64,000 nucleotides of DNA from Emticicia oligotrophica DSM 17448 (GTDB lineage Bacteria; Bacteroidota; Bacteroidia; Cytophagales; Spirosomataceae), in NCBI RefSeq assembly GCF_000263195.1, contig NC_018742.1:124001-188000 (forward strand), in the 5' to 3' direction. The position numbers and the translations under genes were made by a program. Of this stretch, positions 1 through 64,000 are shown piece by piece. The notes beneath the pieces were generated by a model. It worked only from the letters and a program-made list of their open reading frames with translations, was not told the origin of the DNA and searched no databases. The first letter of the stretch is position 1. The number at the start of each line of letters is the position of its first letter.

Positions 1-57
1 AAATGCCAAAATTTGTTGAGATAATACTGCATCATCTTCTAATAAAAGAATCTTCAT
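1..57 (-). CDS. Response regulator, N-terminal fragment (cut by window edge)
   Basis: The minus strand begins an open frame with ATG at 57 that runs off the left edge; only 19 codons are visible (MKILLLEDDAVLSQQILAF). The start MKILLLEDD, a beta strand followed by acidic residues, is the hallmark of a CheY-like receiver domain, where the acidic pair binds Mg2+ next to the phospho-acceptor Asp. It resembles the starts of the three complete OmpR-type regulators in this window. The output domain is not visible, so OmpR membership is inferred only from the neighbours. Confidence 0.75.
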   Translation of the reverse strand, partial: MKILLLEDDAVLSQQILAF

Positions 58-136
58 TAACATTTTACTTTTTATTTATCATCAAGAGTAGAGCTTTATA
101 GATTCTCTCATTTACAAAGAATACTTAACTTTATGG

Positions 137-592
137 TTAGAATAGCCCATCAAGCCCGTTAGAAATACCATATTTTTTATGTAACCAACCAGATTTTATC
201 AGGTATTTACCACCCGTAGTTTTTGATACTGTGTAAAGCACAGGTATTGCATATTTTTCATTTTCAAAAAATATACTTGTTTCAATCTCATATTCGGAAT
301 CTCCACCAATCTGTCCAAGGGTTCTGATATTATTGATGGTCATTTGTTTTATTTTTCCTTTTTGAGTAAAAGTTTTTTTATAACTCTCAACATAAGTTTT
401 GAAATCGTTATTTGATTTATGATAATCGGAGGTAAAGTTTGTATATGCTGAGTCAAAATCATTTTTCTGTATCAATGCAAAATAGGGTTCTATCAGATTT
501 TCTATGATTATTTGATGTTCGGTTTCATCATTACAAGAAGCGAAAACAAACAGAATATACCCGAAGAAACATAAGTGTTTTAGAATCTTCAT
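137..592 (-). CDS. Small putative lipoprotein, function unknown
   Basis: This 151-residue protein starts with a short signal peptide ending in a lipobox (VFASC, Cys20), so it is probably a lipid-anchored periplasmic or outer-membrane protein. The mature part is one compact domain of about 125 residues with an early stretch EPYFALIQKNDFDSAYTNF. That pattern is typical of NTF2-like or DUF4878-like folds, but I cannot assign a family. It lies between a response regulator fragment and a complete histidine kinase/regulator pair, all on the same strand, so it may be a regulated target or an accessory sensor of one of these systems. That role is inferred from position only. Confidence 0.7.
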   Translation of the reverse strand: MKILKHLCFFGYILFVFASCNDETEHQIIIENLIEPYFALIQKNDFDSAYTNFTSDYHKSNNDFKTYVESYKKTFTQKGKIKQMTINNIRTLGQIGGDSEYEIETSIFFENEKYAIPVLYTVSKTTGGKYLIKSGWLHKKYGISNGLDGLF

Positions 593-646
593 ATGGTGTT
601 TTTATTTTTGATATGGATTAACCTAAACCTACCAATACTTCAGAAT

Positions 647-2017
647 TTAAACCTGATTCGATAAAGGCAACTTAATAACAAATGTTGTTGTGTCTTCTAA
701 GGTCTCAATTTGAATATTACCTTGATGAGCAATGATGATTTTTTTAACTATCGAAAGACCAATCCCATAACCCAAAATACTATGTGCATTTGTACCACGG
801 AAAAAAGGCTCGAAAATCATTTTTACTTCCTCTTTTTGGATTCCTTTTCCTTTATTAATAAACTTTAATATGATTTCACTGTTGATTTGACCATAGATTA
901 CATTTGTGATTTGGTCATTCGAAAACTTACAACCATTATCTAATAAATTGATAAAAGCTGTTTTAAGTAAATGAGGATTGCCAAAAGTAATAGGCTCAAT
1001 ATCTTCTTCATCTACTGAATTAAAATCTACCAAAACTCTATAATTTGAATTCTTACTGACAACTTCTTCACGGGCATCAAATAATAATTCATCTACCCGA
1101 ACCCTTTCTAGTAAATTGCTTATAGGTTTATTATTGACTTTTGAAAGTTGTAGAAGTGAATCTGATAATAAGTTTAGGTTAGATAAATCTTCTAATACCG
1201 ATATAAGTGTTTGTTCGTATTCTTCTGTGGTTCTTTTTCGTAATAAACTTACTTCAATCTGAGCAACCATTTTCATCAACGGATTTTTTAGTTCATGTGA
1301 GAAATTGGTAATAAATGTTTGCTGTAAGATAAATGCTTGTTGTATTTTATCAAGCAAACCATTAAAGTTATGTGCTAATTTACCCAGTTCATCGTTTGAA
1401 TAGCTTCTAATTCTGTTATCGAGATTTTGGGTGTATATGGTGTCAATTTCAATAATAATGTCATTGATTGGTTGAAGGGTTTTTCCTGCAAATAACCACC
1501 CTATTAAGCCCACGAATGCCAATATTATAACGTATAATACTATTAAGGTTTTCCTTAAACTACCCAATCGCTTTACCCCTGCAATATCTTCAGCACCTGC
1601 AATCACTACAACGTTGTTGAATTTGTCGGAGTAATTTAGTCCTATTATTTTGAATGTTTTCTCTTCATATCTGAGTTCTTTTTTTAGCCGTATTTCATTC
1701 AATAGTTTACTATTTATTGTGAAATTAATAGTATCATTACTTGTGTAAATTTCTTTGTTCTCATGGCTATAAACCGTAATATTTTCTTTATATAATATAT
1801 CCTTATTGGTTAGGTCAATTGTCTTGAGCAGTTTAGAATCAACTTCTTGAACAGTTACAAGTAGTTCAGAGGTAGTAATAGCTTTTTGATAAAGTCGGTT
1901 GTAAAACTCTTCATTATTGGCTGTGTATCTGAGCCAATAAATCAAAACGAATGAAATAAGTAGAATACCTGATACAATAAAAATGAATAAAAAAGTGATT
2001 TTGTTTCGTAACGACAT
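647..2017 (-). CDS. Sensor histidine kinase (HAMP-HisKA-HATPase)
   Basis: This 456-residue inner-membrane kinase has a classical layout: TM1 (about 7-29), a periplasmic domain of about 125 residues, TM2 (158-178), HAMP (179-231), a HisKA dimerisation domain with phospho-accepting His241 in FSHELKNP, and a HATPase_c domain with an N box (FINLLDNGCKFS, around 361) and the G box GYGIGLSIVKK. It is expected to autophosphorylate and pass phosphate to the OmpR-type regulator encoded just upstream (2 bp between the genes). The pair resembles CusS/CusR-like metal sensors in domain order, and nearby metal efflux genes fit that, but the signal cannot be read from the sequence. Confidence 0.93.
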   Translation of the reverse strand: MSLRNKITFLFIFIVSGILLISFVLIYWLRYTANNEEFYNRLYQKAITTSELLVTVQEVDSKLLKTIDLTNKDILYKENITVYSHENKEIYTSNDTINFTINSKLLNEIRLKKELRYEEKTFKIIGLNYSDKFNNVVVIAGAEDIAGVKRLGSLRKTLIVLYVIILAFVGLIGWLFAGKTLQPINDIIIEIDTIYTQNLDNRIRSYSNDELGKLAHNFNGLLDKIQQAFILQQTFITNFSHELKNPLMKMVAQIEVSLLRKRTTEEYEQTLISVLEDLSNLNLLSDSLLQLSKVNNKPISNLLERVRVDELLFDAREEVVSKNSNYRVLVDFNSVDEEDIEPITFGNPHLLKTAFINLLDNGCKFSNDQITNVIYGQINSEIILKFINKGKGIQKEEVKMIFEPFFRGTNAHSILGYGIGLSIVKKIIIAHQGNIQIETLEDTTTFVIKLPLSNQV

Positions 2018-2019
2018 AA

Positions 2020-2709
2020 TTAATGTTTTCTCATAACATACCCCATTCCATAAACAGTATGAATTAGTTTGGTTGAAAACTTATCAGAATCGATTTTTTT
2101 TCTCAGTAATTTTAAAAAGCTTTCAACTACATTTTCTGTTACATCACTATCCATTCCCCATACTTTATCTAATAGTTCTTCTTTTGACATTACCCTGCCT
2201 TGATTTTTTATAAGACACTCCAAGAGGTTAAATTCTCGTGCTGTTAGATTGATTGGAAAATTGTTTCGCATAACAACTTTTGTATCGAGATTTATTTCTA
2301 AATCACCAAAACTCATGGTCTGATGCTTGATATTTACGCCATCTAATATGGATAATCTTTTAGATACGGCTCTAATTCGGGCTATTAATTCCTTTAATTC
2401 AAACGGTTTTACTAAGTAATCATCTGCACCTAAATCAAAGGCTTCTAATTTATCATCAAGTGTACCAAGAGCTGTGAGCATTATTATTGGTGTAATTATA
2501 CCAGCCTCACGTACATTCCGTATAAAATTATACCCATTTTGGATTGGCATTAAAATGTCTGTTATGATAGTATCATACTGATTTTTCAATGCCAATTTTC
2601 CGCCAGAGTAACCATCTAGGGCTGTATCAACATCAAACCCACATTCTTCTAACCCCTTTTTTAGTGCCAATAAAGTTTTGGGTTCATCTTCAATAAGTAA
2701 TAATTTCAT
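2020..2709 (-). CDS. OmpR-family response regulator
   Basis: This 229-residue regulator has a receiver domain (residues 1-115) with the acidic pair E7/D8, phospho-acceptor Asp51 (IITDILMP), the switch threonine in MLTALG and conserved Lys101 (DDYLVKPF). It ends in a winged-helix DNA-binding domain (about 130-227) with the typical LTAREFNLLECL and HTVYGMGYVM motifs. It is the first gene of a minus-strand pair with the kinase at 647-2017 and probably autoregulates that operon. The divergent neighbour is the fluoride-riboswitch locus, separated by about 240 bp. Confidence 0.95.
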   Translation of the reverse strand: MKLLLIEDEPKTLLALKKGLEECGFDVDTALDGYSGGKLALKNQYDTIITDILMPIQNGYNFIRNVREAGIITPIIMLTALGTLDDKLEAFDLGADDYLVKPFELKELIARIRAVSKRLSILDGVNIKHQTMSFGDLEINLDTKVVMRNNFPINLTAREFNLLECLIKNQGRVMSKEELLDKVWGMDSDVTENVVESFLKLLRKKIDSDKFSTKLIHTVYGMGYVMRKH

Positions 2710-2950
2710 TTTATAGAAAGATGAGTACCACCAGCCCCGATGATACTCATAGTAAAACTAACATCAAACTGGGTATTTTTCACATTGCGAAGCTAATATT
2801 TAATTCTGAAAAACTACTGAAAACTTACCGTACAGCTATTATAGGTGAGTTTAAGATAGCCATTTTATAAAATTAAAAGTGTATCACAGATTTTTTATTT
2901 ACAAAGTATTGCTGCTATTTTATAAATAAAATAGTATCTTTATGCCACAT

Positions 2951-3003
2951 TTGGCAATGATGTCTGCCTTGAACCGCCTCATTTGAGGCTGATGGCGTCT
3001 GTT
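2951..3003 (+). ncRNA. Fluoride riboswitch (crcB motif) aptamer
   Basis: The leader of the CLC gene folds as a crcB-type aptamer. Stem GGCA (2953-2956) pairs with TGCC (2965-2968). A second hairpin is GCCTC (2976-2980), loop ATTT, GAGGC (2985-2989). It is followed by the conserved CTGATGG. The first loop GATGTC (2959-2964) can pair with GGCGTC (2994-2999), allowing two G-U wobbles, which gives the pseudoknot of known fluoride riboswitches. The layout matches the Thermotoga aptamer as I remember it. A compact hairpin GAGCTTTCAAAGCTC (3007-3021) lies immediately downstream and could be part of the expression platform. It has no U-run, so control may be translational or through antitermination. 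The downstream gene, a CLC-F-like exporter, is a classic target. Confidence 0.88.
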
Positions 3004-3056
3004 TCTGAGCTTTCAAAGCTCACTAAATAGACACGTACATAATTCAAGTAAATAAT

Positions 3057-4337
3057 ATGCAGACAATCAAATCTCTTCTTTCTCGACCCCTCGAACAAAA
3101 ATCCTATTTAATTTTTACGCTCAAATGGCTATTCATTAGTGCTATTGTCGGTTCTTTGGTGGGTAGTGCTTCGGCATTTTTTCTTTGGTCGCTCGATTAC
3201 GTTACCCATTGGCGTGAAAATAACTTTTGGATAATAGCATTTCTCCCTTTGGGTGGATTTATTGTTGGTGCAGCCTATCATTATCTGGGTAGCGATGTAG
3301 TAAAAGGTAATAATCAACTCTTGGAAGAATTTCATAGCCCGAAGGAAATCATACCTTTCAAAATGGCACCGTTGGTATTCTTTGCCACCATCATTACGCA
3401 TTTGGTTGGCGGCTCTGCTGGGCGAGAAGGAACAGCCGTACAAATGGGAGGAGCTATTGCCGACCAGTTTACGAAGTGGTTTAAGTTCGATACCAGTGAC
3501 CGTAAAATACTTATTGTTATGGGTATCAGTGCAGGCTTTGCTTCGGTTTTTGGTACACCACTGGCAGGAACCATATTTGCTCTCGAAGTGCTAATAATCG
3601 GTAGAATGAGGTACGAAGCTCTACTTCCAAGTTTATTTGCAGCTATCATCGCAAACTATGTGTGCTTGGCGTGGCAAATTACTCACACCCATTATCAAAT
3701 CCCTTTTGTTCCTACTATTTCATCTGTCAATCTACTTTGGGCTGTTTTTTCAGGAATCATGTTTGGAATTACTGCTATACTTTTTTCAAAATCTACTCAT
3801 TTCTGGGCTGATTTGTTTAAGTCTAAAATTGCATACCCTCCATTAAGACCAGTAATTGGTGGTATCATATTGGCAATAGTAATTTGGGCTATGGCTACTA
3901 CCAAATATATAGGATTGGGAGTTCCGACAATCGTTGCTTCGTTTTCTGAAAGCCTCCAAAGCTATGATTTTCTACTAAAAATTCTTTTCACTTCCTTTAC
4001 ACTTGGTGCAGGCTTTAAAGGTGGTGAAGTTACTCCATTATTTTTCATTGGTGCTGCACTGGGCAATGCCTTAGTTTGGTTTGTGCCTTTGCCCCTACCA
4101 CTCTTAGCTGGTATGGGTTTCGTTGGGGTTTTTGCAGGAGCATCCAATACACCAATTGCTTGTACAATCATGGGCATCGAACTTTTTGGTGCAGAAGCTG
4201 GTGTTTATTTGTCGGTGTCGAGTATTGTTTCCTACCTATTTTCAGGGCATACGGGTATCTATACCTCTCAAATTGTAGGTAGCCCTAAACATCAGAATTT
4301 TGATAACATCAAAGGAAAAAAACTTAACAATCTATAA
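3057..4337 (+). CDS. CLC-type fluoride/proton antiporter (CLC-F-like)
   Basis: This 426-residue polytopic membrane protein is a CLC-family transporter. The family's chloride-selecting motif GSGIP is replaced by KGNNQLL (residues 83-89), and the external-gate motif reads AGREGT (121-126, Glu124) instead of GREGP. The third anion-site motif is GFKGGEVTP. Loss of the chloride-coordinating serine and an Asn in this loop are features described for the fluoride-specific CLC-F branch, which exports F- in exchange for H+. The fluoride riboswitch in its leader independently supports that substrate. The ATG follows the riboswitch by about 50 bp. A broken DUF190-like gene follows 1 bp after the stop, so the two were probably co-transcribed. 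Confidence 0.92.
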   Translation: MQTIKSLLSRPLEQKSYLIFTLKWLFISAIVGSLVGSASAFFLWSLDYVTHWRENNFWIIAFLPLGGFIVGAAYHYLGSDVVKGNNQLLEEFHSPKEIIPFKMAPLVFFATIITHLVGGSAGREGTAVQMGGAIADQFTKWFKFDTSDRKILIVMGISAGFASVFGTPLAGTIFALEVLIIGRMRYEALLPSLFAAIIANYVCLAWQITHTHYQIPFVPTISSVNLLWAVFSGIMFGITAILFSKSTHFWADLFKSKIAYPPLRPVIGGIILAIVIWAMATTKYIGLGVPTIVASFSESLQSYDFLLKILFTSFTLGAGFKGGEVTPLFFIGAALGNALVWFVPLPLPLLAGMGFVGVFAGASNTPIACTIMGIELFGAEAGVYLSVSSIVSYLFSGHTGIYTSQIVGSPKHQNFDNIKGKKLNNL

Positions 4338-4338
4338 A

Positions 4339-4683
4339 ATGGAGAACAAACAAACACTTCGTATATACTTCGAGTATGGTACAAAAGCCAAAGGATTATC
4401 TTTTTGGAGTGCATTTTGGGATAGTAGGTTTTCATCGAAGATACTTCAAATAGCAAAAGAGTTGGGAATAGAACAGGCTATTTGCTTCAATGTAAGCTAA
4501 GGATATTTTGAGGAAAAATCAATCGAATTGGGTATTGGAGAAACTTTATCAAGTAAGCATCCTCAGTGTATTGAACTTACTGCCGATAAAGCTAAAATTG
4601 ATAATTTATTAATCAAGAATAAAGAACTATTGAGTGCTGCGAAAACTTATAAAATTTTAAACGAGGTCATACAAATTCAATAA
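4339..4683 (+). pseudogene. DUF190-like gene interrupted by an in-frame stop
   Basis: An open frame starts at ATG 4339, one base after the CLC stop, and would encode 114 residues, but codon 54 is TAA (4498-4500). The frame stays open without any shift from there to the TAA at 4681. The two halves (LRIYFEYGTKAKG..., KILQIAKELGIEQA, then GYFEEKSIEL and PQCIELTADKAKIDNLL) follow the pattern of DUF190, a small PII-like fold often found beside crcB/fluoride exporters. The stop falls where the family has the loop before the conserved Gly-Tyr/Phe. Either a nonsense mutation has inactivated it, or the stop is read through or is a sequencing error. The downstream half begins without a usable start. 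Confidence 0.7.
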
Positions 4684-4689
4684 CTAAAG

Positions 4690-7101
4690 ATGAAATTCAG
4701 AATCTGTATTTTGATGTTATTTACATTAGCAGCCAATGCTCAAAAAAACATCAGTATTAAAGGAAATGTAGTTGATAAAATCACTCAATCAGCCTTATCA
4801 TTTGCCAGTGTAGCAGTGCTGGACAACGACCGCAAAATTATTGCAGGTGCTACCACCAACGAAAACGGACAGTTTGAGTTTTGGGTAAAGTCTGATAAAA
4901 TAAATGGTTTTAGGGTTAATTATGTGGGGTATCATACCTTAGATACTACTTTGATAGTAAACCAAAATAGTAGCCTCAATTTTGGGCTAACCCCTCAAAC
5001 CCAATTGCTCAAAGAAGTAACTGTAAGTGCCGAAAAAGCCACCAGTCAGATGCAAATGGATAAGCAAATTTTTAATGCCGAAAAGCTCGGAAACACTACC
5101 GCAGGAACAGGCTTAGATGTGCTACAACGCTTGCCATCAGTAACTATCAATGCCGAAGGCAAGATTTTGATGCGTGGCAATGCTGAGTTTTTGGTTACTG
5201 TAAACGGCAAGTTCACCAATCAAACGGCTGCCGATGTGTTGGCTCAATTGCCGGCCAATACCATAGAAAACATTGAAATACTTACTTCGCCATCGGCTAG
5301 TGTTGATGCTGAAGGCAAAGCGGGTATTATCAACATTACGACCAAAAAGAATGCCACCAATGGATGGGGAATCATAGCTAATGGCAATTTTAGCCAGATT
5401 TCGCCACAACGATACGGGGGAGATATCACGTTTTATGATAACCGCAATAAATTCAATTCTTATCTTACAGCCAACTATCGTCAGTACAGTATAGGAGGTT
5501 ATAGAGAGGGAGAAATCAGAACGATTTACCGGGATACCGCAACGTACTCGGCTTCGGGCGGAGAAAGACCCACCACCGAGCAGGTATATGGCATACGAGC
5601 AGGTACGAGTTATTCGCCTAATAAAACGACAAATTTGAGTACAGGGCTTTTTTATGGTTATAAGCAAAACGACCGCATTGCTAATCTGTTTTATAATCAA
5701 TATCAAAGTTCTCGATTGCCTTTAAATCTGTTTCAAGTATTCGGAAATGAAACCTTTGAACGAAAGTTTTATAATCAAAACCTTTTTGTGAGAACGGGTA
5801 AGTTTTTCACCAGTCAGACCGATTTTAGTAAGGTTTTTGCCAATAAAAGCAAGTTTTCAGCTACTGCCATTTACGAATTTTCAGTTTTGGGAGGTCCACT
5901 CCGTAATCAGGATAATGTAGAACCAAATGGCAAGTTATTGCTTATGGAGCGTTCCGATGAAACGAGTCCACTCAACGCATGGCGATTGCAAGCCGACTAC
6001 GCTGTACCACTCAATAAAAACCTAAATTTTGAAACAGGCGTTCAATGGAGAACCGTGAGGCACCAAGGCGATTTTGTATTCGAAAGGCTCAATATTTCCT
6101 CAATTATTTGGGAAAAAGACCCCGAATTTAATGACAAGCTTGATTTACACCAAAATGTGTCGGCGGCATATTTGCAATTCAACGGTAAAAACAAAAACTT
6201 AAGCTATCGGGCTGGTTTACGTGCCGAACACACTTACCGCACACTTACGCATTTAAGAGGAAACGCCCCAGTCAATCTATCGCAATTAGACTGGTTTCCG
6301 TCGGCACAGGTACTTTATAAATTGCCACAGGAGCAAGAAATCAAATTGGGGTATTCAAAACGCATTGACCGACCAACCACTAAATCGCTTTCACCCTTTA
6401 AAAACCACCGACATTCAGAAGCCATCTGGATTGGCGACCCAAACCTTTTGCCCGAAATTAGTCATAACGTAGAGTTGAGTTACAATAAAAACTGGAGCAA
6501 ATCACGCCTTGTTTTGAGTGCTTACAGTACATTTACCAACAACCTGATATTCAGAACCAACGCCAGTTACAACCGCATTATATTGCTAACCATTGCCACC
6601 AATGCAGGCAATAGCAACGCCACAGGTTTGGAAATGATTTCGGAGTTTCAGCCCGCCAAATGGTGGCGAATTTATGCTTCGGGAAATGTTTATCAGTTTT
6701 CTATCCGAAACATCAGTATTTCAGACCGAAACCAAACCCAAAGCACTAATTATAATCTCAATGGCAATATGTCATTTCGAATAACGCCGAAATTGAATTT
6801 AAGATGGGATGCTTCCTATCTTTCGAGAAGCGTAACGGCACAGGGTTTTGACACTGACTTATTTTTATCAAATATTGGTTTAAAATATAATTTCAGCAAA
6901 AAATTGAGTGCAGATTTGATATTTCAGAATATCTTTGATTCAAACGTACAGCGTATCACGACACAAAGCCCTGTTTTTTATTCATCAACCGAATACACCA
7001 AATCAGACCGAATTTTGTTGCTTAATTTGAGTTATCGCTTTAATGAAAGCGGTAAGAGTAGCAAAAACATCAAGACCGAATATGGGGAGAAGGATTTTTA
7101 A
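4690..7101 (+). CDS. TonB-dependent-receptor-like outer membrane protein
   Basis: This 803-residue protein begins with a signal peptide cleaved near ANAQ. A carboxypeptidase-regulatory-like beta-sandwich follows (about 20-105), then a plug-like region (about 110-220, LDVLQRLPSVTINAEGKI and ENIEILTSPSASVDAEG), and a long C-terminal barrel of the OMP_b-brl_3 type found in Bacteroidetes. Such proteins sit in the outer membrane and take up or sense siderophores, metals or peptides with TonB/ExbBD energy. No TonB box is obvious. It resembles the receptor at 18724-21111 in architecture, and the two flank the nhaA-efflux segment. The coding sequence is visibly richer in G+C than the surrounding tra-type DNA. 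The substrate is unknown; a metal complex is a guess from context. Confidence 0.9.
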   Translation: MKFRICILMLFTLAANAQKNISIKGNVVDKITQSALSFASVAVLDNDRKIIAGATTNENGQFEFWVKSDKINGFRVNYVGYHTLDTTLIVNQNSSLNFGLTPQTQLLKEVTVSAEKATSQMQMDKQIFNAEKLGNTTAGTGLDVLQRLPSVTINAEGKILMRGNAEFLVTVNGKFTNQTAADVLAQLPANTIENIEILTSPSASVDAEGKAGIINITTKKNATNGWGIIANGNFSQISPQRYGGDITFYDNRNKFNSYLTANYRQYSIGGYREGEIRTIYRDTATYSASGGERPTTEQVYGIRAGTSYSPNKTTNLSTGLFYGYKQNDRIANLFYNQYQSSRLPLNLFQVFGNETFERKFYNQNLFVRTGKFFTSQTDFSKVFANKSKFSATAIYEFSVLGGPLRNQDNVEPNGKLLLMERSDETSPLNAWRLQADYAVPLNKNLNFETGVQWRTVRHQGDFVFERLNISSIIWEKDPEFNDKLDLHQNVSAAYLQFNGKNKNLSYRAGLRAEHTYRTLTHLRGNAPVNLSQLDWFPSAQVLYKLPQEQEIKLGYSKRIDRPTTKSLSPFKNHRHSEAIWIGDPNLLPEISHNVELSYNKNWSKSRLVLSAYSTFTNNLIFRTNASYNRIILLTIATNAGNSNATGLEMISEFQPAKWWRIYASGNVYQFSIRNISISDRNQTQSTNYNLNGNMSFRITPKLNLRWDASYLSRSVTAQGFDTDLFLSNIGLKYNFSKKLSADLIFQNIFDSNVQRITTQSPVFYSSTEYTKSDRILLLNLSYRFNESGKSSKNIKTEYGEKDF

Positions 7102-7155
7102 AGATGATGAACAATGTTATGGTGTTTGAAACTAATAAAGAAACAATTTTAATAC

Positions 7156-8292
7156 ATGAAAGTAACGAAACTATTTAAAGATTTTTTTGAAAGTGAAAGA
7201 GCAGGCGGGTTTATATTGATAGCCTGTACTTTGATTTCGATTTATATTTCAAATTCTGTTTTCCAAACTGAGTATTTAGGTTTTTGGGAACAAAAACTTG
7301 GTAGTCATTCTATCACAGGTTGGATAAATGACGGTTTGATGACTTTTTTATTCTTATTGGTTGGCTTAGAATTAGAACGTGAAATTTACCTTGGAGAACT
7401 ATCAAATTTAAAAAATGCTTTATTGCCCATATCGGGGGCTTTGGGTGGAATGATTTTTCCCGCAATAATTTATGGTATATTTAATTGGGGAACAACTACT
7501 CAATCAGGTATCGGAATTCCGATGGCAACCGATATTGCTTTTGCATTAGGAATTTTATCATTGTTGGGAAACAGAGTACCTACATCATTAAAGATTTTTC
7601 TTACAGCATTGGCTGTAATTGATGATTTAGGGGCAATCATTGTCATTGCAATTTTTTATACAAAAACGCTTGTTTTTACAGATTTATCAATCGCTTTATC
7701 AATATTTGCACTTCTTTTAATGCTCAATCGCCTGAAAGTTCGCAATCTTATCCCATATCTTATTGGTGGTATATTTATGTGGTATTTTATGCTTCATTCA
7801 GGTGTGCATGCAACTATTACGGGTGTTTTGCTGGCGTTTTCAATTCCATTTGGTAATGGCAATGAAAAGTCTTCTTCATATATCCTACAACATTTTTTAC
7901 ATAGACCCGTTGCCTTCATTATATTGCCATTGTTTGCATTAGCCAATACTGCTATAATGTTTAAATCAGGCGGTTGGAATATTTTTGGAGAACTTCATAG
8001 TATTGGAATATTTCTTGGATTGGTAGTTGGGAAACCTCTTGGAATTACACTTGTTTCGTTTATTTTGGTTGTTTTGGGAATTTGTAAATTGCCAAACGAT
8101 TTGAATTGGAAACACATATTAGGGGCAGGTTTTTTAGGTGGTATTGGTTTTACAATTTCTATTTTTGTTACTCTTTTGGCTTTTGAGAATGAAGTATTCA
8201 TCAACCAAAGCAAATTGACGGTTTTGTTTGCGTCTATAATATCTGCCCTTATTGGCTTGGTATGGCTTCATAAATCGCTTAATTTAAAATGA
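7156..8292 (+). CDS. nhaA: Na+/H+ antiporter NhaA
   Basis: This 378-residue inner-membrane protein (E. coli NhaA has 388) carries the family signatures. ERAGGFILIA is near the N terminus and FLLVGLELERE is at 66-75. ATDIAFALG (Asp125) marks the discontinuous helix region, and AVIDDLGAI holds the paired Asp156/Asp157 that bind Na+ or H+ (equivalent to Asp163/Asp164 in E. coli). It exchanges internal Na+ or Li+ for external protons. It starts 54 bp after the TonB-type receptor and is followed after 43 bp by a TauE-like exporter on the same strand. Its presence among metal genes on a plasmid is unusual. It may support proton-driven efflux or salt tolerance, which is inference. Confidence 0.96.
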   Translation: MKVTKLFKDFFESERAGGFILIACTLISIYISNSVFQTEYLGFWEQKLGSHSITGWINDGLMTFLFLLVGLELEREIYLGELSNLKNALLPISGALGGMIFPAIIYGIFNWGTTTQSGIGIPMATDIAFALGILSLLGNRVPTSLKIFLTALAVIDDLGAIIVIAIFYTKTLVFTDLSIALSIFALLLMLNRLKVRNLIPYLIGGIFMWYFMLHSGVHATITGVLLAFSIPFGNGNEKSSSYILQHFLHRPVAFIILPLFALANTAIMFKSGGWNIFGELHSIGIFLGLVVGKPLGITLVSFILVVLGICKLPNDLNWKHILGAGFLGGIGFTISIFVTLLAFENEVFINQSKLTVLFASIISALIGLVWLHKSLNLK

Positions 8293-8335
8293 GCAAATCA
8301 GCATTTTACTTAAAAAATTATATACTCAAAATTAG

Positions 8336-9082
8336 ATGAACTTAGAATTTATTATAATTGGCATACTCTGCTTTTTTACTATTGCAACGCTTTATTCATC
8401 AGTAGGTCATGCAGGGGCATCAGGCTACTTAGCTGTGATGGCCTTATTGGCATTTCCAAGCCAAGAAATCAAAGCAACATCTCTAATTCTCAATATTTTG
8501 GTTGCCAGTATTGCCAGTTATCGGTATTTGAAAGAAGGGTATTTTGATAAAAAAGTATTTCTTTATTTTGCTATTTTTTCTATACCATTGGCATTTGCGG
8601 GTGGATATTTTAAGATTGATGATAAGGCATTTAAAATTTTAGCAGGGATATTCCTGATTGCTTCATCGTTGATGATAGCATCAAAAACCATTCAGAAAGC
8701 CAAACAAGACTATGAAGTTGTACCAGTTGCTTTTTGGAAAGCAGGTATTATTGGTAGTATAGTGGGGTTTATATCAGGTTTAATAGGTGTAGGAGGCGGA
8801 ATTTTCCTATCGCCAATCTTGATGCTTGGTAAATGGGCAAGTCCTAAGAATGTTTCAGGGATTTCGGCTTTATTTATTTTGGTCAATTCTGTTATTGCTC
8901 TTTTGGGTTATATCTCAAATATCAAACAAACCCCTGCCAATATTCAGTATTGGGTAATAGCCGTAATACTGGGAGGTTTATTAGGTTCATATTTAGGAAC
9001 AAAAAAAGTAAAAACCACAGGTATTTATATTTTGTTAGCAATAGTTTTAGTTTCAGCAGGTATAAAAATGATTTTCTTTTAA
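8336..9082 (+). CDS. TauE/SafE-family (DUF81) membrane exporter
   Basis: This 248-residue protein of roughly eight membrane segments has the two-repeat layout of the TauE/SafE family. The first repeat carries YSSVGHAGASGYLAVMALL and the second GFISGLIGVGGGIFLSPILM with the Gly-rich GVGGG turn. Family members move sulfite, sulfoacetate or other sulfur or organic anions across the inner membrane; the substrate here cannot be told. It lies between nhaA and a two-component pair: the regulator ATG is 2 bp after its stop, so the genes probably form one operon. Confidence 0.88.
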   Translation: MNLEFIIIGILCFFTIATLYSSVGHAGASGYLAVMALLAFPSQEIKATSLILNILVASIASYRYLKEGYFDKKVFLYFAIFSIPLAFAGGYFKIDDKAFKILAGIFLIASSLMIASKTIQKAKQDYEVVPVAFWKAGIIGSIVGFISGLIGVGGGIFLSPILMLGKWASPKNVSGISALFILVNSVIALLGYISNIKQTPANIQYWVIAVILGGLLGSYLGTKKVKTTGIYILLAIVLVSAGIKMIFF

Positions 9083-9084
9083 GA

Positions 9085-9768
9085 ATGAAAATACTACTAA
9101 TAGAAGACGATTTACGGGTATCGAACCTGATTCAGAGAGGTTTAAACGAAAATGGCTTTCATACTGAGTTGGTTTATGATGGCATGTTGGGTCTAAAACT
9201 TGCCAATCAATATGAATTTGACCTTATTATAACAGACATTATTCTACCCAAAATGGATGGGTTAGAATTATGCAAAAAATTGAGAGAATTAAACAATGAA
9301 ACTCCTATATTGATGCTTACAGCTCTCGGCACAACCGATGATAAAGTAGAAGGTTTTGATGCCGGGGCAGATGATTATTTAGTCAAACCCTTCGAAATGC
9401 GAGAGTTACTGGCAAGAGTGAGAGCACTGATAAAAAGAAAGAATAATCAACATTCTAATTATAATGTGATTATTAAATATGATACAATTGAATTAAATAC
9501 CCAAACTAAAATTGTGAAAAGAGAAGGAAGAGAACTCAGTCTTACGCCCAAAGAGTTCAAATTGTTCGAATTTATGTTGCTGAATCCAGAAAGGGTTTTG
9601 ATGCGAAGTGAGATAAGCGAAAAGGTCTGGGAAACGCATTTCGATACAGGTACTAATTTTATAGATGTTTATATCAATTATTTAAGGAAGAAGGTTGATA
9701 AAGATTTTGACACAAAACTGATTCATACAAAGCCGGGCATGGGATTTATCTTAAAAAGAGAATTATGA
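9085..9768 (+). CDS. OmpR-family response regulator
   Basis: A 227-residue regulator is called from ATG 9085. The open frame extends upstream to 8950 inside the TauE-like gene, but the receiver domain starts exactly here (MKILLIEDD). The phospho-acceptor is Asp51 (IITDIILP), the switch region MLTALGT and Lys101 (DDYLVKPF) are intact, and a winged helix with LTPKEFKLFEFML and HTKPGMGFILKR occupies the C-terminal half. It overlaps the following kinase by 4 bp (ATGA), which indicates translational coupling. It is expected to regulate the adjacent czcCBA-like efflux genes, whose promoter lies just beyond the kinase. Confidence 0.95.
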   Translation: MKILLIEDDLRVSNLIQRGLNENGFHTELVYDGMLGLKLANQYEFDLIITDIILPKMDGLELCKKLRELNNETPILMLTALGTTDDKVEGFDAGADDYLVKPFEMRELLARVRALIKRKNNQHSNYNVIIKYDTIELNTQTKIVKREGRELSLTPKEFKLFEFMLLNPERVLMRSEISEKVWETHFDTGTNFIDVYINYLRKKVDKDFDTKLIHTKPGMGFILKREL

Positions 9769-11132
9769 AAATCAGAACCCAAATCAGCCTTTTATTCTTA
9801 TTAATTTCGGCAGTTATTTTATTAATATTTGCTTACACTATTTATCAGTCTGCCGATAAGGTAAGAGAAAAGTCCTTTTATACAAGATTAAAGAATGAAG
9901 CTATTACGAAGGCCAATCTGTTTTTCGACGAGCAGGTCTCATCACAAACAATGCAGAGAATTTATCAAAACAACCGCCAAACAATAAATGAAGTTGAAGT
10001 AGCGATTTATGATTCAAACTTCCAATTAGTATATCATGATGCCTCTCAGATAGATTTTGTGAAAGAAACTAAGCAAATGATGAATGAAGTTTTCAAGAAG
10101 GGAGAAGTGAAGTTTTATAAGGGGCGTTGGCAAATAGTAGGAATTCCTTACCACCATTATCATCATACATATCTGCTTACGGCTGCTGCTATTGACCAAG
10201 AAGGATATGTAAATATCGACCAACTTTTTACAACTATGTCAATAGTATGGATATTATCTTTACTCGTCTTGTATTTTGTGGCTATTGTTTTTGCTAAAAG
10301 AGTTTTGCAGCCCATACACCTGATTACTACCAAAGCAAGGCAAATTTCTGCAACTAATCTTGACCTTCGGCTAACCATACCTCCAAGTAAAGATGAAATT
10401 TCGGAGATGTCCATCACATTTAATCAAATGCTTGATAGGTTACAACAATCATTTGAAGCACAAAAAAGTTTTGTTTCAAATATTTCACACGAACTACGCA
10501 CACCGCTTGCTGCCATTGTAGCTGAATTGGAGCTTTCGACTCAAAAAGTAAGAACTAATCATGAGTATAAATTAGTAATAGTAAATGCCTTATCGGATGC
10601 AAAAAAAATTGTGAGGCTGAGTAATAGTTTGTTAGACTTTGCAAAGGCAACCTATGATACAGCCAACATTGCTTTCAAAAGTTTGAGGATTGACGAAGTG
10701 CTTTTAGATGCACGTTTATTACTTTTAAAAACAAATCCTGAGTTTAAGATAGACATACATTTTGAAAGCCAATTCGATGAAGAAAGCGTAGTTTCAGTAC
10801 ATGCCAACGAATATTTATTAAAAGTGGCATTTATGAATCTAATGGAAAACGGTTGTAAATTTTCTTATGATAAAAAGGTGTTGGTTTTATTGAGTTTCGA
10901 CAAAAAAAACATATTTATATCATTTTCAGATAACGGTATTGGTATCTCTGCTCAAGATTTAGAGCATCTTTTTGCTCCATTCTATCGAGGTGAAAACAAG
11001 TCCTTTGCCGAAGGAAATGGAATTGGACTTTCGCTCACACAAAAAATCGTTTTCTTGCACGAAGGCAGTATTCGGGCTGAATCAGAAAAAGATTTTGGTA
11101 CAACATTTCATATTCAGTTACCTCATTTCTAA
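9765..11132 (+). CDS. Sensor histidine kinase with His-rich periplasmic motif
   Basis: This 455-residue membrane kinase has TM1 (8-27), a periplasmic domain (about 28-155), TM2 (157-177), HAMP (178-232), HisKA with His242 in SNISHELRTPL, an N box (NLMENGCKFS) and the G box GNGIGLSLTQK. The periplasmic domain contains PYHHYHHTY (residues 129-137), with four histidines within five positions, a plausible site for a soft or borderline metal ion. It is coupled to the regulator by a 4-bp overlap and lies directly upstream of a heavy-metal RND operon. The domain order is that of CusS/CzcS-like sensors. Metal sensing is an inference from the His cluster and context. Confidence 0.94.
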   Translation: MKIRTQISLLFLLISAVILLIFAYTIYQSADKVREKSFYTRLKNEAITKANLFFDEQVSSQTMQRIYQNNRQTINEVEVAIYDSNFQLVYHDASQIDFVKETKQMMNEVFKKGEVKFYKGRWQIVGIPYHHYHHTYLLTAAAIDQEGYVNIDQLFTTMSIVWILSLLVLYFVAIVFAKRVLQPIHLITTKARQISATNLDLRLTIPPSKDEISEMSITFNQMLDRLQQSFEAQKSFVSNISHELRTPLAAIVAELELSTQKVRTNHEYKLVIVNALSDAKKIVRLSNSLLDFAKATYDTANIAFKSLRIDEVLLDARLLLLKTNPEFKIDIHFESQFDEESVVSVHANEYLLKVAFMNLMENGCKFSYDKKVLVLLSFDKKNIFISFSDNGIGISAQDLEHLFAPFYRGENKSFAEGNGIGLSLTQKIVFLHEGSIRAESEKDFGTTFHIQLPHF

Positions 11133-11188
11133 TAATTTTCTAATTTTTTTTTAAAAGTTCTCTAACAGGTTTCCCTATATCAAAATTC

Positions 11189-11196
11189 TAATTTTG
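11189..11196 (+). promoter_or_regulatory. Candidate -7 promoter element for the RND efflux operon
   Basis: The sequence TAATTTTG fits the Bacteroidetes -7 consensus TAnnTTTG and lies 24 bp before the ATG of the outer-membrane efflux gene, in the only gap between the kinase and that operon. The matching upstream -33 TTTG is weak (GGTTT near 11168), which would fit a promoter that needs an activator such as the adjacent OmpR-type regulator. Confidence 0.4.
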
Positions 11197-11220
11197 CACT
11201 TTCATTATTTTGATTGACCT

Positions 11221-12462
11221 ATGAGAGTCATATTTTTGGTAATTTTTATTTCGGGAAAACTTTTCGCACAAACCGAGCTCAATTTAATAGAAACTATAAA
11301 AATAGCTTCAAAAAATAATCTGCAACTTAAAATAAATGCCTATAATATTGATATTGCAAAATCAGATATTATAACGGCTCAACTCAGACCCAATCCCATT
11401 CTCAATAATCAATCTTTGCAACAAATGCAACCCAGTGGGTTTGTAGAGAAGACCTCATGGCTGAATGGGCATAATACTCAAACTTGGTGGCAGTTAACCA
11501 AGCCTATACAACTAAAAACTCAACGACAAAATAAAATTGACCTTGCTCAACAAGTAGCCCAGTTATCAGAAAAAGATTTTGCCGAGTACCAGCGAAAAAC
11601 GCTCACAGAAGTAGCTTTCAAGTGGTCTGAGGCATGGGCAATTCAACGCCAGTTAAAGTTGCTCAGTACTGCCATTCAAAATGTAGATACTTTACTTAAA
11701 ATCAACAACTATCGTTTCCAAAAACAAGTTATTTCTGAAACCGAACTCCTCAGAACTAACGCCTTATCAAAGCAATATTCCATCCAAGTCAGAACCTTAA
11801 AGCAAGATTTTACCCAAAAATTAAATGAATTGAAATTTTTATTAGGCATCAATAGAGAAATACAAATTGTTGATGACGAAAACCAAGCAGTTGAACAAAT
11901 TTTAGTTTCAGATACCTTATTTAGCAATATTCTAAGTAGCCGTGCCGATTGGCAATATTTTCAAAGTACAAGAAAGTTGGCAGAATCAAATATCAGATTA
12001 CAAAAGTCGCTTGTATTACCACAGCCTGAATTAGGCTTTATTTACAACCCACAAAATACAATTCCATACTTCGGTATATATGCTACTATTGACATACCCT
12101 TTTTTAATAGAAATCAAGGAGAAATCCAAAAATCAAAAATATTGAAGGAACAAGCAATCAGCCAAATCAATTTCATTGAAAAACAGATAAAGATAGAATT
12201 AATAAATGCTAAGAATCAATATGATATAAGCCAACAAAATGTAACCGAACATAAGGCTCTTGTAGAGCAGTCGAGCCAAATTTTGAGTAATGTCAGATAC
12301 GCTTACACCCGAGGTGGTACAACCATCATTGATTTTTTAGAAGCTCAAAGAAGTTGGCTCGAAACCCAGCAACAAAACGTAGAGATTTTGCAAAAATTTC
12401 AACAGAGTCAAATTCAATTATTGAGTATAACAGGGCTAATCAATAAAATAGCGAAATTATGA
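11221..12462 (+). CDS. czcC: Outer-membrane efflux channel (TolC/CzcC family)
   Basis: This 413-residue protein has a signal peptide (cleavage near LFAQ) and two long coiled-coil helical repeats, the pattern of TolC-like outer-membrane factors. LNLIETIKIASKNNLQLKINAYN opens the first repeat. The second contains YAYTRGGTTIIDFLEAQRSW, the family's conserved GxxxxLDLLEAQR-like signature. No lipobox Cys is present, so it is probably not lipidated. It forms the outer-membrane exit duct of the tripartite pump with the two downstream genes; its stop overlaps the adaptor start by 4 bp. It is short compared with OprM/CusC (about 460-480) but usual for the Bacteroidetes CzcC type. Confidence 0.9.
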   Translation: MRVIFLVIFISGKLFAQTELNLIETIKIASKNNLQLKINAYNIDIAKSDIITAQLRPNPILNNQSLQQMQPSGFVEKTSWLNGHNTQTWWQLTKPIQLKTQRQNKIDLAQQVAQLSEKDFAEYQRKTLTEVAFKWSEAWAIQRQLKLLSTAIQNVDTLLKINNYRFQKQVISETELLRTNALSKQYSIQVRTLKQDFTQKLNELKFLLGINREIQIVDDENQAVEQILVSDTLFSNILSSRADWQYFQSTRKLAESNIRLQKSLVLPQPELGFIYNPQNTIPYFGIYATIDIPFFNRNQGEIQKSKILKEQAISQINFIEKQIKIELINAKNQYDISQQNVTEHKALVEQSSQILSNVRYAYTRGGTTIIDFLEAQRSWLETQQQNVEILQKFQQSQIQLLSITGLINKIAKL

Positions 12463-13526
12463 AAAAATACTTCTTTGCTTCGATAGTTATTTTAGGTATA
12501 TGGGGTTGTAAAAATGAAAACCAAAAACAACAGAGTCAAAACCTATCGCCCAAAGTAAGTAGCGATGGCACAAATATCATTATTCCAAACACAGAAAGTG
12601 CTGCTTTTTTTACCACCGAAACCGTCAGTACATCGTTGATAACGGCTGAAATTAAAGCCCCCTCTCAAGTTGTAGCGACCGTTGCCGCTAATAGAATAAT
12701 ACTTTTTAGCAACCCTGAACTCACCTCAAACTATACAGAATTGCTAAACCACCAGTCGGCTATTAGCCAGAAAGAAGCCGTAGTGAAGCAAAAACAAGCA
12801 GTTATAGTTCAGAAAGATGCTATTATCAAACAAAAACAAATTGAAATCGAGCGTTTTGAGGATTTGGCAGCTCATGGCTCGGCAAAAGGTAAAGATGTTT
12901 CGGATGCCAGAACCGAAAAGCTACTGGCCGAAAGCGAAAAGTCTATTGCACAATCAGAAAAAGCAAGTGCTGAAGCAGACCTTATTGCCGAAAGAAGCCT
13001 CATAATTGAACATAGCACCAAACTCAAAGCCGCAGGTTTTAACCCCGAAACACTCATTAAATCGGGTGTCGGAACCGCCTGGATTATAGCTGACATCTCC
13101 GAAAATCAAATCAGTAAAATCATAGCAGGTACCTCATGCAAGGTCAAGTTTACGGCTTATCCTGATGAAATCTTTACAGGCAGTGTCAATGGCATCGCTG
13201 AAGTAATGGATAATACCAGCCGCATGACTAAAGTTAGGATTATTCTCAATAATACAAATAATAAACTTAGGTCTGGAATGTTTGCCCTTGTGTCGTTTGG
13301 CATAAGCGAAGGCAACTTTATTAGTATTGATAAAAACGCCCTCGTTACGGTTCAAGGCCGCAATTATGTTTTTATCAAAACCTCTGAAACTACATTTTCT
13401 CGAAAAGAAATTTTTATTGGTCAGCAAATTGGCGATAGAATTGTCGTATTCAGTGGAATTAACCCCAACGAACAAGTAGTAAACAAAGGTACAATGCAGC
13501 TCAAAGGACTTTCTTTTGGGTATTGA
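12459..13526 (+). CDS. czcB: RND periplasmic adaptor lipoprotein (CzcB/CusB family)
   Basis: This 355-residue membrane-fusion protein has a lipoprotein signal (GIWGC, Cys17). A long alpha-hairpin (about 85-165), rich in Gln/Lys/Glu heptads such as KEAVVKQKQAVIVQKDAII, is flanked by halves of a lipoyl-like domain. Beta-barrel and membrane-proximal domains follow (WIIADISENQISKI; CKVKFTAYPDEIFTGSVNGI; LRSGMFALVSFG). It bridges the inner-membrane pump and the outer-membrane duct and may help load metal. The His/Met-rich N-terminal metal motif of CusB is not evident. It is translationally coupled to czcC and followed by czcA after 21 bp. Confidence 0.92.
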   Translation: MKKYFFASIVILGIWGCKNENQKQQSQNLSPKVSSDGTNIIIPNTESAAFFTTETVSTSLITAEIKAPSQVVATVAANRIILFSNPELTSNYTELLNHQSAISQKEAVVKQKQAVIVQKDAIIKQKQIEIERFEDLAAHGSAKGKDVSDARTEKLLAESEKSIAQSEKASAEADLIAERSLIIEHSTKLKAAGFNPETLIKSGVGTAWIIADISENQISKIIAGTSCKVKFTAYPDEIFTGSVNGIAEVMDNTSRMTKVRIILNNTNNKLRSGMFALVSFGISEGNFISIDKNALVTVQGRNYVFIKTSETTFSRKEIFIGQQIGDRIVVFSGINPNEQVVNKGTMQLKGLSFGY

Positions 13527-13547
13527 TTTCTTATTGTTTGGTAAATA

Positions 13548-16500
13548 ATGGTAAAAAAACTAATAATATTTTCGCTCAATAATAGATGGCTGGTTTCGGG
13601 AATTAGCATTGTGTTGATGCTGGTCGGATACTGGAGTTTTACTCACCTAAAAATCGAAGCCTACCCCGATATTGCCGATACTAATGTAATTGTAGTAGCT
13701 CAGTTTGAGGGTAGAGCCACCGAAGAAGTTGAACAGCAAGTTACTGTACCCATTGAGCGAGCATTGCAAAACACGCCAAATGTACTTGACCGCCGAAGCC
13801 GAACTATTTTTGGGCTTTCGGTTGTACAACTGACTTTTCAGGATGGTACAAATGATTATTTTGCCCGTCAGCAAGTCATGGAGCGTCTCGCTTCTGCCGA
13901 ACTTCCCGAAGGAGTTTCTCCTGAGTTAGCTCCTTTATCAACAGCTGTTGGTGAGATTTTCAGATATGTAGTCGAAGCACCGCCTACTTTTTCACCTACC
14001 CAGCTCCGAGACCTTCAAGATTGGGTCATAAAACCTTACTTATTACAAACCAAAGGAGTTGCCGATGTTGTAACCTTCGGTGGCCCTCTTAAACAATTTC
14101 ATATCTTAACAGACCCCAATAATCTACGTAAATATCAGTTAAATATCGCTGATGTTGAAAACGCAGTCAGAGAAAATAACTTAAATTCAGGCGGAAATAT
14201 CTTGGAGCGTGGTGGGCAAGGCTTTGCAGTTAGAGGCTTAGGCACAATAAAAACCGAGAAAGATATTGAGAATATCGTATTAAAGGCAGAAAACGGAGTT
14301 CCTATCTATATTAAAGATGTAGCGAGTGTCGAAATAGCACCACCACCACCCAGTGGTGTATTAGGCTACACTATTCCAGAAGAAAAAATTTCAGTAAGTA
14401 GCGGAGTAGAAGGCATAATTTTACTTAGAAGATACGAAAATCCGAGCGAATCACTCAAAGACCTCAAAGAAAAAATTATTGAGTTAGAGGAAAAAGAACT
14501 GCCAGCAGGTGTTAAAATACGTCCGCTTTACGACCGAAGTTTTTTGATTGATAACTCCTTACATACGGTCGGTAAAACACTTTTTGAAGGAATTAGCATT
14601 GTTATTATTATTTTGATTTTCTTCTTGGGCAATTTTCGGAGTGCATTGGTGGTGGCAGTAACTATTCCGTTTTCATTGCTTTTCGCTTTTATTATCATGC
14701 GACTGACGGGCATTCCTGCCAATTTGCTTTCATTAGGAGCTATAGACTTCGGAATCATTGTTGATGGGGCTGTTGTGATGGTCGAACACCTAATAAGGAG
14801 CTATCATAAAACCACACAACACGAAAGGAAAAAAGGAATAATATCTTTAACTATAAAGGCAGCCAACGAAGTATCAAAAGAGATTTTCTTCTCTGTAAGT
14901 ATCATTATTTTGGCCTATATGCCTATTTTGTTGATGACTCGTGTCGAAGGTAAGCTCTTTAGCCCTATGGCTCTTACCTTATCATTTGCAGTAATAGGCT
15001 CAATGATTTTTGCACTTACCGTAATTCCCGTGCTTACTTCATACGTTTTTCAAAAAATCATAAACAACAACATCGAAATAAAAGAGCACCAAAATTTTGT
15101 ATTAAATTTTTTCGACAAATCATATCATTTTGTGATTGATTTTATCTCAAGATATTATAAGAAAACCGTATTAATTGGATTTGCAATAGTGGCAGGGTTA
15201 ATTGGCTTTGGAGTGTTTTTAGGAACAGAATTTCTGCCCGAACTGGATGAAGGTTCCATTTTTTTAAGAGGAAATTTCCCAGCAGGTATTACAATTCAAG
15301 AAAATGGAAAATACGCTCCCAAAATCAGAGAAACCATCGCCAAATATCCTCAAATTGAATTTATAATAACACAAACTGGACGAAATGATGATGGCACTGA
15401 CCCCTTTCCTGCTAACAGAAATGAAATATTAGTAGGCCTGAAAGCGTATAATTTATGGACAGATACGGTTTCTAAAAAAGAATTGTTGCATCGTATTACT
15501 ACTGATTTAGAAAAAGAACTACCCAGTGTAAAATTTACATCAGGACAACCCATCATTGACCAAGTTATGGAAATTGTAACAGGTAGTGCTGCCGATTTAG
15601 CAGTTTCAATAATTGGCGATGACCTTACACTCATGCGAGCAAAAGCCGATAGTATCGTAGGAATTATGAAGCAGATGCAAGGTAGCCAAGGAGTAAATAT
15701 AGAGCAAGAAGGTACACAGGAGCAGCTTGCAATCAATATAAACAGAGAACAAGCCGCTCGCTACGGAATCAATGTATCTGAAATTCAGAATATGATTGAA
15801 GCCGCTATTGGCGGAAAGTACATTTCGGTTCTTTATGATGGGACTAAAAGATACGACATTTTGGTTAGGTATCTTCCACAATTCCGTAATAATATTGATG
15901 AAATTAAAAAACTATTAGTTAGTTCGGCTTCGGGAGCTTTAATACCGATGAGCGAATTGGCTGATATACGATTTGTAGTAGGGCAAACTAATATTTATCG
16001 GTACAACAATAAACGTATGGTAACCGTCAGAACAAATATTAGAGGGAGAGACCAAGGCGGTTTTGTAAAGGAGTTGAAGGAAAAAATCGAAAATAAAATA
16101 CAAATTCCCAAAAGTTACAGTGTAACTTTTGGCGGGCAATATGAAAACCTCGAACGTGCAGGCAAGCAATTAGCCCTAACCATTCCGTTAACTATAATTT
16201 TGGTGTTTTCGCTATTATTTTTGCTGTATAAAAACGCAAAAGATACCCTCATAACCATGTCATGTATTTTATTTGCATTGGCTGGAGGTATTATTGCATT
16301 ATTAATTAGGGGTTATTATTTTAATGTTTCGGCAGGGGTGGGTTTTGTCTCTATCTTTGGTATTTCGGTAATGGCTGGAGTCATTCTTGTTTCGGCTCTT
16401 AACAGGGCTATTATTGGGCGTGAAATCACGTTAGATTTAATTAAAATAACCTCCCAAGAACAATTAAGAGCAATTTTGTCAATACTTTTTTTAGCAATTT

Positions 16501-16649
16501 TAGGTTTAATTCCTGCTGCAATATCAAGCGGCATAGGTTCTGATGTCCAGCGTCCACTGGCAACTGTAATCATTGGAGGATTAATAAGCACACTTTTTTT
16601 TACTCCTTTACTCATTCCACCGTTGTTTTATTGGGCTAAAAAAAATTAG
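13548..16649 (+). CDS. czcA: Heavy-metal efflux RND pump (CzcA type)
   Basis: This 1033-residue inner-membrane pump has the RND layout of twelve membrane helices with two large periplasmic loops. Helix 4 carries DFGIIVDGAVVMVEH (400-414) with Asp400, Asp406 and Glu413, matching the proton-relay residues of CzcA. The DFG-x3-DGA-x2-MVE pattern is that of the divalent-cation (Co/Zn/Cd) subgroup. The copper/silver CusA subgroup has a different sequence there, without the DFG start. Export of Zn2+, Co2+ or Cd2+ by proton antiport is therefore the best prediction. It completes a czcCBA operon under one probable promoter and is followed after 55 bp by another regulator/kinase pair. Confidence 0.95.
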   Translation: MVKKLIIFSLNNRWLVSGISIVLMLVGYWSFTHLKIEAYPDIADTNVIVVAQFEGRATEEVEQQVTVPIERALQNTPNVLDRRSRTIFGLSVVQLTFQDGTNDYFARQQVMERLASAELPEGVSPELAPLSTAVGEIFRYVVEAPPTFSPTQLRDLQDWVIKPYLLQTKGVADVVTFGGPLKQFHILTDPNNLRKYQLNIADVENAVRENNLNSGGNILERGGQGFAVRGLGTIKTEKDIENIVLKAENGVPIYIKDVASVEIAPPPPSGVLGYTIPEEKISVSSGVEGIILLRRYENPSESLKDLKEKIIELEEKELPAGVKIRPLYDRSFLIDNSLHTVGKTLFEGISIVIIILIFFLGNFRSALVVAVTIPFSLLFAFIIMRLTGIPANLLSLGAIDFGIIVDGAVVMVEHLIRSYHKTTQHERKKGIISLTIKAANEVSKEIFFSVSIIILAYMPILLMTRVEGKLFSPMALTLSFAVIGSMIFALTVIPVLTSYVFQKIINNNIEIKEHQNFVLNFFDKSYHFVIDFISRYYKKTVLIGFAIVAGLIGFGVFLGTEFLPELDEGSIFLRGNFPAGITIQENGKYAPKIRETIAKYPQIEFIITQTGRNDDGTDPFPANRNEILVGLKAYNLWTDTVSKKELLHRITTDLEKELPSVKFTSGQPIIDQVMEIVTGSAADLAVSIIGDDLTLMRAKADSIVGIMKQMQGSQGVNIEQEGTQEQLAININREQAARYGINVSEIQNMIEAAIGGKYISVLYDGTKRYDILVRYLPQFRNNIDEIKKLLVSSASGALIPMSELADIRFVVGQTNIYRYNNKRMVTVRTNIRGRDQGGFVKELKEKIENKIQIPKSYSVTFGGQYENLERAGKQLALTIPLTIILVFSLLFLLYKNAKDTLITMSCILFALAGGIIALLIRGYYFNVSAGVGFVSIFGISVMAGVILVSALNRAIIGREITLDLIKITSQEQLRAILSILFLAILGLIPAAISSGIGSDVQRPLATVIIGGLISTLFFTPLLIPPLFYWAKKN

Positions 16650-16704
16650 TTAATATAAAAATGACTATTATTGATGCCTGATAGATTACTTTTGGGTTTT
16701 AAAA

Positions 16705-17379
16705 ATGAAAATACTACTCATAGAAGATGAAAAAGCCTTAGCTTTAGACATTATTAACTACCTGAACAGCCAAGATACTGTCTGTGAGTGGGTGGATACC
16801 TTTAAGGATGCCAACGAAAAGATACAAAGCTATGATTATGACTGTATTTTGCTTGACTTGAGCCTGCCTGATGGGAACGGTATGCAATTACTCGAACAGC
16901 TAAAAAACGCAAAAAAATTAGAAGGAATAATAATAATATCGGCAAAAGATACTTTAGAAGTCAGAATTGAAGGCTTAAACTTAGGAGCAGATGATTTTTT
17001 GATGAAACCGTTTCACTTAGCTGAGTTAATGGCAAGAATACAAGCGGTTATACGCCGAAAAAAGTTTGAGGGTAATAACACCGTGGTATTTAACGAAATT
17101 CAGATTGATATTTTATCAAAAACTATTCATGCCAATAGTAGGCTGGTGGAAGCCACTAAAAAAGAGTTTGATTTATTGGTGTATCTGATAGGCAATAAAA
17201 ATCGGGTACTTTCAAAAGCTGTTTTAGCGGAGTATATTTCTGGCGATATGGCAGATATGCTTGATAACCACGATTTTGTGTATGCTCACATAAAAAATTT
17301 AAAGAAAAAGTTATCTGCCGCTGGAGTGAAAGATTATCTTAAAACTGTATATGGATTAGGTTATAAATGGCAAGACTGA
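16705..17379 (+). CDS. OmpR-family response regulator
   Basis: This 224-residue regulator has E7/D8, phospho-acceptor Asp51 (ILLDLSLP), Lys in DDFLMKPFH and a C-terminal winged helix (TKKEFDLLVYLI; LKTVYGLGYKW). It is more diverged from the other two regulators here than they are from each other, and its receiver resembles the QseB/PmrA-like type paired with short sensors. The following kinase starts inside its last codons (13-bp overlap). It sits downstream of czcA on the same strand and upstream of a TonB-type receptor, so it may control either. Confidence 0.94.
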   Translation: MKILLIEDEKALALDIINYLNSQDTVCEWVDTFKDANEKIQSYDYDCILLDLSLPDGNGMQLLEQLKNAKKLEGIIIISAKDTLEVRIEGLNLGADDFLMKPFHLAELMARIQAVIRRKKFEGNNTVVFNEIQIDILSKTIHANSRLVEATKKEFDLLVYLIGNKNRVLSKAVLAEYISGDMADMLDNHDFVYAHIKNLKKKLSAAGVKDYLKTVYGLGYKWQD

Positions 17380-18656
17380 CTCATAGCAAAGATACCAATT
17401 TACTCAATCAAACCTTGAAAGGGTATTTGATATTTTCGGCTTTGTTGCTGTTGCTATTTATTCCGATTATTTTCTTCTTGTTTCAAAAACTATATCTCGA
17501 TGACATTGATGATGGACTTCGATTAGAAAAATCCGAATTTCAACAATACATTTTACCAAACCTCAAGACACAGGATATAAAACAGTGGAATCGCTTCAAT
17601 CGTGACTTCAAGATAATAGACACGCTTAAAAGTAACACACACGATTATATCGAGCAAAAGTTTTATTATGATACATTGGTTCATGAACTCGAACCTTACA
17701 GAGTGCTATACTCATCTGTTTCAATCGAAAACAAACCTTATACCCTTCTAATCAAACAAAATCTGATTGAAGAAAAAGACTGGATAGAAAAAATCATACT
17801 ATTTGTTGTATCGCTATTGATATTCATTTTATTAGGTACATACTTGATAACTCGTTGGCAAAACAGAAGAGTTTGGCGAAGTTTCTATCAGAATTTGACA
17901 CTTTTAGAAAGATTCGAGCTTGAAAATGCCATCGAGCCGCCAAAGTTCCTTACATCAAATATCAATGAGTTTAATAGGCTCACAACGGTATTGAAAGAAC
18001 TCGTCAATCGTGTAATTAAATCCTATAAAATTCAACGAGAATTTGCTGAAAATGCTGCTCACGAACTTCAAACACCAGTTGCTGTTTTAAAATCTAAGAT
18101 TGATAGCTTTTTACAAGTTCCCGAGCTGACAGACAGGCAAATGCAACTTTTAGACCAACTCAACGAGGCCACAACCCGACTAAGCCGTTTGAATAAAAAT
18201 TTATTACTATTGAGTAAGCTCGAACACCAAATTTTTGAAAAAGGTGAAGTTGATTTTAAAAATATCATAGTTCAGAACTTAGATTTTTGGTACGAACAAT
18301 GCGAGGCTAAACACTTAAAAATGGAGTATTTAAGCATCCATTCTTCGCTACAAATGGCTAATTTATCACTTGCTGAGATTTTGATTAATAATCTGATTTT
18401 TAACGCTATCAGACACAATATTTTGGGTGGAAATATTGAAATTTTCTTAAATCATGAAAAATTTGTAGTCAGAAATTCGGGCAAAAACGAAGCGATACCA
18501 TCTAACCAACTTTTTCAGCGATTTGTCAAAACCGATGCTTCCACGCAAGGAAATGGTTTGGGGCTTGCAATTGTTAAAAAAATTACTGATTTACATTCAT
18601 GGAAAATCGAATATTCTTTTGAAAATAATTTACACATTTTTACTATATTCTTCTAA
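17367..18656 (+). CDS. Sensor histidine kinase without an obvious HAMP
   Basis: This 429-residue kinase has TM1 (about 20-40), a periplasmic loop of roughly 100 residues, TM2 (142-161) and a linker where a HAMP domain is weak or absent. HisKA follows with His232 in ENAAHELQTPVAV, then a HATPase domain whose G box is GNGLGLAIVKK. The ATPase domain is compact and ends soon after the G2 region. The histidine context AAHELQTP differs from the SHELxxP of the other kinases here, as in QseC-type sensors. Its start (ATG 17367) overlaps the regulator gene, which indicates coupled expression. The signal is unknown; metal status is a contextual guess. Confidence 0.92.
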   Translation: MARLTHSKDTNLLNQTLKGYLIFSALLLLLFIPIIFFLFQKLYLDDIDDGLRLEKSEFQQYILPNLKTQDIKQWNRFNRDFKIIDTLKSNTHDYIEQKFYYDTLVHELEPYRVLYSSVSIENKPYTLLIKQNLIEEKDWIEKIILFVVSLLIFILLGTYLITRWQNRRVWRSFYQNLTLLERFELENAIEPPKFLTSNINEFNRLTTVLKELVNRVIKSYKIQREFAENAAHELQTPVAVLKSKIDSFLQVPELTDRQMQLLDQLNEATTRLSRLNKNLLLLSKLEHQIFEKGEVDFKNIIVQNLDFWYEQCEAKHLKMEYLSIHSSLQMANLSLAEILINNLIFNAIRHNILGGNIEIFLNHEKFVVRNSGKNEAIPSNQLFQRFVKTDASTQGNGLGLAIVKKITDLHSWKIEYSFENNLHIFTIFF

Positions 18657-18723
18657 AAATTCAAAATTTCTTCAAAATTCATCACTTGATTTGTGCCTGA
18701 ATCAATCAATTATAACAAAATAA

Positions 18724-21111
18724 ATGAAGAAATTACCGATAATCGTCTTCTTACTTACCACTTCTATTGTTTCTTTTGCTCAAAAAACAATCAATCTGTC
18801 GGGCATAATACTGGATAAAAACCAAGCAATTGAGTTTGTCAATGTTACCATATCAAAAACAGGTGATACTACAAAGGTTTTACAATTTGCGGTTTCTGAT
18901 TCTGTTGGGAAATTTCATTTTCAACTCCACGAACAAGGTGAATTTGTATTAAAAGCAAGTTTAATAGGCTATCTAACTTACAAACAGATAATCAAAATTG
19001 GAAACTCTGACTTGGATTTAGGTAATATTGAATTAAAAACAGATAATAAACTCTTGGGCGAAGTAGTGGTTACTGCACAAAAAAAACTTATTGAAAAAAC
19101 TAACGAAGGCTTTGTTGTAAATGCGGCGGCTAATATTACCCAACTGGGCGGAACGGCAACCGACTTACTGAAAAGCACGCCTACCATAGCAGTAGATGCA
19201 GACGGAGCCATTACGCTCAGAGGAAAGACACCTTTGATTTTAATAAACGGGCGAAATTCTAAATTGGCAAATGCCGACCAGATTCCCGCCAGCAGTATCG
19301 AAAGCATAGAAGTAATTAACAATGCTTCGGCAAAATATGATGCCAATGCCCAAAGCGGAATCATAAATATTATTCTTAAAAAGAATGCCCAAAATGGCAC
19401 AAACGGTGCTATCGCTTTGGGTGTAGGCGAAGGCTCAAGAGGGCGTATAAGCAGCTCTGCTTTACTTAATCATAGAGCTGACAAATGGAATATCGGATTG
19501 GCGTATGATAATCGTTTTGCAGGTCGTACAAAACACATTACCACCAACCGCACCAATTTTTTATTGCCTGAAACCTACCAAATCAATCAAGACCGCCACG
19601 ATGAACGAGTAGAAAGATTGCAGAACTTAAAATTGAATCTCGATTTTCAGCCAAACGAAAAAAATACCTTTTCGTTTGAAGCGATTGGCAATGTGCAAGG
19701 GCAAGACAACGACGAAAAACTAAACAGTATCATTTTGAAGCAAAACATGGGTTTTTCTAACGCCAACGACCGACACTCACTTGAATATCGCCGCTCAAAA
19801 GTGGGAGAGTTTGCCCTCAATTATAACCGAAAATTTGCCGACCCCAAAAAATCTTTAAGTGCTTCGGCAACAACATCCATCGAACAAGGGCGTGAAAATA
19901 CTGATATTGACACCCAACAATTAGCCGAAAATGCCACTAAAATTGGCAATGTTTTTTACCAAAAAACGCATAACTACGAAGATGATGTCATTTCTAACAT
20001 TATCGTAGATTATGCCACACCTATTGGGGCGAAGGGTGTTTTTGAAACAGGTTATAAGGGTACTTTTAGAAGTGTAAAAAATGATTATGAAGCCTCGGAT
20101 AAACGAGAAAATGTATTTGTTGTGAACCAGGTGTCCAGTAATATTTTTAATTTTAGTGAACAAATTAATGCCGTTTATGCCCTCTATCATAATCAATTAG
20201 GGTCAGAAAAATGGAAATATGAATTAGGTGTAAGAGCCGAACAAGTAAGCAATAGTGGTAAAACCCAAGATAACAGCACAAAATTTACGAATGAGTATCT
20301 GAAACTATTCCCGACTGCAAATCTCATCTATGATGTTTCGGAAGGGCAATCTTGGAAACTAAGCTACGGCAAAAGAATCAACCGCCCAAGCCTCGGCGAT
20401 TTCAATCCGTTTGTAGATATTACTGATGCACTCAATCCACACAGTGGAAATCCGAATCTGAAACCCGAAATAGTTCATGCCGCAGAATTGGGCTACAATA
20501 AAGAGTGGGAAAAGGCAACAATTACGAGCAATATTTTTTATCGCCATTCCACCAATACTATTAGGCAATTTTTACAACCTTTGGGCAACGGAGTAGTTTT
20601 GAGGTTGCCAGTAAATATAGGCACAGCAGATAGTTATGGTTTAGAAAGTGTTATTACTGCCAAACCGAGCCGTGTTTATGATTTCAATGCCAGTTTTACG
20701 CTTTTCGAACAATTATTTGGAGGAAATAATGCGTCGGCTGTGGCACAACAGAATACCTTTAACTGGTTCGGAAAACTAATAAATAATATAACGGTTGGCA
20801 AAAACGGAAAGTTACAAATTATCGGTAATTACACTTCGGCAGCTACTACACCACAGGGGAATTTAATTCCGATTTATTATGCCGATTTGGGTTATCAACA
20901 AAAACTCGGTAAAGGCAATGCCAGATTAGGCTTGTTAGTAGTCGATATTTTCAATACGCTCAATAGTGGTGGCAAAACACTTACAACTGAATTTATCACA
21001 AACCGCACTCAGAAAGCCGATACCCGTGCATTTATGCTTACATTTGCTTATTCGTTTAAATCAGGTTTCAAAGAAAAACTCATGGAAAATAAATTTTCTA
21101 AAGAATTTTAA
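18724..21111 (+). CDS. TonB-dependent-receptor-like outer membrane protein
   Basis: This 795-residue outer-membrane protein has a signal peptide (cleavage near SFAQ), a carboxypeptidase-regulatory-like domain (about 22-105), a plug-like region (LLKSTPTIAVDADGAI and SSIESIEVINNASAKYDAN) and a C-terminal OMP_b-brl_3-type barrel. It shares architecture with the receptor at 4690-7101, so the two are probably distant paralogues. It follows the kinase by 67 bp on the same strand and may be its regulatory target. Substrate unknown. The next gene begins 10 bp after its stop. Confidence 0.9.
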   Translation: MKKLPIIVFLLTTSIVSFAQKTINLSGIILDKNQAIEFVNVTISKTGDTTKVLQFAVSDSVGKFHFQLHEQGEFVLKASLIGYLTYKQIIKIGNSDLDLGNIELKTDNKLLGEVVVTAQKKLIEKTNEGFVVNAAANITQLGGTATDLLKSTPTIAVDADGAITLRGKTPLILINGRNSKLANADQIPASSIESIEVINNASAKYDANAQSGIINIILKKNAQNGTNGAIALGVGEGSRGRISSSALLNHRADKWNIGLAYDNRFAGRTKHITTNRTNFLLPETYQINQDRHDERVERLQNLKLNLDFQPNEKNTFSFEAIGNVQGQDNDEKLNSIILKQNMGFSNANDRHSLEYRRSKVGEFALNYNRKFADPKKSLSASATTSIEQGRENTDIDTQQLAENATKIGNVFYQKTHNYEDDVISNIIVDYATPIGAKGVFETGYKGTFRSVKNDYEASDKRENVFVVNQVSSNIFNFSEQINAVYALYHNQLGSEKWKYELGVRAEQVSNSGKTQDNSTKFTNEYLKLFPTANLIYDVSEGQSWKLSYGKRINRPSLGDFNPFVDITDALNPHSGNPNLKPEIVHAAELGYNKEWEKATITSNIFYRHSTNTIRQFLQPLGNGVVLRLPVNIGTADSYGLESVITAKPSRVYDFNASFTLFEQLFGGNNASAVAQQNTFNWFGKLINNITVGKNGKLQIIGNYTSAATTPQGNLIPIYYADLGYQQKLGKGNARLGLLVVDIFNTLNSGGKTLTTEFITNRTQKADTRAFMLTFAYSFKSGFKEKLMENKFSKEF

Positions 21112-21121
21112 AATACAGTTA

Positions 21122-21547
21122 ATGGAAAAATGGAAACTCTTTGCGGTAATATCTATGCTCTTTGCTGGTCTTACCTCGGTCATTGCCAAGTTTGGTATGA
21201 AGAATCTGAGTAGTGATGTTGCTCTTAGTATTCGTACAACAGTTGTGTTTAGTATTGTAGTGGCAAATGCCTTTTTATTGAACAATGCCTTTGCGGAAAT
21301 CAAACAAGCTCCCAAAAGTAATCTCATTTACTTGGCTATATCGGGCATCACTACTTCTCTTTCATGGATTTTCTATTATAGAGCCATGAAAGAGGGGCAG
21401 GTTTCTTATGTGGCCAGTATTGATAAAGCCAGTATTGTGGTTACCTTGGTGCTGTCTTTTATCATTCTCAAAGAACCCATCACGCCTAAAATATTGATTG
21501 GTGCGGGGCTAATTCTTTTAGGAATGGTGGTTTTGATTTGGAAATAA
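21122..21547 (+). CDS. Small EamA-family (single-domain DMT) permease
   Basis: A 141-residue protein starts at ATG 21122 (MEKWKLFAVISM); the open frame runs further upstream inside the receptor gene, but that part is a shadow. It has about five hydrophobic segments and the features of one EamA unit: FAGLTSVIAKFGMKN, ISGITTSLSWIFYYRAMKEG and ASIDKASIVVTLVLSFIILKEPIT. Full-length EamA transporters have two such units, so this one must act as a dimer, as in the drug/metabolite transporter superfamily's short members. Substrate unknown. It converges on the cytochrome c peroxidase gene with a 9-bp gap. Confidence 0.87.
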   Translation: MEKWKLFAVISMLFAGLTSVIAKFGMKNLSSDVALSIRTTVVFSIVVANAFLLNNAFAEIKQAPKSNLIYLAISGITTSLSWIFYYRAMKEGQVSYVASIDKASIVVTLVLSFIILKEPITPKILIGAGLILLGMVVLIWK

Positions 21548-21556
21548 GTAAGTATT

Positions 21557-22924
21557 CTAAAACCCTAAATCCTTTCTTGATTGTGTATCATTATTCGGAA
21601 AAGCCAATCCAGAAGGTAATTTGGAAGGTACATACCTTGTTAAATTTTTATCGTACAAACCGTTTTTAATAAATTCAGTTAGTTGCTTAATTTCATCAGC
21701 AGTAAGATTTAAGGGTTTAAATTCCTTCGCAAGTTGTGTGCTTGGTACTTTCGTATTTTGAGGTTTTGCCACATTTTTATAGGCAATTACATCTTCGATT
21801 TTTGTAAAAGATGACCCATGAAAATAGAAAGGCGAATCTTTCAGATTATATAATTGAGGCACTTTAAATTTATACATATCTTCTGCTTTTCCAGTAAACC
21901 CACCACGCCCCTTATGTTCGGCTTTACCTTCCGTAACAGCAAAAACAGTATTGTTTCCATAATTTCCGTTTTGTAAATCATTTGCCCCCAAAGCATAAAA
22001 ATTCATTGAAGCCAACGAAGGCCCATTATGGCAGGTGGCACATTGAGCTTTTCCAAAAAATAAATTTGCTCCTTTCTTTTGGTCATCGGTCATTGCTCCA
22101 TAGTTTCCTTTGAGCCATTGTTGGAAAGGGGCTTCATATGAGAGTAATGTTCGCTCATAAGCTGCAATTGCTAATCCTGCATTAACTTTATATTCCAGAT
22201 TATCATTAAAATTCATTTTGGGAAAAGCCTTTTTGAACAAATCTGAATAAGTTTTGTAGGATTCTACCCACCCTTTTGTAATAAATAAACGATGAACGTC
22301 TTGCCCTGCAATCGCTTGTGTTTCAGTTCCTTGAAAACCCAATTTATTATTTTCTTTGGGTGTTCCTTTAGTCCAACTTGCTTCTGTACCAGTATTTAGA
22401 TGGGTTGCCCCAAATTGGCCATTCCAAAGAACGTTGGTTTGATAGGCTATATTTAAAGCCGAAGGCGTGCGAATTGGTTGTACGTCTATTTCAACATCTT
22501 TATACAACGGATTTTTAGCACGTTTTTCACCCTGTACGCCAAAAGCAATGCCCCCATCGCCAATCCCCTGCGGTACACAGGCTTGAAAACCCGCCTTAAC
22601 ATGGTGGCAACTTGCACATGAATAAGTGCTATTACTTGATTCAATTATTGGGTTTCGACCTAATGCAGTTTCGTGGAATAATAATTTTCCGAGTTCTACT
22701 TTATCTGCTGTAATCGAATTTTTTGGGTCTTGTGGAATATTAGCAAAATCATCACTTTTAGGAAGTAAATAAAAAGATTTGCCTTTTCCATTTGATGCAA
22801 CCGTTAAGTTTTTTTCAAGCTCGGTATCAACTGTGGTAGGAGTAGCCATTTCTTCTTTTTGAGAACAGGAAATAGAGAAAACAGCAATGATAAATAAAAT
22901 GGATATTTGTTTCATAAGATTCAC
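21557..22924 (-). CDS. Di-haem cytochrome c peroxidase-like lipoprotein
   Basis: This 455-residue protein has a lipoprotein signal (FSISC, Cys20) and two CxxCH haem-binding motifs, CASCH (103-107) and CATCH (295-299), spaced as in bacterial CCP/MauG enzymes. Flanking features fit the family: ELGKLLFHETALGRNP before haem 1, IRTPSALNIAYQTNVLWNGQ in the middle and TAEELKQLTEFI-like helices at the end. CCPs reduce H2O2 with electrons from cytochrome c in the periplasm; the MauG branch oxidises protein substrates. An internal Met4 (22915) is an alternative start that gives a tighter signal peptide. It is convergent with the EamA-like gene. Confidence 0.93.
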   Translation of the reverse strand: MNLMKQISILFIIAVFSISCSQKEEMATPTTVDTELEKNLTVASNGKGKSFYLLPKSDDFANIPQDPKNSITADKVELGKLLFHETALGRNPIIESSNSTYSCASCHHVKAGFQACVPQGIGDGGIAFGVQGEKRAKNPLYKDVEIDVQPIRTPSALNIAYQTNVLWNGQFGATHLNTGTEASWTKGTPKENNKLGFQGTETQAIAGQDVHRLFITKGWVESYKTYSDLFKKAFPKMNFNDNLEYKVNAGLAIAAYERTLLSYEAPFQQWLKGNYGAMTDDQKKGANLFFGKAQCATCHNGPSLASMNFYALGANDLQNGNYGNNTVFAVTEGKAEHKGRGGFTGKAEDMYKFKVPQLYNLKDSPFYFHGSSFTKIEDVIAYKNVAKPQNTKVPSTQLAKEFKPLNLTADEIKQLTEFIKNGLYDKNLTRYVPSKLPSGLAFPNNDTQSRKDLGF

Positions 22925-24131
22925 TTTTACAAAACAAATATCAAAAAATATGCCGTTTTTCAGTAGAAAAAAGGAACAATATTATAGATGTGTGTTAATT
23001 GTTTCCTATCATTTTTTTGAAATTTAAAGCTGAGAGAAATTGTATAATTTAGGAAGAACTAAAGGAATGAAAACAGCTATGCTTTAAATTTTTTTCTAAG
23101 TTTAGAAACTTCATTTTCTTCCCACTCTTGGGAACTATTAATGTCGTTCTAAAATGGGTAGTCCTGAATATTAAAAATTAAAGTCGGAAGAATAACCTTT
23201 CGATTTTATAAGATATTTACGAAATCCACACAATTTTTATATTTTCTCCATTTTTCCTAATAAATTATAAAGATGCCTATTAGTGAAATATATTTTATTT
23301 TCCACAAAATCAACCATAAAATCTGATTTAGAATCATAAGACTTAAACGTAATTTTATCTCCAGTCATATATAAGTAGCATAAAAAAAGAATTAAACCAT
23401 TTTTATAGTTTTAAGTATTTGAAAAATTAGGTATTTAAATTAAATACTAATATTTTTATGTCTTTAATGTAATCAAATGTGAAGATTTGATACCGTATAA
23501 TAATATTATTTGATATTGTCATATTAAACAACAAATCCAATTCCAGAATTATTTTAAATTGAAAACTAATTTAAATAAAAAAGACTACTTTTAAATTTTT
23601 TAAAAGTAAATCCAAAGTACATTAGGAGGATGCTGTTGCCTCAACTTTACATTATAACTTTTATACTCCGTTACAATTGCTGCTCATTATTATAAATTCT
23701 CAAAAATATTGACTTTCAAAAGTTAGTGTGTGAACCTTGTGTGCCCATCACGACTAATGCTGTTTAATAACATCAATCCATCCATGATGAGTGATGAAGG
23801 TGAATTGACTGAAGATATTCTAAATTGGATCAGATTCAATTAACATTTGCTCTATTATCTTTAATGATGAAAAGGTGCGTTTTTTATCATTCAAAAAGAC
23901 AACCTTGAAGGTTATTAATAGCTAGGCATAGTTGGATGTCATTACATGGTTATCCTAATTTGGGATCAATCATAATTTCATCCATAAACTTAATTGAAAG
24001 TAATTAAGTAAACACTCTAAAGTGTATAGATTATTAGCTAACTACTAAATACATACTTCCATTTAATACTAAAAACATATTCTATAAACATTTTTTGTGG
24101 GAAGAAAGTAAGTTAACCTATTAAAAAAGCT
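22925..24131. other. 1.2-kb AT-rich gap with small coding-like fragments
   Basis: No complete gene is visible. On the minus strand a 43-codon frame (23237-23368, MTGDKITFKSYDSK...) and a nearby stretch ending around 23085 (NSSQEWEENEVSKLRKKFKA) read like protein but are separated by stops. On the plus strand a 28-codon frame near 23760-23845 (ending DILNWIRFN) looks similar. These may be remnants of eroded genes. They match nothing I recognise. The last 100 bases should contain the promoter of the kinase at 24132. Confidence 0.35.
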
Positions 24132-27100
24132 ATGTCACAAACAATTGCTAACAATATTTTTAAAGCATTTCCATTACCTAGTCTATTAATCTATGTTGAT
24201 CCGTCCTTTACAATTCAAAACGTAAATGATGCCTTCCTGACAGAAACAAATATGACCGCCGAGAATGTAGTTGGGAAGCCACTTAATTCTTATTTTACTG
24301 AAAAAAGGCTAGACTTTACAGCATTGGAGCAATCATTACTTCAAGTGATTACTACCAAACAAACAAACAAAATACAGGTAAAAACTACCTCCGAACAAGA
24401 GATTGAACTTGAAAATATCCCCATCTTAGATGAAAATAAACAGATTACTCTTATTATTCAATCGTATAAGTTTCTCATGAAAACTAACCAAGAAAATAGT
24501 AGAAACGAATTAGATTTATTGAAAAAATATACGAAGGAGCCTTATGCGATTATTGATACTCACCTTAGTATTATTTCATTCAACCATCAATTTGCAAAGC
24601 AAGTCTTAGATTTGTTGGGAAAGGATTTGAAATTAGGAATGTCAATTTTAGATTTAGCATTGCCCGAGCGAAGAGAAGCAGTTAATGAAAAATATAAATT
24701 TGTTTTACAAGGAAATAGAGTACAGTTAAGACCAGAAGTTTCTACGAGTACAGGTTCGCTTCAAATATTTAATACCATTGATGAACCGATATTTAATGAA
24801 TTAGGCGACGTTAAGGGGGTCTTTATTACCATTCAAGACCAAACAGATTTTTTTAAATTAGACAAAAAACAAAAAGAGCAAGAGGCTCATTTTAAAGCCC
24901 TTATTGAAAATACCCCAGACCTTATTTATTCGATTGATTTGAATTTTAATCTGATAACCTTTAATTCTTCATTATCTAATTTAATGCTTGCTTTGAAAAG
25001 TGTGAAATTAGAACCAGGTATGAGTATTTTAAAACATTTTGGAGAGCATAAAAGAGAAAAGTATTCAGAGGTATTAAAAAAAGTAATTAATAATGGCAGG
25101 TGCATTTTTGAAGATGAATTTATTTTTAACAACGAAATGCTCGTATTCAATGTGGCTGTTAACCCCATTTTCAATGAAAATAAACAATTGATAGGTGTTA
25201 CCATTTTATCAAAAAATATCACACAACAAAAGCAACTTAAAAAGAAAGAAGAAGAACAAAGAGCAGAATACAGAGCCTTAGTTGATAACATGTCTGATGC
25301 TGTATATTCATTGGATATGAATTTAAACCTTATCACTTTTAATAAGGCAATGGTTAAGGCATCCATTTATTTAATAGGTCAGCCGCCTCAAAAAGGAATG
25401 AATTTGATAGAAAATTTTGCTTTTGATAAAAAAGACCTCCTTCGAACAAAATTTAGAGAGGCATCAGAAGGAAAAGCAATCTCCTTTGTGTATGAAGAAA
25501 CGATATTCAATGAATCGCAGATTTTTGAGGTGTACATAAATCCTATTATTAATGATGATGCCGTTCAAACTGGCTATTCGGTTCATTCAAAGGTTGTTAC
25601 GGAAAGCGTGAAAGCTGAAAAACAACTTGTTTTGAGCAACGAACGTTATAACCTTGTAACACAAGCTACTTCTGATGCTATTTGGGATTGGGATTTAATG
25701 AATCACTCGTTTTTTGTAGGAGGGAGTTTTGAAAAAATATTTGGTCATACAGACGGTAACGGTTTATCATCGATTGATTCTTGGCGTGTTTATCTACACC
25801 CTGAAGATGCTGAAAGAGTTTTGAATGGTATTCACGTAGCCATTGAGAGTGATGCCATCAATTGGAAGGATGAATATCGTTACCAAAAAGCAGATGGAAA
25901 ATATGCTTATGTATTAGATAAAGGCTTTATTCTGAGAGACAATACCGGAAAAGCCATTCGAATGGTTGGGGCAATGCAGGATATTACCGAGCGAAATGAA
26001 AGAGAACAACAGTTAAAATTATTCGAATCGGTGGTTATTAATGCCAATGATGCGATTCTAATTACCGAACCAGAACCATTTGATGAGCCAGGTCCTAAAA
26101 TCATGTATGCTAATAAGGCCTTTACGAAAATGACTGGTTATGAAGTGGAGGAAATTATTGGAAAAACACCTAGAATACTGCAAGGACCAAAGTCTGACTT
26201 TAAAGAATTAGCAAGGCTAAGCCAAGCCCTTCGAAAATGGGAATCTTGTGAAGTAACTACGATTAATTACAAAAAAAATGGAGAAGAGTTTTGGGTGAAT
26301 TTCACCGTAACTCCCGTAGCTAATGAAAAGGGGTGGTTTACGCACTGGATTGCCATCTCACGTGATATTACTGAAAAAGTGAATTACGAACGTGATTTAG
26401 TAGAAGCAAATAATAAGGTTATAACGACCCTCGAAAGTATCCGAGATGGCTTTTATTCTATGGATAAAAACTGGATAGTTACCTATTGGAATAAAGAAAT
26501 GGAATTGTTAACCGAGATTAAAAGAACCGATATCATTGGTAAAAACCTTTGGGAGCAATTTCCATTTATGCTTGATACAAAATTTTATATTGAATATAAA
26601 AAAGCAGTTGCTGAAAATGTCGTAGTAAGATTTGAAGAATATCTTACTATTTCAGAACAATGGTTTGAAGCGAATGCTTTCCCTTCTGAAAATGGGCTAA
26701 CTGTTTTTATTAGAGATATTACCGAAAGAAAACTGAATGAACAGAAAATAAAATCCGAAAGAAAACTTCTAAGAACCTTGATAGATAATTTACCAGATTC
26801 TATCTTTTTCAAAGACACCAATGCCCGAAAATTGATTAGTAATAAAGTTGATTTACGCTTGCAGGGTGTCTCAAGTGAAGAAGAAGTTATAGGTAAAACA
26901 GATGCTGAAATTTATATTGATAAGCCCTCAAGTATTGGTTACGAACAAGATTTGGAAATTTTGAGAACAGGAAAAGCAGTGATGGACCATGAAGAATCGT
27001 TTATGAGTAATGAAGGGCAATTATCGTGGTACCTTACTTCTAAAATGCTCGTTTACGATGATGATACGAATGAAATGGGAATCTTAGGAATTGGAAGAGA

Positions 27101-27779
27101 TATCACCGAACGAAAACTAGCTGAGCAAAAATTAGAGGCTGTTAATAATGAACTACAAAAAAAAGTTCAACAACTGCTTATTTCCAATGCAGAACTTGAA
27201 CAGTTTGCCTATGTTGCCTCGCATGATTTGCAAGAGCCTCTGCGAATGATTACCAGCTTTTTGTCGCAAATTGAAAGGAAATATAAAGATGTGATTGATG
27301 AAAAAGGTAAGCAGTATATTTACTTTGCTGTTGATGGTGCCAAAAGAATGAGACAAATTATTCTAGATTTGCTTGAGTTTTCAAGGGTCGGAAGAATGGA
27401 AGATAAGCAAGAATTGGTAAATCTAAATGATTTGGTGAATGATATCCTTATTCTTTATAGAAAGCAAATCCAAGAGAAAAAAGCGATTATTCATTTAGAC
27501 ACACTTCCGACGGTCAAGGCTTCCAAAAGTTCGATGCGTCAGGTGTTTCAAAACTTAATTTCCAATAGCTTAAAATACGTAAGTACAGAGGAGCGTGTTG
27601 TTCCCCAAATAAAAATCACTGTTGAATCAGTGAACAATGAGTGGATGATGGCAATAAAAGACAATGGTATAGGTATTGATTCACAATACTTTGACAAGAT
27701 TTTTATTATTTTCCAACGATTACACAATAAAGATGACTATTCAGGAACGGGCATAGGTTTGGCCATTACAAAAAAATAA
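24132..27779 (+). CDS. Multi-PAS sensor histidine kinase, C-terminus frameshifted
   Basis: This 1215-residue soluble kinase has about eight PAS domains (roughly 5-110, 128-240, 250-360, 375-490, 505-625, 630-755, 760-880, 885-1000). A HisKA domain follows with His1031 in [11 protein letters not shown], then a HATPase domain with N box ([10 protein letters not shown]) and G box ([11 protein letters not shown]). The frame ends at TAA 27777 directly after a run of seven A (27770-27776). With one extra A it would continue through [20 protein letters not shown] to a TGA at 27869-27871, the normal end of this domain. The sixth PAS has GKTPRILQG where LOV domains have GxNCRFLQ, so the flavin-binding Cys is missing. 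It may be truncated, rescued by slippage, or a sequence error. Confidence 0.88.
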
Positions 27780-27870
27780 TTGAAAATTTAGGCGGTAGAA
27801 TTTGGCTCGAATCTGAGCCAAACAAAGGAAGTACATTTTATTTTACAATACCAAAACAGGAAATACATTG

Positions 27871-28059
27871 ATGAAACCCATTCATATACTTTTAGTGGAA
27901 GATAACGAAAGCGATATTTTACTCACGATGGATGCTTTAGAGGAAGGAAGAATTAGTAACAAAGTTAGTGTTATCAAAGATGGGAATGAAGCGATTGATT
28001 TTCTAATGCAATCTGGTAAATATGCTGAGAAAAATTTACCTGATTTAATTGATACATGA
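27871..28059 (+). pseudogene. Truncated single-domain response regulator
   Basis: The frame starts at ATG 27871, overlapping the restored kinase stop (TGATG), and encodes 62 residues of a receiver domain of the type paired with PAS kinases: IHILLVEDNESDILLTMDAL, KVSVIKDGNEAIDFL, then PDLI. Homologous regulators continue with the LLDxxLPxxxG phospho-acceptor loop. Here the frame reads IDT and stops, so the phosphorylated Asp and everything after it are missing. The break lies near 28050. Nothing downstream to 28357 restores the domain in any frame I read. It is most likely a pseudogene cut by a rearrangement. Confidence 0.75.
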
Positions 28060-28357
28060 GCAGACTCAATCATCATTAAGCAAATGTAGATATTCTGATT
28101 TATCAACAAGTCAAAACAGGAACAACTCTTATCGTTGAAGATAATTGCTTCGATTATTGCAAATGTGGTGGACTTAAACGGTGTGGTTTCTGTTTGGGTG
28201 GTCTTTACATACAATATTCCGCCTTATTACGTGTCAGTCAGAATCTCTATGAAAGTTATTAAATTGAGATTAAAATTAAGGATTCAGACTAAAATGCTTT
28301 TGCATATTGTAAATTAGCAGTAAAAAACATTTCCTCTATATTATTTCGCCTTCCAAA
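28060..28357. other. Unassigned gap after the broken regulator
   Basis: About 300 bases separate the truncated regulator from the hybrid kinase. A plus-strand frame without a start codon (about 28084-28260) reads a Cys-rich stretch (CFDYCKCGGLKRCGFC). A minus-strand frame (27882-28214) also stays open, but it overlaps the regulator fragment. I recognise neither. This is probably a piece of foreign or rearranged DNA that replaced the end of the regulator. The promoter of the hybrid kinase should lie near its right end. Confidence 0.3.
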
Positions 28358-31300
28358 ATGAAAGAAACACACGCTCCTATACCATTAAATGAAAAAGAGA
28401 GACTCCAAGCACTGCTCGACTACAATATATTAGATACTTTATCTGAGGAATATTTTGATAATATTACACAGTTAGCTTCTCACATCTGTCAAACTCCGAT
28501 TGCCTCAATTTCGTTAATCGATGATAAACGACAGTGGTTCAAATCCCGTATTGGCTTAGCGGAATCCGAAACGCCGAAAGAAATTTCATTTTGTCAATAT
28601 GCCATCATGGGAAATGATATTTTTGAAGTACCAAATGCTCTCGAAGATGAAAGGTTCCAAAACAATCCGTTGGTAACTGGCAGCCCTGATATCCGTTTTT
28701 ATGCGGGAGCTCCTCTCACTTCTCCCGATGGTTTTAATATTGGCACTTTGTGCGTCATTGATAATATGCCCAAATTATTAGATGATGAACAAAAAAAGGC
28801 ACTTTCTACGCTAGCCAAGAGTGTAATTGCTCAGTTAGAATTGAAGAAAAAGAACCTTGAATTAAAAAATGAGGTAGATAACCTAGCAAAAAAAGCCTTA
28901 GAAACAATTACCCATGAGTTAAATAGTTATAAATCAGCTTTAGACCTAACTTCGAGTGTTGTTATTACTGATAAAAATGGTATTATCACTTTTGTGAACG
29001 ATGCCGCTTGTAATATATCAAAATATTCAAAGGAGGAATTGATTGGACAAAATATTAGAATCTTCAATTCGGGCTTTCATCCCAAAGAATTTTTCATCGA
29101 TTTATGGCAGACAATTACCGCTGGTCTTGTCTGGAAAAAAGAAGTAAAAAATAAGACGAAAGATGTTAAGTCTTATTGGGCAGATACTACTATTGTGCCA
29201 TTTGTGGACGAAAAAGGTAAGCCTGACAGGTATGTATCCATCAGTCAAAATATATCAAAACAAAAAATATCAGAAAATAAACTACAACAGTTTTTCAACA
29301 TCTCGCAAGATTATTTGTGTGTGATCAATACCGCAGGCTATTTTGAGAATTTAAGCCCTACTTTTTCCCGAGAGTTGGGCTTTTCAGATGAAGAACTGAC
29401 CTCAAAGCCTTTCTTGCACTTTGTTCACCAAGATGATATTGATTCATCCCAAAAAGAAATTGACAAATTGGCTCAAGGCATCAATACTATCCATTTTGAA
29501 GCAAGATTTAAGTGTAAAGGGGGGGGTAATTATAAATTACTAAGTTGGAATGCTTCCTATGATAAAGAAATGGGTTTATTATATGCCACTGCCAGAGATA
29601 TTACGCTCAGTAAAAAAATTAATGAAGAAAATAAACGACTTTCACTTGTAGCCAAAGGTACTGACAACATTATTATAATGACTGATAAGTACCGTCGAAT
29701 TGAATGGGTCAATGAGCCTTTCGTAACATTGACGGGTTATTCTTTGGAGGAGGTGATTGGCAAAAAACCAGGAAAAATTCTTCAATATGAAGAAACTGAC
29801 AAAAATACAATTTTGCAAATCAGAGAAGCTCTAAATAAGGAAACCTCATTTAAGGGAGAAATAAAAAATAGAAGTAAATCGGGTAGAAAGTATTGGCTTG
29901 AAATTAGTATCAGTCCTATTTTTAATGATAAACATGAACTCATAAACTTCATAGCTATCGAGTCGGATATAACCGAAAAAAAACGAAAAGACTTAAATAT
30001 TGCTAATTTAATGGCCTCTCAAAATGCCATTTTCAACGGAGTTAGCTATTCAGTTATTTTTACGGATGTAAACGGTATTATCAAGCGAATCAATAAAGTA
30101 GGTTTAGAAATGTTGGAATATACCGCCGAAGAACTTATCAATAAACTGACTCCTATTGATTTTCATGACCCTGCCGAAATCGCAAAACGTGCGGCAGAGC
30201 TAACTGCGGAATTGGGTCAAGAGGTGAAGCCGGGTCTTGAGGTTTTTGTAGCAAAAATCAAAGAAAACGATTCCGCTGATTCTCATGAATGGACATATAT
30301 TTCCAAATCAGGTAGAAGAATTCCTGTTTGGTTGAGCTTTACTTGTATTAGAAATACGGATGGCAATATTTTGGGTTATTTGGGAGTTGCAGAGGATTAC
30401 ACAATCAAAAAACAAGCTGAATTAGACCTAATCAATGCCAAAAACCTTGCCGAACAAGCTGTTTACGCAAAAGATAGCTTTTTGGCAAATATGAGTCATG
30501 AAATACGCACGCCTTTAAATGCCATTATTGGTTTTACGGAACTTATCTCTCAAAGCAATTTGGATTCAACTCAACGGGAGTTTATTAGTAATATCCAGAT
30601 GGCAGGAGATAATTTACTTCATATCATTAATGATATTTTAGATTTATCAAAAATTGAATCAGGACAATTGGTGATTGAATCTTACCCGTTCAATATAAAA
30701 GCTACTTTGAAGCACATTTATGAATTATTAAAAGTAAAGACCGCTAAAAATAACCTTGACTTTAGTTTATTATTAGATGCCGATATGCCTGAATTTGTGG
30801 TAGGAGACAAAGGCCGTCTCAATCAAATAATGATGAATTTGGTAGGAAACGCAGTAAAGTTCACGAAAGAAGGCGAAGTAACGATATCGGTAAAGAAGGT
30901 TGATGAAACCGATAGCCACGTTACGCTAAAATTTTCGGTGAAAGATACAGGTATTGGTATTCCAGCTGATAAATTATCATTAATTTTTGAAAGATTCACC
31001 CAAGCTGAAGCCAGCACAACACGCACATTTGGTGGTACTGGCTTAGGCTTAAACATTGTTAAGCAATTGGTCGAATTACAAAACGGTCAAATTCAGGTCA
31101 AAAGTACATTAGGACAAGGCTCTGACTTTTATTTTTCTTTAATATTTCCCAAAGTTGAATCATCGTACAAAGACGCCAGCATTGAAAATGATTCTAATAA
31201 AAAATCTAGCCGAAAACTATCAATATTACTTTGTGAAGACAACGAACTAAATCAACGCTTGGCCAAAACCATTATTCAAAAATTTGGTTTCGATTTAGAT

Positions 31301-31984
31301 ATTGCCGTCAATGGTGAAGAAGGATTAAAATTATTGTCGAAAAACCATTACGATCTTATTCTAATGGACCTTCAAATGCCAGTAAAAGATGGCTATCAGA
31401 CAACTATTCACATTCGTAATGTCCTAAAATTAGAAATTCCAATCATTGCCATGACCGCACATTCACTGGTTGGTGAGCAACAAAAATGTTTCGAAATTGG
31501 CATGAATGCCTACGTGGCAAAACCATTCAAACAGCAAGAGTTATTGAATAAAATATATGAAGTCGTTGAAACAGGAAATAAAAATCCAATTGAGAATGCC
31601 ATTGAAAATCAATCATTATCAACTGAAACAAGAAACAAAAAAAGTATCGACTTTTCATACTTTGAATCATTAGGTGAAGCTGAAAACGAGAGTTTGAAGA
31701 AAGAAATGGTGGAAATATTCATTGATAAAGTACCAAATGACTTGAGTTTGCTCGAAAAAGCGATTGAGCAAAAAGCCTATAACGACATCCAAGGAATTGC
31801 ACACGATATGCAATCTTCACTTTCAATGTTTAGATTAATGAATGAGGTTGAATACCTAGAAAAAGTAGAAAAAGGTGCAAAAAACGAAAGCCTTACCCAT
31901 GAATTAACACACGAGTTCGTGACATTTAAGCAAGAAGTTAATGATGTAATTGATTTGTTGAAACGAATTAAGAGTACTTTTTAA
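28358..31984 (+). CDS. Hybrid sensor histidine kinase (GAF-PAS4-HisKA-HATPase-REC-Hpt)
   Basis: This 1208-residue cytoplasmic phosphorelay protein begins with a GAF domain (about 10-165; ERLQALLDYNILDTLSEEYF and SFCQYAI are typical of Bacteroidetes GAF kinases). Four PAS units follow, to about residue 690. HisKA carries His714 (NMSHEIRTPLNAI), and a complete HATPase carries GGTGLGLNIVKQL. A receiver domain has Asp1004 (ILMDLQMPVKDG) and Lys in AKPFKQQ, and a C-terminal Hpt domain has His1149 (IAHDMQSSL). One protein thus holds a full four-step relay except for the final output regulator, which is not encoded nearby; the truncated regulator upstream cannot serve. No membrane segment is visible, so it should sense a cytoplasmic signal. 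IS481 DNA begins 15 bp after its stop. Confidence 0.93.
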   Translation: MKETHAPIPLNEKERLQALLDYNILDTLSEEYFDNITQLASHICQTPIASISLIDDKRQWFKSRIGLAESETPKEISFCQYAIMGNDIFEVPNALEDERFQNNPLVTGSPDIRFYAGAPLTSPDGFNIGTLCVIDNMPKLLDDEQKKALSTLAKSVIAQLELKKKNLELKNEVDNLAKKALETITHELNSYKSALDLTSSVVITDKNGIITFVNDAACNISKYSKEELIGQNIRIFNSGFHPKEFFIDLWQTITAGLVWKKEVKNKTKDVKSYWADTTIVPFVDEKGKPDRYVSISQNISKQKISENKLQQFFNISQDYLCVINTAGYFENLSPTFSRELGFSDEELTSKPFLHFVHQDDIDSSQKEIDKLAQGINTIHFEARFKCKGGGNYKLLSWNASYDKEMGLLYATARDITLSKKINEENKRLSLVAKGTDNIIIMTDKYRRIEWVNEPFVTLTGYSLEEVIGKKPGKILQYEETDKNTILQIREALNKETSFKGEIKNRSKSGRKYWLEISISPIFNDKHELINFIAIESDITEKKRKDLNIANLMASQNAIFNGVSYSVIFTDVNGIIKRINKVGLEMLEYTAEELINKLTPIDFHDPAEIAKRAAELTAELGQEVKPGLEVFVAKIKENDSADSHEWTYISKSGRRIPVWLSFTCIRNTDGNILGYLGVAEDYTIKKQAELDLINAKNLAEQAVYAKDSFLANMSHEIRTPLNAIIGFTELISQSNLDSTQREFISNIQMAGDNLLHIINDILDLSKIESGQLVIESYPFNIKATLKHIYELLKVKTAKNNLDFSLLLDADMPEFVVGDKGRLNQIMMNLVGNAVKFTKEGEVTISVKKVDETDSHVTLKFSVKDTGIGIPADKLSLIFERFTQAEASTTRTFGGTGLGLNIVKQLVELQNGQIQVKSTLGQGSDFYFSLIFPKVESSYKDASIENDSNKKSSRKLSILLCEDNELNQRLAKTIIQKFGFDLDIAVNGEEGLKLLSKNHYDLILMDLQMPVKDGYQTTIHIRNVLKLEIPIIAMTAHSLVGEQQKCFEIGMNAYVAKPFKQQELLNKIYEVVETGNKNPIENAIENQSLSTETRNKKSIDFSYFESLGEAENESLKKEMVEIFIDKVPNDLSLLEKAIEQKAYNDIQGIAHDMQSSLSMFRLMNEVEYLEKVEKGAKNESLTHELTHEFVTFKQEVNDVIDLLKRIKSTF

Positions 31985-31999
31985 ACTGTACGCTATACC

Positions 32000-33191
32000 T
32001 GTGATGGTTCAAGACATACGCTACAGTTAGGTCGGTTTTAGAATTCTTAAAATAGTTACACTTCACAATTACTATTTTTTTTAGTATTTTGGCTGAAAAC
32101 CAAAAACTTATGAATCAGGCAGAACGAGATATTTTGCTTAGGCAAAAATGGATTGACACCTACCTTTCCTGTGGTTCTGTTAGCCAAACCGCTCGTAAGT
32201 ATGGCATTGCTCGAAGTACCTTACAAAGATGGCTAAAACGCTTTACTATTAACGGTAAAAATGGGTTGTTTGAGAAATCTAAACGCCCACTTAAATTAGC
32301 TTCTCAAAAGACAAATGATGAAATTGAAAATCTTGTTTTACTAATTCGTCAAGAGTTTAGGTATGGTAAAATACGGATTTGCTCGCAGCTTTTGAGAGAA
32401 TACAATGTAAAATTGTCCGCTCCACGATTGGCCGAATTTTGCATAAAAATGAGGTAAAACCACTAAATAAGTATCGAAAGAATGGCTCTTTCATTAGATA
32501 TGCAAAGGAAATTCCAGGAGAAAGAGTCCAGATGGATGTTTGTAAAATAACTACTGGACGCTATCAATATACAGCCATTGAAGATTGTAGCAGATTTAGA
32601 GTTTTAGCCTTATATACTCGTCGAACAGCAAAAAACTCTATTAATTTTTTAGAGCGAGTCGTTGAACAAATGACTTCTGGCGGCGTTCCGCTTCCAATTC
32701 AGCGAGTGCAGACTGATAGAGGGCAGGAGTTTTTTGCCTATTCATTTCAAGAGAAACTAAAAGAATATTGCATTAAGTTTCGTCCTATAAAACCTTGTTC
32801 TCCACATCTAAATGGAAAAGTAGAACGAAGTCAACAGACTGATTTACAAGAATTTTACTATGAAATGGATTTAACGGATAAAAAATTGCCGCTCTTAGTA
32901 GAAGAATGGCAGTTTCATTATAACTGGTATCGTCCTCATAGCTCTTTAAATAATAAAACACCGATGGATGTTGTTGTTGAAAAGTCAGCATTAACACCAT
33001 TTTGGGAGGATATAGAAGCCAAGTATGATGAATCGAAAGAAAAAATTTGTATTCAGTCTTATAAAAAAGAAAAAAACTCATTGCATCTAAGTAACTACAC
33101 TAAAGCTGAAGTTATTCCTAAAAATATTTTACATGAAAAATGCAATTTTTTCTCTATCAGTAATCTGTAGCGTTTCTATTGAACCACGACA
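32000..33191 (+). mobile_element. IS481-family insertion sequence
   Basis: The element is 1192 bp long and bounded by imperfect 27-bp inverted repeats at 32000-32026 (starting TGTGATGGTTCAA) and 33165-33191 (ending TTGAACCACGACA). Both share TGGTTCAA and CGCTACAG blocks. The ends begin TGT and close ACA, as in the IS481 family. The transposase stop lies inside the right repeat. No target-site duplication is visible (ATACC on the left, TATTA on the right), so one flank was probably lost or rearranged after insertion. The transposase gene is frameshifted. Confidence 0.85.
32110..33170 (+). pseudogene. IS481-family DDE transposase, frameshifted
   Basis: From ATG 32110 the first frame encodes a helix-turn-helix region (VSQTARKYGIARSTLQRWLKR, typical of IS481). 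It runs through IRICSQLLREYNVKLSAP before shifting, then stops at 32455. The second frame carries on with TIGRILHKNEVKPLNK and the rve catalytic core: Asp in VQMDVCK, Asp in QTDRGQEF and Glu in GKVERSQ, followed by HYNWYRPHSSLNNKTP. The junction is near 32424, where CCACG would be CCAACG in an intact gene, i.e. one lost base. There is no slippery run, so a mutation is more likely than programmed frameshifting. The intact protein would be about 350 residues, normal for the family. Confidence 0.85.
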
Positions 33192-33749
33192 TATTATCAC
33201 AAGCCAAATACATCTTTACCTAACTAAGAGCATCAAATTTATCCATATTTGCTGAAAGGTATGAAGATTACAAAATCTAATCAGGTATGGGCAACAGACA
33301 TAACATATCTACCGATGGCGAAAGGATTTATGTATTTCATAGCAATAGTTGATTTGTATTCTCGAAAGGTTTTAACTTGGTCTGTTAGTAATACAATGGA
33401 AGCAGAGTGGTGTGCAGAAGTCTTAAAAGAAGCAGTTGAGCGATTTGGTAAACCAGAAATTTTCAACACAGACCAAGGGTCTCAATTTACATCAAATATC
33501 TTTACACAGGTTCTCAAAGATAACCAAGTCCAGATTTCGATGGATGGTAAAGGTAGAGCCATTGATAATATTTTCGTGGAAAGAATTTGGAAAAGTGTCA
33601 AATATGAAGATATTTACCTAAAATCTTATCAGAATGGAACAGAGTTGCAAAAGGGATTAGAAAAATACTTTGATTTTTATAATCAAGAGCATTTTCACCA
33701 AAGTTTAAACTATCAAACACCTGATAAATTTTTTTCGCAAGCAGCCTGA
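33192..33749 (+). pseudogene. IS3-family transposase (OrfB) C-terminal fragment
   Basis: Directly at the right end of the IS481 element an open frame enters mid-gene (YHKPNTSLPN). It meets an in-frame TAA at 33225-33227 and continues with EHQIYPYLLKGMKITKSNQVW and the rve domain of IS3-family OrfB: Asp in WATDITY, Asp in FNTDQGSQF and Glu in FVERIWKSVKYE, ending FHQSLNYQTPDKFFSQAA. All three catalytic residues are present, but the N-terminal half of OrfB and OrfA are missing. The IS481 element therefore lies in or against an IS3-type element whose left half is gone. The outer right end may be near 33767 (TTGTCCACA), which I cannot confirm. Confidence 0.8.
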
Positions 33750-33767
33750 CTTATCCACTTGTCCACA

Positions 33768-34572
33768 CTTATTAACAAAAGAAAAAAAAGCAAAAAAAGA
33801 AAATTTTACAACAACAACATTAATAATACTGTCTAAACTATTGGGTACATCTTAATTGGCTATGTCTTAATATTATCGCAGTGGCGATATGTTTTGTAAG
33901 AAAAGTAAATCTTTAATTAATGCTAGACAAGTTCTTTGAATAATTATTTATTTTCAAGAATTCTTCCCTTTTTTATTGATTTTTCAATTTTTTATATTCC
34001 CCTAAAAATCAACCGCTTCACCAAAAATAATTTTATATACCCTTTTGACTTGGTACCTTTTAATAATTTTTTTTCTTGTAATTGTCTTATCAACCTAATT
34101 TTCCATGTTTTTAATCCTCAATTGTTGAAATTCCAATATTGGGAAAAAAATTTCTATTTTTGGATATGCTTCTTTTTTGAATAGTATTTTTTTCTAATTT
34201 TTATTAAAATATTTTAAAAATATTCTAATGAATTCGATTTAAGGTGTTGCAAATCTACATGTGAGCTTTTAAAATGAAAAAGTACCCTAAGCTTATTATT
34301 GCTTTTATACGAATTTTGGCTTGAAAAATATATTTCACTGGTGTGTTTTCTTGTAAATATTTGATAGTCAATTATTTGTATTGAGTGTTTATACTTTGAA
34401 AATGAGATTTTGAAATTCAGTCAAAAAGAATAAAAAACTTTGTTTGAATTGAGTTAGAATATTTTCTTTTCACTCAACAAAAAATATTGTTAGAAATCAT
34501 TGTTAGAAATTCCTTTTCCTCAGATTTAGGAGCTTATTTCTTCGCTTTTTGTGAGCTGACTTCTACTGATTT
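33768..34572. other. AT-rich gap before the LruC gene
   Basis: About 800 bases of very AT-rich DNA lie between the IS3-type fragment and the LruC-domain gene. An 82-codon frame at 33936-34184 is dominated by Phe/Ile/Asn and looks like a chance frame in poly-T DNA. I see no tRNA, no array and no convincing promoter. The upstream control region of the LruC gene should lie at the right end. Confidence 0.4.
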
Positions 34573-36906
34573 TTGGCCTTGGCATATTTATTGAGCCCAT
34601 ACCATTTAATTATTAAATACCAAAAGTTTTATATACTTTTTTTATCTACTGTTATAGTTAAATCTCAAATCGTTCCTTTATTAAAAAGGACAATCTCAAT
34701 CCCCTCTCTTTTAGCTTTTTCCATCGTCTTTGTACTTTCAGGTTGTTTGAAGACCGACTTAGAAAGACAGGTTGTTGCATCTTCTCCAAAGTTGTTTTCT
34801 AGCGATGTAGTTATTCCAGCTGATTTTAACTGGTCAACTACTAAGACAATGGATTTCAAGGTAGCTGTTGATGATAAATTCAGTGGTAAATACTTTTACC
34901 GTGTGGAATTATATGACAATGATCCAATGCTTGGTACACAAGCAAATTTGCTTAGTGCTGGTGTTGCCAAAAAAGGTCAAGATTTTACAGGTAAAATCGT
35001 AGTTCCAACTATGTTGAACTATATTTACGTTAGAAGAATATCTCCGACAAAAGTTCCTTTTGTTACAATGATTCCAGTTGAAAGTTTAGGCAATTTGAGC
35101 ATTTCACTCAATGGATCTATCAGTACTGGTATGGAAAGTGTAAGAGTTGCTACAGATTTATCTAAATCTAATACGTTGGCTCCTATGTTTGCTTATTCAG
35201 TGGCTGATTACGCAGTTCCAGCTGGTGCGATTGAAATTAAAGCTAATGATAAGAATGTTAAAATTGAATCTAACAAGACTTATGTTGTGAAAGCTGGTGT
35301 TTCTTTCAAAGGTAATATTGACCTTAATAATGGTACAAGCAACGTAAAAGTTTACATTGATGGCGAATGGAATGATTCAAATAATGCTCTTGTTGTTGGT
35401 GGTAATAATACTTTAATTATAACCGAAAACGGTTCGATTAAAATTAACAAATTGACTCAAAATACAGGTGGTACTTTTATTAATTGTGGCAAAGCTGAGT
35501 TTGATAACATGACAACATCAAACGAATCAACCTACAGTAACTATGGTACGCTCAAAGCAAAGAAGGCTGTATTTACTAATGCAAGTCTAAAGAACTATGG
35601 AACTATAACATTTGAAGATCTTACAAGTACTACTACTTCTACTTTGATTAGAAATGAAGGCTCTATGTATGTTGAAAAAGGGCTTTTAACTAATTCAACA
35701 TTAGAAACGTTGTGTTATATCAAAATCAAAGATCTTTTAACAAATGGTGCTAAAATCAAGATTGAAGGAGGTGGTATGCTGAGTGTTGACACTTATCAAA
35801 GTGGTGGTACTGAATTCAATTTACTCGCGAATGCTATCTTAGAGGTAACTGAAATTGTTAAATTCACAAGTAATAGTAATGTAATGAAAGGACCTGCTTC
35901 ATCTGGTAGAGCATTAGCAAGAATGAAGAAAGTTGATGTAAAAGGTCAATGGAATGCTATTACTTACTCAGGAAATCTCGAGATTGCTTGTTCAGACCAT
36001 ACTCCAAATGAGCAATGGAAAACATATTATGTAATCAACAGCCCTGCAACGATTGTTCCTTTTGATAAATCAACTGTGGTTATACCTGGCACTACTTGTA
36101 ATGGTGGTGGAAACAAAGGCCCTGGCGATGATAAGCCAGAAGACCAAGTTGTAACAGAAGTTAATCTTGGAACTTATTCTTATGCTTTTGAAGATAACTG
36201 GCCACAATTAGGTGATTATGACCTGAATGACGTTGTAGTTGATATGAATGTGGTTAAATTCCAAAATACTTCAAATAAAGTAACAAAAGTTGTATTGAAA
36301 GGAAAATTAAGAGCGGCTGGTGCCTTAAAACGTCTGGCAGTGGCAGTTCAATTAGATGGTATCTTAGCAAATTCAGTAAGTAAAGTTACCTATTCACGTG
36401 CAGACTTAGTAGGCTCTCTTTTAAAATTAGGAGCTAATGGCGTTGAAACTGGACAAAAATTTGCGGTTGCTACTATTGCTGATGATGTACACAAGGCATT
36501 TGGTTTGAATAATGTTGGATTTGTAAATACACAAACTAATAATTATGCACCAGTTGATGTGGTTATTACAATTGAATTTACAACTCCTCTTGATAGTTTC
36601 ACATTCCAAACATTAAATATGTTTATCGTAAATTATAATTCTGCTGGAAATGACAGAGGAGAAGTTCACTTAGTTGGATATAAAGGAACTGACAAAATTG
36701 ACGCGTTGAAGATTGCTAATTCTACAGGTAGTTTATTGTCAAACACAGACCCTTTCAAATCAATCAATAACGAGCCTTGGGGATTAATCATTCCATCTTC
36801 ATTTGTTTATCCTCCAGAAACAAAAAATATCAAAACATTTTATACGAAATTCCAAAGCTGGGCAACTAGTGGCGGTACAGTTGACACCAATTGGTATCTT
36901 CAGTAA
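34573..36906 (+). CDS. LruC-domain surface lipoprotein
   Basis: This large predicted lipoprotein is exported through a signal ending in FVLSGC (Cys58 from the TTG start). The middle (about 100-500) is rich in Asn/Thr/Gly beta repeats such as NLNNGTSNVKVYIDG, KFTSNS and SNYGTLKAKKAVF, suggesting a right-handed beta solenoid. The C-terminal part (about 536-777) is a LruC-type domain: YAFEDNWPQLGDYDLNDVVVDM, followed by FTTPLDSFTFQTLNMFI. LruC proteins are known from Leptospira and Bacteroidetes outer surfaces. No ATG or GTG lies near the signal peptide; the only canonical start in frame is TTG at 34573 or 34579, giving an unusually long leader. The start is therefore uncertain. A strong terminator follows. 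Confidence 0.8.
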   Translation: MALAYLLSPYHLIIKYQKFYILFLSTVIVKSQIVPLLKRTISIPSLLAFSIVFVLSGCLKTDLERQVVASSPKLFSSDVVIPADFNWSTTKTMDFKVAVDDKFSGKYFYRVELYDNDPMLGTQANLLSAGVAKKGQDFTGKIVVPTMLNYIYVRRISPTKVPFVTMIPVESLGNLSISLNGSISTGMESVRVATDLSKSNTLAPMFAYSVADYAVPAGAIEIKANDKNVKIESNKTYVVKAGVSFKGNIDLNNGTSNVKVYIDGEWNDSNNALVVGGNNTLIITENGSIKINKLTQNTGGTFINCGKAEFDNMTTSNESTYSNYGTLKAKKAVFTNASLKNYGTITFEDLTSTTTSTLIRNEGSMYVEKGLLTNSTLETLCYIKIKDLLTNGAKIKIEGGGMLSVDTYQSGGTEFNLLANAILEVTEIVKFTSNSNVMKGPASSGRALARMKKVDVKGQWNAITYSGNLEIACSDHTPNEQWKTYYVINSPATIVPFDKSTVVIPGTTCNGGGNKGPGDDKPEDQVVTEVNLGTYSYAFEDNWPQLGDYDLNDVVVDMNVVKFQNTSNKVTKVVLKGKLRAAGALKRLAVAVQLDGILANSVSKVTYSRADLVGSLLKLGANGVETGQKFAVATIADDVHKAFGLNNVGFVNTQTNNYAPVDVVITIEFTTPLDSFTFQTLNMFIVNYNSAGNDRGEVHLVGYKGTDKIDALKIANSTGSLLSNTDPFKSINNEPWGLIIPSSFVYPPETKNIKTFYTKFQSWATSGGTVDTNWYLQ

Positions 36907-36920
36907 TTAATTTGATTCTA

Positions 36921-36954
36921 AAAGTAGCCTACTCTAAAGTAGGCTACTTTTTTT
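36921..36954 (+). terminator. Rho-independent terminator of the LruC gene
   Basis: A perfect 13-bp stem (AAAGTAGCCTACT, 36921-36933, pairing with 36938-36950) with a 4-base CTAA loop runs into seven T (36948-36954). It starts 15 bp after the LruC stop codon. Confidence 0.92.
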
Positions 36955-37436
36955 GAAACTATTTGTTCAGATAAAGTGATGTAACAGATAATTGAAGGTG
37001 AAAGCGTATGCTACCCCCAATAAATCTTAAAATTTCCTATCATTGAAAACGCATTACATTTTTGTTTAAATTTGAGTTATTATCAGTTGCTTCGGAGGAG
37101 AAATCTAAAAAAAGAAAAATCGAATTTCAATTTGGATACTTTTTCAAGTAGTAGTCAGAATTAGTTGTAACCACTCTACGACCTTTCGTTTTGACTAATA
37201 AACCTTCTTTTTTAATAAATAATGTATATTATCTCGACCCATTTTAATGAAATGGGAAGACAGAAAAAGCTTTAAAAGCTCATATAAGTTTGCCGTACCA
37301 ATATATGATTTACATTTTTTTATTTCTTTGTAAATCCCTGATTATCATATATTTATATTATATATGTCAAGTCTTTTTAGTAGCATATGACCTGTTATAT
37401 AAATTTACTTATGTTAAACAAAACAAACTAAATCTT
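36955..37436. other. Gap with a decayed IS3-type remnant
   Basis: Apart from the transposase remnant on the minus strand (37127-37295), this stretch shows nothing coding. The first 170 bases after the terminator are AT-rich without recognisable motifs. The last 130 bases are the downstream flank of the ATPase gene and contain no clear hairpin terminator. Confidence 0.4.
37127..37295 (-). pseudogene. Decayed IS3-family OrfB remnant
   Basis: On the minus strand a series of short frames reads GKLI, AFKAF, LSSHFIKMGRDNIHYLLKK, then after a one-base shift in an A run GLLVKTKGRRVVTTNSDYYL and KKYPN before a stop at 37127. This is the N-terminal third of IS3-group OrfB (pattern KLYELLKPFL..IKMGRDxLFxLL..LLVxxxxRxxxTTxSxHxxxKYPN), broken by at least two frameshifts and a stop. 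It is a dead remnant on the opposite strand from the fragment at 33192-33749. The boundaries are approximate. Confidence 0.65.
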
Positions 37437-38867
37437 CTATTCAAACAGACTATTCATAGTAATTTCGTTATCTATTTCAGAACTGTTATAAAAACTTTTA
37501 TCTATTCCATACGTGGTAATCATCGTATTAAAAACACTACATTTTGTACCACTCAATTCTTTGAATAAACTTCGTTTTTCTCGTAGATTGTTCGCTAATT
37601 TTTCATTGAATCTTATAGTTCCATTATAAAACTTTATTTCGCATAGATTTATCGCATTATCAGCTCTACTTATGAGCATGTCTATCTGAAATCCTCGTAT
37701 TGTATCATTTCCTTTTTTATAAAAACTATTGACAGATGTCTGTATTCCAGAAATACCCAAACACTTTTTGATTGCTTCTGCATGTTTTATACAAATGGTT
37801 TCAAAAGCATACCCCTGCCATGTCTGATAGATACTTGAAGTCGTCTGAAATTTCAACCAATCTTCAATAGTACCATACTTTTTTCCATCAATAAAATGTA
37901 AATAAAAACGACTGTATTCATCGGCTAAACGATAAATCACATCTTTTTTCTGATTGAACAAAGGTTGAATTTTCATGATGAAAGAACTTTCTTCCAAATC
38001 TTCTAATATTCGATTTAGACTTCCTCCATCTGCAAGTTTACTAATTTGAGCAATTTCTGTTCGAGTAAGTCCGCTCCATTTTTGTGCTAAAGCTCTGATT
38101 ACAGCAACATGGTTTTGGTAATTATCAAACAATGACGCATAAACATCCTCAAACTCGGTGCGAAGTAAACCTGTTTTGGAAAAACAAATTCTGTGAATAG
38201 CTTGTGCTGCCGACTCACCAGCTTTTAACTGGCTCAAGTATAACGGCACTCCCCCCATACACATGTAAATTTGCAGTATATCATAGTCAGAAATACCTTT
38301 ATTGATAGTTTTAATAAATGTCTTTGTCTCAGAAAGGGTAAATGGTTCAAGATGTATCCTTTGTGTGACACGATTATGTAACCCGCCTCGATGCTGAATT
38401 ATCTTTCTGACCATCCACGAAGTTGCCGAGCCGCTGATTACCACTAATAAGTTTTGCGTCGAAGCCCAATCATTCCACCAATAACCAAACTCCTCTAAAA
38501 AACCTGATTTCTTGTGGTCTATCCACGGAAATTCATCAAAAAATAAAACTTTCCTTCTCTTTGTCTTACGTAGCCCTAATAAATATTTCTTTAATAATGA
38601 GAATGCTTCATGCCAATTTTTAGGCTGAAAAGCATCTATTGGTTCTTTTGAAAAATCTGATAGTTTTTCGGCAAACTTTTTCAGTTGATTAGCCCTATTG
38701 GCGTGTTGAGTTCCTGTAAATTTAAAAACAAAATTATCTACATAAACATTATTAATTAAAAAGGTCTTCCCTACCCTTCTTCTGCCTGTAACCATCAATA
38801 AATCAGCATTTTGTGATTCTAAAAGTTGATTCATCTCTTTCTGCTCTCCTATTCTACCAATAATCAT
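37437..38867 (-). CDS. AAA+ ATPase with C-terminal DUF234-like nuclease domain
   Basis: A 476-residue protein is called from ATG 38867 (MIIGRIGEQKEM); the frame opens 14 codons earlier, but the conserved family start is here. It has a P-loop (GRRRVGKT, 28-35), a Walker B with VLFFDEFPWID, a sensor segment LLVVISGSATSWM, a winged-helix segment (LTRTEIAQISKLADGGSLNRIL) and a C-terminal region with DMLISRADNAINLCEIKFY, a PD-(D/E)xK-like nuclease signature. The domain order is that of the archaeal/bacterial ATPase-DUF234 group, common on mobile DNA and of unknown role; defence or regulation has been suggested for relatives. It is flanked by IS debris on one side and plasmid backbone on the other, with a 15-bp inverted repeat 52-99 bp upstream. 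Confidence 0.85.
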   Translation of the reverse strand: MIIGRIGEQKEMNQLLESQNADLLMVTGRRRVGKTFLINNVYVDNFVFKFTGTQHANRANQLKKFAEKLSDFSKEPIDAFQPKNWHEAFSLLKKYLLGLRKTKRRKVLFFDEFPWIDHKKSGFLEEFGYWWNDWASTQNLLVVISGSATSWMVRKIIQHRGGLHNRVTQRIHLEPFTLSETKTFIKTINKGISDYDILQIYMCMGGVPLYLSQLKAGESAAQAIHRICFSKTGLLRTEFEDVYASLFDNYQNHVAVIRALAQKWSGLTRTEIAQISKLADGGSLNRILEDLEESSFIMKIQPLFNQKKDVIYRLADEYSRFYLHFIDGKKYGTIEDWLKFQTTSSIYQTWQGYAFETICIKHAEAIKKCLGISGIQTSVNSFYKKGNDTIRGFQIDMLISRADNAINLCEIKFYNGTIRFNEKLANNLREKRSLFKELSGTKCSVFNTMITTYGIDKSFYNSSEIDNEITMNSLFE

Positions 38868-38918
38868 TCCGATAAATTTTAATGTGTAAATATACAAATA
38901 CAAACTCAATAAGCAAAT

Positions 38919-38966
38919 TATACTTGGCGGAATCTAATGTAAAATAAACATATTCCGCCAAATATA
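38919..38966. repeat. 15-bp inverted repeat upstream of the ATPase gene
   Basis: Left arm TATACTTGGCGGAAT (38919-38933) and right arm ATTCCGCCAAATATA (38952-38966) are reverse complements with one mismatch and an 18-base spacer. The GC core GGCGG/CCGCC stands out from AT-rich surroundings. It lies 52 bp upstream of the ATPase start, where a promoter would be. An operator for a dimeric repressor, a recombinase site or a transcript hairpin are all possible. Confidence 0.6.
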
Positions 38967-39135
38967 ATACCAAACAATACATCCAAATACAAGTATTGGA
39001 AAAATTATAAGCAATCAAAAATAAGCTAAAAGCATTTAAGTAGATATAAGTTTACAGTTTTCAAGGTCCGAAAAATTGAGTAAAAGATTCTTTTATATAA
39101 ATTGCAGTTTCAATAATATATTAATTAAAATAAAT

Positions 39136-39561
39136 ATGAATCAAAATTATTTTTATTTAACACTATTTGAGTATTTAGATAAAGTCAAGCCAATTATAAC
39201 AGATAATAACTCAGAAGAAGAATTGTTAGAGTTCATCCAACAACGAGTTCAATTAGCTGAAAAAGAATTTGAACTGCATAGAAGAAAAGGCATTGATGTA
39301 TTGGCTGCTCAAGAAATTGCTCAAGAAATATTATTCGAAGGTTTGATGTCAGAGGAAGAAACATTTCTAAGAGATTTAATTGAGAAAAGCTTATCAGACC
39401 TAAATAAAACTATGAGTGAAGGTAAAGAATTGAACACTTTAATAAAACAACTTCTACCCTTATATCATGTATTAAAAACTAACGCTGAAATACCCTACAC
39501 GCAAATAAAGCATGAACTGATAACCAAAATAGACAACCTAATCCTTTCAAATGGCTTTTAA
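39136..39561 (+). CDS. DUF1896-like small protein
   Basis: A 141-residue acidic protein is called from ATG 39136 ([16 protein letters not shown]). An upstream in-frame TTG at 39076 exists but adds residues without similarity. The pattern [14 protein letters not shown]..., [33 protein letters not shown] matches DUF1896, a family found beside the large methylase-helicase on Bacteroidetes conjugative elements. It overlaps that gene by 11 bp, so the two are translationally linked. Function unknown; an accessory to the helicase is the obvious guess. Confidence 0.75.
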
Positions 39562-42500
39562 TCAAAAAAACACACTTCTTCAAAATATTAAAGCTGTTGA
39601 ATTGGCTTTCCAACTAAATAAAAATAATCAAAATCTAACTTCTGAACAGATTCAACTACTCCAATCCTATGCGGGATTCGGTGGTATAAAAGCAATACTA
39701 AATCCGATTTTCGATGATGGTGCATGGAAAACACAAGTTGATATTGAATTACGACCATTACTCCAACAGTTTTACCAAATTATTTATGAAAATGTTGGAG
39801 AAACACAATTCCAAGAATATTATAACAGCCTCAAAGCGAGTGTACTGACCAGTTTTTATACCCCATCACCTATTACTTTAGAAATTGGTAAAGCGTTAAA
39901 GGACACAGGCCTACAATCATCAAAATTTCTCGACCCTTCCGCAGGTATTGGGCAATTTCAACAGTCATTTATTGATGCGGGATTGAAACATCAAGATAGT
40001 TTGATGTTTGAAAAAGATTTATTAGCTGGTTTGATATTATCAGCTCTTTATGGAAAAAATCAAGTAAGGAATCAAGGTTTTGAAGAAATTAGCTCAAGAT
40101 ATACCAATCATTTTGAAATTGTCTCATCAAATATTCCGTTTGGAGATTTGAATGTTTGGGATGCAAGCTTTATCAATGATAAAACTAAAAGAATTTCTTG
40201 TAAAGCCATTCATAATTATTTTTTCTACAAAGCAATTGATATAACGCAAGAAGGTGGAGTTATTGCATTCATTACATCAAATGGGGTAATGAACTCCCCT
40301 ACCAACGACCCAATTAGGCAATATTTAATGCGAAAAAGTGATTTAGTTTCTGCCGTTCGTTTTCCACACAACCTGTTTAGTGAAAATGCAGGAACAAGTG
40401 TTGGTAGTGATTTGATAATTCTACAAAAGAACACACTAAAAACAACATTGACGGACAAAGAAAGAAGTTTTGTCAGAAATATTAGAAACGGAGAAATAGT
40501 AAGTAATGATTATTATACTAAAAATGACAATATCATTTTTACAAAACAAAAAATAGATACCGACCAATATGGAAAAACTGCAATAATTTATCATCATGAG
40601 GCGGGCGTTTCTGGGATAGCAGACAAAATGACTGCTATACTGAAACGAGACTTTAGTGAACATTTTAAGTTAGAGAACTTCCAGAATAGTAAAGTAAAAA
40701 CGCCCATTTTCATACAAAATGATTTGTTTTCAGAATTATACAATCAATCAATTCCTTTTACTCAGCCATTAAAAAATCATTATCGAGTTGGCACTCTCAT
40801 AGAACAAAATGATAGAGTCGGAAAAATTACAAGCATTGATTTTTCAAACAATACGGCTAATTTTTTGCAAGTCGATTATTCAAAATTAGAGGAAAATAAA
40901 GTAAAAAATTACCTTCTTATAAGGGATACATATATCAATCTTTTTGATTACGAAAAGGAATATTCGGAAGAGAATCATCAACTAAGAGATAATCTGAATG
41001 AATTATACAATGAATTTTATGAAAAATTTGGTAATCTAAACGTCAAAGAAAATGTAGGACTGATATTAACGGATTTTCATGGCAAAGAAATTTTAACACT
41101 TGAACGTGCAAAAAATGGGGAATTCATAAAGGCTGATATTTTTACAGAACCCGTTTCTTTCTCTAAAGTACAAATTGAAAACTTCAACGCAGATGAAGCA
41201 CTAATTGCTTCTCTTAATAAATTGGGAAATGTGAATCTTGAATACATGTCAAGCATTTCAAAAAAAAGCAAAGAACAACTTATCAATGACCTCCAAAATA
41301 AAATATTCTATAACCCTATCGATAAGAATTTTGAAATCAAAGACAAATTTTTGTCTGGAGATATTGTCACAAAGCTTCAGGCATTTAAAAATTTATCCGA
41401 ATCATTACCCAGTAGTCAGTTTATCAAAGATTCTATCTTATTCTTAGAGGAAAATCAACCAACTAAAATTCCTTTTGAATTATTGGATTTCAATTTTGGT
41501 GAGCGATGGATTCCTACAAAAATATATTCCGATTATGCGACAAATCTTTTCAATACTCGTATTGTTGTCAATTATTCATCTTCATCTGACGAATTTTCTG
41601 TAAAGAGTCCTTATAATAGTTCTAATGCACTAATCAGCTCACAGTTTGCCGTGCAAAGTCAAAGTCGATTGTATGACGGTATTTCATTGATGAACTATGC
41701 ACTTTTAAATACAAGTCCCGAGATTACAAAGAATATTTTTATAGATGGGAAGGAAATAAAAGTAAAGGATAGTGAAGCGATTCGACTGGCAAATAGTAAA
41801 ATTGATGCTATAAGAGAGTCTTTTATCGAATGGCTAAATAGACAAGATGACCAATTCAAGGACAACTTAGCAGAACTTTATAATCAAAAATTTAATTGCT
41901 ATATCAAGCCTCAATATGATGGTTCTCACCAGAAATTTACAGATTTAAATTATCGGAATTTGGGTATAACAGACCTCTATAAATCACAAAAAGATGCGGT
42001 TTGGATGTTGTTGCAGAATGAAGGTGGGGTCGCCGACCATGAAGTAGGTTCGGGCAAAACATTGATTATGTGTGTAACCGCCTATGAAATGAAGCGATTA
42101 GGCTTGGCTAATAAACCACTTATTATAGGCTTGAAAGCCAATGTTCACCAAATAGCAGAGACTTTTCGTTCTGCATATCCTGATGCTAAACTACTCTACC
42201 CTGGACAACAAGACTTTACACCTGAAAACAGAATAAAATTATTTAATGACATAAAGAATAACTCATGGGATTGTATAATCCTTACTCATGACCAATTTGG
42301 TAAAATTCCGCAATCTCCACTCATTCAAAAGCAAATTTTAGGAGAGGAATTACGCAATTTAGAATTAGATTTAGATGTTTTGAGAAGTCAAGGCAAAGAA
42401 GTTTCAAAATCACTTTTAAAAGGTTTAGAAAAACGCAAAGAAAACCTAAGTTCTAATTTAAAAAATATCGAGTATCAAATAAACCAGAAAAAAGATAATA

Positions 42501-44551
42501 TAACCGACTTTCAAGCAATAGGCATCGACCATATATTTATTGATGAAAGCCATCGTTTTAAAAATCTGACCTTCACTACTCGTCATAATCGTGTGGCAGG
42601 ATTGGGAAATATTGATGGAAGCCAACGCTCGCTGAATCTACTTTACGCCATACGAACGATACAAGAACGAAAAGGAAAAGACTTGTGTGCAACTTTTCTT
42701 TCAGGTACAACTATTTCTAATTCGTTGACCGAACTTTATCTAATTTTCAAATATCTACGTCCAAGAGCTTTAGAAAAGCAAAACATTGTCAATTTCGACG
42801 CTTGGGCATCTGTCTATGCCAAAAAGACTACTGATTTTGAGTTTTCGGTTACAAATAAAATTATTCAGAAAGAGCGATTTAGGTATTTTATTAAAGTACC
42901 TGAGCTGGCCATGTTTTATAATCAAATTACTGATTATAGAACAGCTCAAATGATAGGTATTGATAGGCCGATGGCTCAACAAATTTTGGTGAGCATCCCT
43001 CCCACCCCACAACAAGAAATTTTCATTCAAAAACTAATGAAATTCTCAGAAACTGGCGATGCTACTTTACTTGGGCGTTCTCCGTTGGTAGGAGCTGAAG
43101 AAAATGCCAAAATGTTGATAGCAACAAACTATGCAAAAAAAATGGCGGTTGATATGAGATTAATAAGTCCACAATATGAAGACCATCCTAACAATAAACT
43201 TTCACAGTGTGCGAAAAGACTTTTCAAACACTACCAAGAAACCAATCCACATTTAGGAACTCAGTTGGTATTTTCAGATATTGGCACATACAAACCCGCT
43301 ACTTGGAACATCTATTCTGAATTAAAAAGAAAATTGGTAGATGAATATGGATTAAAACCATCAGAAATTAGATTCGTACAAGAGTTTACCAGTAATTTAC
43401 AACGAGAAAAACTCTTTGAAGACGTAAATTCAGGTAAAGTACGTATTTTGATGGGTTCAACAGAAACTATGGGTACAGGCGTGAACGTTCAGAAAAGGAT
43501 TGTCGCAATGCACCATTTGGATATTCCTTGGAAACCATCAGAATTTGACCAAAGGGTTGGTCGAGGCTCTCGAAAGGGTAATGTGATTGCCAAAGAGCAT
43601 TACGGTAATACTGTAAAAAACTATATTTATGCTGTTGAAAAAAGTTTGGACAATTACAAATTTAACCTACTTCAAAATAAATCGCTGTTTATATCACAAA
43701 TAAAAAACAGTAATATGGCCACTCGAAGAATTGATGAGGGCTCATTAGATGAACAAAATGGAATGAACTTTAACGAATACATTGCCATCTTGTCGGGAAA
43801 TACTGATTTATTAGAAAAAGCAAAAATTGAGAAAAAAATTGGATCGCTTGAAGCTGAAAAACAATCCTATTTGAAAGATATTGCCAATAATCGAAACAAA
43901 TTAGATGCTCTACTGAACAATAACGATAAAACAGAAAAAATTCTAAGCTCCTTGTATAAGGATTTTGAGAAACTTCAATCAAATTCAAAATTTGATGAAA
44001 TGGGTAATCGTTTAAATTTATTCAACCTAAAAACGATTGATACCTCAAATCCTGAAGAGATTGGCAAATATTTAATTAGAATTAGCAAAACGCTTGATAC
44101 AAAAGGGAACTCAGTAAGTATTGGAAATATCTATGGATTTGATATTCAGGTCAGAACAGAATTATATTTTAACGACTTTGGCAGACAAAAAGACAATCTA
44201 TTTATTGTCAAATCTGATAATTTGAGCTATCGCCACAACAACGGTATCATACTAACAGAAAACCCTAAAACCGCAATTAAACAATTCATAAATTCATTAG
44301 AAAAAATACCTTCACTGATTGACGATAACCAAAAAAGGCTTGCTCGATTAGGTGGTGAAATTAAAATTTTGCAAGATTATGTCAATAGCAAATGGTCAAA
44401 AGAAAGTGATTTGAAGGCTCTAAAATCAGAATTAAAATTAGTTGAAAAACGAATTGAAAGTTCAATGGAAGTTGCCAGTAAGGAAATAAAGAATGAAGAA
44501 AAGCCCAAGCTCCAAAGTACAATTTCTTCAAAAAAAGCAATAAGAATTTAA
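39551..44551 (+). CDS. Giant N6-adenine methylase / SNF2-type helicase fusion
   Basis: This 1666-residue cytoplasmic DNA-acting protein begins with a methyltransferase-like domain: [10 protein letters not shown] (Asp128, SAM-binding motif I) and SSNIPFGD where classical enzymes have NPPY/F. The SNF2/superfamily-2 helicase follows, with [13 protein letters not shown] (Walker A, about 825-838), IDESHRF (DESH, about 997), [11 protein letters not shown] and the C-terminal lobe [11 protein letters not shown]...[16 protein letters not shown] (about 1310-1345). The end is coiled-coil rich. Such fusions are standard cargo of Bacteroidetes conjugative elements and may protect or remodel transferred DNA. 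With Ile in place of the first Pro, methylation activity is uncertain. A terminator follows. Confidence 0.92.
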
Positions 44552-44555
44552 AGAA

Positions 44556-44582
44556 TAAGGGGCAAGTTCCTTTGCCCCTTTT
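44556..44582. terminator. Bidirectional terminator between convergent genes
   Basis: AAGGGGCAA and its reverse complement TTGCCCCTT form a GC-rich 9-bp stem with a short loop. The stem is followed by TTTT on the plus strand and, read from the other side, preceded by an A-rich tract. It sits between the methylase-helicase stop and the end of the small minus-strand gene. Confidence 0.85.
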
Positions 44583-44586
44583 AACT

Positions 44587-44850
44587 TTAATTGAAAGAAA
44601 TTTCAGCCAACATTACAAAAAATACTACTCCCTCAAAATCCTGATTTACTGAAAAAATAAAATCAAAAGTTGTTTTCTCACCATTCCAAATTACTGATTT
44701 TTCATTGATAATAGGTTGTACAAATCCGTGTGTGCCAATTTTCATATTGAATACATTTTTTTTTAGTTGGCATGGAAAAATGCCTGCGGTTAGTTTTTTA
44801 ATCATTAAGAAAGCTTTTAAAAGGAAGTTGTACTGCAAAATTTTTACCAT
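44587..44850 (-). CDS. Small hypothetical protein downstream of the relaxase
   Basis: An 87-residue frame reads in the same direction as the mobilisation genes, starts 87 bp after the relaxase stop and ends 5 bp before the shared terminator. That position, and a smooth composition (MKIGTHGFVQPI..., KTTFDFIFSVNQDFEGV), make it plausible as the last gene of the mob operon. It has a hydrophobic stretch near the N terminus and no recognised domain. The internal Met36 is an alternative start. It could also be a chance frame. Confidence 0.45.
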   Translation of the reverse strand: MVKILQYNFLLKAFLMIKKLTAGIFPCQLKKNVFNMKIGTHGFVQPIINEKSVIWNGEKTTFDFIFSVNQDFEGVVFFVMLAEISFN

Positions 44851-44937
44851 TTATTTACTCATATTTATAAAATCCAAATCATTATTATTAAATTCAAATT
44901 TGCTTCTAATTTCCAAAGGTTTCTCCATTGACATTGA

Positions 44938-46128
44938 TTATTTCTTAAAGCCTTTTGCTTTGGTATTTTTCAATTTTATACCCACTTCTCCCCTATTCTT
45001 GCTTAAACTTTGGTCTATTTTTGCCAAATCTATTTCTGCTTGATGATTACCCCGTGCTGTTGCTAATAAATCTGCAAGAAATGGCTTATCAAAATTTGAT
45101 TCAAAACTTTTAGGATTATTTTCTTTAAGTTTACTAAGCATATTTTCATAACTATAGGTTTGTCCTAAATCTGAACCAAGTATATATTTATGGTTAAAAT
45201 CGTCTTTCACAAACTTCAATTCTCTCCTACCCACTTTAGCAATCATATAAATTTGATATTGATTTTCAGCTAATTTCGACTTTAATTCATCAAAACTTTT
45301 TGTGTGTATTAATACTTTATCTATTACTTGTTTGAGTTTAGCGAGTTCCGAATTTTCCAATTGTTCATTCTCAAAAGTACCTTTTATCCTTTTCTCTAAA
45401 TTACCAAGTGAATAGGGTTTACCCAAATCACTTCCTTTGATTCTGATTCTCTTATCTGGTAAAATAAAGGTTATCCCCCTACCCTTTTCTACGCTAACAC
45501 CATTTTGATTTAATATTTTTTCTAATTCATCAACTGATTTAATTTTATGTAAGTTTTCATCTATCAACACTCTTAAAAATACTGAATATTGATTTTTTAG
45601 TTCTTTTGTTTTTCCATCTATCAGGTTTTGCCTCTGGGCTTCAAGTGGTTTTAATCCATATTTTTCTTCCATTTTTCGACAAAACTGATGGGTTTTTATA
45701 AAATTATTAGAGGTTTTTACAGCTTTTCCACCATCTAAATTTACTCTACTGGCTATAATATGAAAATGATGATGTTCTTTATCATAATGTCTAAAAGCAA
45801 TCATTTGCTTTTCATAAAATCCAAACTCTAAGCTAAAATCAACTATAATTTTTTCTAAAAGATTATTGCTTGGATTTTCTTCCTTCGGAAACGAAAAACT
45901 TTGATGCCAAAAAGATTGCTTGCAATTCGGATTCAGTACTGCCACCTCCGTAAATTGAGTTGCAATATCTGATAGATTCAACTCGCCATTGAAATCTTTT
46001 TTTACTTGCAGGTTCTGCGAGAAAATATACTCACCTCGTATATTTTTCTTTTTTGAGGTTGAATTTTCAAAATAACAATAGTTTAATAACCCTCTTATAT
46101 TTCCGCCTGTTGTCGTTTTTCCAATCAT
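44938..46128 (-). CDS. mobB: Conjugative relaxase (MobB-type, relaxase domain)
   Basis: This 396-residue relaxase nicks plasmid DNA at oriT and is carried with it through the transfer channel. The N-terminal relaxase domain has the start MIGKTTTGGNIRGLLNYC, a region with QSFWHQSFSFP, and the metal-binding HHHFH motif at residues 119-123 (EHHHFHIIASRVN). Tyr17 near the N terminus is a candidate catalytic residue. The C-terminal half contains two short repeats with LGSDLGQTYSYENM and KGSDLGKPYSLGNL, as in Bacteroidetes mobilisation proteins. It follows the MobC-like gene with a 2-bp gap. Confidence 0.92.
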   Translation of the reverse strand: MIGKTTTGGNIRGLLNYCYFENSTSKKKNIRGEYIFSQNLQVKKDFNGELNLSDIATQFTEVAVLNPNCKQSFWHQSFSFPKEENPSNNLLEKIIVDFSLEFGFYEKQMIAFRHYDKEHHHFHIIASRVNLDGGKAVKTSNNFIKTHQFCRKMEEKYGLKPLEAQRQNLIDGKTKELKNQYSVFLRVLIDENLHKIKSVDELEKILNQNGVSVEKGRGITFILPDKRIRIKGSDLGKPYSLGNLEKRIKGTFENEQLENSELAKLKQVIDKVLIHTKSFDELKSKLAENQYQIYMIAKVGRRELKFVKDDFNHKYILGSDLGQTYSYENMLSKLKENNPKSFESNFDKPFLADLLATARGNHQAEIDLAKIDQSLSKNRGEVGIKLKNTKAKGFKK

Positions 46129-46130
46129 AA

Positions 46131-46658
46131 CTACTGGTAATAATTCGTATGCTGCCTTTTTAAATCAAGCAATAGTGATTTCAGTTTTATGAACTCTCTC
46201 CCACTGCTCAAATCTTCTTCTGAAATACAGGTTATTTGGTCAATCACTATATCAAGGGTCTGCAAAAATTGCGGATTCATTATTTCGTGTAAAATAAATT
46301 TTTCAGCTGTTCGCACCGAATTAAAAATTCTGTTTTCTGCCTCTTGAAATTTAATTTTAAGTATTTCATCTGCTTTTACCTTTAAAGCCAATAATTTTAA
46401 TAATCCAGATATTTTCTTTATTTCATTCAATTCTTTCCTAATTTCATAAGGTAACATTCTAAACTTGGGATGTTTTTCAAGTTTGTCAAAAACCAAATTT
46501 CGAGCATATTCACTCTCACTCAAATTCAACTTTGTAGCGTTTGCATTGATTTGTTTTTTTTCATCAAGTGTTAAATGAATGATAATTGACGCACTCTTTT
46601 TCTCAGTCGTCAATTTTGGTCTTCCACCTTTATTTGTTTTCATGTTTTCTTTTATCAT
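46131..46658 (-). CDS. mobC: MobC-like relaxosome protein
   Basis: This 175-residue basic protein starts with KTNKGGRPKLTTEKKSASII, the ribbon-helix-helix-type DNA-binding start of MobC/MbeC-like accessory proteins, then HLTLDEKKQINANATKLNLSE. It is expected to bind near oriT and help the relaxase open the DNA. Met6 (start 46643, directly before KTNKGGRPK) may be the real start. An oriT-like hairpin lies 22 bp upstream of the ATG, and the relaxase gene follows almost without a gap. Confidence 0.8.
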   Translation of the reverse strand: MIKENMKTNKGGRPKLTTEKKSASIIIHLTLDEKKQINANATKLNLSESEYARNLVFDKLEKHPKFRMLPYEIRKELNEIKKISGLLKLLALKVKADEILKIKFQEAENRIFNSVRTAEKFILHEIMNPQFLQTLDIVIDQITCISEEDLSSGREFIKLKSLLLDLKRQHTNYYQ

Positions 46659-46679
46659 TCATTCTATGAGGTAACACCG

Positions 46680-46722
46680 AATAGCAAGCAGTTTTTTGAC
46701 TCAAAAAACATAGCTTGCTATT
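46680..46722. repeat. Nested inverted repeat, candidate oriT hairpin
   Basis: AATAGCAAGC (46680-46689) pairs with GCTTGCTATT (46713-46722). Inside it GTTTTTTG (46691-46698) pairs with CAAAAAAC (46702-46709), giving a 43-base cruciform-like element with small internal loops. It lies 22 bp in front of mobC-mobB, divergent from the tra-side genes, the usual place for oriT. The next bases (GCTCCACACAGCC) could include the nic site. No defined oriT family match is claimed. Confidence 0.55.
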
Positions 46723-46902
46723 GCTCCACACAGCCTTTTTATACTTAGGTATTTGTTCTACGATTCAAAATTATTGATGAAAAAACAGATTCACGGTCAA
46801 AATAGTCCTCTTTTTAAGGTTTATTTAAACATGAACTATGAGTTATTTAATCACCATTTAAGAATTATTGAATCTTAAAAAAATATCATTGAATAATATT
46901 TT

Positions 46903-46910
46903 AAATTTGC
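46903..46910 (+). promoter_or_regulatory. Candidate -7 element for the plus-strand operon
   Basis: TAAATTTG fits the Bacteroidetes -7 consensus TAnnTTTG and lies 40 bp before the ATG of the 117-residue gene. No good -33 TTTG is seen at the right spacing, so support is partial. Confidence 0.4.
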
Positions 46911-46949
46911 AATTTGTTAGATTTTAAAACATATATTTGAATCCAAATC

Positions 46950-47303
46950 ATGGTTGTTACTCGAAAATACTTAATCTGGGCATTAGAAAAGAATATTAAA
47001 ACCAAGAATTATCTTTTATACTGGTTTTTCCAAGACTTGATAGATTCTGCATTATCAAGTGCATTGGTTCAAAAGAAAATCTCCGATGAGTTGAATTGTG
47101 CCATTAAGAAATCTCAAATCGAAACCATCAGATACAGGATTCCTTCCAACAAATTGAAGGCATTTAAAAGACTCATTGTCATCGAGAAAGAAAAAGAAAT
47201 CTTTGCTCATGAAACTATCACTGAGCAAGAAATAACAACTTTTACAGACCCTTTTAAACAAAAACAAGAAAACGAAAGCTCTTTTATCAAACTTATCAAA
47301 TAA
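46950..47303 (+). CDS. Hypothetical protein ahead of the transfer ParA-like ATPase
   Basis: This 117-residue protein is basic and mostly helical, with a polar middle (ELNCAIKKSQIETIRYRIPSNKLKAFKRLI) and no signal or membrane segment. It lies 9 bp upstream of a ParA-like ATPase and belongs to the same plus-strand set of three genes. I do not recognise the family. The context between oriT-mob and tra genes suggests a transfer or regulation role. Confidence 0.7.
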   Translation: MVVTRKYLIWALEKNIKTKNYLLYWFFQDLIDSALSSALVQKKISDELNCAIKKSQIETIRYRIPSNKLKAFKRLIVIEKEKEIFAHETITEQEITTFTDPFKQKQENESSFIKLIK

Positions 47304-47312
47304 TCATTATTT

Positions 47313-48020
47313 ATGGCAAAAAAAAGCATTCATTTTATTATTCAATCCAAAGGTGGCGTAGGAAAATCATTTTTAACTTATCTTATTGCCTTAAAAAATC
47401 AATTTAACGATAGTGTGGCATTTTTCGATTTAGATTCTTCAACAGAAACATCGGTCAATCAACTGAAATTTCTGAAAGAAAAAAGTAGGGTTTATAAAAT
47501 TTCGCTATTAGACGAACGAAAGAAAATCATTAGAGATAGGCTACTGACAATAATAAAAAAAATCACTCAAATTTCAGAAATCCAAGATTTTTATTTAGAC
47601 TTTGGAGCTCCAGAAAGCGAACAACTCCCAGCCCTATTCAGCCTTGATTTCAAAACCGAGGCATTACAAAAATTTGCCAATCAAATAGATGCAGAATTTA
47701 TTTTTCATGTTGTTATCGCTGGAAACACAGCTTATGTTGCTTCAATGGAATATATTCAAACGGTCATTCAAACTCTTTCGGGTAGTTTTAAAATCATTGC
47801 TCATGCCAACGAAAATAGTTTTTATGGGTTTACTGATATTTTTGAAGAAGCCAAAAAGTATTGTGAAAAACAAAAAGTGGATTTTAAACCATTCGGTGAT
47901 ATTGACACACAAAGCCACGTAGGAAACCAAATCCTAAATTTGATTCGTCAAGGGGTAGGAATCGAAGATTATGATATTTTAGAACAGCTTAAAATTGAGG
48001 AGGAATTTGAAAAGCTATGA
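47313..48020 (+). CDS. ParA/MinD-like ATPase, transfer-associated
   Basis: This 235-residue ATPase has a deviant Walker A (SKGGVGKSF, residues 12-20, signature Lys13) and a FDLDSSTETSV switch segment. It resembles TraA-type ParA-like proteins that precede the tra genes in Bacteroides conjugative elements and is clearly different from the canonical ParA at 49145-49891. It may position the transfer apparatus or relaxosome. Its stop overlaps the next small membrane protein by 4 bp. Confidence 0.82.
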   Translation: MAKKSIHFIIQSKGGVGKSFLTYLIALKNQFNDSVAFFDLDSSTETSVNQLKFLKEKSRVYKISLLDERKKIIRDRLLTIIKKITQISEIQDFYLDFGAPESEQLPALFSLDFKTEALQKFANQIDAEFIFHVVIAGNTAYVASMEYIQTVIQTLSGSFKIIAHANENSFYGFTDIFEEAKKYCEKQKVDFKPFGDIDTQSHVGNQILNLIRQGVGIEDYDILEQLKIEEEFEKL

Positions 48021-48295
48021 ACCCAGATTTTTTAAACAGAGTTAGTCGTAATTTTGAGGATAATTACGGTGTAAAATTAGGAAAAAGCGGTGCATTATTT
48101 CTATCTATTTTAATTCAAAATGGGAAAGAAAACAATGAAAATATAAAATTAGCAACAGAACAAATTAAAGAAAATATTGTTTCAAAACCCATTCATTTCA
48201 AAGACTCTAAGCAGGCTTTTTTTTTCGGGTTGGGTATTACTGCACCTTTTTTCTTCTTGATAATTGCATTTCTACTTGTCCTTTTTCTCTCCTAA
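48017..48295 (+). CDS. Small protein with C-terminal membrane anchor
   Basis: This 92-residue protein has a soluble N-terminal part and a single hydrophobic C-terminal helix (FFFGLGITAPFFFLIIAFLLVLFLS), so it is probably tail-anchored in the inner membrane. It overlaps the ParA-like gene by 4 bp and is probably its partner. The family is not recognised. Confidence 0.75.
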   Translation: MNPDFLNRVSRNFEDNYGVKLGKSGALFLSILIQNGKENNENIKLATEQIKENIVSKPIHFKDSKQAFFFGLGITAPFFFLIIAFLLVLFLS

Positions 48296-48300
48296 ATTAA

Positions 48301-48341
48301 TTAAAAAGGGCTTCTATGTATGTTTTCAGTGAAGCCACTTT
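48301..48341. terminator. Imperfect hairpin between convergent genes
   Basis: AAAAGGGCTTC and GAAGCCACTTTT form an imperfect stem with a 15-18-base loop and flanking A and T tracts. It lies between the tail-anchored protein gene and the converging parB-like gene. Confidence 0.6.
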
Positions 48342-48345
48342 TAAA

Positions 48346-49128
48346 CTATATTCTCCGAATTATTCCCATCTTTTCAGCTTGCGAAAGCGTGATTTGAACC
48401 CTGTAATCAACCCCTATTTCTTCATTGGGATTTTGCCTTATCTCTCTCCAAACATCAACTAACTGATTTTTTAATAACCACCGACCACTTATTTCAACCC
48501 TAATATCGTCTAATTTAGCTTTGGCAACCTTCGACCGCATCTTCTTTAAAACGATTTCTTTTAGTTCTTCCTCTGTTGGCTCTTTCGGAGTTGCCAATTC
48601 TTCACTTTGTTTTGATAAAAGTTCTGTTTGCTCTACAATCATTTTAGCCGTAATTGGCTTTTTGGTTGTAAGACTTTCTTCTACTACCGCTCGCCAAACC
48701 TGAAATCGAAGCGTAACAGGAATTTGTGTCAGAGCATTTGCGTGCGATTCTTTGGTAGGCAGTAAATTTGATTTGTCGGAAATTTCCGACAAATTATTTT
48801 CTGACAATTGATTGACTACTTCGGCGGCCCCCATAAGCTCATAAGCTCGTTGTCTTTTTAGTTGCCAACGCTCTTTACAATAAGCCTCAAAGGTCGTAAA
48901 ACTACCTCGATAAAGTTTATTATTTCTAATCTCAAATAGTGCATTACCTACTTCTATAAATGTCTTTAAGCCTTTATCTATGACCTCTTCACATATCGTC
49001 AATCTTTCATTTTCCTCATTACTTAATGATGAGATTTCTGTTACCCCCTCATCAATTACAGCTAATTGCGTGAGCGGCTCAGCGTGCAAATCACGTAATA
49101 AATCGTTACTAAAACTTTTCTTTGCCAT
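48346..49128 (-). CDS. ParB-like partition/regulatory protein
   Basis: A 260-residue protein is called from ATG 49128 (MAKKSFSNDLLRDLH); the frame is open upstream but overlaps parA. The central region EVGNALFEIRNNKLYRGSFTTFEAYCKERWQLKRQRAYELMGAAEVVNQL is a helix-turn-helix domain seen in plasmid ParB-like and DUF3102-like proteins. The C-terminal part is helical and ends in a small basic domain. It lacks the N-terminal ParB nuclease-like box. It follows parA by 16 bp on the same strand, the standard partition-cassette order, so it is presumably the centromere-binding partner. Confidence 0.75.
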   Translation of the reverse strand: MAKKSFSNDLLRDLHAEPLTQLAVIDEGVTEISSLSNEENERLTICEEVIDKGLKTFIEVGNALFEIRNNKLYRGSFTTFEAYCKERWQLKRQRAYELMGAAEVVNQLSENNLSEISDKSNLLPTKESHANALTQIPVTLRFQVWRAVVEESLTTKKPITAKMIVEQTELLSKQSEELATPKEPTEEELKEIVLKKMRSKVAKAKLDDIRVEISGRWLLKNQLVDVWREIRQNPNEEIGVDYRVQITLSQAEKMGIIRRI

Positions 49129-49144
49129 AATATTTTGCTTCAAT

Positions 49145-49891
49145 TTAAATTTGGGTTTGTAGTAAAACTTCCTCACAAAGGCTTTCAAAATCTTTTGCTC
49201 CCCTCGATTCGGGTGCATACTCAAATACACTCAGAGCAAAAGCTGTACATTCCATCAACGAAACATCTTGTCGAATTTGGGTTTTGTAAAGTTTCACATT
49301 CGGGTCTGAGAGTAATTTACTGTGTACCATTTGCCCAAACTTGGTGCGAACATCAAACTTATTGAGCAGTATGCCTCCCAGTTCAATTTTAGGATTCATT
49401 CGTTTTTTTATTTTTGCACATAACTGCAAGATTTCATCTAAGCCAACATAAGCAAAGTTTTCGCCTTGCATTGGCACAATAAAAAAATCGCTGGCAACCA
49501 AAGCATTGACAGTCAAAGAGCCTAAACTTGGGGGACAGTCAATCAGCACGAAATCGTAATTTTGCCCCTCTAACTGTTCCTGCAAGAAATAGCCACTATC
49601 AGGCTCTGCATTGATACGGTACTCGTAACTGAGCAATTGGCGGCTCGCTGGAATAATATCGAAATTTTGTTTTTTAATCAGAGCAGACTCGAAATCAGTT
49701 TCTCCAACTAATAACTCTCCAATATGTTTTGCTGTTTTGCTTGCTCCTGCCGCAACACTCAGGTTGCACTGGGCATCTAAATCTATCAACAATACTTTAT
49801 TCCCTTTTCGACTTAGAGCAGCACTAAGGTTGAGTGTGGTGGTGGTCTTGCCTGTTCCGCCTTTGTTGTTTGTAATTGAGATTACTTTCAT
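49145..49891 (-). CDS. parA: ParA family plasmid-partition ATPase
   Basis: This 248-residue protein is a canonical ParA of the small (type Ib-like) class without an N-terminal DNA-binding domain. It has KGGTGKTTTT (deviant Walker A, 10-19), LLIDLDAQCNLS (switch I), FVLIDCPPSLGSLT (Walker B/switch II) and the C-terminal LYKTQIRQDVSLMECTA pattern. It forms ATP-dependent gradients on the nucleoid to segregate plasmid copies with the downstream ParB-like protein. Confidence 0.94.
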   Translation of the reverse strand: MKVISITNNKGGTGKTTTTLNLSAALSRKGNKVLLIDLDAQCNLSVAAGASKTAKHIGELLVGETDFESALIKKQNFDIIPASRQLLSYEYRINAEPDSGYFLQEQLEGQNYDFVLIDCPPSLGSLTVNALVASDFFIVPMQGENFAYVGLDEILQLCAKIKKRMNPKIELGGILLNKFDVRTKFGQMVHSKLLSDPNVKLYKTQIRQDVSLMECTAFALSVFEYAPESRGAKDFESLCEEVLLQTQI

Positions 49892-49919
49892 TGAATAAAT
49901 TTTAGGATTTTTCTTTGCT

Positions 49920-49927
49920 CAAAAATA
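49920..49927 (-). promoter_or_regulatory. Candidate -7 element for parA
   Basis: On the minus strand TATTTTTG fits TAnnTTTG and lies 28 bp upstream of the parA ATG. No convincing -33 partner at 19-20 bp spacing. Confidence 0.35.
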
Positions 49928-50042
49928 CAGATTTTAGGAGATAATGTATAATAAAATCAATGAAAAAGGTCTTGATTTTGAAAAATAAAAGGCAAAAAAA
50001 TAAAAAAATATTATTCATTAATATTTTTTATAAAAATTTACC

Positions 50043-50050
50043 TATATTTG
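50043..50050 (+). promoter_or_regulatory. Candidate -7 element for the conjugation operon
   Basis: TATATTTG matches the Bacteroidetes -7 consensus TAnnTTTG exactly and lies 18 bp upstream of the ATG of the first gene of the tra run. A T-rich tract near 50020 could replace the -33 TTTG. From here to 60774 all genes are on the plus strand with small gaps or overlaps. Confidence 0.5.
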
Positions 50051-50068
50051 CAGCATATTAGTAAGAAA

Positions 50069-50830
50069 ATGAGAATGTTGATAGCAATAAGTACAATTTT
50101 ATTAAAACAATTTCAGCCAATAATTTCATTGAGTAATTATGTCATTTTATCGGTTATTCTCTCAATTATCATTCTTCTGTTCTTGGAGGTAAAAAGTAAA
50201 GGTTTAGATAAAATTGAAACCAAAAAGGCCGAATCAATGCCTCTGAAAAATCCCAGTAATATGAATATTATGGGAGAAAATAAAGATGCTACTTTCTTTG
50301 GTTTGCACCGAAACGAACCCAAAAATGTAGAAAGACAATCAACATTCCAAAATGAGATTAAAGTACCCTTTCAAACAATAGAAATAAAAGAAGAAAGGCA
50401 AGTTGTGAAATCGACTTCGGGTTTTCATGTGGATGGAGAATTACCTAATTTAGATGATTTGACCGACCAAGATTTCAATATTATTATTTTTGAAGATGAA
50501 ATTGAGGATGATTATTACGAAAAGGAATCATTGGATATTCTCGAAATAAAAAAGAAGTTTGATTCAGGGGAATCTTTGACAGATGATGAACAAACTATCT
50601 TAGATACTTTTTTTAGGACCGAAGAGCAGTGGAAAGATTCTGCTCAAATAATTATAGAAAAAGAAAAAACAACCAATATTGATTTCGAGCCAAAATCTGA
50701 GCAATTGGAAAATATGATACCCATTGAAAACAATCTTTGTAAACAAAATTTTAACTACCCACTAAATCAAAATGTACAGTTTAACGAAGAGTTTGAATCA
50801 AAATTAATTTTTGATGAGTATCTGAATTAG
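50069..50830 (+). CDS. Membrane-anchored hypothetical protein at head of tra operon
   Basis: A 253-residue protein is called from ATG 50069; the frame is open from a TTG at 50048, but that overlaps the promoter element. It has one strong hydrophobic helix (about 18-40), followed by a long, acidic, low-complexity domain (DDLTDQDFNIIIFEDEIEDDYYEK, and a segment around ILEIKKKFDSGESLTDDEQ). It is the first gene of the transfer operon. I do not recognise the family; position suggests a TraD-like accessory. Confidence 0.7.
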   Translation: MRMLIAISTILLKQFQPIISLSNYVILSVILSIIILLFLEVKSKGLDKIETKKAESMPLKNPSNMNIMGENKDATFFGLHRNEPKNVERQSTFQNEIKVPFQTIEIKEERQVVKSTSGFHVDGELPNLDDLTDQDFNIIIFEDEIEDDYYEKESLDILEIKKKFDSGESLTDDEQTILDTFFRTEEQWKDSAQIIIEKEKTTNIDFEPKSEQLENMIPIENNLCKQNFNYPLNQNVQFNEEFESKLIFDEYLN

Positions 50831-50850
50831 CAATAAATATCTAATAATAC

Positions 50851-51150
50851 ATGACAAACAAACAAATACGATTGTTTAAAGTTATAGCAATCGCTCTATC
50901 TCCTTACGGGGTTATTGCACAAGCTACTGCAGGAATACAAAAAGCAACAACTGAAATTAGAGCATTTTTTCAACCTCTTACTTTATTGATGTATGCCATT
51001 GCAGCCGTAATTGGTGTTTATGGGGCAATTCGAGTGTTTAATAAATGGCAAGCGGGCGACCAAGACACTCAAAAAGCATTGGTGCAATGGCTGGGAGCAT
51101 TTATTTTTGTAATGGTAGCGGCCTCGGTTATTCAATCATTTGTAGGCTGA
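50851..51150 (+). CDS. traE: TraE-like (DUF4134) small membrane protein
   Basis: This 99-residue protein has an N-terminal signal-like segment (AIALSPYGVIAQATAG) and two hydrophobic helices separated by IRVFNKWQAGDQDTQKALVQW, the hallmark of DUF4134/TraE. Proteins of this type are thought to be the VirB2-like pilin or channel-forming subunit of Bacteroidetes conjugation systems. It is the first of four adjacent genes that share the same short motif. Confidence 0.85.
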   Translation: MTNKQIRLFKVIAIALSPYGVIAQATAGIQKATTEIRAFFQPLTLLMYAIAAVIGVYGAIRVFNKWQAGDQDTQKALVQWLGAFIFVMVAASVIQSFVG

Positions 51151-51416
51151 TGAATCTATTTTTACAAGGAATAGTTAGCCCATATTTGAAAGAATATACT
51201 GATATAGGATTAGCAAAATCAATTGTTCAAATGGTAATGGCTCTTTCGGCAATAATGGGTCTGTATTTTGCTTATCGGGTATTTCAAAAATTTCAAAATG
51301 GTGAAGATGATGCTTCACAAAAACTATGGTTATGGCTAACAGGATTTCTAATCTTGCTCGTTGGTTTGGTATTTCTTTCACAAACACTTTTGAAAAACGA
51401 TAATGCTTTGCAATAG
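51150..51416 (+). CDS. TraE-like small membrane protein, second copy
   Basis: This 88-residue protein starts at ATG 51150 (the A is the last base of the preceding stop, TGATG). It has two hydrophobic helices flanking FAYRVFQKFQNGEDDASQKLW, the same motif as traE but without the clear signal segment. Probably a diverged paralogue. It overlaps the next gene by 14 bp. Confidence 0.75.
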   Translation: MNLFLQGIVSPYLKEYTDIGLAKSIVQMVMALSAIMGLYFAYRVFQKFQNGEDDASQKLWLWLTGFLILLVGLVFLSQTLLKNDNALQ

Positions 51417-51660
51417 ACTAATTTTACAGATTTCTGGGCCATTAAATAATTTAGGAAATAGTCTTTTGGTTGATGCTAAAACAGCCAAAATGATAGCGAT
51501 TATGCTCGGTGCGGCGTATGGAGTGTGGGGATTATATAAAATCTACATTGCATGGAACAATGGTGATAATGACGTATATCAAAAGTTAATCCGTTGGTTA
51601 TTCTCATTGTTATTTTTAGAAACCATCATGTTTTTGATAATCAGTTCAATACTGAATTAA
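51403..51660 (+). CDS. TraE-like small membrane protein, third copy
   Basis: This 85-residue protein has two hydrophobic helices around LYKIYIAWNNGDNDVYQKLI, the traE-type motif. The ATG 51403 overlaps the previous stop codon region, and its own stop TAA shares its last base with the next ATG (TAATG). This is the third member of the tandem set. Confidence 0.72.
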   Translation: MLCNRLILQISGPLNNLGNSLLVDAKTAKMIAIMLGAAYGVWGLYKIYIAWNNGDNDVYQKLIRWLFSLLFLETIMFLIISSILN

Positions 51661-51863
51661 TGGCAGAGCTAATTTCTATCTTTTTTGCAGTCAAACGCAT
51701 CATTCAAGCCATAACCATGATTATTGCAATCGTGGTTGGTTTTAGAATATATCGAAAATGGAATGGGGGAGAAGACATCGAAGAAAGTATTTATTATTGG
51801 TTCTTTGGGTTGATAAGTACAACCATCGCTGTTGAATTAGTTGCAAGACTTTTTAAGCTATGA
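51660..51863 (+). CDS. TraE-like small membrane protein, fourth copy
   Basis: A 67-residue protein is called from ATG 51660 (MAELISIFFAVKR). The frame stays open upstream to 51594, but that region belongs to the third copy. Two hydrophobic helices flank GFRIYRKWNGGEDIEESIYY, the most diverged version of the motif. It overlaps traF by 4 bp. Confidence 0.7.
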   Translation: MAELISIFFAVKRIIQAITMIIAIVVGFRIYRKWNGGEDIEESIYYWFFGLISTTIAVELVARLFKL

Positions 51864-52183
51864 TAGAATACAAAATTAATAGAGGTGTTGAAAACGAGAT
51901 AGAATTTAAAGGGCTTAAAGGGAAGTACGTATATATATTTTCGATAGGAATCGGAGCATCACTTTTTGGAGGGATATTCTTAACAATTATTGGTTTACCG
52001 AATATAGTTTCGAGCATCTTGGCTGGAATAGGAATCATTGGTTCAACTGTTTATGCTTTTCAACAAAACAAGATATATGGACGATGGGGAAGAGATAAAA
52101 AATTGGCCCAAAATATGTATCCCGCAGGCATAGTAAGGAGAAAATACATATTTGATAAATTATTGAAAAAGAGCAATGAGTAG
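51860..52183 (+). CDS. traF: TraF-like (DUF4133) conjugation protein
   Basis: This 107-residue protein has the DUF4133 start (YKINRGVENEIEFKGLKGKY), two membrane helices (about 26-48 and 52-68) and a polar C-terminus (YGRWGRDKKLAQNMYP). In Bacteroides elements TraF lies directly before TraG and is compared with VirB3. Here it overlaps traG by 8 bp. Confidence 0.88.
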   Translation: MIEYKINRGVENEIEFKGLKGKYVYIFSIGIGASLFGGIFLTIIGLPNIVSSILAGIGIIGSTVYAFQQNKIYGRWGRDKKLAQNMYPAGIVRRKYIFDKLLKKSNE

Positions 52184-54641
52184 TGTATTTAATTTAGAAG
52201 ATAAGTTTCCGATTTTAGCCATTGAAGAAAATCAAGTCATTTCAAAAATGGCAGATATAACTTTGTGCTTTGAAGTAGAAATGCCTGAGATTTTTTCATT
52301 AAGTGAAACTGATTATGATTATCTGACAGCCCTTTGGGAAAGAGCAATTGCTGTGTTGCCTGTACATACGGTATTACATAAACAAAATTGGTATATAGAA
52401 GAAAAATACCACCCAAATTATGATGCTGACTATTTATTAAAAGCAAAAATCATAGCTCATGCCAATGAAAGGCACTTTGCAAACAGGCCATTTTTAAGCA
52501 ATAAATGTTATTTGTTTCTTACAAAAACAACAGCAGCTATCGAAAAAAATATTTGTACATCATCAAATCTTTTTAAGTCGAGAGCTGTTCCGAAATCACA
52601 ACTTAACGAAAAAGATAAAAGAGAGTTTTATGAAGCTGTCGGGCAGTTCATTACGATTATTAAAGAATCTGGCTTCTATAAAATAGATGAAATAGGAGGG
52701 GAAGAAATTAGTAGAATCCACCAAAATTACATCAATCTCTCTTATTCGGCAGATAGTATTTCAGATATTGACCCACATCAATTCAAAATAGGAGGAAACC
52801 ATTGTAAAGTTTTAAGTATAAGTCAGTTAGAGGATTTTCCCTCCACAATCTCTAATCAAAACAAATTAGAAAGATACTGCACTGATAAAACATACATTGG
52901 GGTTTCATTAGGGGCAAACTTAGGGATTCTATTACCTTTTAGTCATATCTATAACCAAATTATTGTCATTATTGACCATAACGAATTGTTACAAAAGTTA
53001 AATCAAGATATTCGACGTTTTACATCTTTATCGACGTATAGCAAAGAGAATCTTATCAACCGTGATTTTAAAGAGACTTTTGTAGAAACAAGCATTGCTG
53101 AAAACGAACGAGCTGTTGCAGTTCATGCAAATGTTTTGATTTGGGATAAGGATATAAATGTTTTGGAAGATAATCGTTCGATGGCTTCGGCAGCAATCAC
53201 CAAAATGGGGTTTAAAGCAAGACAAGCCGAATATGATGGTTTTTTACTTTACTGGAACTGTATTCCGGGCAATGCAGCCGATATAGGTAAAGATAATTTA
53301 AGCACTGTATTTAGAGGGCAAGCCGTGTGTTTAATGGCATTGGAAGCCAATTATAAGGATGCAATGTTAAATCAATTTCAAGGAAATCCACAAGGAATGG
53401 TTGTAACGGATAGGCTATCAGGAATCCCGTTGATGTTAGATGTTTTTGACGAACCTATGAAAAAAGGGTTAGTTACCAATCGCAATGTAATGATAGTTGG
53501 TCCGTCGGGTTCAGGAAAATCATTTTTAACTAATAATTTGATGTATTATCTCTACGAAAGGGGGAGTCATATCACGATTGTAGATACTGGGAACTCGTAT
53601 AAAAGACTTTGTGAATTAGTAGGAGGGAGATACATTACTTATGACGAGAAAAAACCAATTGCATTTAACCCTTTTCATATTCAAACGTTATTCCCTGACT
53701 TAGAAACCAAAGAAAATTTAGTAACAATTCTTGAAGCTCTTTGGAAAGGAGAGGACTCATCTATTAGTACCTCAGAGAATACTACCTTAGATGATATGGT
53801 TGTTAGGTTTTATGAAACATTAGTTGACCTCAAACAAAAAGGAAAACAATTCTTTGTCGATTTTAATCTGTTTTTTGACTATTGCAATGAGGTCTATCCT
53901 ACTGTTTTCAATAAAAATGATGGTAGAGAAAAAGAATTTGACCTAAAAAATTTCCTCTATATTATGCGGAGATATTACAAAAACGGTCAATATGGCTATC
54001 TACTTAATAGCCGTGAAAACTTCAACATCGAAGAGCATCCCTTTGTGATTTTTGAGTTAGACAATATCAAAGACCATCCTGTTTTGTTTCCAATTACGAG
54101 CATCATCATCATGAATGCTTATGCTCAAAAATTGGTCAAAATGAAAGGATTTTATAAATTTTTGGTTATTGAAGAAGCATGGAAAGCTGTTTCAAATCCA
54201 GCTTTTGCACAATTTATGAAATGGGTTTCAAAGACTGCCAGAAAACATGGAGGTGGTTTAGTAACTGTTACTCAAGAATACCAAGATTTAACAAGTGAGC
54301 TGGTAAAAGATGCCATTATTAATAACTCACCGACGAAGGTTTTGTTAGATTTCTCTCGATATAAAAATTATATTCAAGATGTTGCCAATACACTTGGGCT
54401 TTCACGAGCCGAAACAGATATGCTCCTAAGTGTGAATCAGTCGAATGATGCAGCGAGGAAGTACAAGGAGTTTTTTATAACATTTGGAGGGAATCTATCA
54501 AAGGTGTTTGGCTTAGAAGTATCTCCAGAGGCTTATGCCACATTCACAACCGAACGCAAAGAGTCTGATTTGATTTATGCTATCTCTGAAAAAATAGGTT
54601 TAGAAAATGCCATAAAAACATTTGCCAAGGGCGACTACTAA
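52176..54641 (+). CDS. traG: TraG-type conjugation ATPase (VirB4 family)
   Basis: This 821-residue protein is the transfer-energising ATPase at the inner-membrane base of the type IV secretion channel. It has an N-terminal VirB4-like region, a P-loop VGPSGSGKSFL (about 440-450), VDTGNSYKRLC after it, a Walker B with FLVIEEAWKA (Glu666/667) and WVSKTARKHGGGLVTVTQEYQD, the arginine-containing motif of the family. No membrane helix is needed, as in this class. It is well conserved and complete. Confidence 0.95.
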   Translation: MSSVFNLEDKFPILAIEENQVISKMADITLCFEVEMPEIFSLSETDYDYLTALWERAIAVLPVHTVLHKQNWYIEEKYHPNYDADYLLKAKIIAHANERHFANRPFLSNKCYLFLTKTTAAIEKNICTSSNLFKSRAVPKSQLNEKDKREFYEAVGQFITIIKESGFYKIDEIGGEEISRIHQNYINLSYSADSISDIDPHQFKIGGNHCKVLSISQLEDFPSTISNQNKLERYCTDKTYIGVSLGANLGILLPFSHIYNQIIVIIDHNELLQKLNQDIRRFTSLSTYSKENLINRDFKETFVETSIAENERAVAVHANVLIWDKDINVLEDNRSMASAAITKMGFKARQAEYDGFLLYWNCIPGNAADIGKDNLSTVFRGQAVCLMALEANYKDAMLNQFQGNPQGMVVTDRLSGIPLMLDVFDEPMKKGLVTNRNVMIVGPSGSGKSFLTNNLMYYLYERGSHITIVDTGNSYKRLCELVGGRYITYDEKKPIAFNPFHIQTLFPDLETKENLVTILEALWKGEDSSISTSENTTLDDMVVRFYETLVDLKQKGKQFFVDFNLFFDYCNEVYPTVFNKNDGREKEFDLKNFLYIMRRYYKNGQYGYLLNSRENFNIEEHPFVIFELDNIKDHPVLFPITSIIIMNAYAQKLVKMKGFYKFLVIEEAWKAVSNPAFAQFMKWVSKTARKHGGGLVTVTQEYQDLTSELVKDAIINNSPTKVLLDFSRYKNYIQDVANTLGLSRAETDMLLSVNQSNDAARKYKEFFITFGGNLSKVFGLEVSPEAYATFTTERKESDLIYAISEKIGLENAIKTFAKGDY

Positions 54642-54678
54642 TCGTAATTATCTCAATATTCATATAAAAAAAAGAATT

Positions 54679-55650
54679 ATGAAATCGTACAGTAAAAAAT
54701 GGGGTTTAACCTCTTTGATGTTTATTTTGACAGGTTCGTTTGCTTTTTCTCAGTTTGTTGTCAGCGACCCAATTCATACAGGAATAAGTATTGCGGCTAA
54801 AATACTCCATGTTGCCAATCAAATAACATCTACCCTTCACTTAGATGAGGTATTAAAAGCCGCTGAGAAACTAAAAAAAGTAAGCAATGGTATCAAAACC
54901 TTTCATCGGATTACTCAAACCGTTACAAACATCAAAAATGCAGGGCAACACTACCAGCAAGCCGTAAAAGTAATTAGCACCGATAAGCATTTTAAGCCTA
55001 AAGAAATGGAAAAAATCTTGTTAGGCTATGAATCTCTTTTGCGTGAATCGAGCAATGTGATAAAAGACCTCAATCAGGCAACTCAAGGGAACTTTTTAGA
55101 AATGAAAGATGGAGAACGTTTAGCGTGGATTGAAAAAGTTTGTGATAAAGCCAATCAACATATCAAATCAATCGAACAATATACTGCTTCAGTCAGGGCG
55201 ATTTCGACCATGAGAGCAAAAACAAACGGAGATTATCGAGTTACAGTTGCTCTATATGGATTTTCCGATGAATTTTCGACTGCTATAAATTCAAACCAAT
55301 ATGCCTCTATTAATACAGGTAACTATGAGGTTAATTATGGCGATACTAACTGGACTGGCTACGGAAGAACCGACGCTCTTTCACAAGCAAAAGGAACAAC
55401 GGCACTGGATGACGAAGCAGCAAAATCTGCTATGGGAGCTTATCAATGGAATTATGGCGGTTCTTTATCAAATCCTTCCACAACAGGAACGACAGAAAGA
55501 AATACAAGCACCGAAAATACAACAATTACCCGAAATACTAATACAACAACAACGCCCATAACTCGAAATACTGGTGCGAATAAACCCAGTGGTTGTATGA
55601 AATATAACAAAAATGGTCCGTACTGGGACCCAAATTGTACAGGAAACTAA
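54679..55650 (+). CDS. traI: TraI-like (DUF4141) periplasmic conjugation protein
   Basis: A 323-residue protein is called from ATG 54679; the frame opens earlier inside traG. A signal peptide (cleavage near FAFSQ) precedes a helical domain of about 190 residues (DPIHTGISIAAKILHVANQ, LDEVLKAAEKLKKVSNGIK), typical of the Bacteroides DUF4141/TraI family. These are sometimes compared with VirB5. The C-terminus is a Thr/Asn-rich linker followed by a short Cys-containing tail (GCMKYNKNGPYWDPNC), probably a disulfide or surface tag. Confidence 0.85.
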   Translation: MKSYSKKWGLTSLMFILTGSFAFSQFVVSDPIHTGISIAAKILHVANQITSTLHLDEVLKAAEKLKKVSNGIKTFHRITQTVTNIKNAGQHYQQAVKVISTDKHFKPKEMEKILLGYESLLRESSNVIKDLNQATQGNFLEMKDGERLAWIEKVCDKANQHIKSIEQYTASVRAISTMRAKTNGDYRVTVALYGFSDEFSTAINSNQYASINTGNYEVNYGDTNWTGYGRTDALSQAKGTTALDDEAAKSAMGAYQWNYGGSLSNPSTTGTTERNTSTENTTITRNTNTTTTPITRNTGANKPSGCMKYNKNGPYWDPNCTGN

Positions 55651-55656
55651 ATTATT

Positions 55657-56622
55657 ATGGATTTATCAACGGATGTTATAAAACTAATCGAAACAACTTT
55701 CCAAGAGTTAAAAAATTCGATGGCAAATGATTATAAAGGTTTAATTGATATTGGACGAGCCATTGGAGGAATAGGAGCTTTGATTTATATTATTACCAAA
55801 ATATGGAGTGCTTTAATTAGAAGCGAACCTATTGATTTTGTTCCATTAATTAGACCATTTATTATACTTCAATTAATAACTTTTTCAAATGCTTTTTGCG
55901 AATCCTTGGATAGCATAGGGGAGGGAGTACTCAAAATTTCTAATACAAGTGTTGGGCAAATGTCAATAAAAATACAGGAAGCCATCAAAAAACGAGAGCA
56001 AGCACTACAACAAGGTAATGAAAATAGTAAAGATAAAAATGGGGCAACTTTTAACGACCAAGATAAAATAACCGATGTGAGTGCTTTCTCATTTTTATCG
56101 GAATTAGGGGCTGCCTATGACCAGTTTGTTGGAAAAATTGAATTGGTTATTGATAAGTTCTTAATAGATATTTTTAGTGTTATCCATGATGTTTGCTATA
56201 TTTTGATGATTTTGATAAGTGCTTTTTTCAGGCTATTGCTTCGGGTTGTAGCACCCATTGCATTCGGAATGGCCATTTGGGATGGTTTTACTAATAATAT
56301 TTTTGAGTGGGTTGGTAAATACCTAAATTATACATTGCTCCCTTTTGCTGCTGGAATTTATACAACTATCATTTCTAAAATAGAGGTTATTTACTTGACA
56401 GCCCAACTACAAGATTATGTCAATAATGGTGAAGATTCAGTTACAGGTATCTTAATTTTAATGATACTCAGTATTTTAGGGTATTTCTTTGTACCAACTG
56501 CAGCCAATATGATAATCAGCGTTGGAGGTGTTAGTCAAGTAACTTCTGGGCTTGGAAGAATGGCTGCAAGCACCATCACTACTACAAAACGAGAAACAAT
56601 CGGTAGATTTTCAAGAAGATAA
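55657..56622 (+). CDS. traJ: TraJ conjugation membrane protein (VirB6-like)
   Basis: This 321-residue polytopic inner-membrane protein has hydrophobic helices at about 28-48, 60-76, 170-205, 225-245 and 262-290. The patterns LLRVVAPIAFGMAIWDGF and FEWVGKYLNYTLLPFAAGIYT are those of TraJ in Bacteroides conjugative transposons. It builds the inner-membrane channel. It follows traI with a 6-bp gap. Confidence 0.9.
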   Translation: MDLSTDVIKLIETTFQELKNSMANDYKGLIDIGRAIGGIGALIYIITKIWSALIRSEPIDFVPLIRPFIILQLITFSNAFCESLDSIGEGVLKISNTSVGQMSIKIQEAIKKREQALQQGNENSKDKNGATFNDQDKITDVSAFSFLSELGAAYDQFVGKIELVIDKFLIDIFSVIHDVCYILMILISAFFRLLLRVVAPIAFGMAIWDGFTNNIFEWVGKYLNYTLLPFAAGIYTTIISKIEVIYLTAQLQDYVNNGEDSVTGILILMILSILGYFFVPTAANMIISVGGVSQVTSGLGRMAASTITTTKRETIGRFSRR

Positions 56623-56641
56623 GAGCAAAAAAATTTGATAA

Positions 56642-57259
56642 ATGAAATCACTTCACAACATCGAAACAAGTTTTCAATTGACTAAGACCATAGCCATTGT
56701 AGCAGTTTTAGCATCGTTGATATATTCATTGGTCATAACTTTTTTGTATTTCAAAAATGCAAATGAGTCCGCCGAAAGGGTTTATATTATGTCTTCTGGG
56801 GCAGCCATTGAGGCATTTTCATCTAATGTAAGAGAAAATCGCCCTGCCGAGGTTCGACATCATCTAAAACGTTTGCATGAACTTTTCTTTACGATTTCAC
56901 CTGACCCTAAAAGCATCGAGCGAAATTTAGAAAAAGCTTATTATTATGGTGATGCCAGTATCAAAAAATTATATGAGGCTTACTCCGAAAAACAATATTA
57001 CTACGATTTAATTTCTGCTAATGCCTCACAAGAAATTAATATTGATTCAGTATATGTTGATATGAAAGATTACCCATTTACTGCAAAATGTTATTCGACA
57101 ATAAGAATAAATCGAGCAACGACCAAAACCACCAGAACCTTAGTTACTGACTGTACAATCATGGAAATAAATCGGAGTGATAACAATCCACATGGTTTGA
57201 TGGTACAAAACTGGCGAGTAGTTGAAAATAAAGATGTTAAGGCTGAAGATAACTTTTAA
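56642..57259 (+). CDS. traK: TraK conjugation protein (VirB8-like)
   Basis: This 205-residue bitopic protein has one N-terminal membrane helix (about 15-36) and a periplasmic domain. HHLKRLHELFFTISPDPKSIERNLEKAYYYGD is the characteristic TraK segment. It is thought to act as the assembly factor equivalent to VirB8. It is followed after 3 bp by traL. Confidence 0.92.
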   Translation: MKSLHNIETSFQLTKTIAIVAVLASLIYSLVITFLYFKNANESAERVYIMSSGAAIEAFSSNVRENRPAEVRHHLKRLHELFFTISPDPKSIERNLEKAYYYGDASIKKLYEAYSEKQYYYDLISANASQEINIDSVYVDMKDYPFTAKCYSTIRINRATTKTTRTLVTDCTIMEINRSDNNPHGLMVQNWRVVENKDVKAEDNF

Positions 57260-57262
57260 TTT

Positions 57263-57463
57263 ATGAATCAACAGAAAGAGTTATACTCCGTAAAGAAGCC
57301 AATTAAAGAAATAATTACCGAAAAACTACATGAAAACTTAGACTTGGCTGGTAAAAAAATCAATTCAGTTCAAAGTAAAATCGGCACAGTTTCCAGTAAG
57401 ATTATATTTATTTTTGTACTTACAGGCTATTTATTCTATTTTCTTAAACCATTTTTTTTGTAA
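57263..57463 (+). CDS. traL: TraL-like small membrane protein (DUF3989)
   Basis: This 66-residue protein has an N-terminal polar half with coiled-coil character (KEIITEKLHENLDLAGKKIN) and a C-terminal membrane helix (IIFIFVLTGYLFYFLKPFF). Size and position between traK and traM match Bacteroides TraL. The short gaps on both sides indicate co-translation. Confidence 0.75.
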   Translation: MNQQKELYSVKKPIKEIITEKLHENLDLAGKKINSVQSKIGTVSSKIIFIFVLTGYLFYFLKPFFL

Positions 57464-57466
57464 TAA

Positions 57467-58759
57467 ATGTCAGCTCAAACTAATCTAATTGCAGCTAATC
57501 AAAATCGGCAAATGCGGATTATTGTCATTCCATTTATATTCACAATCGTGGGTTTTCTTGGTTTTAATATTGGTATCATTGGAGAGGTAGATGCAAAATC
57601 TCTCTCAAATAAAGATATAATAAATGGTATTCCAGAAGCAAAAATCAAAGGATTTGACGAAAATAAGTATAAAAATGGAATTGTAGAAGCCGAAAAATGG
57701 GAACAAGAAAAAAACGATGAAGAAAATAGTTTATCCGCTTTTGATGGCAATAAAATTAGTAGCAATGAATCATTGAGCGAAGAACAGAAAAAAATATTGA
57801 TTCAAAATCATGCACTGACACCCAAAACCAAAGAAGAAATTCTGTATGACCATTCTAAAAGAACTACTTCTATTTTGAATGACCAAACACGGGCAATACA
57901 AGATATATATAAAGTTCAACCCGAAACATACGAACAACGCCAAAATCGTGATAACATTCAAAAAGCAAAAGACTTGAATAATTATGCTCTTGATTTATCC
58001 CGGCAAAGTGAACTAATGGCTCTGAATGGCAGTAAAATAAATTCGACTTACGTGCCAAATCCTAATTCGGTCATTCAACCAGTAGTTCCTGTCGAAAACC
58101 AATCAGACATTAAACCCAAACCTGAAATAAGAGTAGCAGATAATGCCGTCATAGCAACCTCGTTACCTTCTAAGATTGAAACTGAAAGTCGAATATTCAA
58201 TGCTTTTTATGGAATCAAGGGAGAAAAAAAAGAAATGGGTAAAAATCAATCCGGTTCGAATATTAGGGCTGTAATACATGGAGATGCCGACAAAATTAGT
58301 GTTGTAAATGGTTCTAACATTAAAATTAGGCTAATACAAGATATAAAAGTAAATGGAATATTTGTTCCCAAAAATACACTCGTAACAGGCACATGTACTA
58401 TAAATGGTGATAGACTTTATATCGGAATAACAACTGTAAAAGTGGGAGATGAATTACTTCCATTGCGAGTAAAAGTAGTCGATATTGATGGTGTAGATGG
58501 AGTTTACATACCTAATATGCAAATAAAATCACAGTTGAATCAGGCCCTTGTTAGAAGTACAGATGCAGTTAATTCACCAGGATTTTATTTTACCCCAAGT
58601 AATGCTCCAGCAGGTCAGCAAATTCTTGGACAAATAGCTTCTCAAGGAGTATCAAGTTTTATTCAAACAGGCAAACAGATATTGAATCAAAAAGCAAGTG
58701 TTTCCAAAGTAAGTATAAAAGCTAATTATCAAATCCTGTTAATTCCTGTACAATATTAA
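57467..58759 (+). CDS. traM: TraM conjugation protein (VirB10-like)
   Basis: This 430-residue protein has a single N-terminal membrane helix (about 19-38), a long charged and Gln/Asn-rich periplasmic linker (to about residue 250), and a C-terminal domain. That domain carries IRAVIHGDADKISVVNGSNIKIRL and FVPKNTLVTGTCTINGDRLYI, the beta-barrel domain of VirB10/TraM. It spans the periplasm and couples inner-membrane ATPases to the outer-membrane pore. Confidence 0.92.
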   Translation: MSAQTNLIAANQNRQMRIIVIPFIFTIVGFLGFNIGIIGEVDAKSLSNKDIINGIPEAKIKGFDENKYKNGIVEAEKWEQEKNDEENSLSAFDGNKISSNESLSEEQKKILIQNHALTPKTKEEILYDHSKRTTSILNDQTRAIQDIYKVQPETYEQRQNRDNIQKAKDLNNYALDLSRQSELMALNGSKINSTYVPNPNSVIQPVVPVENQSDIKPKPEIRVADNAVIATSLPSKIETESRIFNAFYGIKGEKKEMGKNQSGSNIRAVIHGDADKISVVNGSNIKIRLIQDIKVNGIFVPKNTLVTGTCTINGDRLYIGITTVKVGDELLPLRVKVVDIDGVDGVYIPNMQIKSQLNQALVRSTDAVNSPGFYFTPSNAPAGQQILGQIASQGVSSFIQTGKQILNQKASVSKVSIKANYQILLIPVQY

Positions 58760-58769
58760 TCTAAAAATA

Positions 58770-59720
58770 GTGAAAATATTTATACTTACTCTATCAATCA
58801 TCCTATCTTCAAAGTACGTTTTTTCACAAAAAGACACTTTCCGAATAAAGAGTGACTCTATAGCTCAATCGTTGATGGCTGAAGAAGTTTTTAAAAAAAC
58901 AATACTGATGCCTATTAGTAAGAAATCGGTACGAGGCTCATATCCTTTAGAGGTTTCTTTTCAAAAAACAACACATCTAATTTTTCCCAATAAAATTGTT
59001 TATGTTGATTTAGGCTCTGATGCCATTATAGCTGATAAATCTGACCCAACTCAGAACATTTTAAGGGTAAAGGCAAACATAAAAGGGTTTTCTGAAACCT
59101 CTTTGGCAGTTATTACCGAAGATGGCAAGTTTTATAGCTTTTTAGTCAATTATGAAGATAACCCCGAAAAACTAAATATCTCGATAGCCAATAATATAGA
59201 GTTTGACGAAGAATTTTCGGCATCTTCGGGTATGAAAAAATCAACACCTGAAGATATTATTCTACCCGAAAATACTATGAATGAAGGAGATTTAGAACAA
59301 ACTTGTTTAGAGGTAGCAAAACTTAAAAGATTCATAAAAACAACAGGCATTACTCGTATGAAAATGTCAATGACATTAGATGGTGTTTACATAAAAGATA
59401 AGACTCTTTTTCTGCAATTTAAAATCAATAATCACAGCGAAATAGACTTTACAATAGATTTTATGAAGTTTTATATCCATGATATAGATGTAGCTAAAAG
59501 GATGGCATATCAAGAAATTGAGGTAAAATCTGAATTTGAGTATAATAAAAATATCAGTTGGGTATCAAAAAATAAAAGCCTTATTAGAGTTGTAGCACTG
59601 CCTTTGGTAACTTTTCCTGATGACAAAATAATGTCGGTTGAATTGTATGAAAAATTTGGTGGCCGCCATTTAAAATTTGAAATTGATAACGAAATAATCG
59701 TAAATGGAAAAGCTCTCTAA
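58770..59720 (+). CDS. traN: TraN conjugation protein (DUF4138, VirB9-like)
   Basis: This 316-residue secreted protein is read from GTG 58770 (MKIFILTLSI...), which is the only start that keeps the signal peptide (cleavage near YVFSQ). The beta-rich domains with TTHLIFPNKIVYVDLGSDAII and NILRVKANIKGFSETSLAVIT are the DUF4138/TraN pattern. It partners TraM and TraO in the outer part of the channel. It overlaps the next gene by 17 bp. Confidence 0.88.
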   Translation: MKIFILTLSIILSSKYVFSQKDTFRIKSDSIAQSLMAEEVFKKTILMPISKKSVRGSYPLEVSFQKTTHLIFPNKIVYVDLGSDAIIADKSDPTQNILRVKANIKGFSETSLAVITEDGKFYSFLVNYEDNPEKLNISIANNIEFDEEFSASSGMKKSTPEDIILPENTMNEGDLEQTCLEVAKLKRFIKTTGITRMKMSMTLDGVYIKDKTLFLQFKINNHSEIDFTIDFMKFYIHDIDVAKRMAYQEIEVKSEFEYNKNISWVSKNKSLIRVVALPLVTFPDDKIMSVELYEKFGGRHLKFEIDNEIIVNGKAL

Positions 59721-60294
59721 AAAACTCTTCATAATAATTTGGATAATAATTATGTGGCCAATATCAACAAAAGCACAAATTCATAGTAAAAACCTGAGGA
59801 CAATAGAATTATCAATGGGGTTGATGGATAAACTGTCGTTCAAAAAAGATGATAACGTAGGCATTTGGTTAAATTTTATTTTCTCAAAATATAATGCACG
59901 AAAAGGCGGATTTCGATACGGTATAAATCTTCAACAGAAATATTACGAAACTCCTGTTAAACGATTGATAAATGTTAATCAGTATTTTGTTGAAACTGGC
60001 TATGGGTTTGAACTAATAAAATCAAAAAAAAGAAGGCTGTTTTTGAATGGCGTTGGTGGATTGGTTGCGGGGTATGAATCTATCAATGGTGAAAAAAAAG
60101 AAGTTGACGCTTTGTTTGTTGTTCAAAATGAAAGTAAAATTTTAGCAGGAACGTACTTTTTGGTAGAGTTTGAAGCAATTTTAAGTACAAAAACATCTTT
60201 AATCATTAATACTCGCCAAATTTGGACTCCAACTTCTAACTTGCAAGATTTTCATAGCAGGGTGGGTATAGGCTTACGTTTAAACTATTTTTAA
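59704..60294 (+). CDS. traO: TraO-like outer membrane conjugation protein
   Basis: This 196-residue protein has a signal peptide (cleavage near STKAQ) and about 170 residues of beta-rich sequence ending in an aromatic residue (GIGLRLNYF), typical of outer-membrane barrels. RYGINLQQKYYETPVKRLINVNQYFVETGY fits the TraO family. It overlaps traN and abuts the next GTG without a gap. Confidence 0.8.
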   Translation: MEKLSKKLFIIIWIIIMWPISTKAQIHSKNLRTIELSMGLMDKLSFKKDDNVGIWLNFIFSKYNARKGGFRYGINLQQKYYETPVKRLINVNQYFVETGYGFELIKSKKRRLFLNGVGGLVAGYESINGEKKEVDALFVVQNESKILAGTYFLVEFEAILSTKTSLIINTRQIWTPTSNLQDFHSRVGIGLRLNYF

Positions 60295-60774
60295 GTGAAA
60301 AGAATAATTGCTATCATAACACTGTTGTTGCTCTTACAGAGCTGTATTTCGCATTTAGATATTGTTCCCGTGTCTAAAAATATTGAATCAGCACAGGCTA
60401 CAGTATTACCTGATTTTAATTTTAATGTAAGGGTTGCGTCGGGTTCTGACATTATAAAATCAACAGAAAGTCAGTTATATAATATCTACATTAGACAATC
60501 AGATTTTGAGGTTTCTAATCAAGTCTATTACCTAATTGTTCAGCCTACAAATAATTACGACGGAAATATTGAAATAAATGATGGTAAAACAATTAAAAGC
60601 TATCGGGGCGGAGATTGGATACCCATTTTTTATGATAATCTTCTTAATAGTTCGATTAACATTAAATATTCGCCAGTAAAGCCTTCAATAGGTACCTATA
60701 CCATAAATTTTACGTGTTTTGATAAATTAAAACGTACAAAAACGATTTCGAGAAATCTTACAGTTAATCCATAA
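60295..60774 (+). CDS. traQ: TraQ-like (DUF3872) lipoprotein
   Basis: This 159-residue lipoprotein is read from GTG 60295, directly after the traO stop. Its lipobox is LLLQSC (Cys17). The mature domain (NFNVRVASGSDIIKSTESQL, IYIRQSDFEVSNQVYYLIVQ, KIKYSP-like strands) matches the DUF3872 family, which is placed at the end of Bacteroides tra operons. It is convergent with the next gene and overlaps it by 11 bp. Confidence 0.82.
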   Translation: MKRIIAIITLLLLLQSCISHLDIVPVSKNIESAQATVLPDFNFNVRVASGSDIIKSTESQLYNIYIRQSDFEVSNQVYYLIVQPTNNYDGNIEINDGKTIKSYRGGDWIPIFYDNLLNSSINIKYSPVKPSIGTYTINFTCFDKLKRTKTISRNLTVNP

Positions 60775-61363
60775 AGGATAGGTTTTTGATTGTATTTGGG
60801 TTTGTGGGTTTTGCCATTAGGATTTCTTTTAATTCTAACGGATTTGCTATGGAGCATAGCATAGTTTTTTCGCCATGATAAATATGAATGTTGCCACATC
60901 TTGAACCAAAAATCATGGATAATGTAACAGTTATATTAACGATATTTTGTATCGGAATCTCACGTATTTGAGGGCTTATTAAACCTTTGATGACGAAACA
61001 AGAATTTTCGGCCAGAAAAATACGAATTGAGAAGAAATTCCAAAGATTTGAAACGATTTTATGCATTTTTAAAAAATCGTAAACAGATAATTGGGGTAAA
61101 ATGTATGACCAATGAAGTTTAACCTTAAATTTTATGGTACTTTCTCCAATAATATTGGCTACTAATTTTTCTCGACCTCTCAATTTTACCCACAAATAGG
61201 CACTCCAAATAGTCCAAAAAGGCAAGAAACACACAAATAAAAGCAATGCTACTCTCCAAATTAACTCAAAGAAATCAGCAATTAAGGTTGAAAGGAAAAT
61301 CACGTTATAGAAGTAGTTAATTATATATTGTGCAATATTAGAAAAGTTGATACTAAGAAACAA
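60764..61363 (-). CDS. Membrane protein with PH-like (bPH2) domain
   Basis: This 199-residue protein has two hydrophobic segments near the N terminus (about 14-58) and a C-terminal domain. CFVIKGLISPQIREIPIQNIVNITVTLSMIFG matches the core of bacterial PH-like membrane proteins (the short strand pattern xVxxGxxxxxxxxIPLxxIxxVxVxQS). Such proteins are common and of unknown function. It lies between traQ, which it overlaps tail to tail by 11 bp, and the origin region, and is transcribed away from the origin. Confidence 0.6.
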   Translation of the reverse strand: MFLSINFSNIAQYIINYFYNVIFLSTLIADFFELIWRVALLLFVCFLPFWTIWSAYLWVKLRGREKLVANIIGESTIKFKVKLHWSYILPQLSVYDFLKMHKIVSNLWNFFSIRIFLAENSCFVIKGLISPQIREIPIQNIVNITVTLSMIFGSRCGNIHIYHGEKTMLCSIANPLELKEILMAKPTNPNTIKNLSFMD

Positions 61364-61765
61364 ATAAAGCTATAATTAACTTATAAGTATTTTATATTAA
61401 TATTTTTAATTATATTATATATTATAATATAATATTTTATTGGTATAAGTAACAATTTGTAAGATTTATTAAATAGGAAACTTTAAACCGCAAAACCTGA
61501 GGAAAATCGCCGAAAATCTTTAATAATTTGTACGAAATATTAGCCTCGTCCGCCCGCCCCAGCCCTTTTTCTATTAATTTTAATGATTTTTTCCTTTTCA
61601 ACATCTCCGAAAAACTAAAAGAATAAACATTTCAACACTAATAGATAAATTATATCAAAATTGTTTTTTTAATTGTAATGTCAGATTTAATTGATTTGTA
61701 GATAATTGTAGATAATTGTCCGATTTTGTAACTCGCTGATTATAAGTTTATTATACACTAATAAG
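61364..61765. other. AT-rich origin flank with GC block and 10-bp tandem repeat
   Basis: The first 120 bases are almost pure A/T with palindromic TATATTATA-type runs, a good candidate for the duplex-unwinding region. At 61543-61565 an isolated GC-rich block (GCCTCGTCCGCCCGCCCC followed by AGCCC) contrasts sharply. A perfect 10-bp tandem repeat TTGTAGATAA occurs at 61696-61705 and 61706-61715. A near-consensus DnaA box TTATACACT lies at 61751-61759, just before the first iteron. Confidence 0.6.
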
Positions 61766-61933
61766 GTAACAGATTGTAAGAATAAACACCCAATAAAGTA
61801 ACAGATTGTAAGAATAAAGTAACAGATTGTAATGATTAAGGTAACATTCTGTAATATTATAGTAACAGATTGTAATAAATAAGGTAACAAATTGTAAGAA
61901 AAACAGTATTTATAAGAAATTACAATCTGTTAC
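61766..61933 (+). repeat. Iteron array of the plasmid replication origin
   Basis: The 14-bp repeat GTAACAGATTGTAA occurs at 61766, 61798, 61819 and 61862. Degenerate copies lie at 61841 (GTAACATTCTGTAA) and 61884 (GTAACAAATTGTAA), and one inverted copy at 61920-61933. Start-to-start spacing is 21-22 bp (two helical turns) except the first interval of 32 bp (three turns), so all copies face the same side. It lies just upstream of the Rep gene, as in theta-replicating iteron plasmids, where Rep monomers bind. The inverted copy overlaps where the -33 of the rep promoter would lie, giving autorepression. Confidence 0.92.
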
Positions 61934-61951
61934 CTTATTCATAAAAAAGAG

Positions 61952-61959
61952 TATATTTG
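61952..61959 (+). promoter_or_regulatory. Promoter -7 element for rep
   Basis: TATATTTG is an exact match to the Bacteroidetes -7 consensus TAnnTTTG, 42 bp before the rep ATG. At the expected upstream spacing lies the inverted iteron (61920-61933), so binding of Rep there should block the promoter. Confidence 0.6.
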
Positions 61960-62001
61960 TGGACAATACATTGAAAACAATAAAAGAAGCAACTTGAAAC
62001 T

Positions 62002-63108
62002 ATGAAATCGAAGCATGAACCAACACTTGAATCACCGCAAGAGGTTGTGTTGGTTGATAAAGGTCAGTCAAGCAAAGAATTAGACGTAGCAAGGGTGGTT
62101 AATCATATTGACCAGATACGAAAGTATTTTGACCTACACCAAGAGAAAATACATCTTTTGTTTGTTGCACAACTAAAATCGTTTCAAGGCGAAAACTATA
62201 ATTCTGAGAGCTTAAATCCTGATAGCCTTTATAAAATGAGTTTTCATTTAGGCGAAAACCTTCAAGTAGATAGAGACCGCATCCGTAAGGCATTAGATGA
62301 TATTACAAAGGTTCGCTACCAAATTGAAGGAGTCAATCGCTTTGGGTTTATTGTGCCGTTTCCCTATGCAATGTTTGAAAACAATACCATTACCTTGAAA
62401 ATTCAGGGCTTGGTTTTGAAACAATACTTAGATATTTCAAAGGGATATACCAATATATTAATAGGCGAGGCTCTAAAACTGGAAAGTGAGTATTCGATTA
62501 AACTTTTTACAAATCTCAATGCGTGGCTGAATTTAGGCGAAAAAATTTATGAAATAACTTACTTACGAGAATTGCTCGGTATGAACGAACCACTTTTTGA
62601 AAATTACAAATTTGTAAATCTTTACCTCAAAAGGTGTAAAAAAGAAATTGAAAAGAAAACAAGTTTAAGGTTTGATTGGGAAATTTGTCATTATACAAGA
62701 GGGAAAAGAAAACCTATTGCCGAAAAAATTAAGTTTACGATTACGACCGAGAAAAAACTAAAAAAACAATTAGAACTAAATTTTGAGCAAGAAACCAAAC
62801 AGACAATAAAAGAAGAAAAGAAATATCATACTGATGATACCATAAACTACTATTTTAGTGCCGAAAGCGTAGAAGAAAAGTGGCGTTTGCTCAATAATGC
62901 TATTTCAAATTATAACTTCAAGCAAGACGAAAAAGACTATGTGCTGACAAATGCTTTAAATCAAGACTTTATTCGTAAATTCATGGAAGTACATATATAC
63001 CTGCAATATGAAGCTATGCTGGCATTAAAAGAAAGCCGTAAACCAGTTGTGGTGAATTTTACAGCCTATTTTCGAAAGTCTATGAAAAATGTTGATATGT
63101 GGGTCTAA
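62002..63108 (+). CDS. rep: Plasmid replication initiator (Rep_3 family)
   Basis: This 368-residue initiator binds iterons and recruits host helicase for theta replication. The sequence VARVVNHIDQIRKYFDLHQEK... and the region YKMSFHLGENLQVDRDRIRKALDDITKVRYQIE correspond to the first winged-helix domain. EYSIKLFTNLNAWLNLGEKIYEITYLRELLGM and KFVNLYLKRCKKEIEKKTSLRFDWE are the second, as in RepB/Rep_3 proteins. The C-terminal 100 residues are a Lys-rich helical extension. It follows the iteron array directly, and its stop codon lies in a terminator stem. Confidence 0.93.
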   Translation: MKSKHEPTLESPQEVVLVDKGQSSKELDVARVVNHIDQIRKYFDLHQEKIHLLFVAQLKSFQGENYNSESLNPDSLYKMSFHLGENLQVDRDRIRKALDDITKVRYQIEGVNRFGFIVPFPYAMFENNTITLKIQGLVLKQYLDISKGYTNILIGEALKLESEYSIKLFTNLNAWLNLGEKIYEITYLRELLGMNEPLFENYKFVNLYLKRCKKEIEKKTSLRFDWEICHYTRGKRKPIAEKIKFTITTEKKLKKQLELNFEQETKQTIKEEKKYHTDDTINYYFSAESVEEKWRLLNNAISNYNFKQDEKDYVLTNALNQDFIRKFMEVHIYLQYEAMLALKESRKPVVVNFTAYFRKSMKNVDMWV

Positions 63109-63138
63109 CAAGCAGTCAAATTCAGACTGCCTGTTAGA
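63104..63138. terminator. Bidirectional terminator between rep and the Toprim gene
   Basis: TCTAACA-A-GCAGTC (63104-63117) pairs with GACTGC-C-TGTTAGA (63125-63138) around a 7-base loop, with an A/C bulge pair in the middle. T-rich DNA follows on the plus strand. The rep stop TAA lies in the left arm. It separates two convergent genes. Confidence 0.85.
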
Positions 63139-63141
63139 ATT

Positions 63142-64000
63142 TTACAGTTTCTTGGTTGCTGTTTTTGATTTTGGCAATTCATTCGATTCTTCCAAAGTTT
63201 TTACAGTGTGCAAAGACGAAATGCCTACTGGATGTTTCTTTTTTGTCATTAAATCTTCATTCCAATCTTTTTCAATGGGCTTTTTTACAAAAAAAAGGTC
63301 ATTGCCTTTCCCAGCAATTTCTGCCCGTATTTTTAAAACAGTATCTAATGCTTTTGATAAATGGCGACGACTATTTGGCATCGATATTTTGAAAGATTCT
63401 GTTTGATGATTGGTGTTTCGTTCGATTACTTTCACCACATCTTTATCTAAAAATGCTCCAACATTTTTAGTAATTTTATTTACGAAAGCCTCAATTTTTT
63501 CAATTGTCAAATCTTTATTTTTTTGAAACTCGATTTTTAGATGAGATTCAGTTCTTTTGAACTCATTGGTTTCATCAACGTATTGATTGTTATTCACATA
63601 ATCAATTCTGAATTTAATATCAGTACTACTATCTAATAACGGATGTTGTAAACCGCCCGCCACAGTTGCATTAAATCTAAGACCAGGGTTTTCGTTGTCC
63701 ATAGCTAAAATAACAGCAGATTCATGTCTTTGAAGTACTTTATTTATAAATTCAATTTGTTTGGGAGCAGGATGTCCACCTGTCGAAATGTATAAATTGT
63801 ATTCCGTTGGTCGTGCCATCAATTGAGCAAACGACATTGCATCAATCGGACTTTCGGTAATAATTATTCTTTGAGCTTTGGCTTTTGAAAAACCAGCATC
63901 ATTATCTAACATTACCCTCATAATACTATTAGAATCTTTATTGTGGTCTGATAAAAACTGAGCATTGAATGAAAACTGAAACTTTGTTATCCCATCTTTT
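63142..64000 (-). CDS. Toprim-domain protein, N-terminus beyond the window
   Basis: The minus-strand frame is open to the right edge; 285 residues are visible and the true start is outside. Near the upstream end, RIIITESPIDAMSFAQL and AVILAMDNENPGLRF are the two acidic motifs of a Toprim_2 domain (Glu plus DxE/D), which binds Mg2+ in primases and related enzymes. The C-terminal part is a helical, Lys-rich domain ending KSKTATKKL. A plasmid primase or a mobilisation-linked Toprim protein are both possible. It converges on rep over a shared terminator. Confidence 0.85.
   Translation of the reverse strand, partial: KDGITKFQFSFNAQFLSDHNKDSNSIMRVMLDNDAGFSKAKAQRIIITESPIDAMSFAQLMARPTEYNLYISTGGHPAPKQIEFINKVLQRHESAVILAMDNENPGLRFNATVAGGLQHPLLDSSTDIKFRIDYVNNNQYVDETNEFKRTESHLKIEFQKNKDLTIEKIEAFVNKITKNVGAFLDKDVVKVIERNTNHQTESFKISMPNSRRHLSKALDTVLKIRAEIAGKGNDLFFVKKPIEKDWNEDLMTKKKHPVGISSLHTVKTLEESNELPKSKTATKKL

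Follow-up and report, generated by a model that had tools for sequence, protein, structure and literature searches.

To our knowledge, a single pilin is the rule in well-studied conjugation systems. VirB2 pilins lie in the membrane with the loop cytoplasmic and both ends outside, and TrwL of R388 is a small two-helix protein. A 2025 review of type IV secretion systems (T4SSs) describes the conjugative pilus as built of VirB2 and mentions two arrays, those of Bartonella and of Patescibacteria; the terms Bacteroid and CTnDOT have no match in the part of its text that was available (PMC12857230). Tandem TrwL copies in Bartonella Trw are read as variant pilins under diversifying selection in the accessible part of the paper concerned (PMC2610397). 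VirB2 arrays of 2-11 genes are described for Patescibacteria in a paper that, in the portion available, also names Anaplasma and treats the MPF_B TraE profile as one of those for VirB2 (PMC12102498). The Pfam family DUF4134, to which TraE belongs, is met in gene lists alone in the accessible parts of the literature searched, and that literature, whose scope leaves out most subscription-journal papers, yielded no description of a four-TraE set.

The window analysed here is a stretch of 64,000 nucleotides from Emticicia oligotrophica DSM 17448 (NC_018742.1). It encodes four paralogous two-helix hairpins of fixed class, E1 to E4, one of each class, directly before TraF and TraG (Table 1). A previous reading made from the sequence alone (the sequence-only reading) had claimed four tandem open reading frames with overlapping ends, and four complete, overlapping frames, each with an ATG start, are found at 50851-51863. 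The overlaps measure 1 nt (E1/E2), 14 nt (E2/E3) and 1 nt (E3/E4), and E4 overlaps TraF by 4 nt. The window genome holds no DUF4134 matches besides these four.

Table 1. Positions in the window of the four hairpin genes, the downstream tra genes and the relaxase gene
Feature	Position	Strand	Length	Description or match
E1	50851..51150	+	99 aa	Canonical TraE, class 1; two-helix hairpin preceded by a signal-peptide-like N terminus
E2	51150..51416	+	88 aa	TraE-like hairpin, class 2; without evident signal peptide in the window copy
E3	51403..51660	+	85 aa	TraE-like hairpin, class 3C (C-terminal half of the relatives' fused third gene)
E4	51660..51863	+	67 aa	TraE-like hairpin, class 3N (N-terminal half of the relatives' fused third gene)
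TraF, VirB3-position membrane protein	51860..52183	+		DUF4133, 65.5 bits (cut-off 25.2)
TraG, VirB4-type assembly ATPase	52176..54641	+		TIGR03783, 722.6 bits (cut-off 261.55)
Secreted helical protein after TraG, VirB5-like reading	54622..55650	+		BLASTP 2e-08 to the L212 protein; no Pfam match above cut-off
TraJ (VirB6-like)	55657..56622	+		TIGR03782, 141 bits (below cut-off 289.95); CtnDOT_TraJ 25.3 and TrbL 20.5, both below the Pfam cut-off
TraK (VirB8-like)	56642..57259	+		TIGR03781, 191.2 bits (cut-off 152.45); Pfam VirB8, 29.4 (cut-off 23.2)
TraM	57467..58759	+		Transposon_TraM, 117.4 bits (cut-off 25.1); TIGR03779, 146.4 (below cut-off 172.45)
TraN-position protein	58770..59720	+		Pfam DUF4138, 224.2 bits (cut-off 31.1)
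TraO	59704..60294	+		Pfam TraO, 78.1 bits (cut-off 25)
MobA/VirD2-like relaxase adjoining the tra operon	44938..46128	-		Pfam Relaxase, 94.1 bits (cut-off 24.6)

The four proteins had been called TraE-like, and each scores above the DUF4134 gathering cut-off of 26.5 bits (E1 91.5, E2 33.8, E3 31.9 and E4 35.3 bits); an absence of DUF4134 similarity in copies 2-4, set beforehand as the refuting outcome, did not occur. Along the profile (length 93), E1 is matched over 4-92 and the others over the hairpin part alone (E2 36-89, E3 37-84, E4 31-88). Against a profile of 56 single-copy TraE proteins E1 scores 95.2 bits, and for each of the four proteins 0 of 2000 block shuffles, in which the composition of every helix and loop was preserved, reached the real score on that profile. 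An interpretation of E1-E4 as hydrophobic look-alikes is ruled out by the Pfam cut-offs and the block shuffles. The shared hairpin motif stood in part: its exact form matches E2 and E3 only, since position 1 is I and not aromatic in E1 and E4 reads G-E-D-I, and a shorter core, (R/K)(V/I)(F/Y)x(K/A)(W/F)xxG(D/E), is present in all four. This core has no other match in the six frames of the window, and residue shuffles give an expectation of 0.02 matches per window.

The neighbouring genes for the relaxase and for TraF, TraG, TraJ-like, TraK, TraM, TraN-position and TraO proteins define the locus as a Bacteroidota-type conjugation operon, and the MPF_B-type set (TraG, TraF, TraK, TraM, TraN/O) is present with each member above a Pfam or NCBIfam cut-off. 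A ParA-like gene and a second minus-strand gene without Pfam family (48346-49891, minus strand) lie within the tra operon, between 48295 and the gene preceding E1. At locus L212 (5465-6328, minus strand) a DUF4134 hairpin of 49.9 bits stands at the C terminus of a protein related to the window's post-TraG protein (Table 1); from its sequence this fusion is read as a putative pilin-type hairpin on a VirB5-position protein. No end overlap was found in contig C1 (190,222 bases), and a megablast of window positions 47000-62000 against plasmids gave no match. A search of PHROGs returned two weak matches, both of unknown function, and a scan of viral contigs returned 18 loci with 27-47% identity to TraG, mostly short ATPase matches.

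The distribution of the set was followed with a TraG model over 222 genomes of the window's family, in which at most four candidates were scored per genome and broken TraG genes could not be ranked by score. The model was built from ten branch members, nine of them among the places recovered. It separates 35 distinct places at 1183-1526 bits from a next group that starts at 924 bits; the window's TraG, itself among the ten rows, scores 1259 bits and lies above this gap. A survey of copy number in related plasmids had been suggested by the sequence-only reading, and exactly four hairpins are found in 35/35 places above the gap, window included, with a detection profile for which E1-E4 themselves served as the seed. 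Thirteen of these places were chosen by TraG alone and then inspected, and the other 22 came from earlier sampling. The initial sample consisted of loci with several DUF4134 matches and is biased accordingly; later sampling was by TraG. A duplication private to the window genome is ruled out by the scan of 222 genomes together with the four hairpins in all 35 places. Of seven places inspected below the gap, six have one hairpin, and the seventh has an interrupted TraG, where no hairpin was found. Exactly four TraE-type hairpins are the mark of one branch of conjugation machines.

The way in which the four hairpins are packaged is nearly constant. In 34/35 places there are three genes, one for class 1, one for class 2 and a third of approximately 140-165 aa that carries two hairpins, 3N and 3C. 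The window is the one place of 35 with four genes, in which 3C and 3N are unfused and stand in the order 3C-3N, the reverse of that in the fusion. Profile comparisons between classes give 97-99% probability, and the classes are therefore all of one family. In a leave-group-out test of the class profiles, with copies of one locus kept in one group, 99/100 hairpins were assigned correctly, the sole miss being the class-2 hairpin of L058. Judged by their length, some contigs had been sampled twice (L055 = L048, L056 = L194, L058 = L256, L249 = L260). The 25-locus and 38-locus class models contain near-copies, and the 13 loci added for the latter include L256, already used as L058.

The window proteins were left out of the class models, and in all four model sets E1, E2, E3 and E4 each score best on a different class, namely 1, 2, 3C and 3N. 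E1 reaches 87.7-91.0 bits on the class-1 profile. For E2 the best score, on class 2, and the next best in brackets are 32.2 (29.7), 38.2 (31.1), 40.5 (33.3) and 42.3 (32.5) bits in the four sets. E3 scores 40.2-43.1 bits on class 3C (next 33.0-36.9), and E4 42.2-51.0 bits on class 3N (next 27.3-40.0). With the 38-locus models the scores of E1-E4 are 88.6, 42.3, 43.1 and 51.0 bits, with 46.3, 32.5, 36.9 and 36.0 bits for the next class. The assignment of E2 is the weakest, with a small margin in the first set and a class-2 profile that rates E1 (42.6-46.3 bits) above E2 in every model set. E3 and E4 are better assigned, so that in the window the hairpins joined in the fusion are encoded by two genes, in the opposite order.

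The complete fused gene was present in 11/390 genomes sampled from the order, each of the 11 a member of the window's family, and in 1/395 genomes sampled from the phylum. In three plasmids, two from Runella and one from Fibrella, the annotation lists three separate DUF4134 proteins, and the double hairpin goes unremarked in the tables inspected. L213 (1440-2823), which is distant and comes from a different family of the order, packages four hairpins as one gene, a fused pair and one gene; matches to its second, third and fourth hairpins are weak (E up to 0.007), one of its genes lies below the Pfam cut-off, and only its first hairpin can be assigned to a class. Class-2 proteins with a hydrophilic C-terminal tail of approximately 70 residues occur in one sub-branch (L050:6280-6996, L195-L200), and one with a shorter, proline-rich tail occurs at L057:8681-9196. 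Three loci of the family with a broken TraG were inspected: L271 with four classes, L273 with one hairpin and L208 with remnants of three classes. Two of these are decayed branch members, L208 (G163:C3) with remnants of class 1, class 2 and 3N and TraG fragments, and L271 (G159:C501) with all four hairpins kept and TraG split over several frames. Six further loci comprise L271, three loci with one hairpin, one with two and one with none in the stretch.

In a wider sample, 80 loci from GTDB were picked by TraG similarity alone. Four hairpins occur in four of them, which are the first four of the list (Runella twice, Flavobacterium sp. SUN052 and an Arcicella MAG). The other 76 comprise 54 with one hairpin within 4 kb upstream of TraG and 22 with none there; 16 of these 22 have a single DUF4134 protein 6.6-9.1 kb upstream, and six have none within the stretch. 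In these 16 loci (L061, L063, L066, L068, L069, L074, L075, L078, L080, L081, L082, L084, L092, L097, L101 and L108) either the genes are ordered differently or a large insert separates TraE from TraG. The earlier claim of one traE in the tra operons of Bacteroides agrees with the sampled Bacteroides loci, which have one TraE. Other copy numbers occur outside the branch, with two hairpins in L035-L041, L210 and L211 and three in L205-L207. L210 (3038-3754) and L211 (3139-3852), from another family of the order, have two tandem TraE genes, apparently a separate gain. L205, L206 and L207, from the genus of Spirosoma linguale, have a TraE and a 194-aa frame with two hairpins outside the four classes, apparently a separate hairpin fusion.

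In three TraG trees the four-hairpin loci all fall to one side of a fully supported branch (15/15 loci in the first tree, 27/27 in a tree of 118 rows and 15/15 in a rooted IQ-TREE). All 73 one-hairpin loci in the 118-row tree, which leaves out L208 and L212 with a TraG cut by the stretch, fall outside the four-hairpin branch. The root of the IQ-TREE was set by Flavobacterium and Tenacibaculum plasmids with a single TraE; a third intended outgroup row, B. fragilis pBF9343, was placed elsewhere on a very long branch, and its placement was not used. The window pairs with L213 in the TraG trees, which joins two long branches, and this pairing is not trusted and was not used. Copy number needs three changes on the rooted tree, most simply one gain of the four-hairpin set and two separate gains of the two-copy and three-copy sets.

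Selection was measured in 12 pairs of relatives, none of which includes the window and which share loci and are thus non-independent. The dN/dS of the hairpins ranged from 0.00 to 0.16 (42/48 values computable, with synonymous sites saturated in the other six) and that of TraG from 0.02 to 0.06, and purifying selection acts on each of the four classes in the tested relatives. Each class is thus conserved there in its own right, which speaks against redundancy, and also against surface variation as the principal cause of the four-hairpin set. The specialisation of subunits claimed in the sequence-only reading fits these values and the presence of the same four classes in 35/35 family places. 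The tandem copies could instead be variant pilins that diversify an exposed surface, and with it the range of recipients or the escape from phages, a proposal made for the Trw system of Bartonella; variable tandem VirB2 copies are described in the accessible parts of the reports on that system (PMC2610397) and on Patescibacteria (PMC12102498), and class 2 has the highest dN/dS here (0.16, 0.14 and 0.11 in single pairs). Such variation is very unlikely in view of the purifying selection on all four classes in the 12 pairs and of classes that are distinguishable and present once each in 35/35 places, and the dN/dS of the relatives disfavours it. Plain duplication, for dosage or by drift and with no specialised role, would fit the varied packaging (four separate genes, or three of which one is a fusion, or the different fusion of L213) and the two or three copies in other branches. 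It is contradicted by the conserved class identity and we consider it extremely unlikely: the window's copies are just 16-30% identical in pairs, purifying selection acts in the relatives, and the number four and the class identities are kept while TraG within the branch falls to 36% identity with that of the window.

Two hydrophobic helices had been claimed for each protein, and a hydropathy scan finds two hydrophobic segments in each of E1-E4, with an extra N-terminal, signal-peptide-like segment only in E1. With segments set by hydropathy, both hairpin loops are richer in K/R than the linker in 16/25 fused proteins, and in 9/25 the K/R count of the linker equals or exceeds that of the first loop. 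By the positive-inside rule, the majority pattern implies cytoplasmic loops in both hairpins, with the linker and the two termini on the outer side. For a fused relative from L043, AlphaFold predicts four helices forming two hairpins, with moderate confidence (pLDDT 72.1, pTM 0.46), and its model of E1 has a mean pLDDT of 79.5. Fold comparisons (Foldseek and VIA-align on E1, Foldseek on the L043 fusion) gave generic helical matches, with no T4SS pilin among the matches listed.

The link to known pilins was also sought in the sequences. PDB sequence searches gave no significant match (best E 0.28, 0.21 and 0.099), and PF04956 gave no match to E1-E4 at E<=1. The TraE classes compared with TrbC/TrwL by hhalign reach a probability below 1% in a shallow alignment of four of six sequences (without L238 and L239). 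Pfam T4SS_pilin weakly matches the class-2 protein of L042 (E 1.6e-4, below cut-off) and gives E 0.016 for E1. The order hairpin - VirB3 - VirB4 in the window is that of trwL - VirB3 - VirB4 in R388.

The window's E2-E4 have no evident signal peptide and may for that reason not be pilins at all. They would then be fixed inner-membrane accessory proteins derived from TraE, such as assembly factors or adaptors for TraG or TraJ, and only E1 would be polymerised. We regard this as rather unlikely. It accords with the signal-peptide-like N terminus found only in E1 in the window, with a fused third gene in which no signal-peptide-like stretch was seen in the translated loci, and with class 1 as the most conserved hairpin (mean identity over 28 pairs from eight loci 0.56, against 0.42 for 3C, 0.35 for 3N and 0.32 for class 2; TraG 0.52). 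Opposed to it are the hairpin core of E1, which is kept in E2-E4, and the N-terminal hydrophobic stretch of class 2 in some loci (L051, L057 and L202 by hydropathy, L047 by eye).

We rather favour co-assembly, and think it somewhat probable that a canonical TraE and three specialised relatives would join in a mixed pilus base, channel or pilus. The sequence-only reading had proposed a hetero-oligomeric pilus or pore of specialised subunits, and this interpretation is supported in part. E1 would be the Sec-exported, processed main pilin-like subunit, and E2, E3 and E4 would be inner-membrane hairpins whose charged loop faces the cytoplasm and whose termini lie outside. These would pack with E1 and with one another, E3 as the neighbour of E4, and the resulting hetero-oligomeric ring or short filament would be assembled by TraG on a platform of TraJ (VirB6-like) to give a specialised pilus base, a channel lining or a mixed pilus. 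The 3N-3C fusion in the 34 other family places would fix a 1:1 neighbourhood of two hairpins that the window encodes in separate, swapped genes, and the joining of two classes in one polypeptide fits a fixed hetero-complex.

The evidence for this mixed-subunit assembly consists of the constancy of four hairpins (35/35, with the four classes of L271 in addition), the recovery of the classes, the best scores of E1-E4 on four different classes, the branch in the TraG trees, the dN/dS values, the K/R pattern, the gene order and the T4SS_pilin match of L042. Counting against it are the want of a profile link to TrbC/TrwL in the comparison of four sequences, the uninformative fold comparisons, the linker K/R in 9/25 fusions, the class-2 profile that rates E1 above E2, and the single-TraE relatives that do without the other three hairpins. 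The covalent double hairpin is harder to fit in a pilus built subunit by subunit than in a fixed membrane ring, which counts against a mixed pilus. More tentatively, and with some doubt, the pilin-type part could be obligately hetero-oligomeric and built of four specialised VirB2-like hairpins, with one per class per repeat and two neighbours welded, which would make this a T4SS with a mixed pilus or base of fixed stoichiometry.

The conservation of four hairpins points to a mixed-subunit structure in a DNA-transfer machine, and four constant classes with two of them fused offer a natural tether that shows which subunits adjoin. The architecture of a Bacteroidota conjugation machine thereby becomes testable in environmental bacteria with complete plasmids, such as Runella slithyformis with pRUNSL02 and pRUNSL03.

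Among known systems, the single TraE of Bacteroides-type MPF_B shares with the window the family DUF4134 and the place before DUF4133 (TraF) and TraG; it is one hairpin gene, whereas the window's branch has four classes. TrwL/VirB2 of R388 resembles the window in position, with a pilin gene followed by VirB3 and then VirB4, but it is a single gene, and its profile similarity to the TraE classes was undetectable in the shallow four-sequence comparison. In Bartonella Trw the VirB2-position gene is likewise duplicated in tandem, according to the accessible part of the report (PMC2610397), whereas here purifying selection acts in the relatives and there is one copy per class. The VirB2 arrays of Patescibacteria are, as described in the available portion of PMC12102498, also tandem, divergent, small pilin-like proteins near virB4; they number 2-11 genes and lie in T4SS clusters most of which lack a relaxase. 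In contrast, the window's branch has a constant four distinct classes and a fused double hairpin, and a relaxase adjoins the window's operon. Tandem arrays of VirB2-type pilins are thus already known from Bartonella and Patescibacteria, and the branch described here differs from them in its constant set of four classes and the fusion of two of them.
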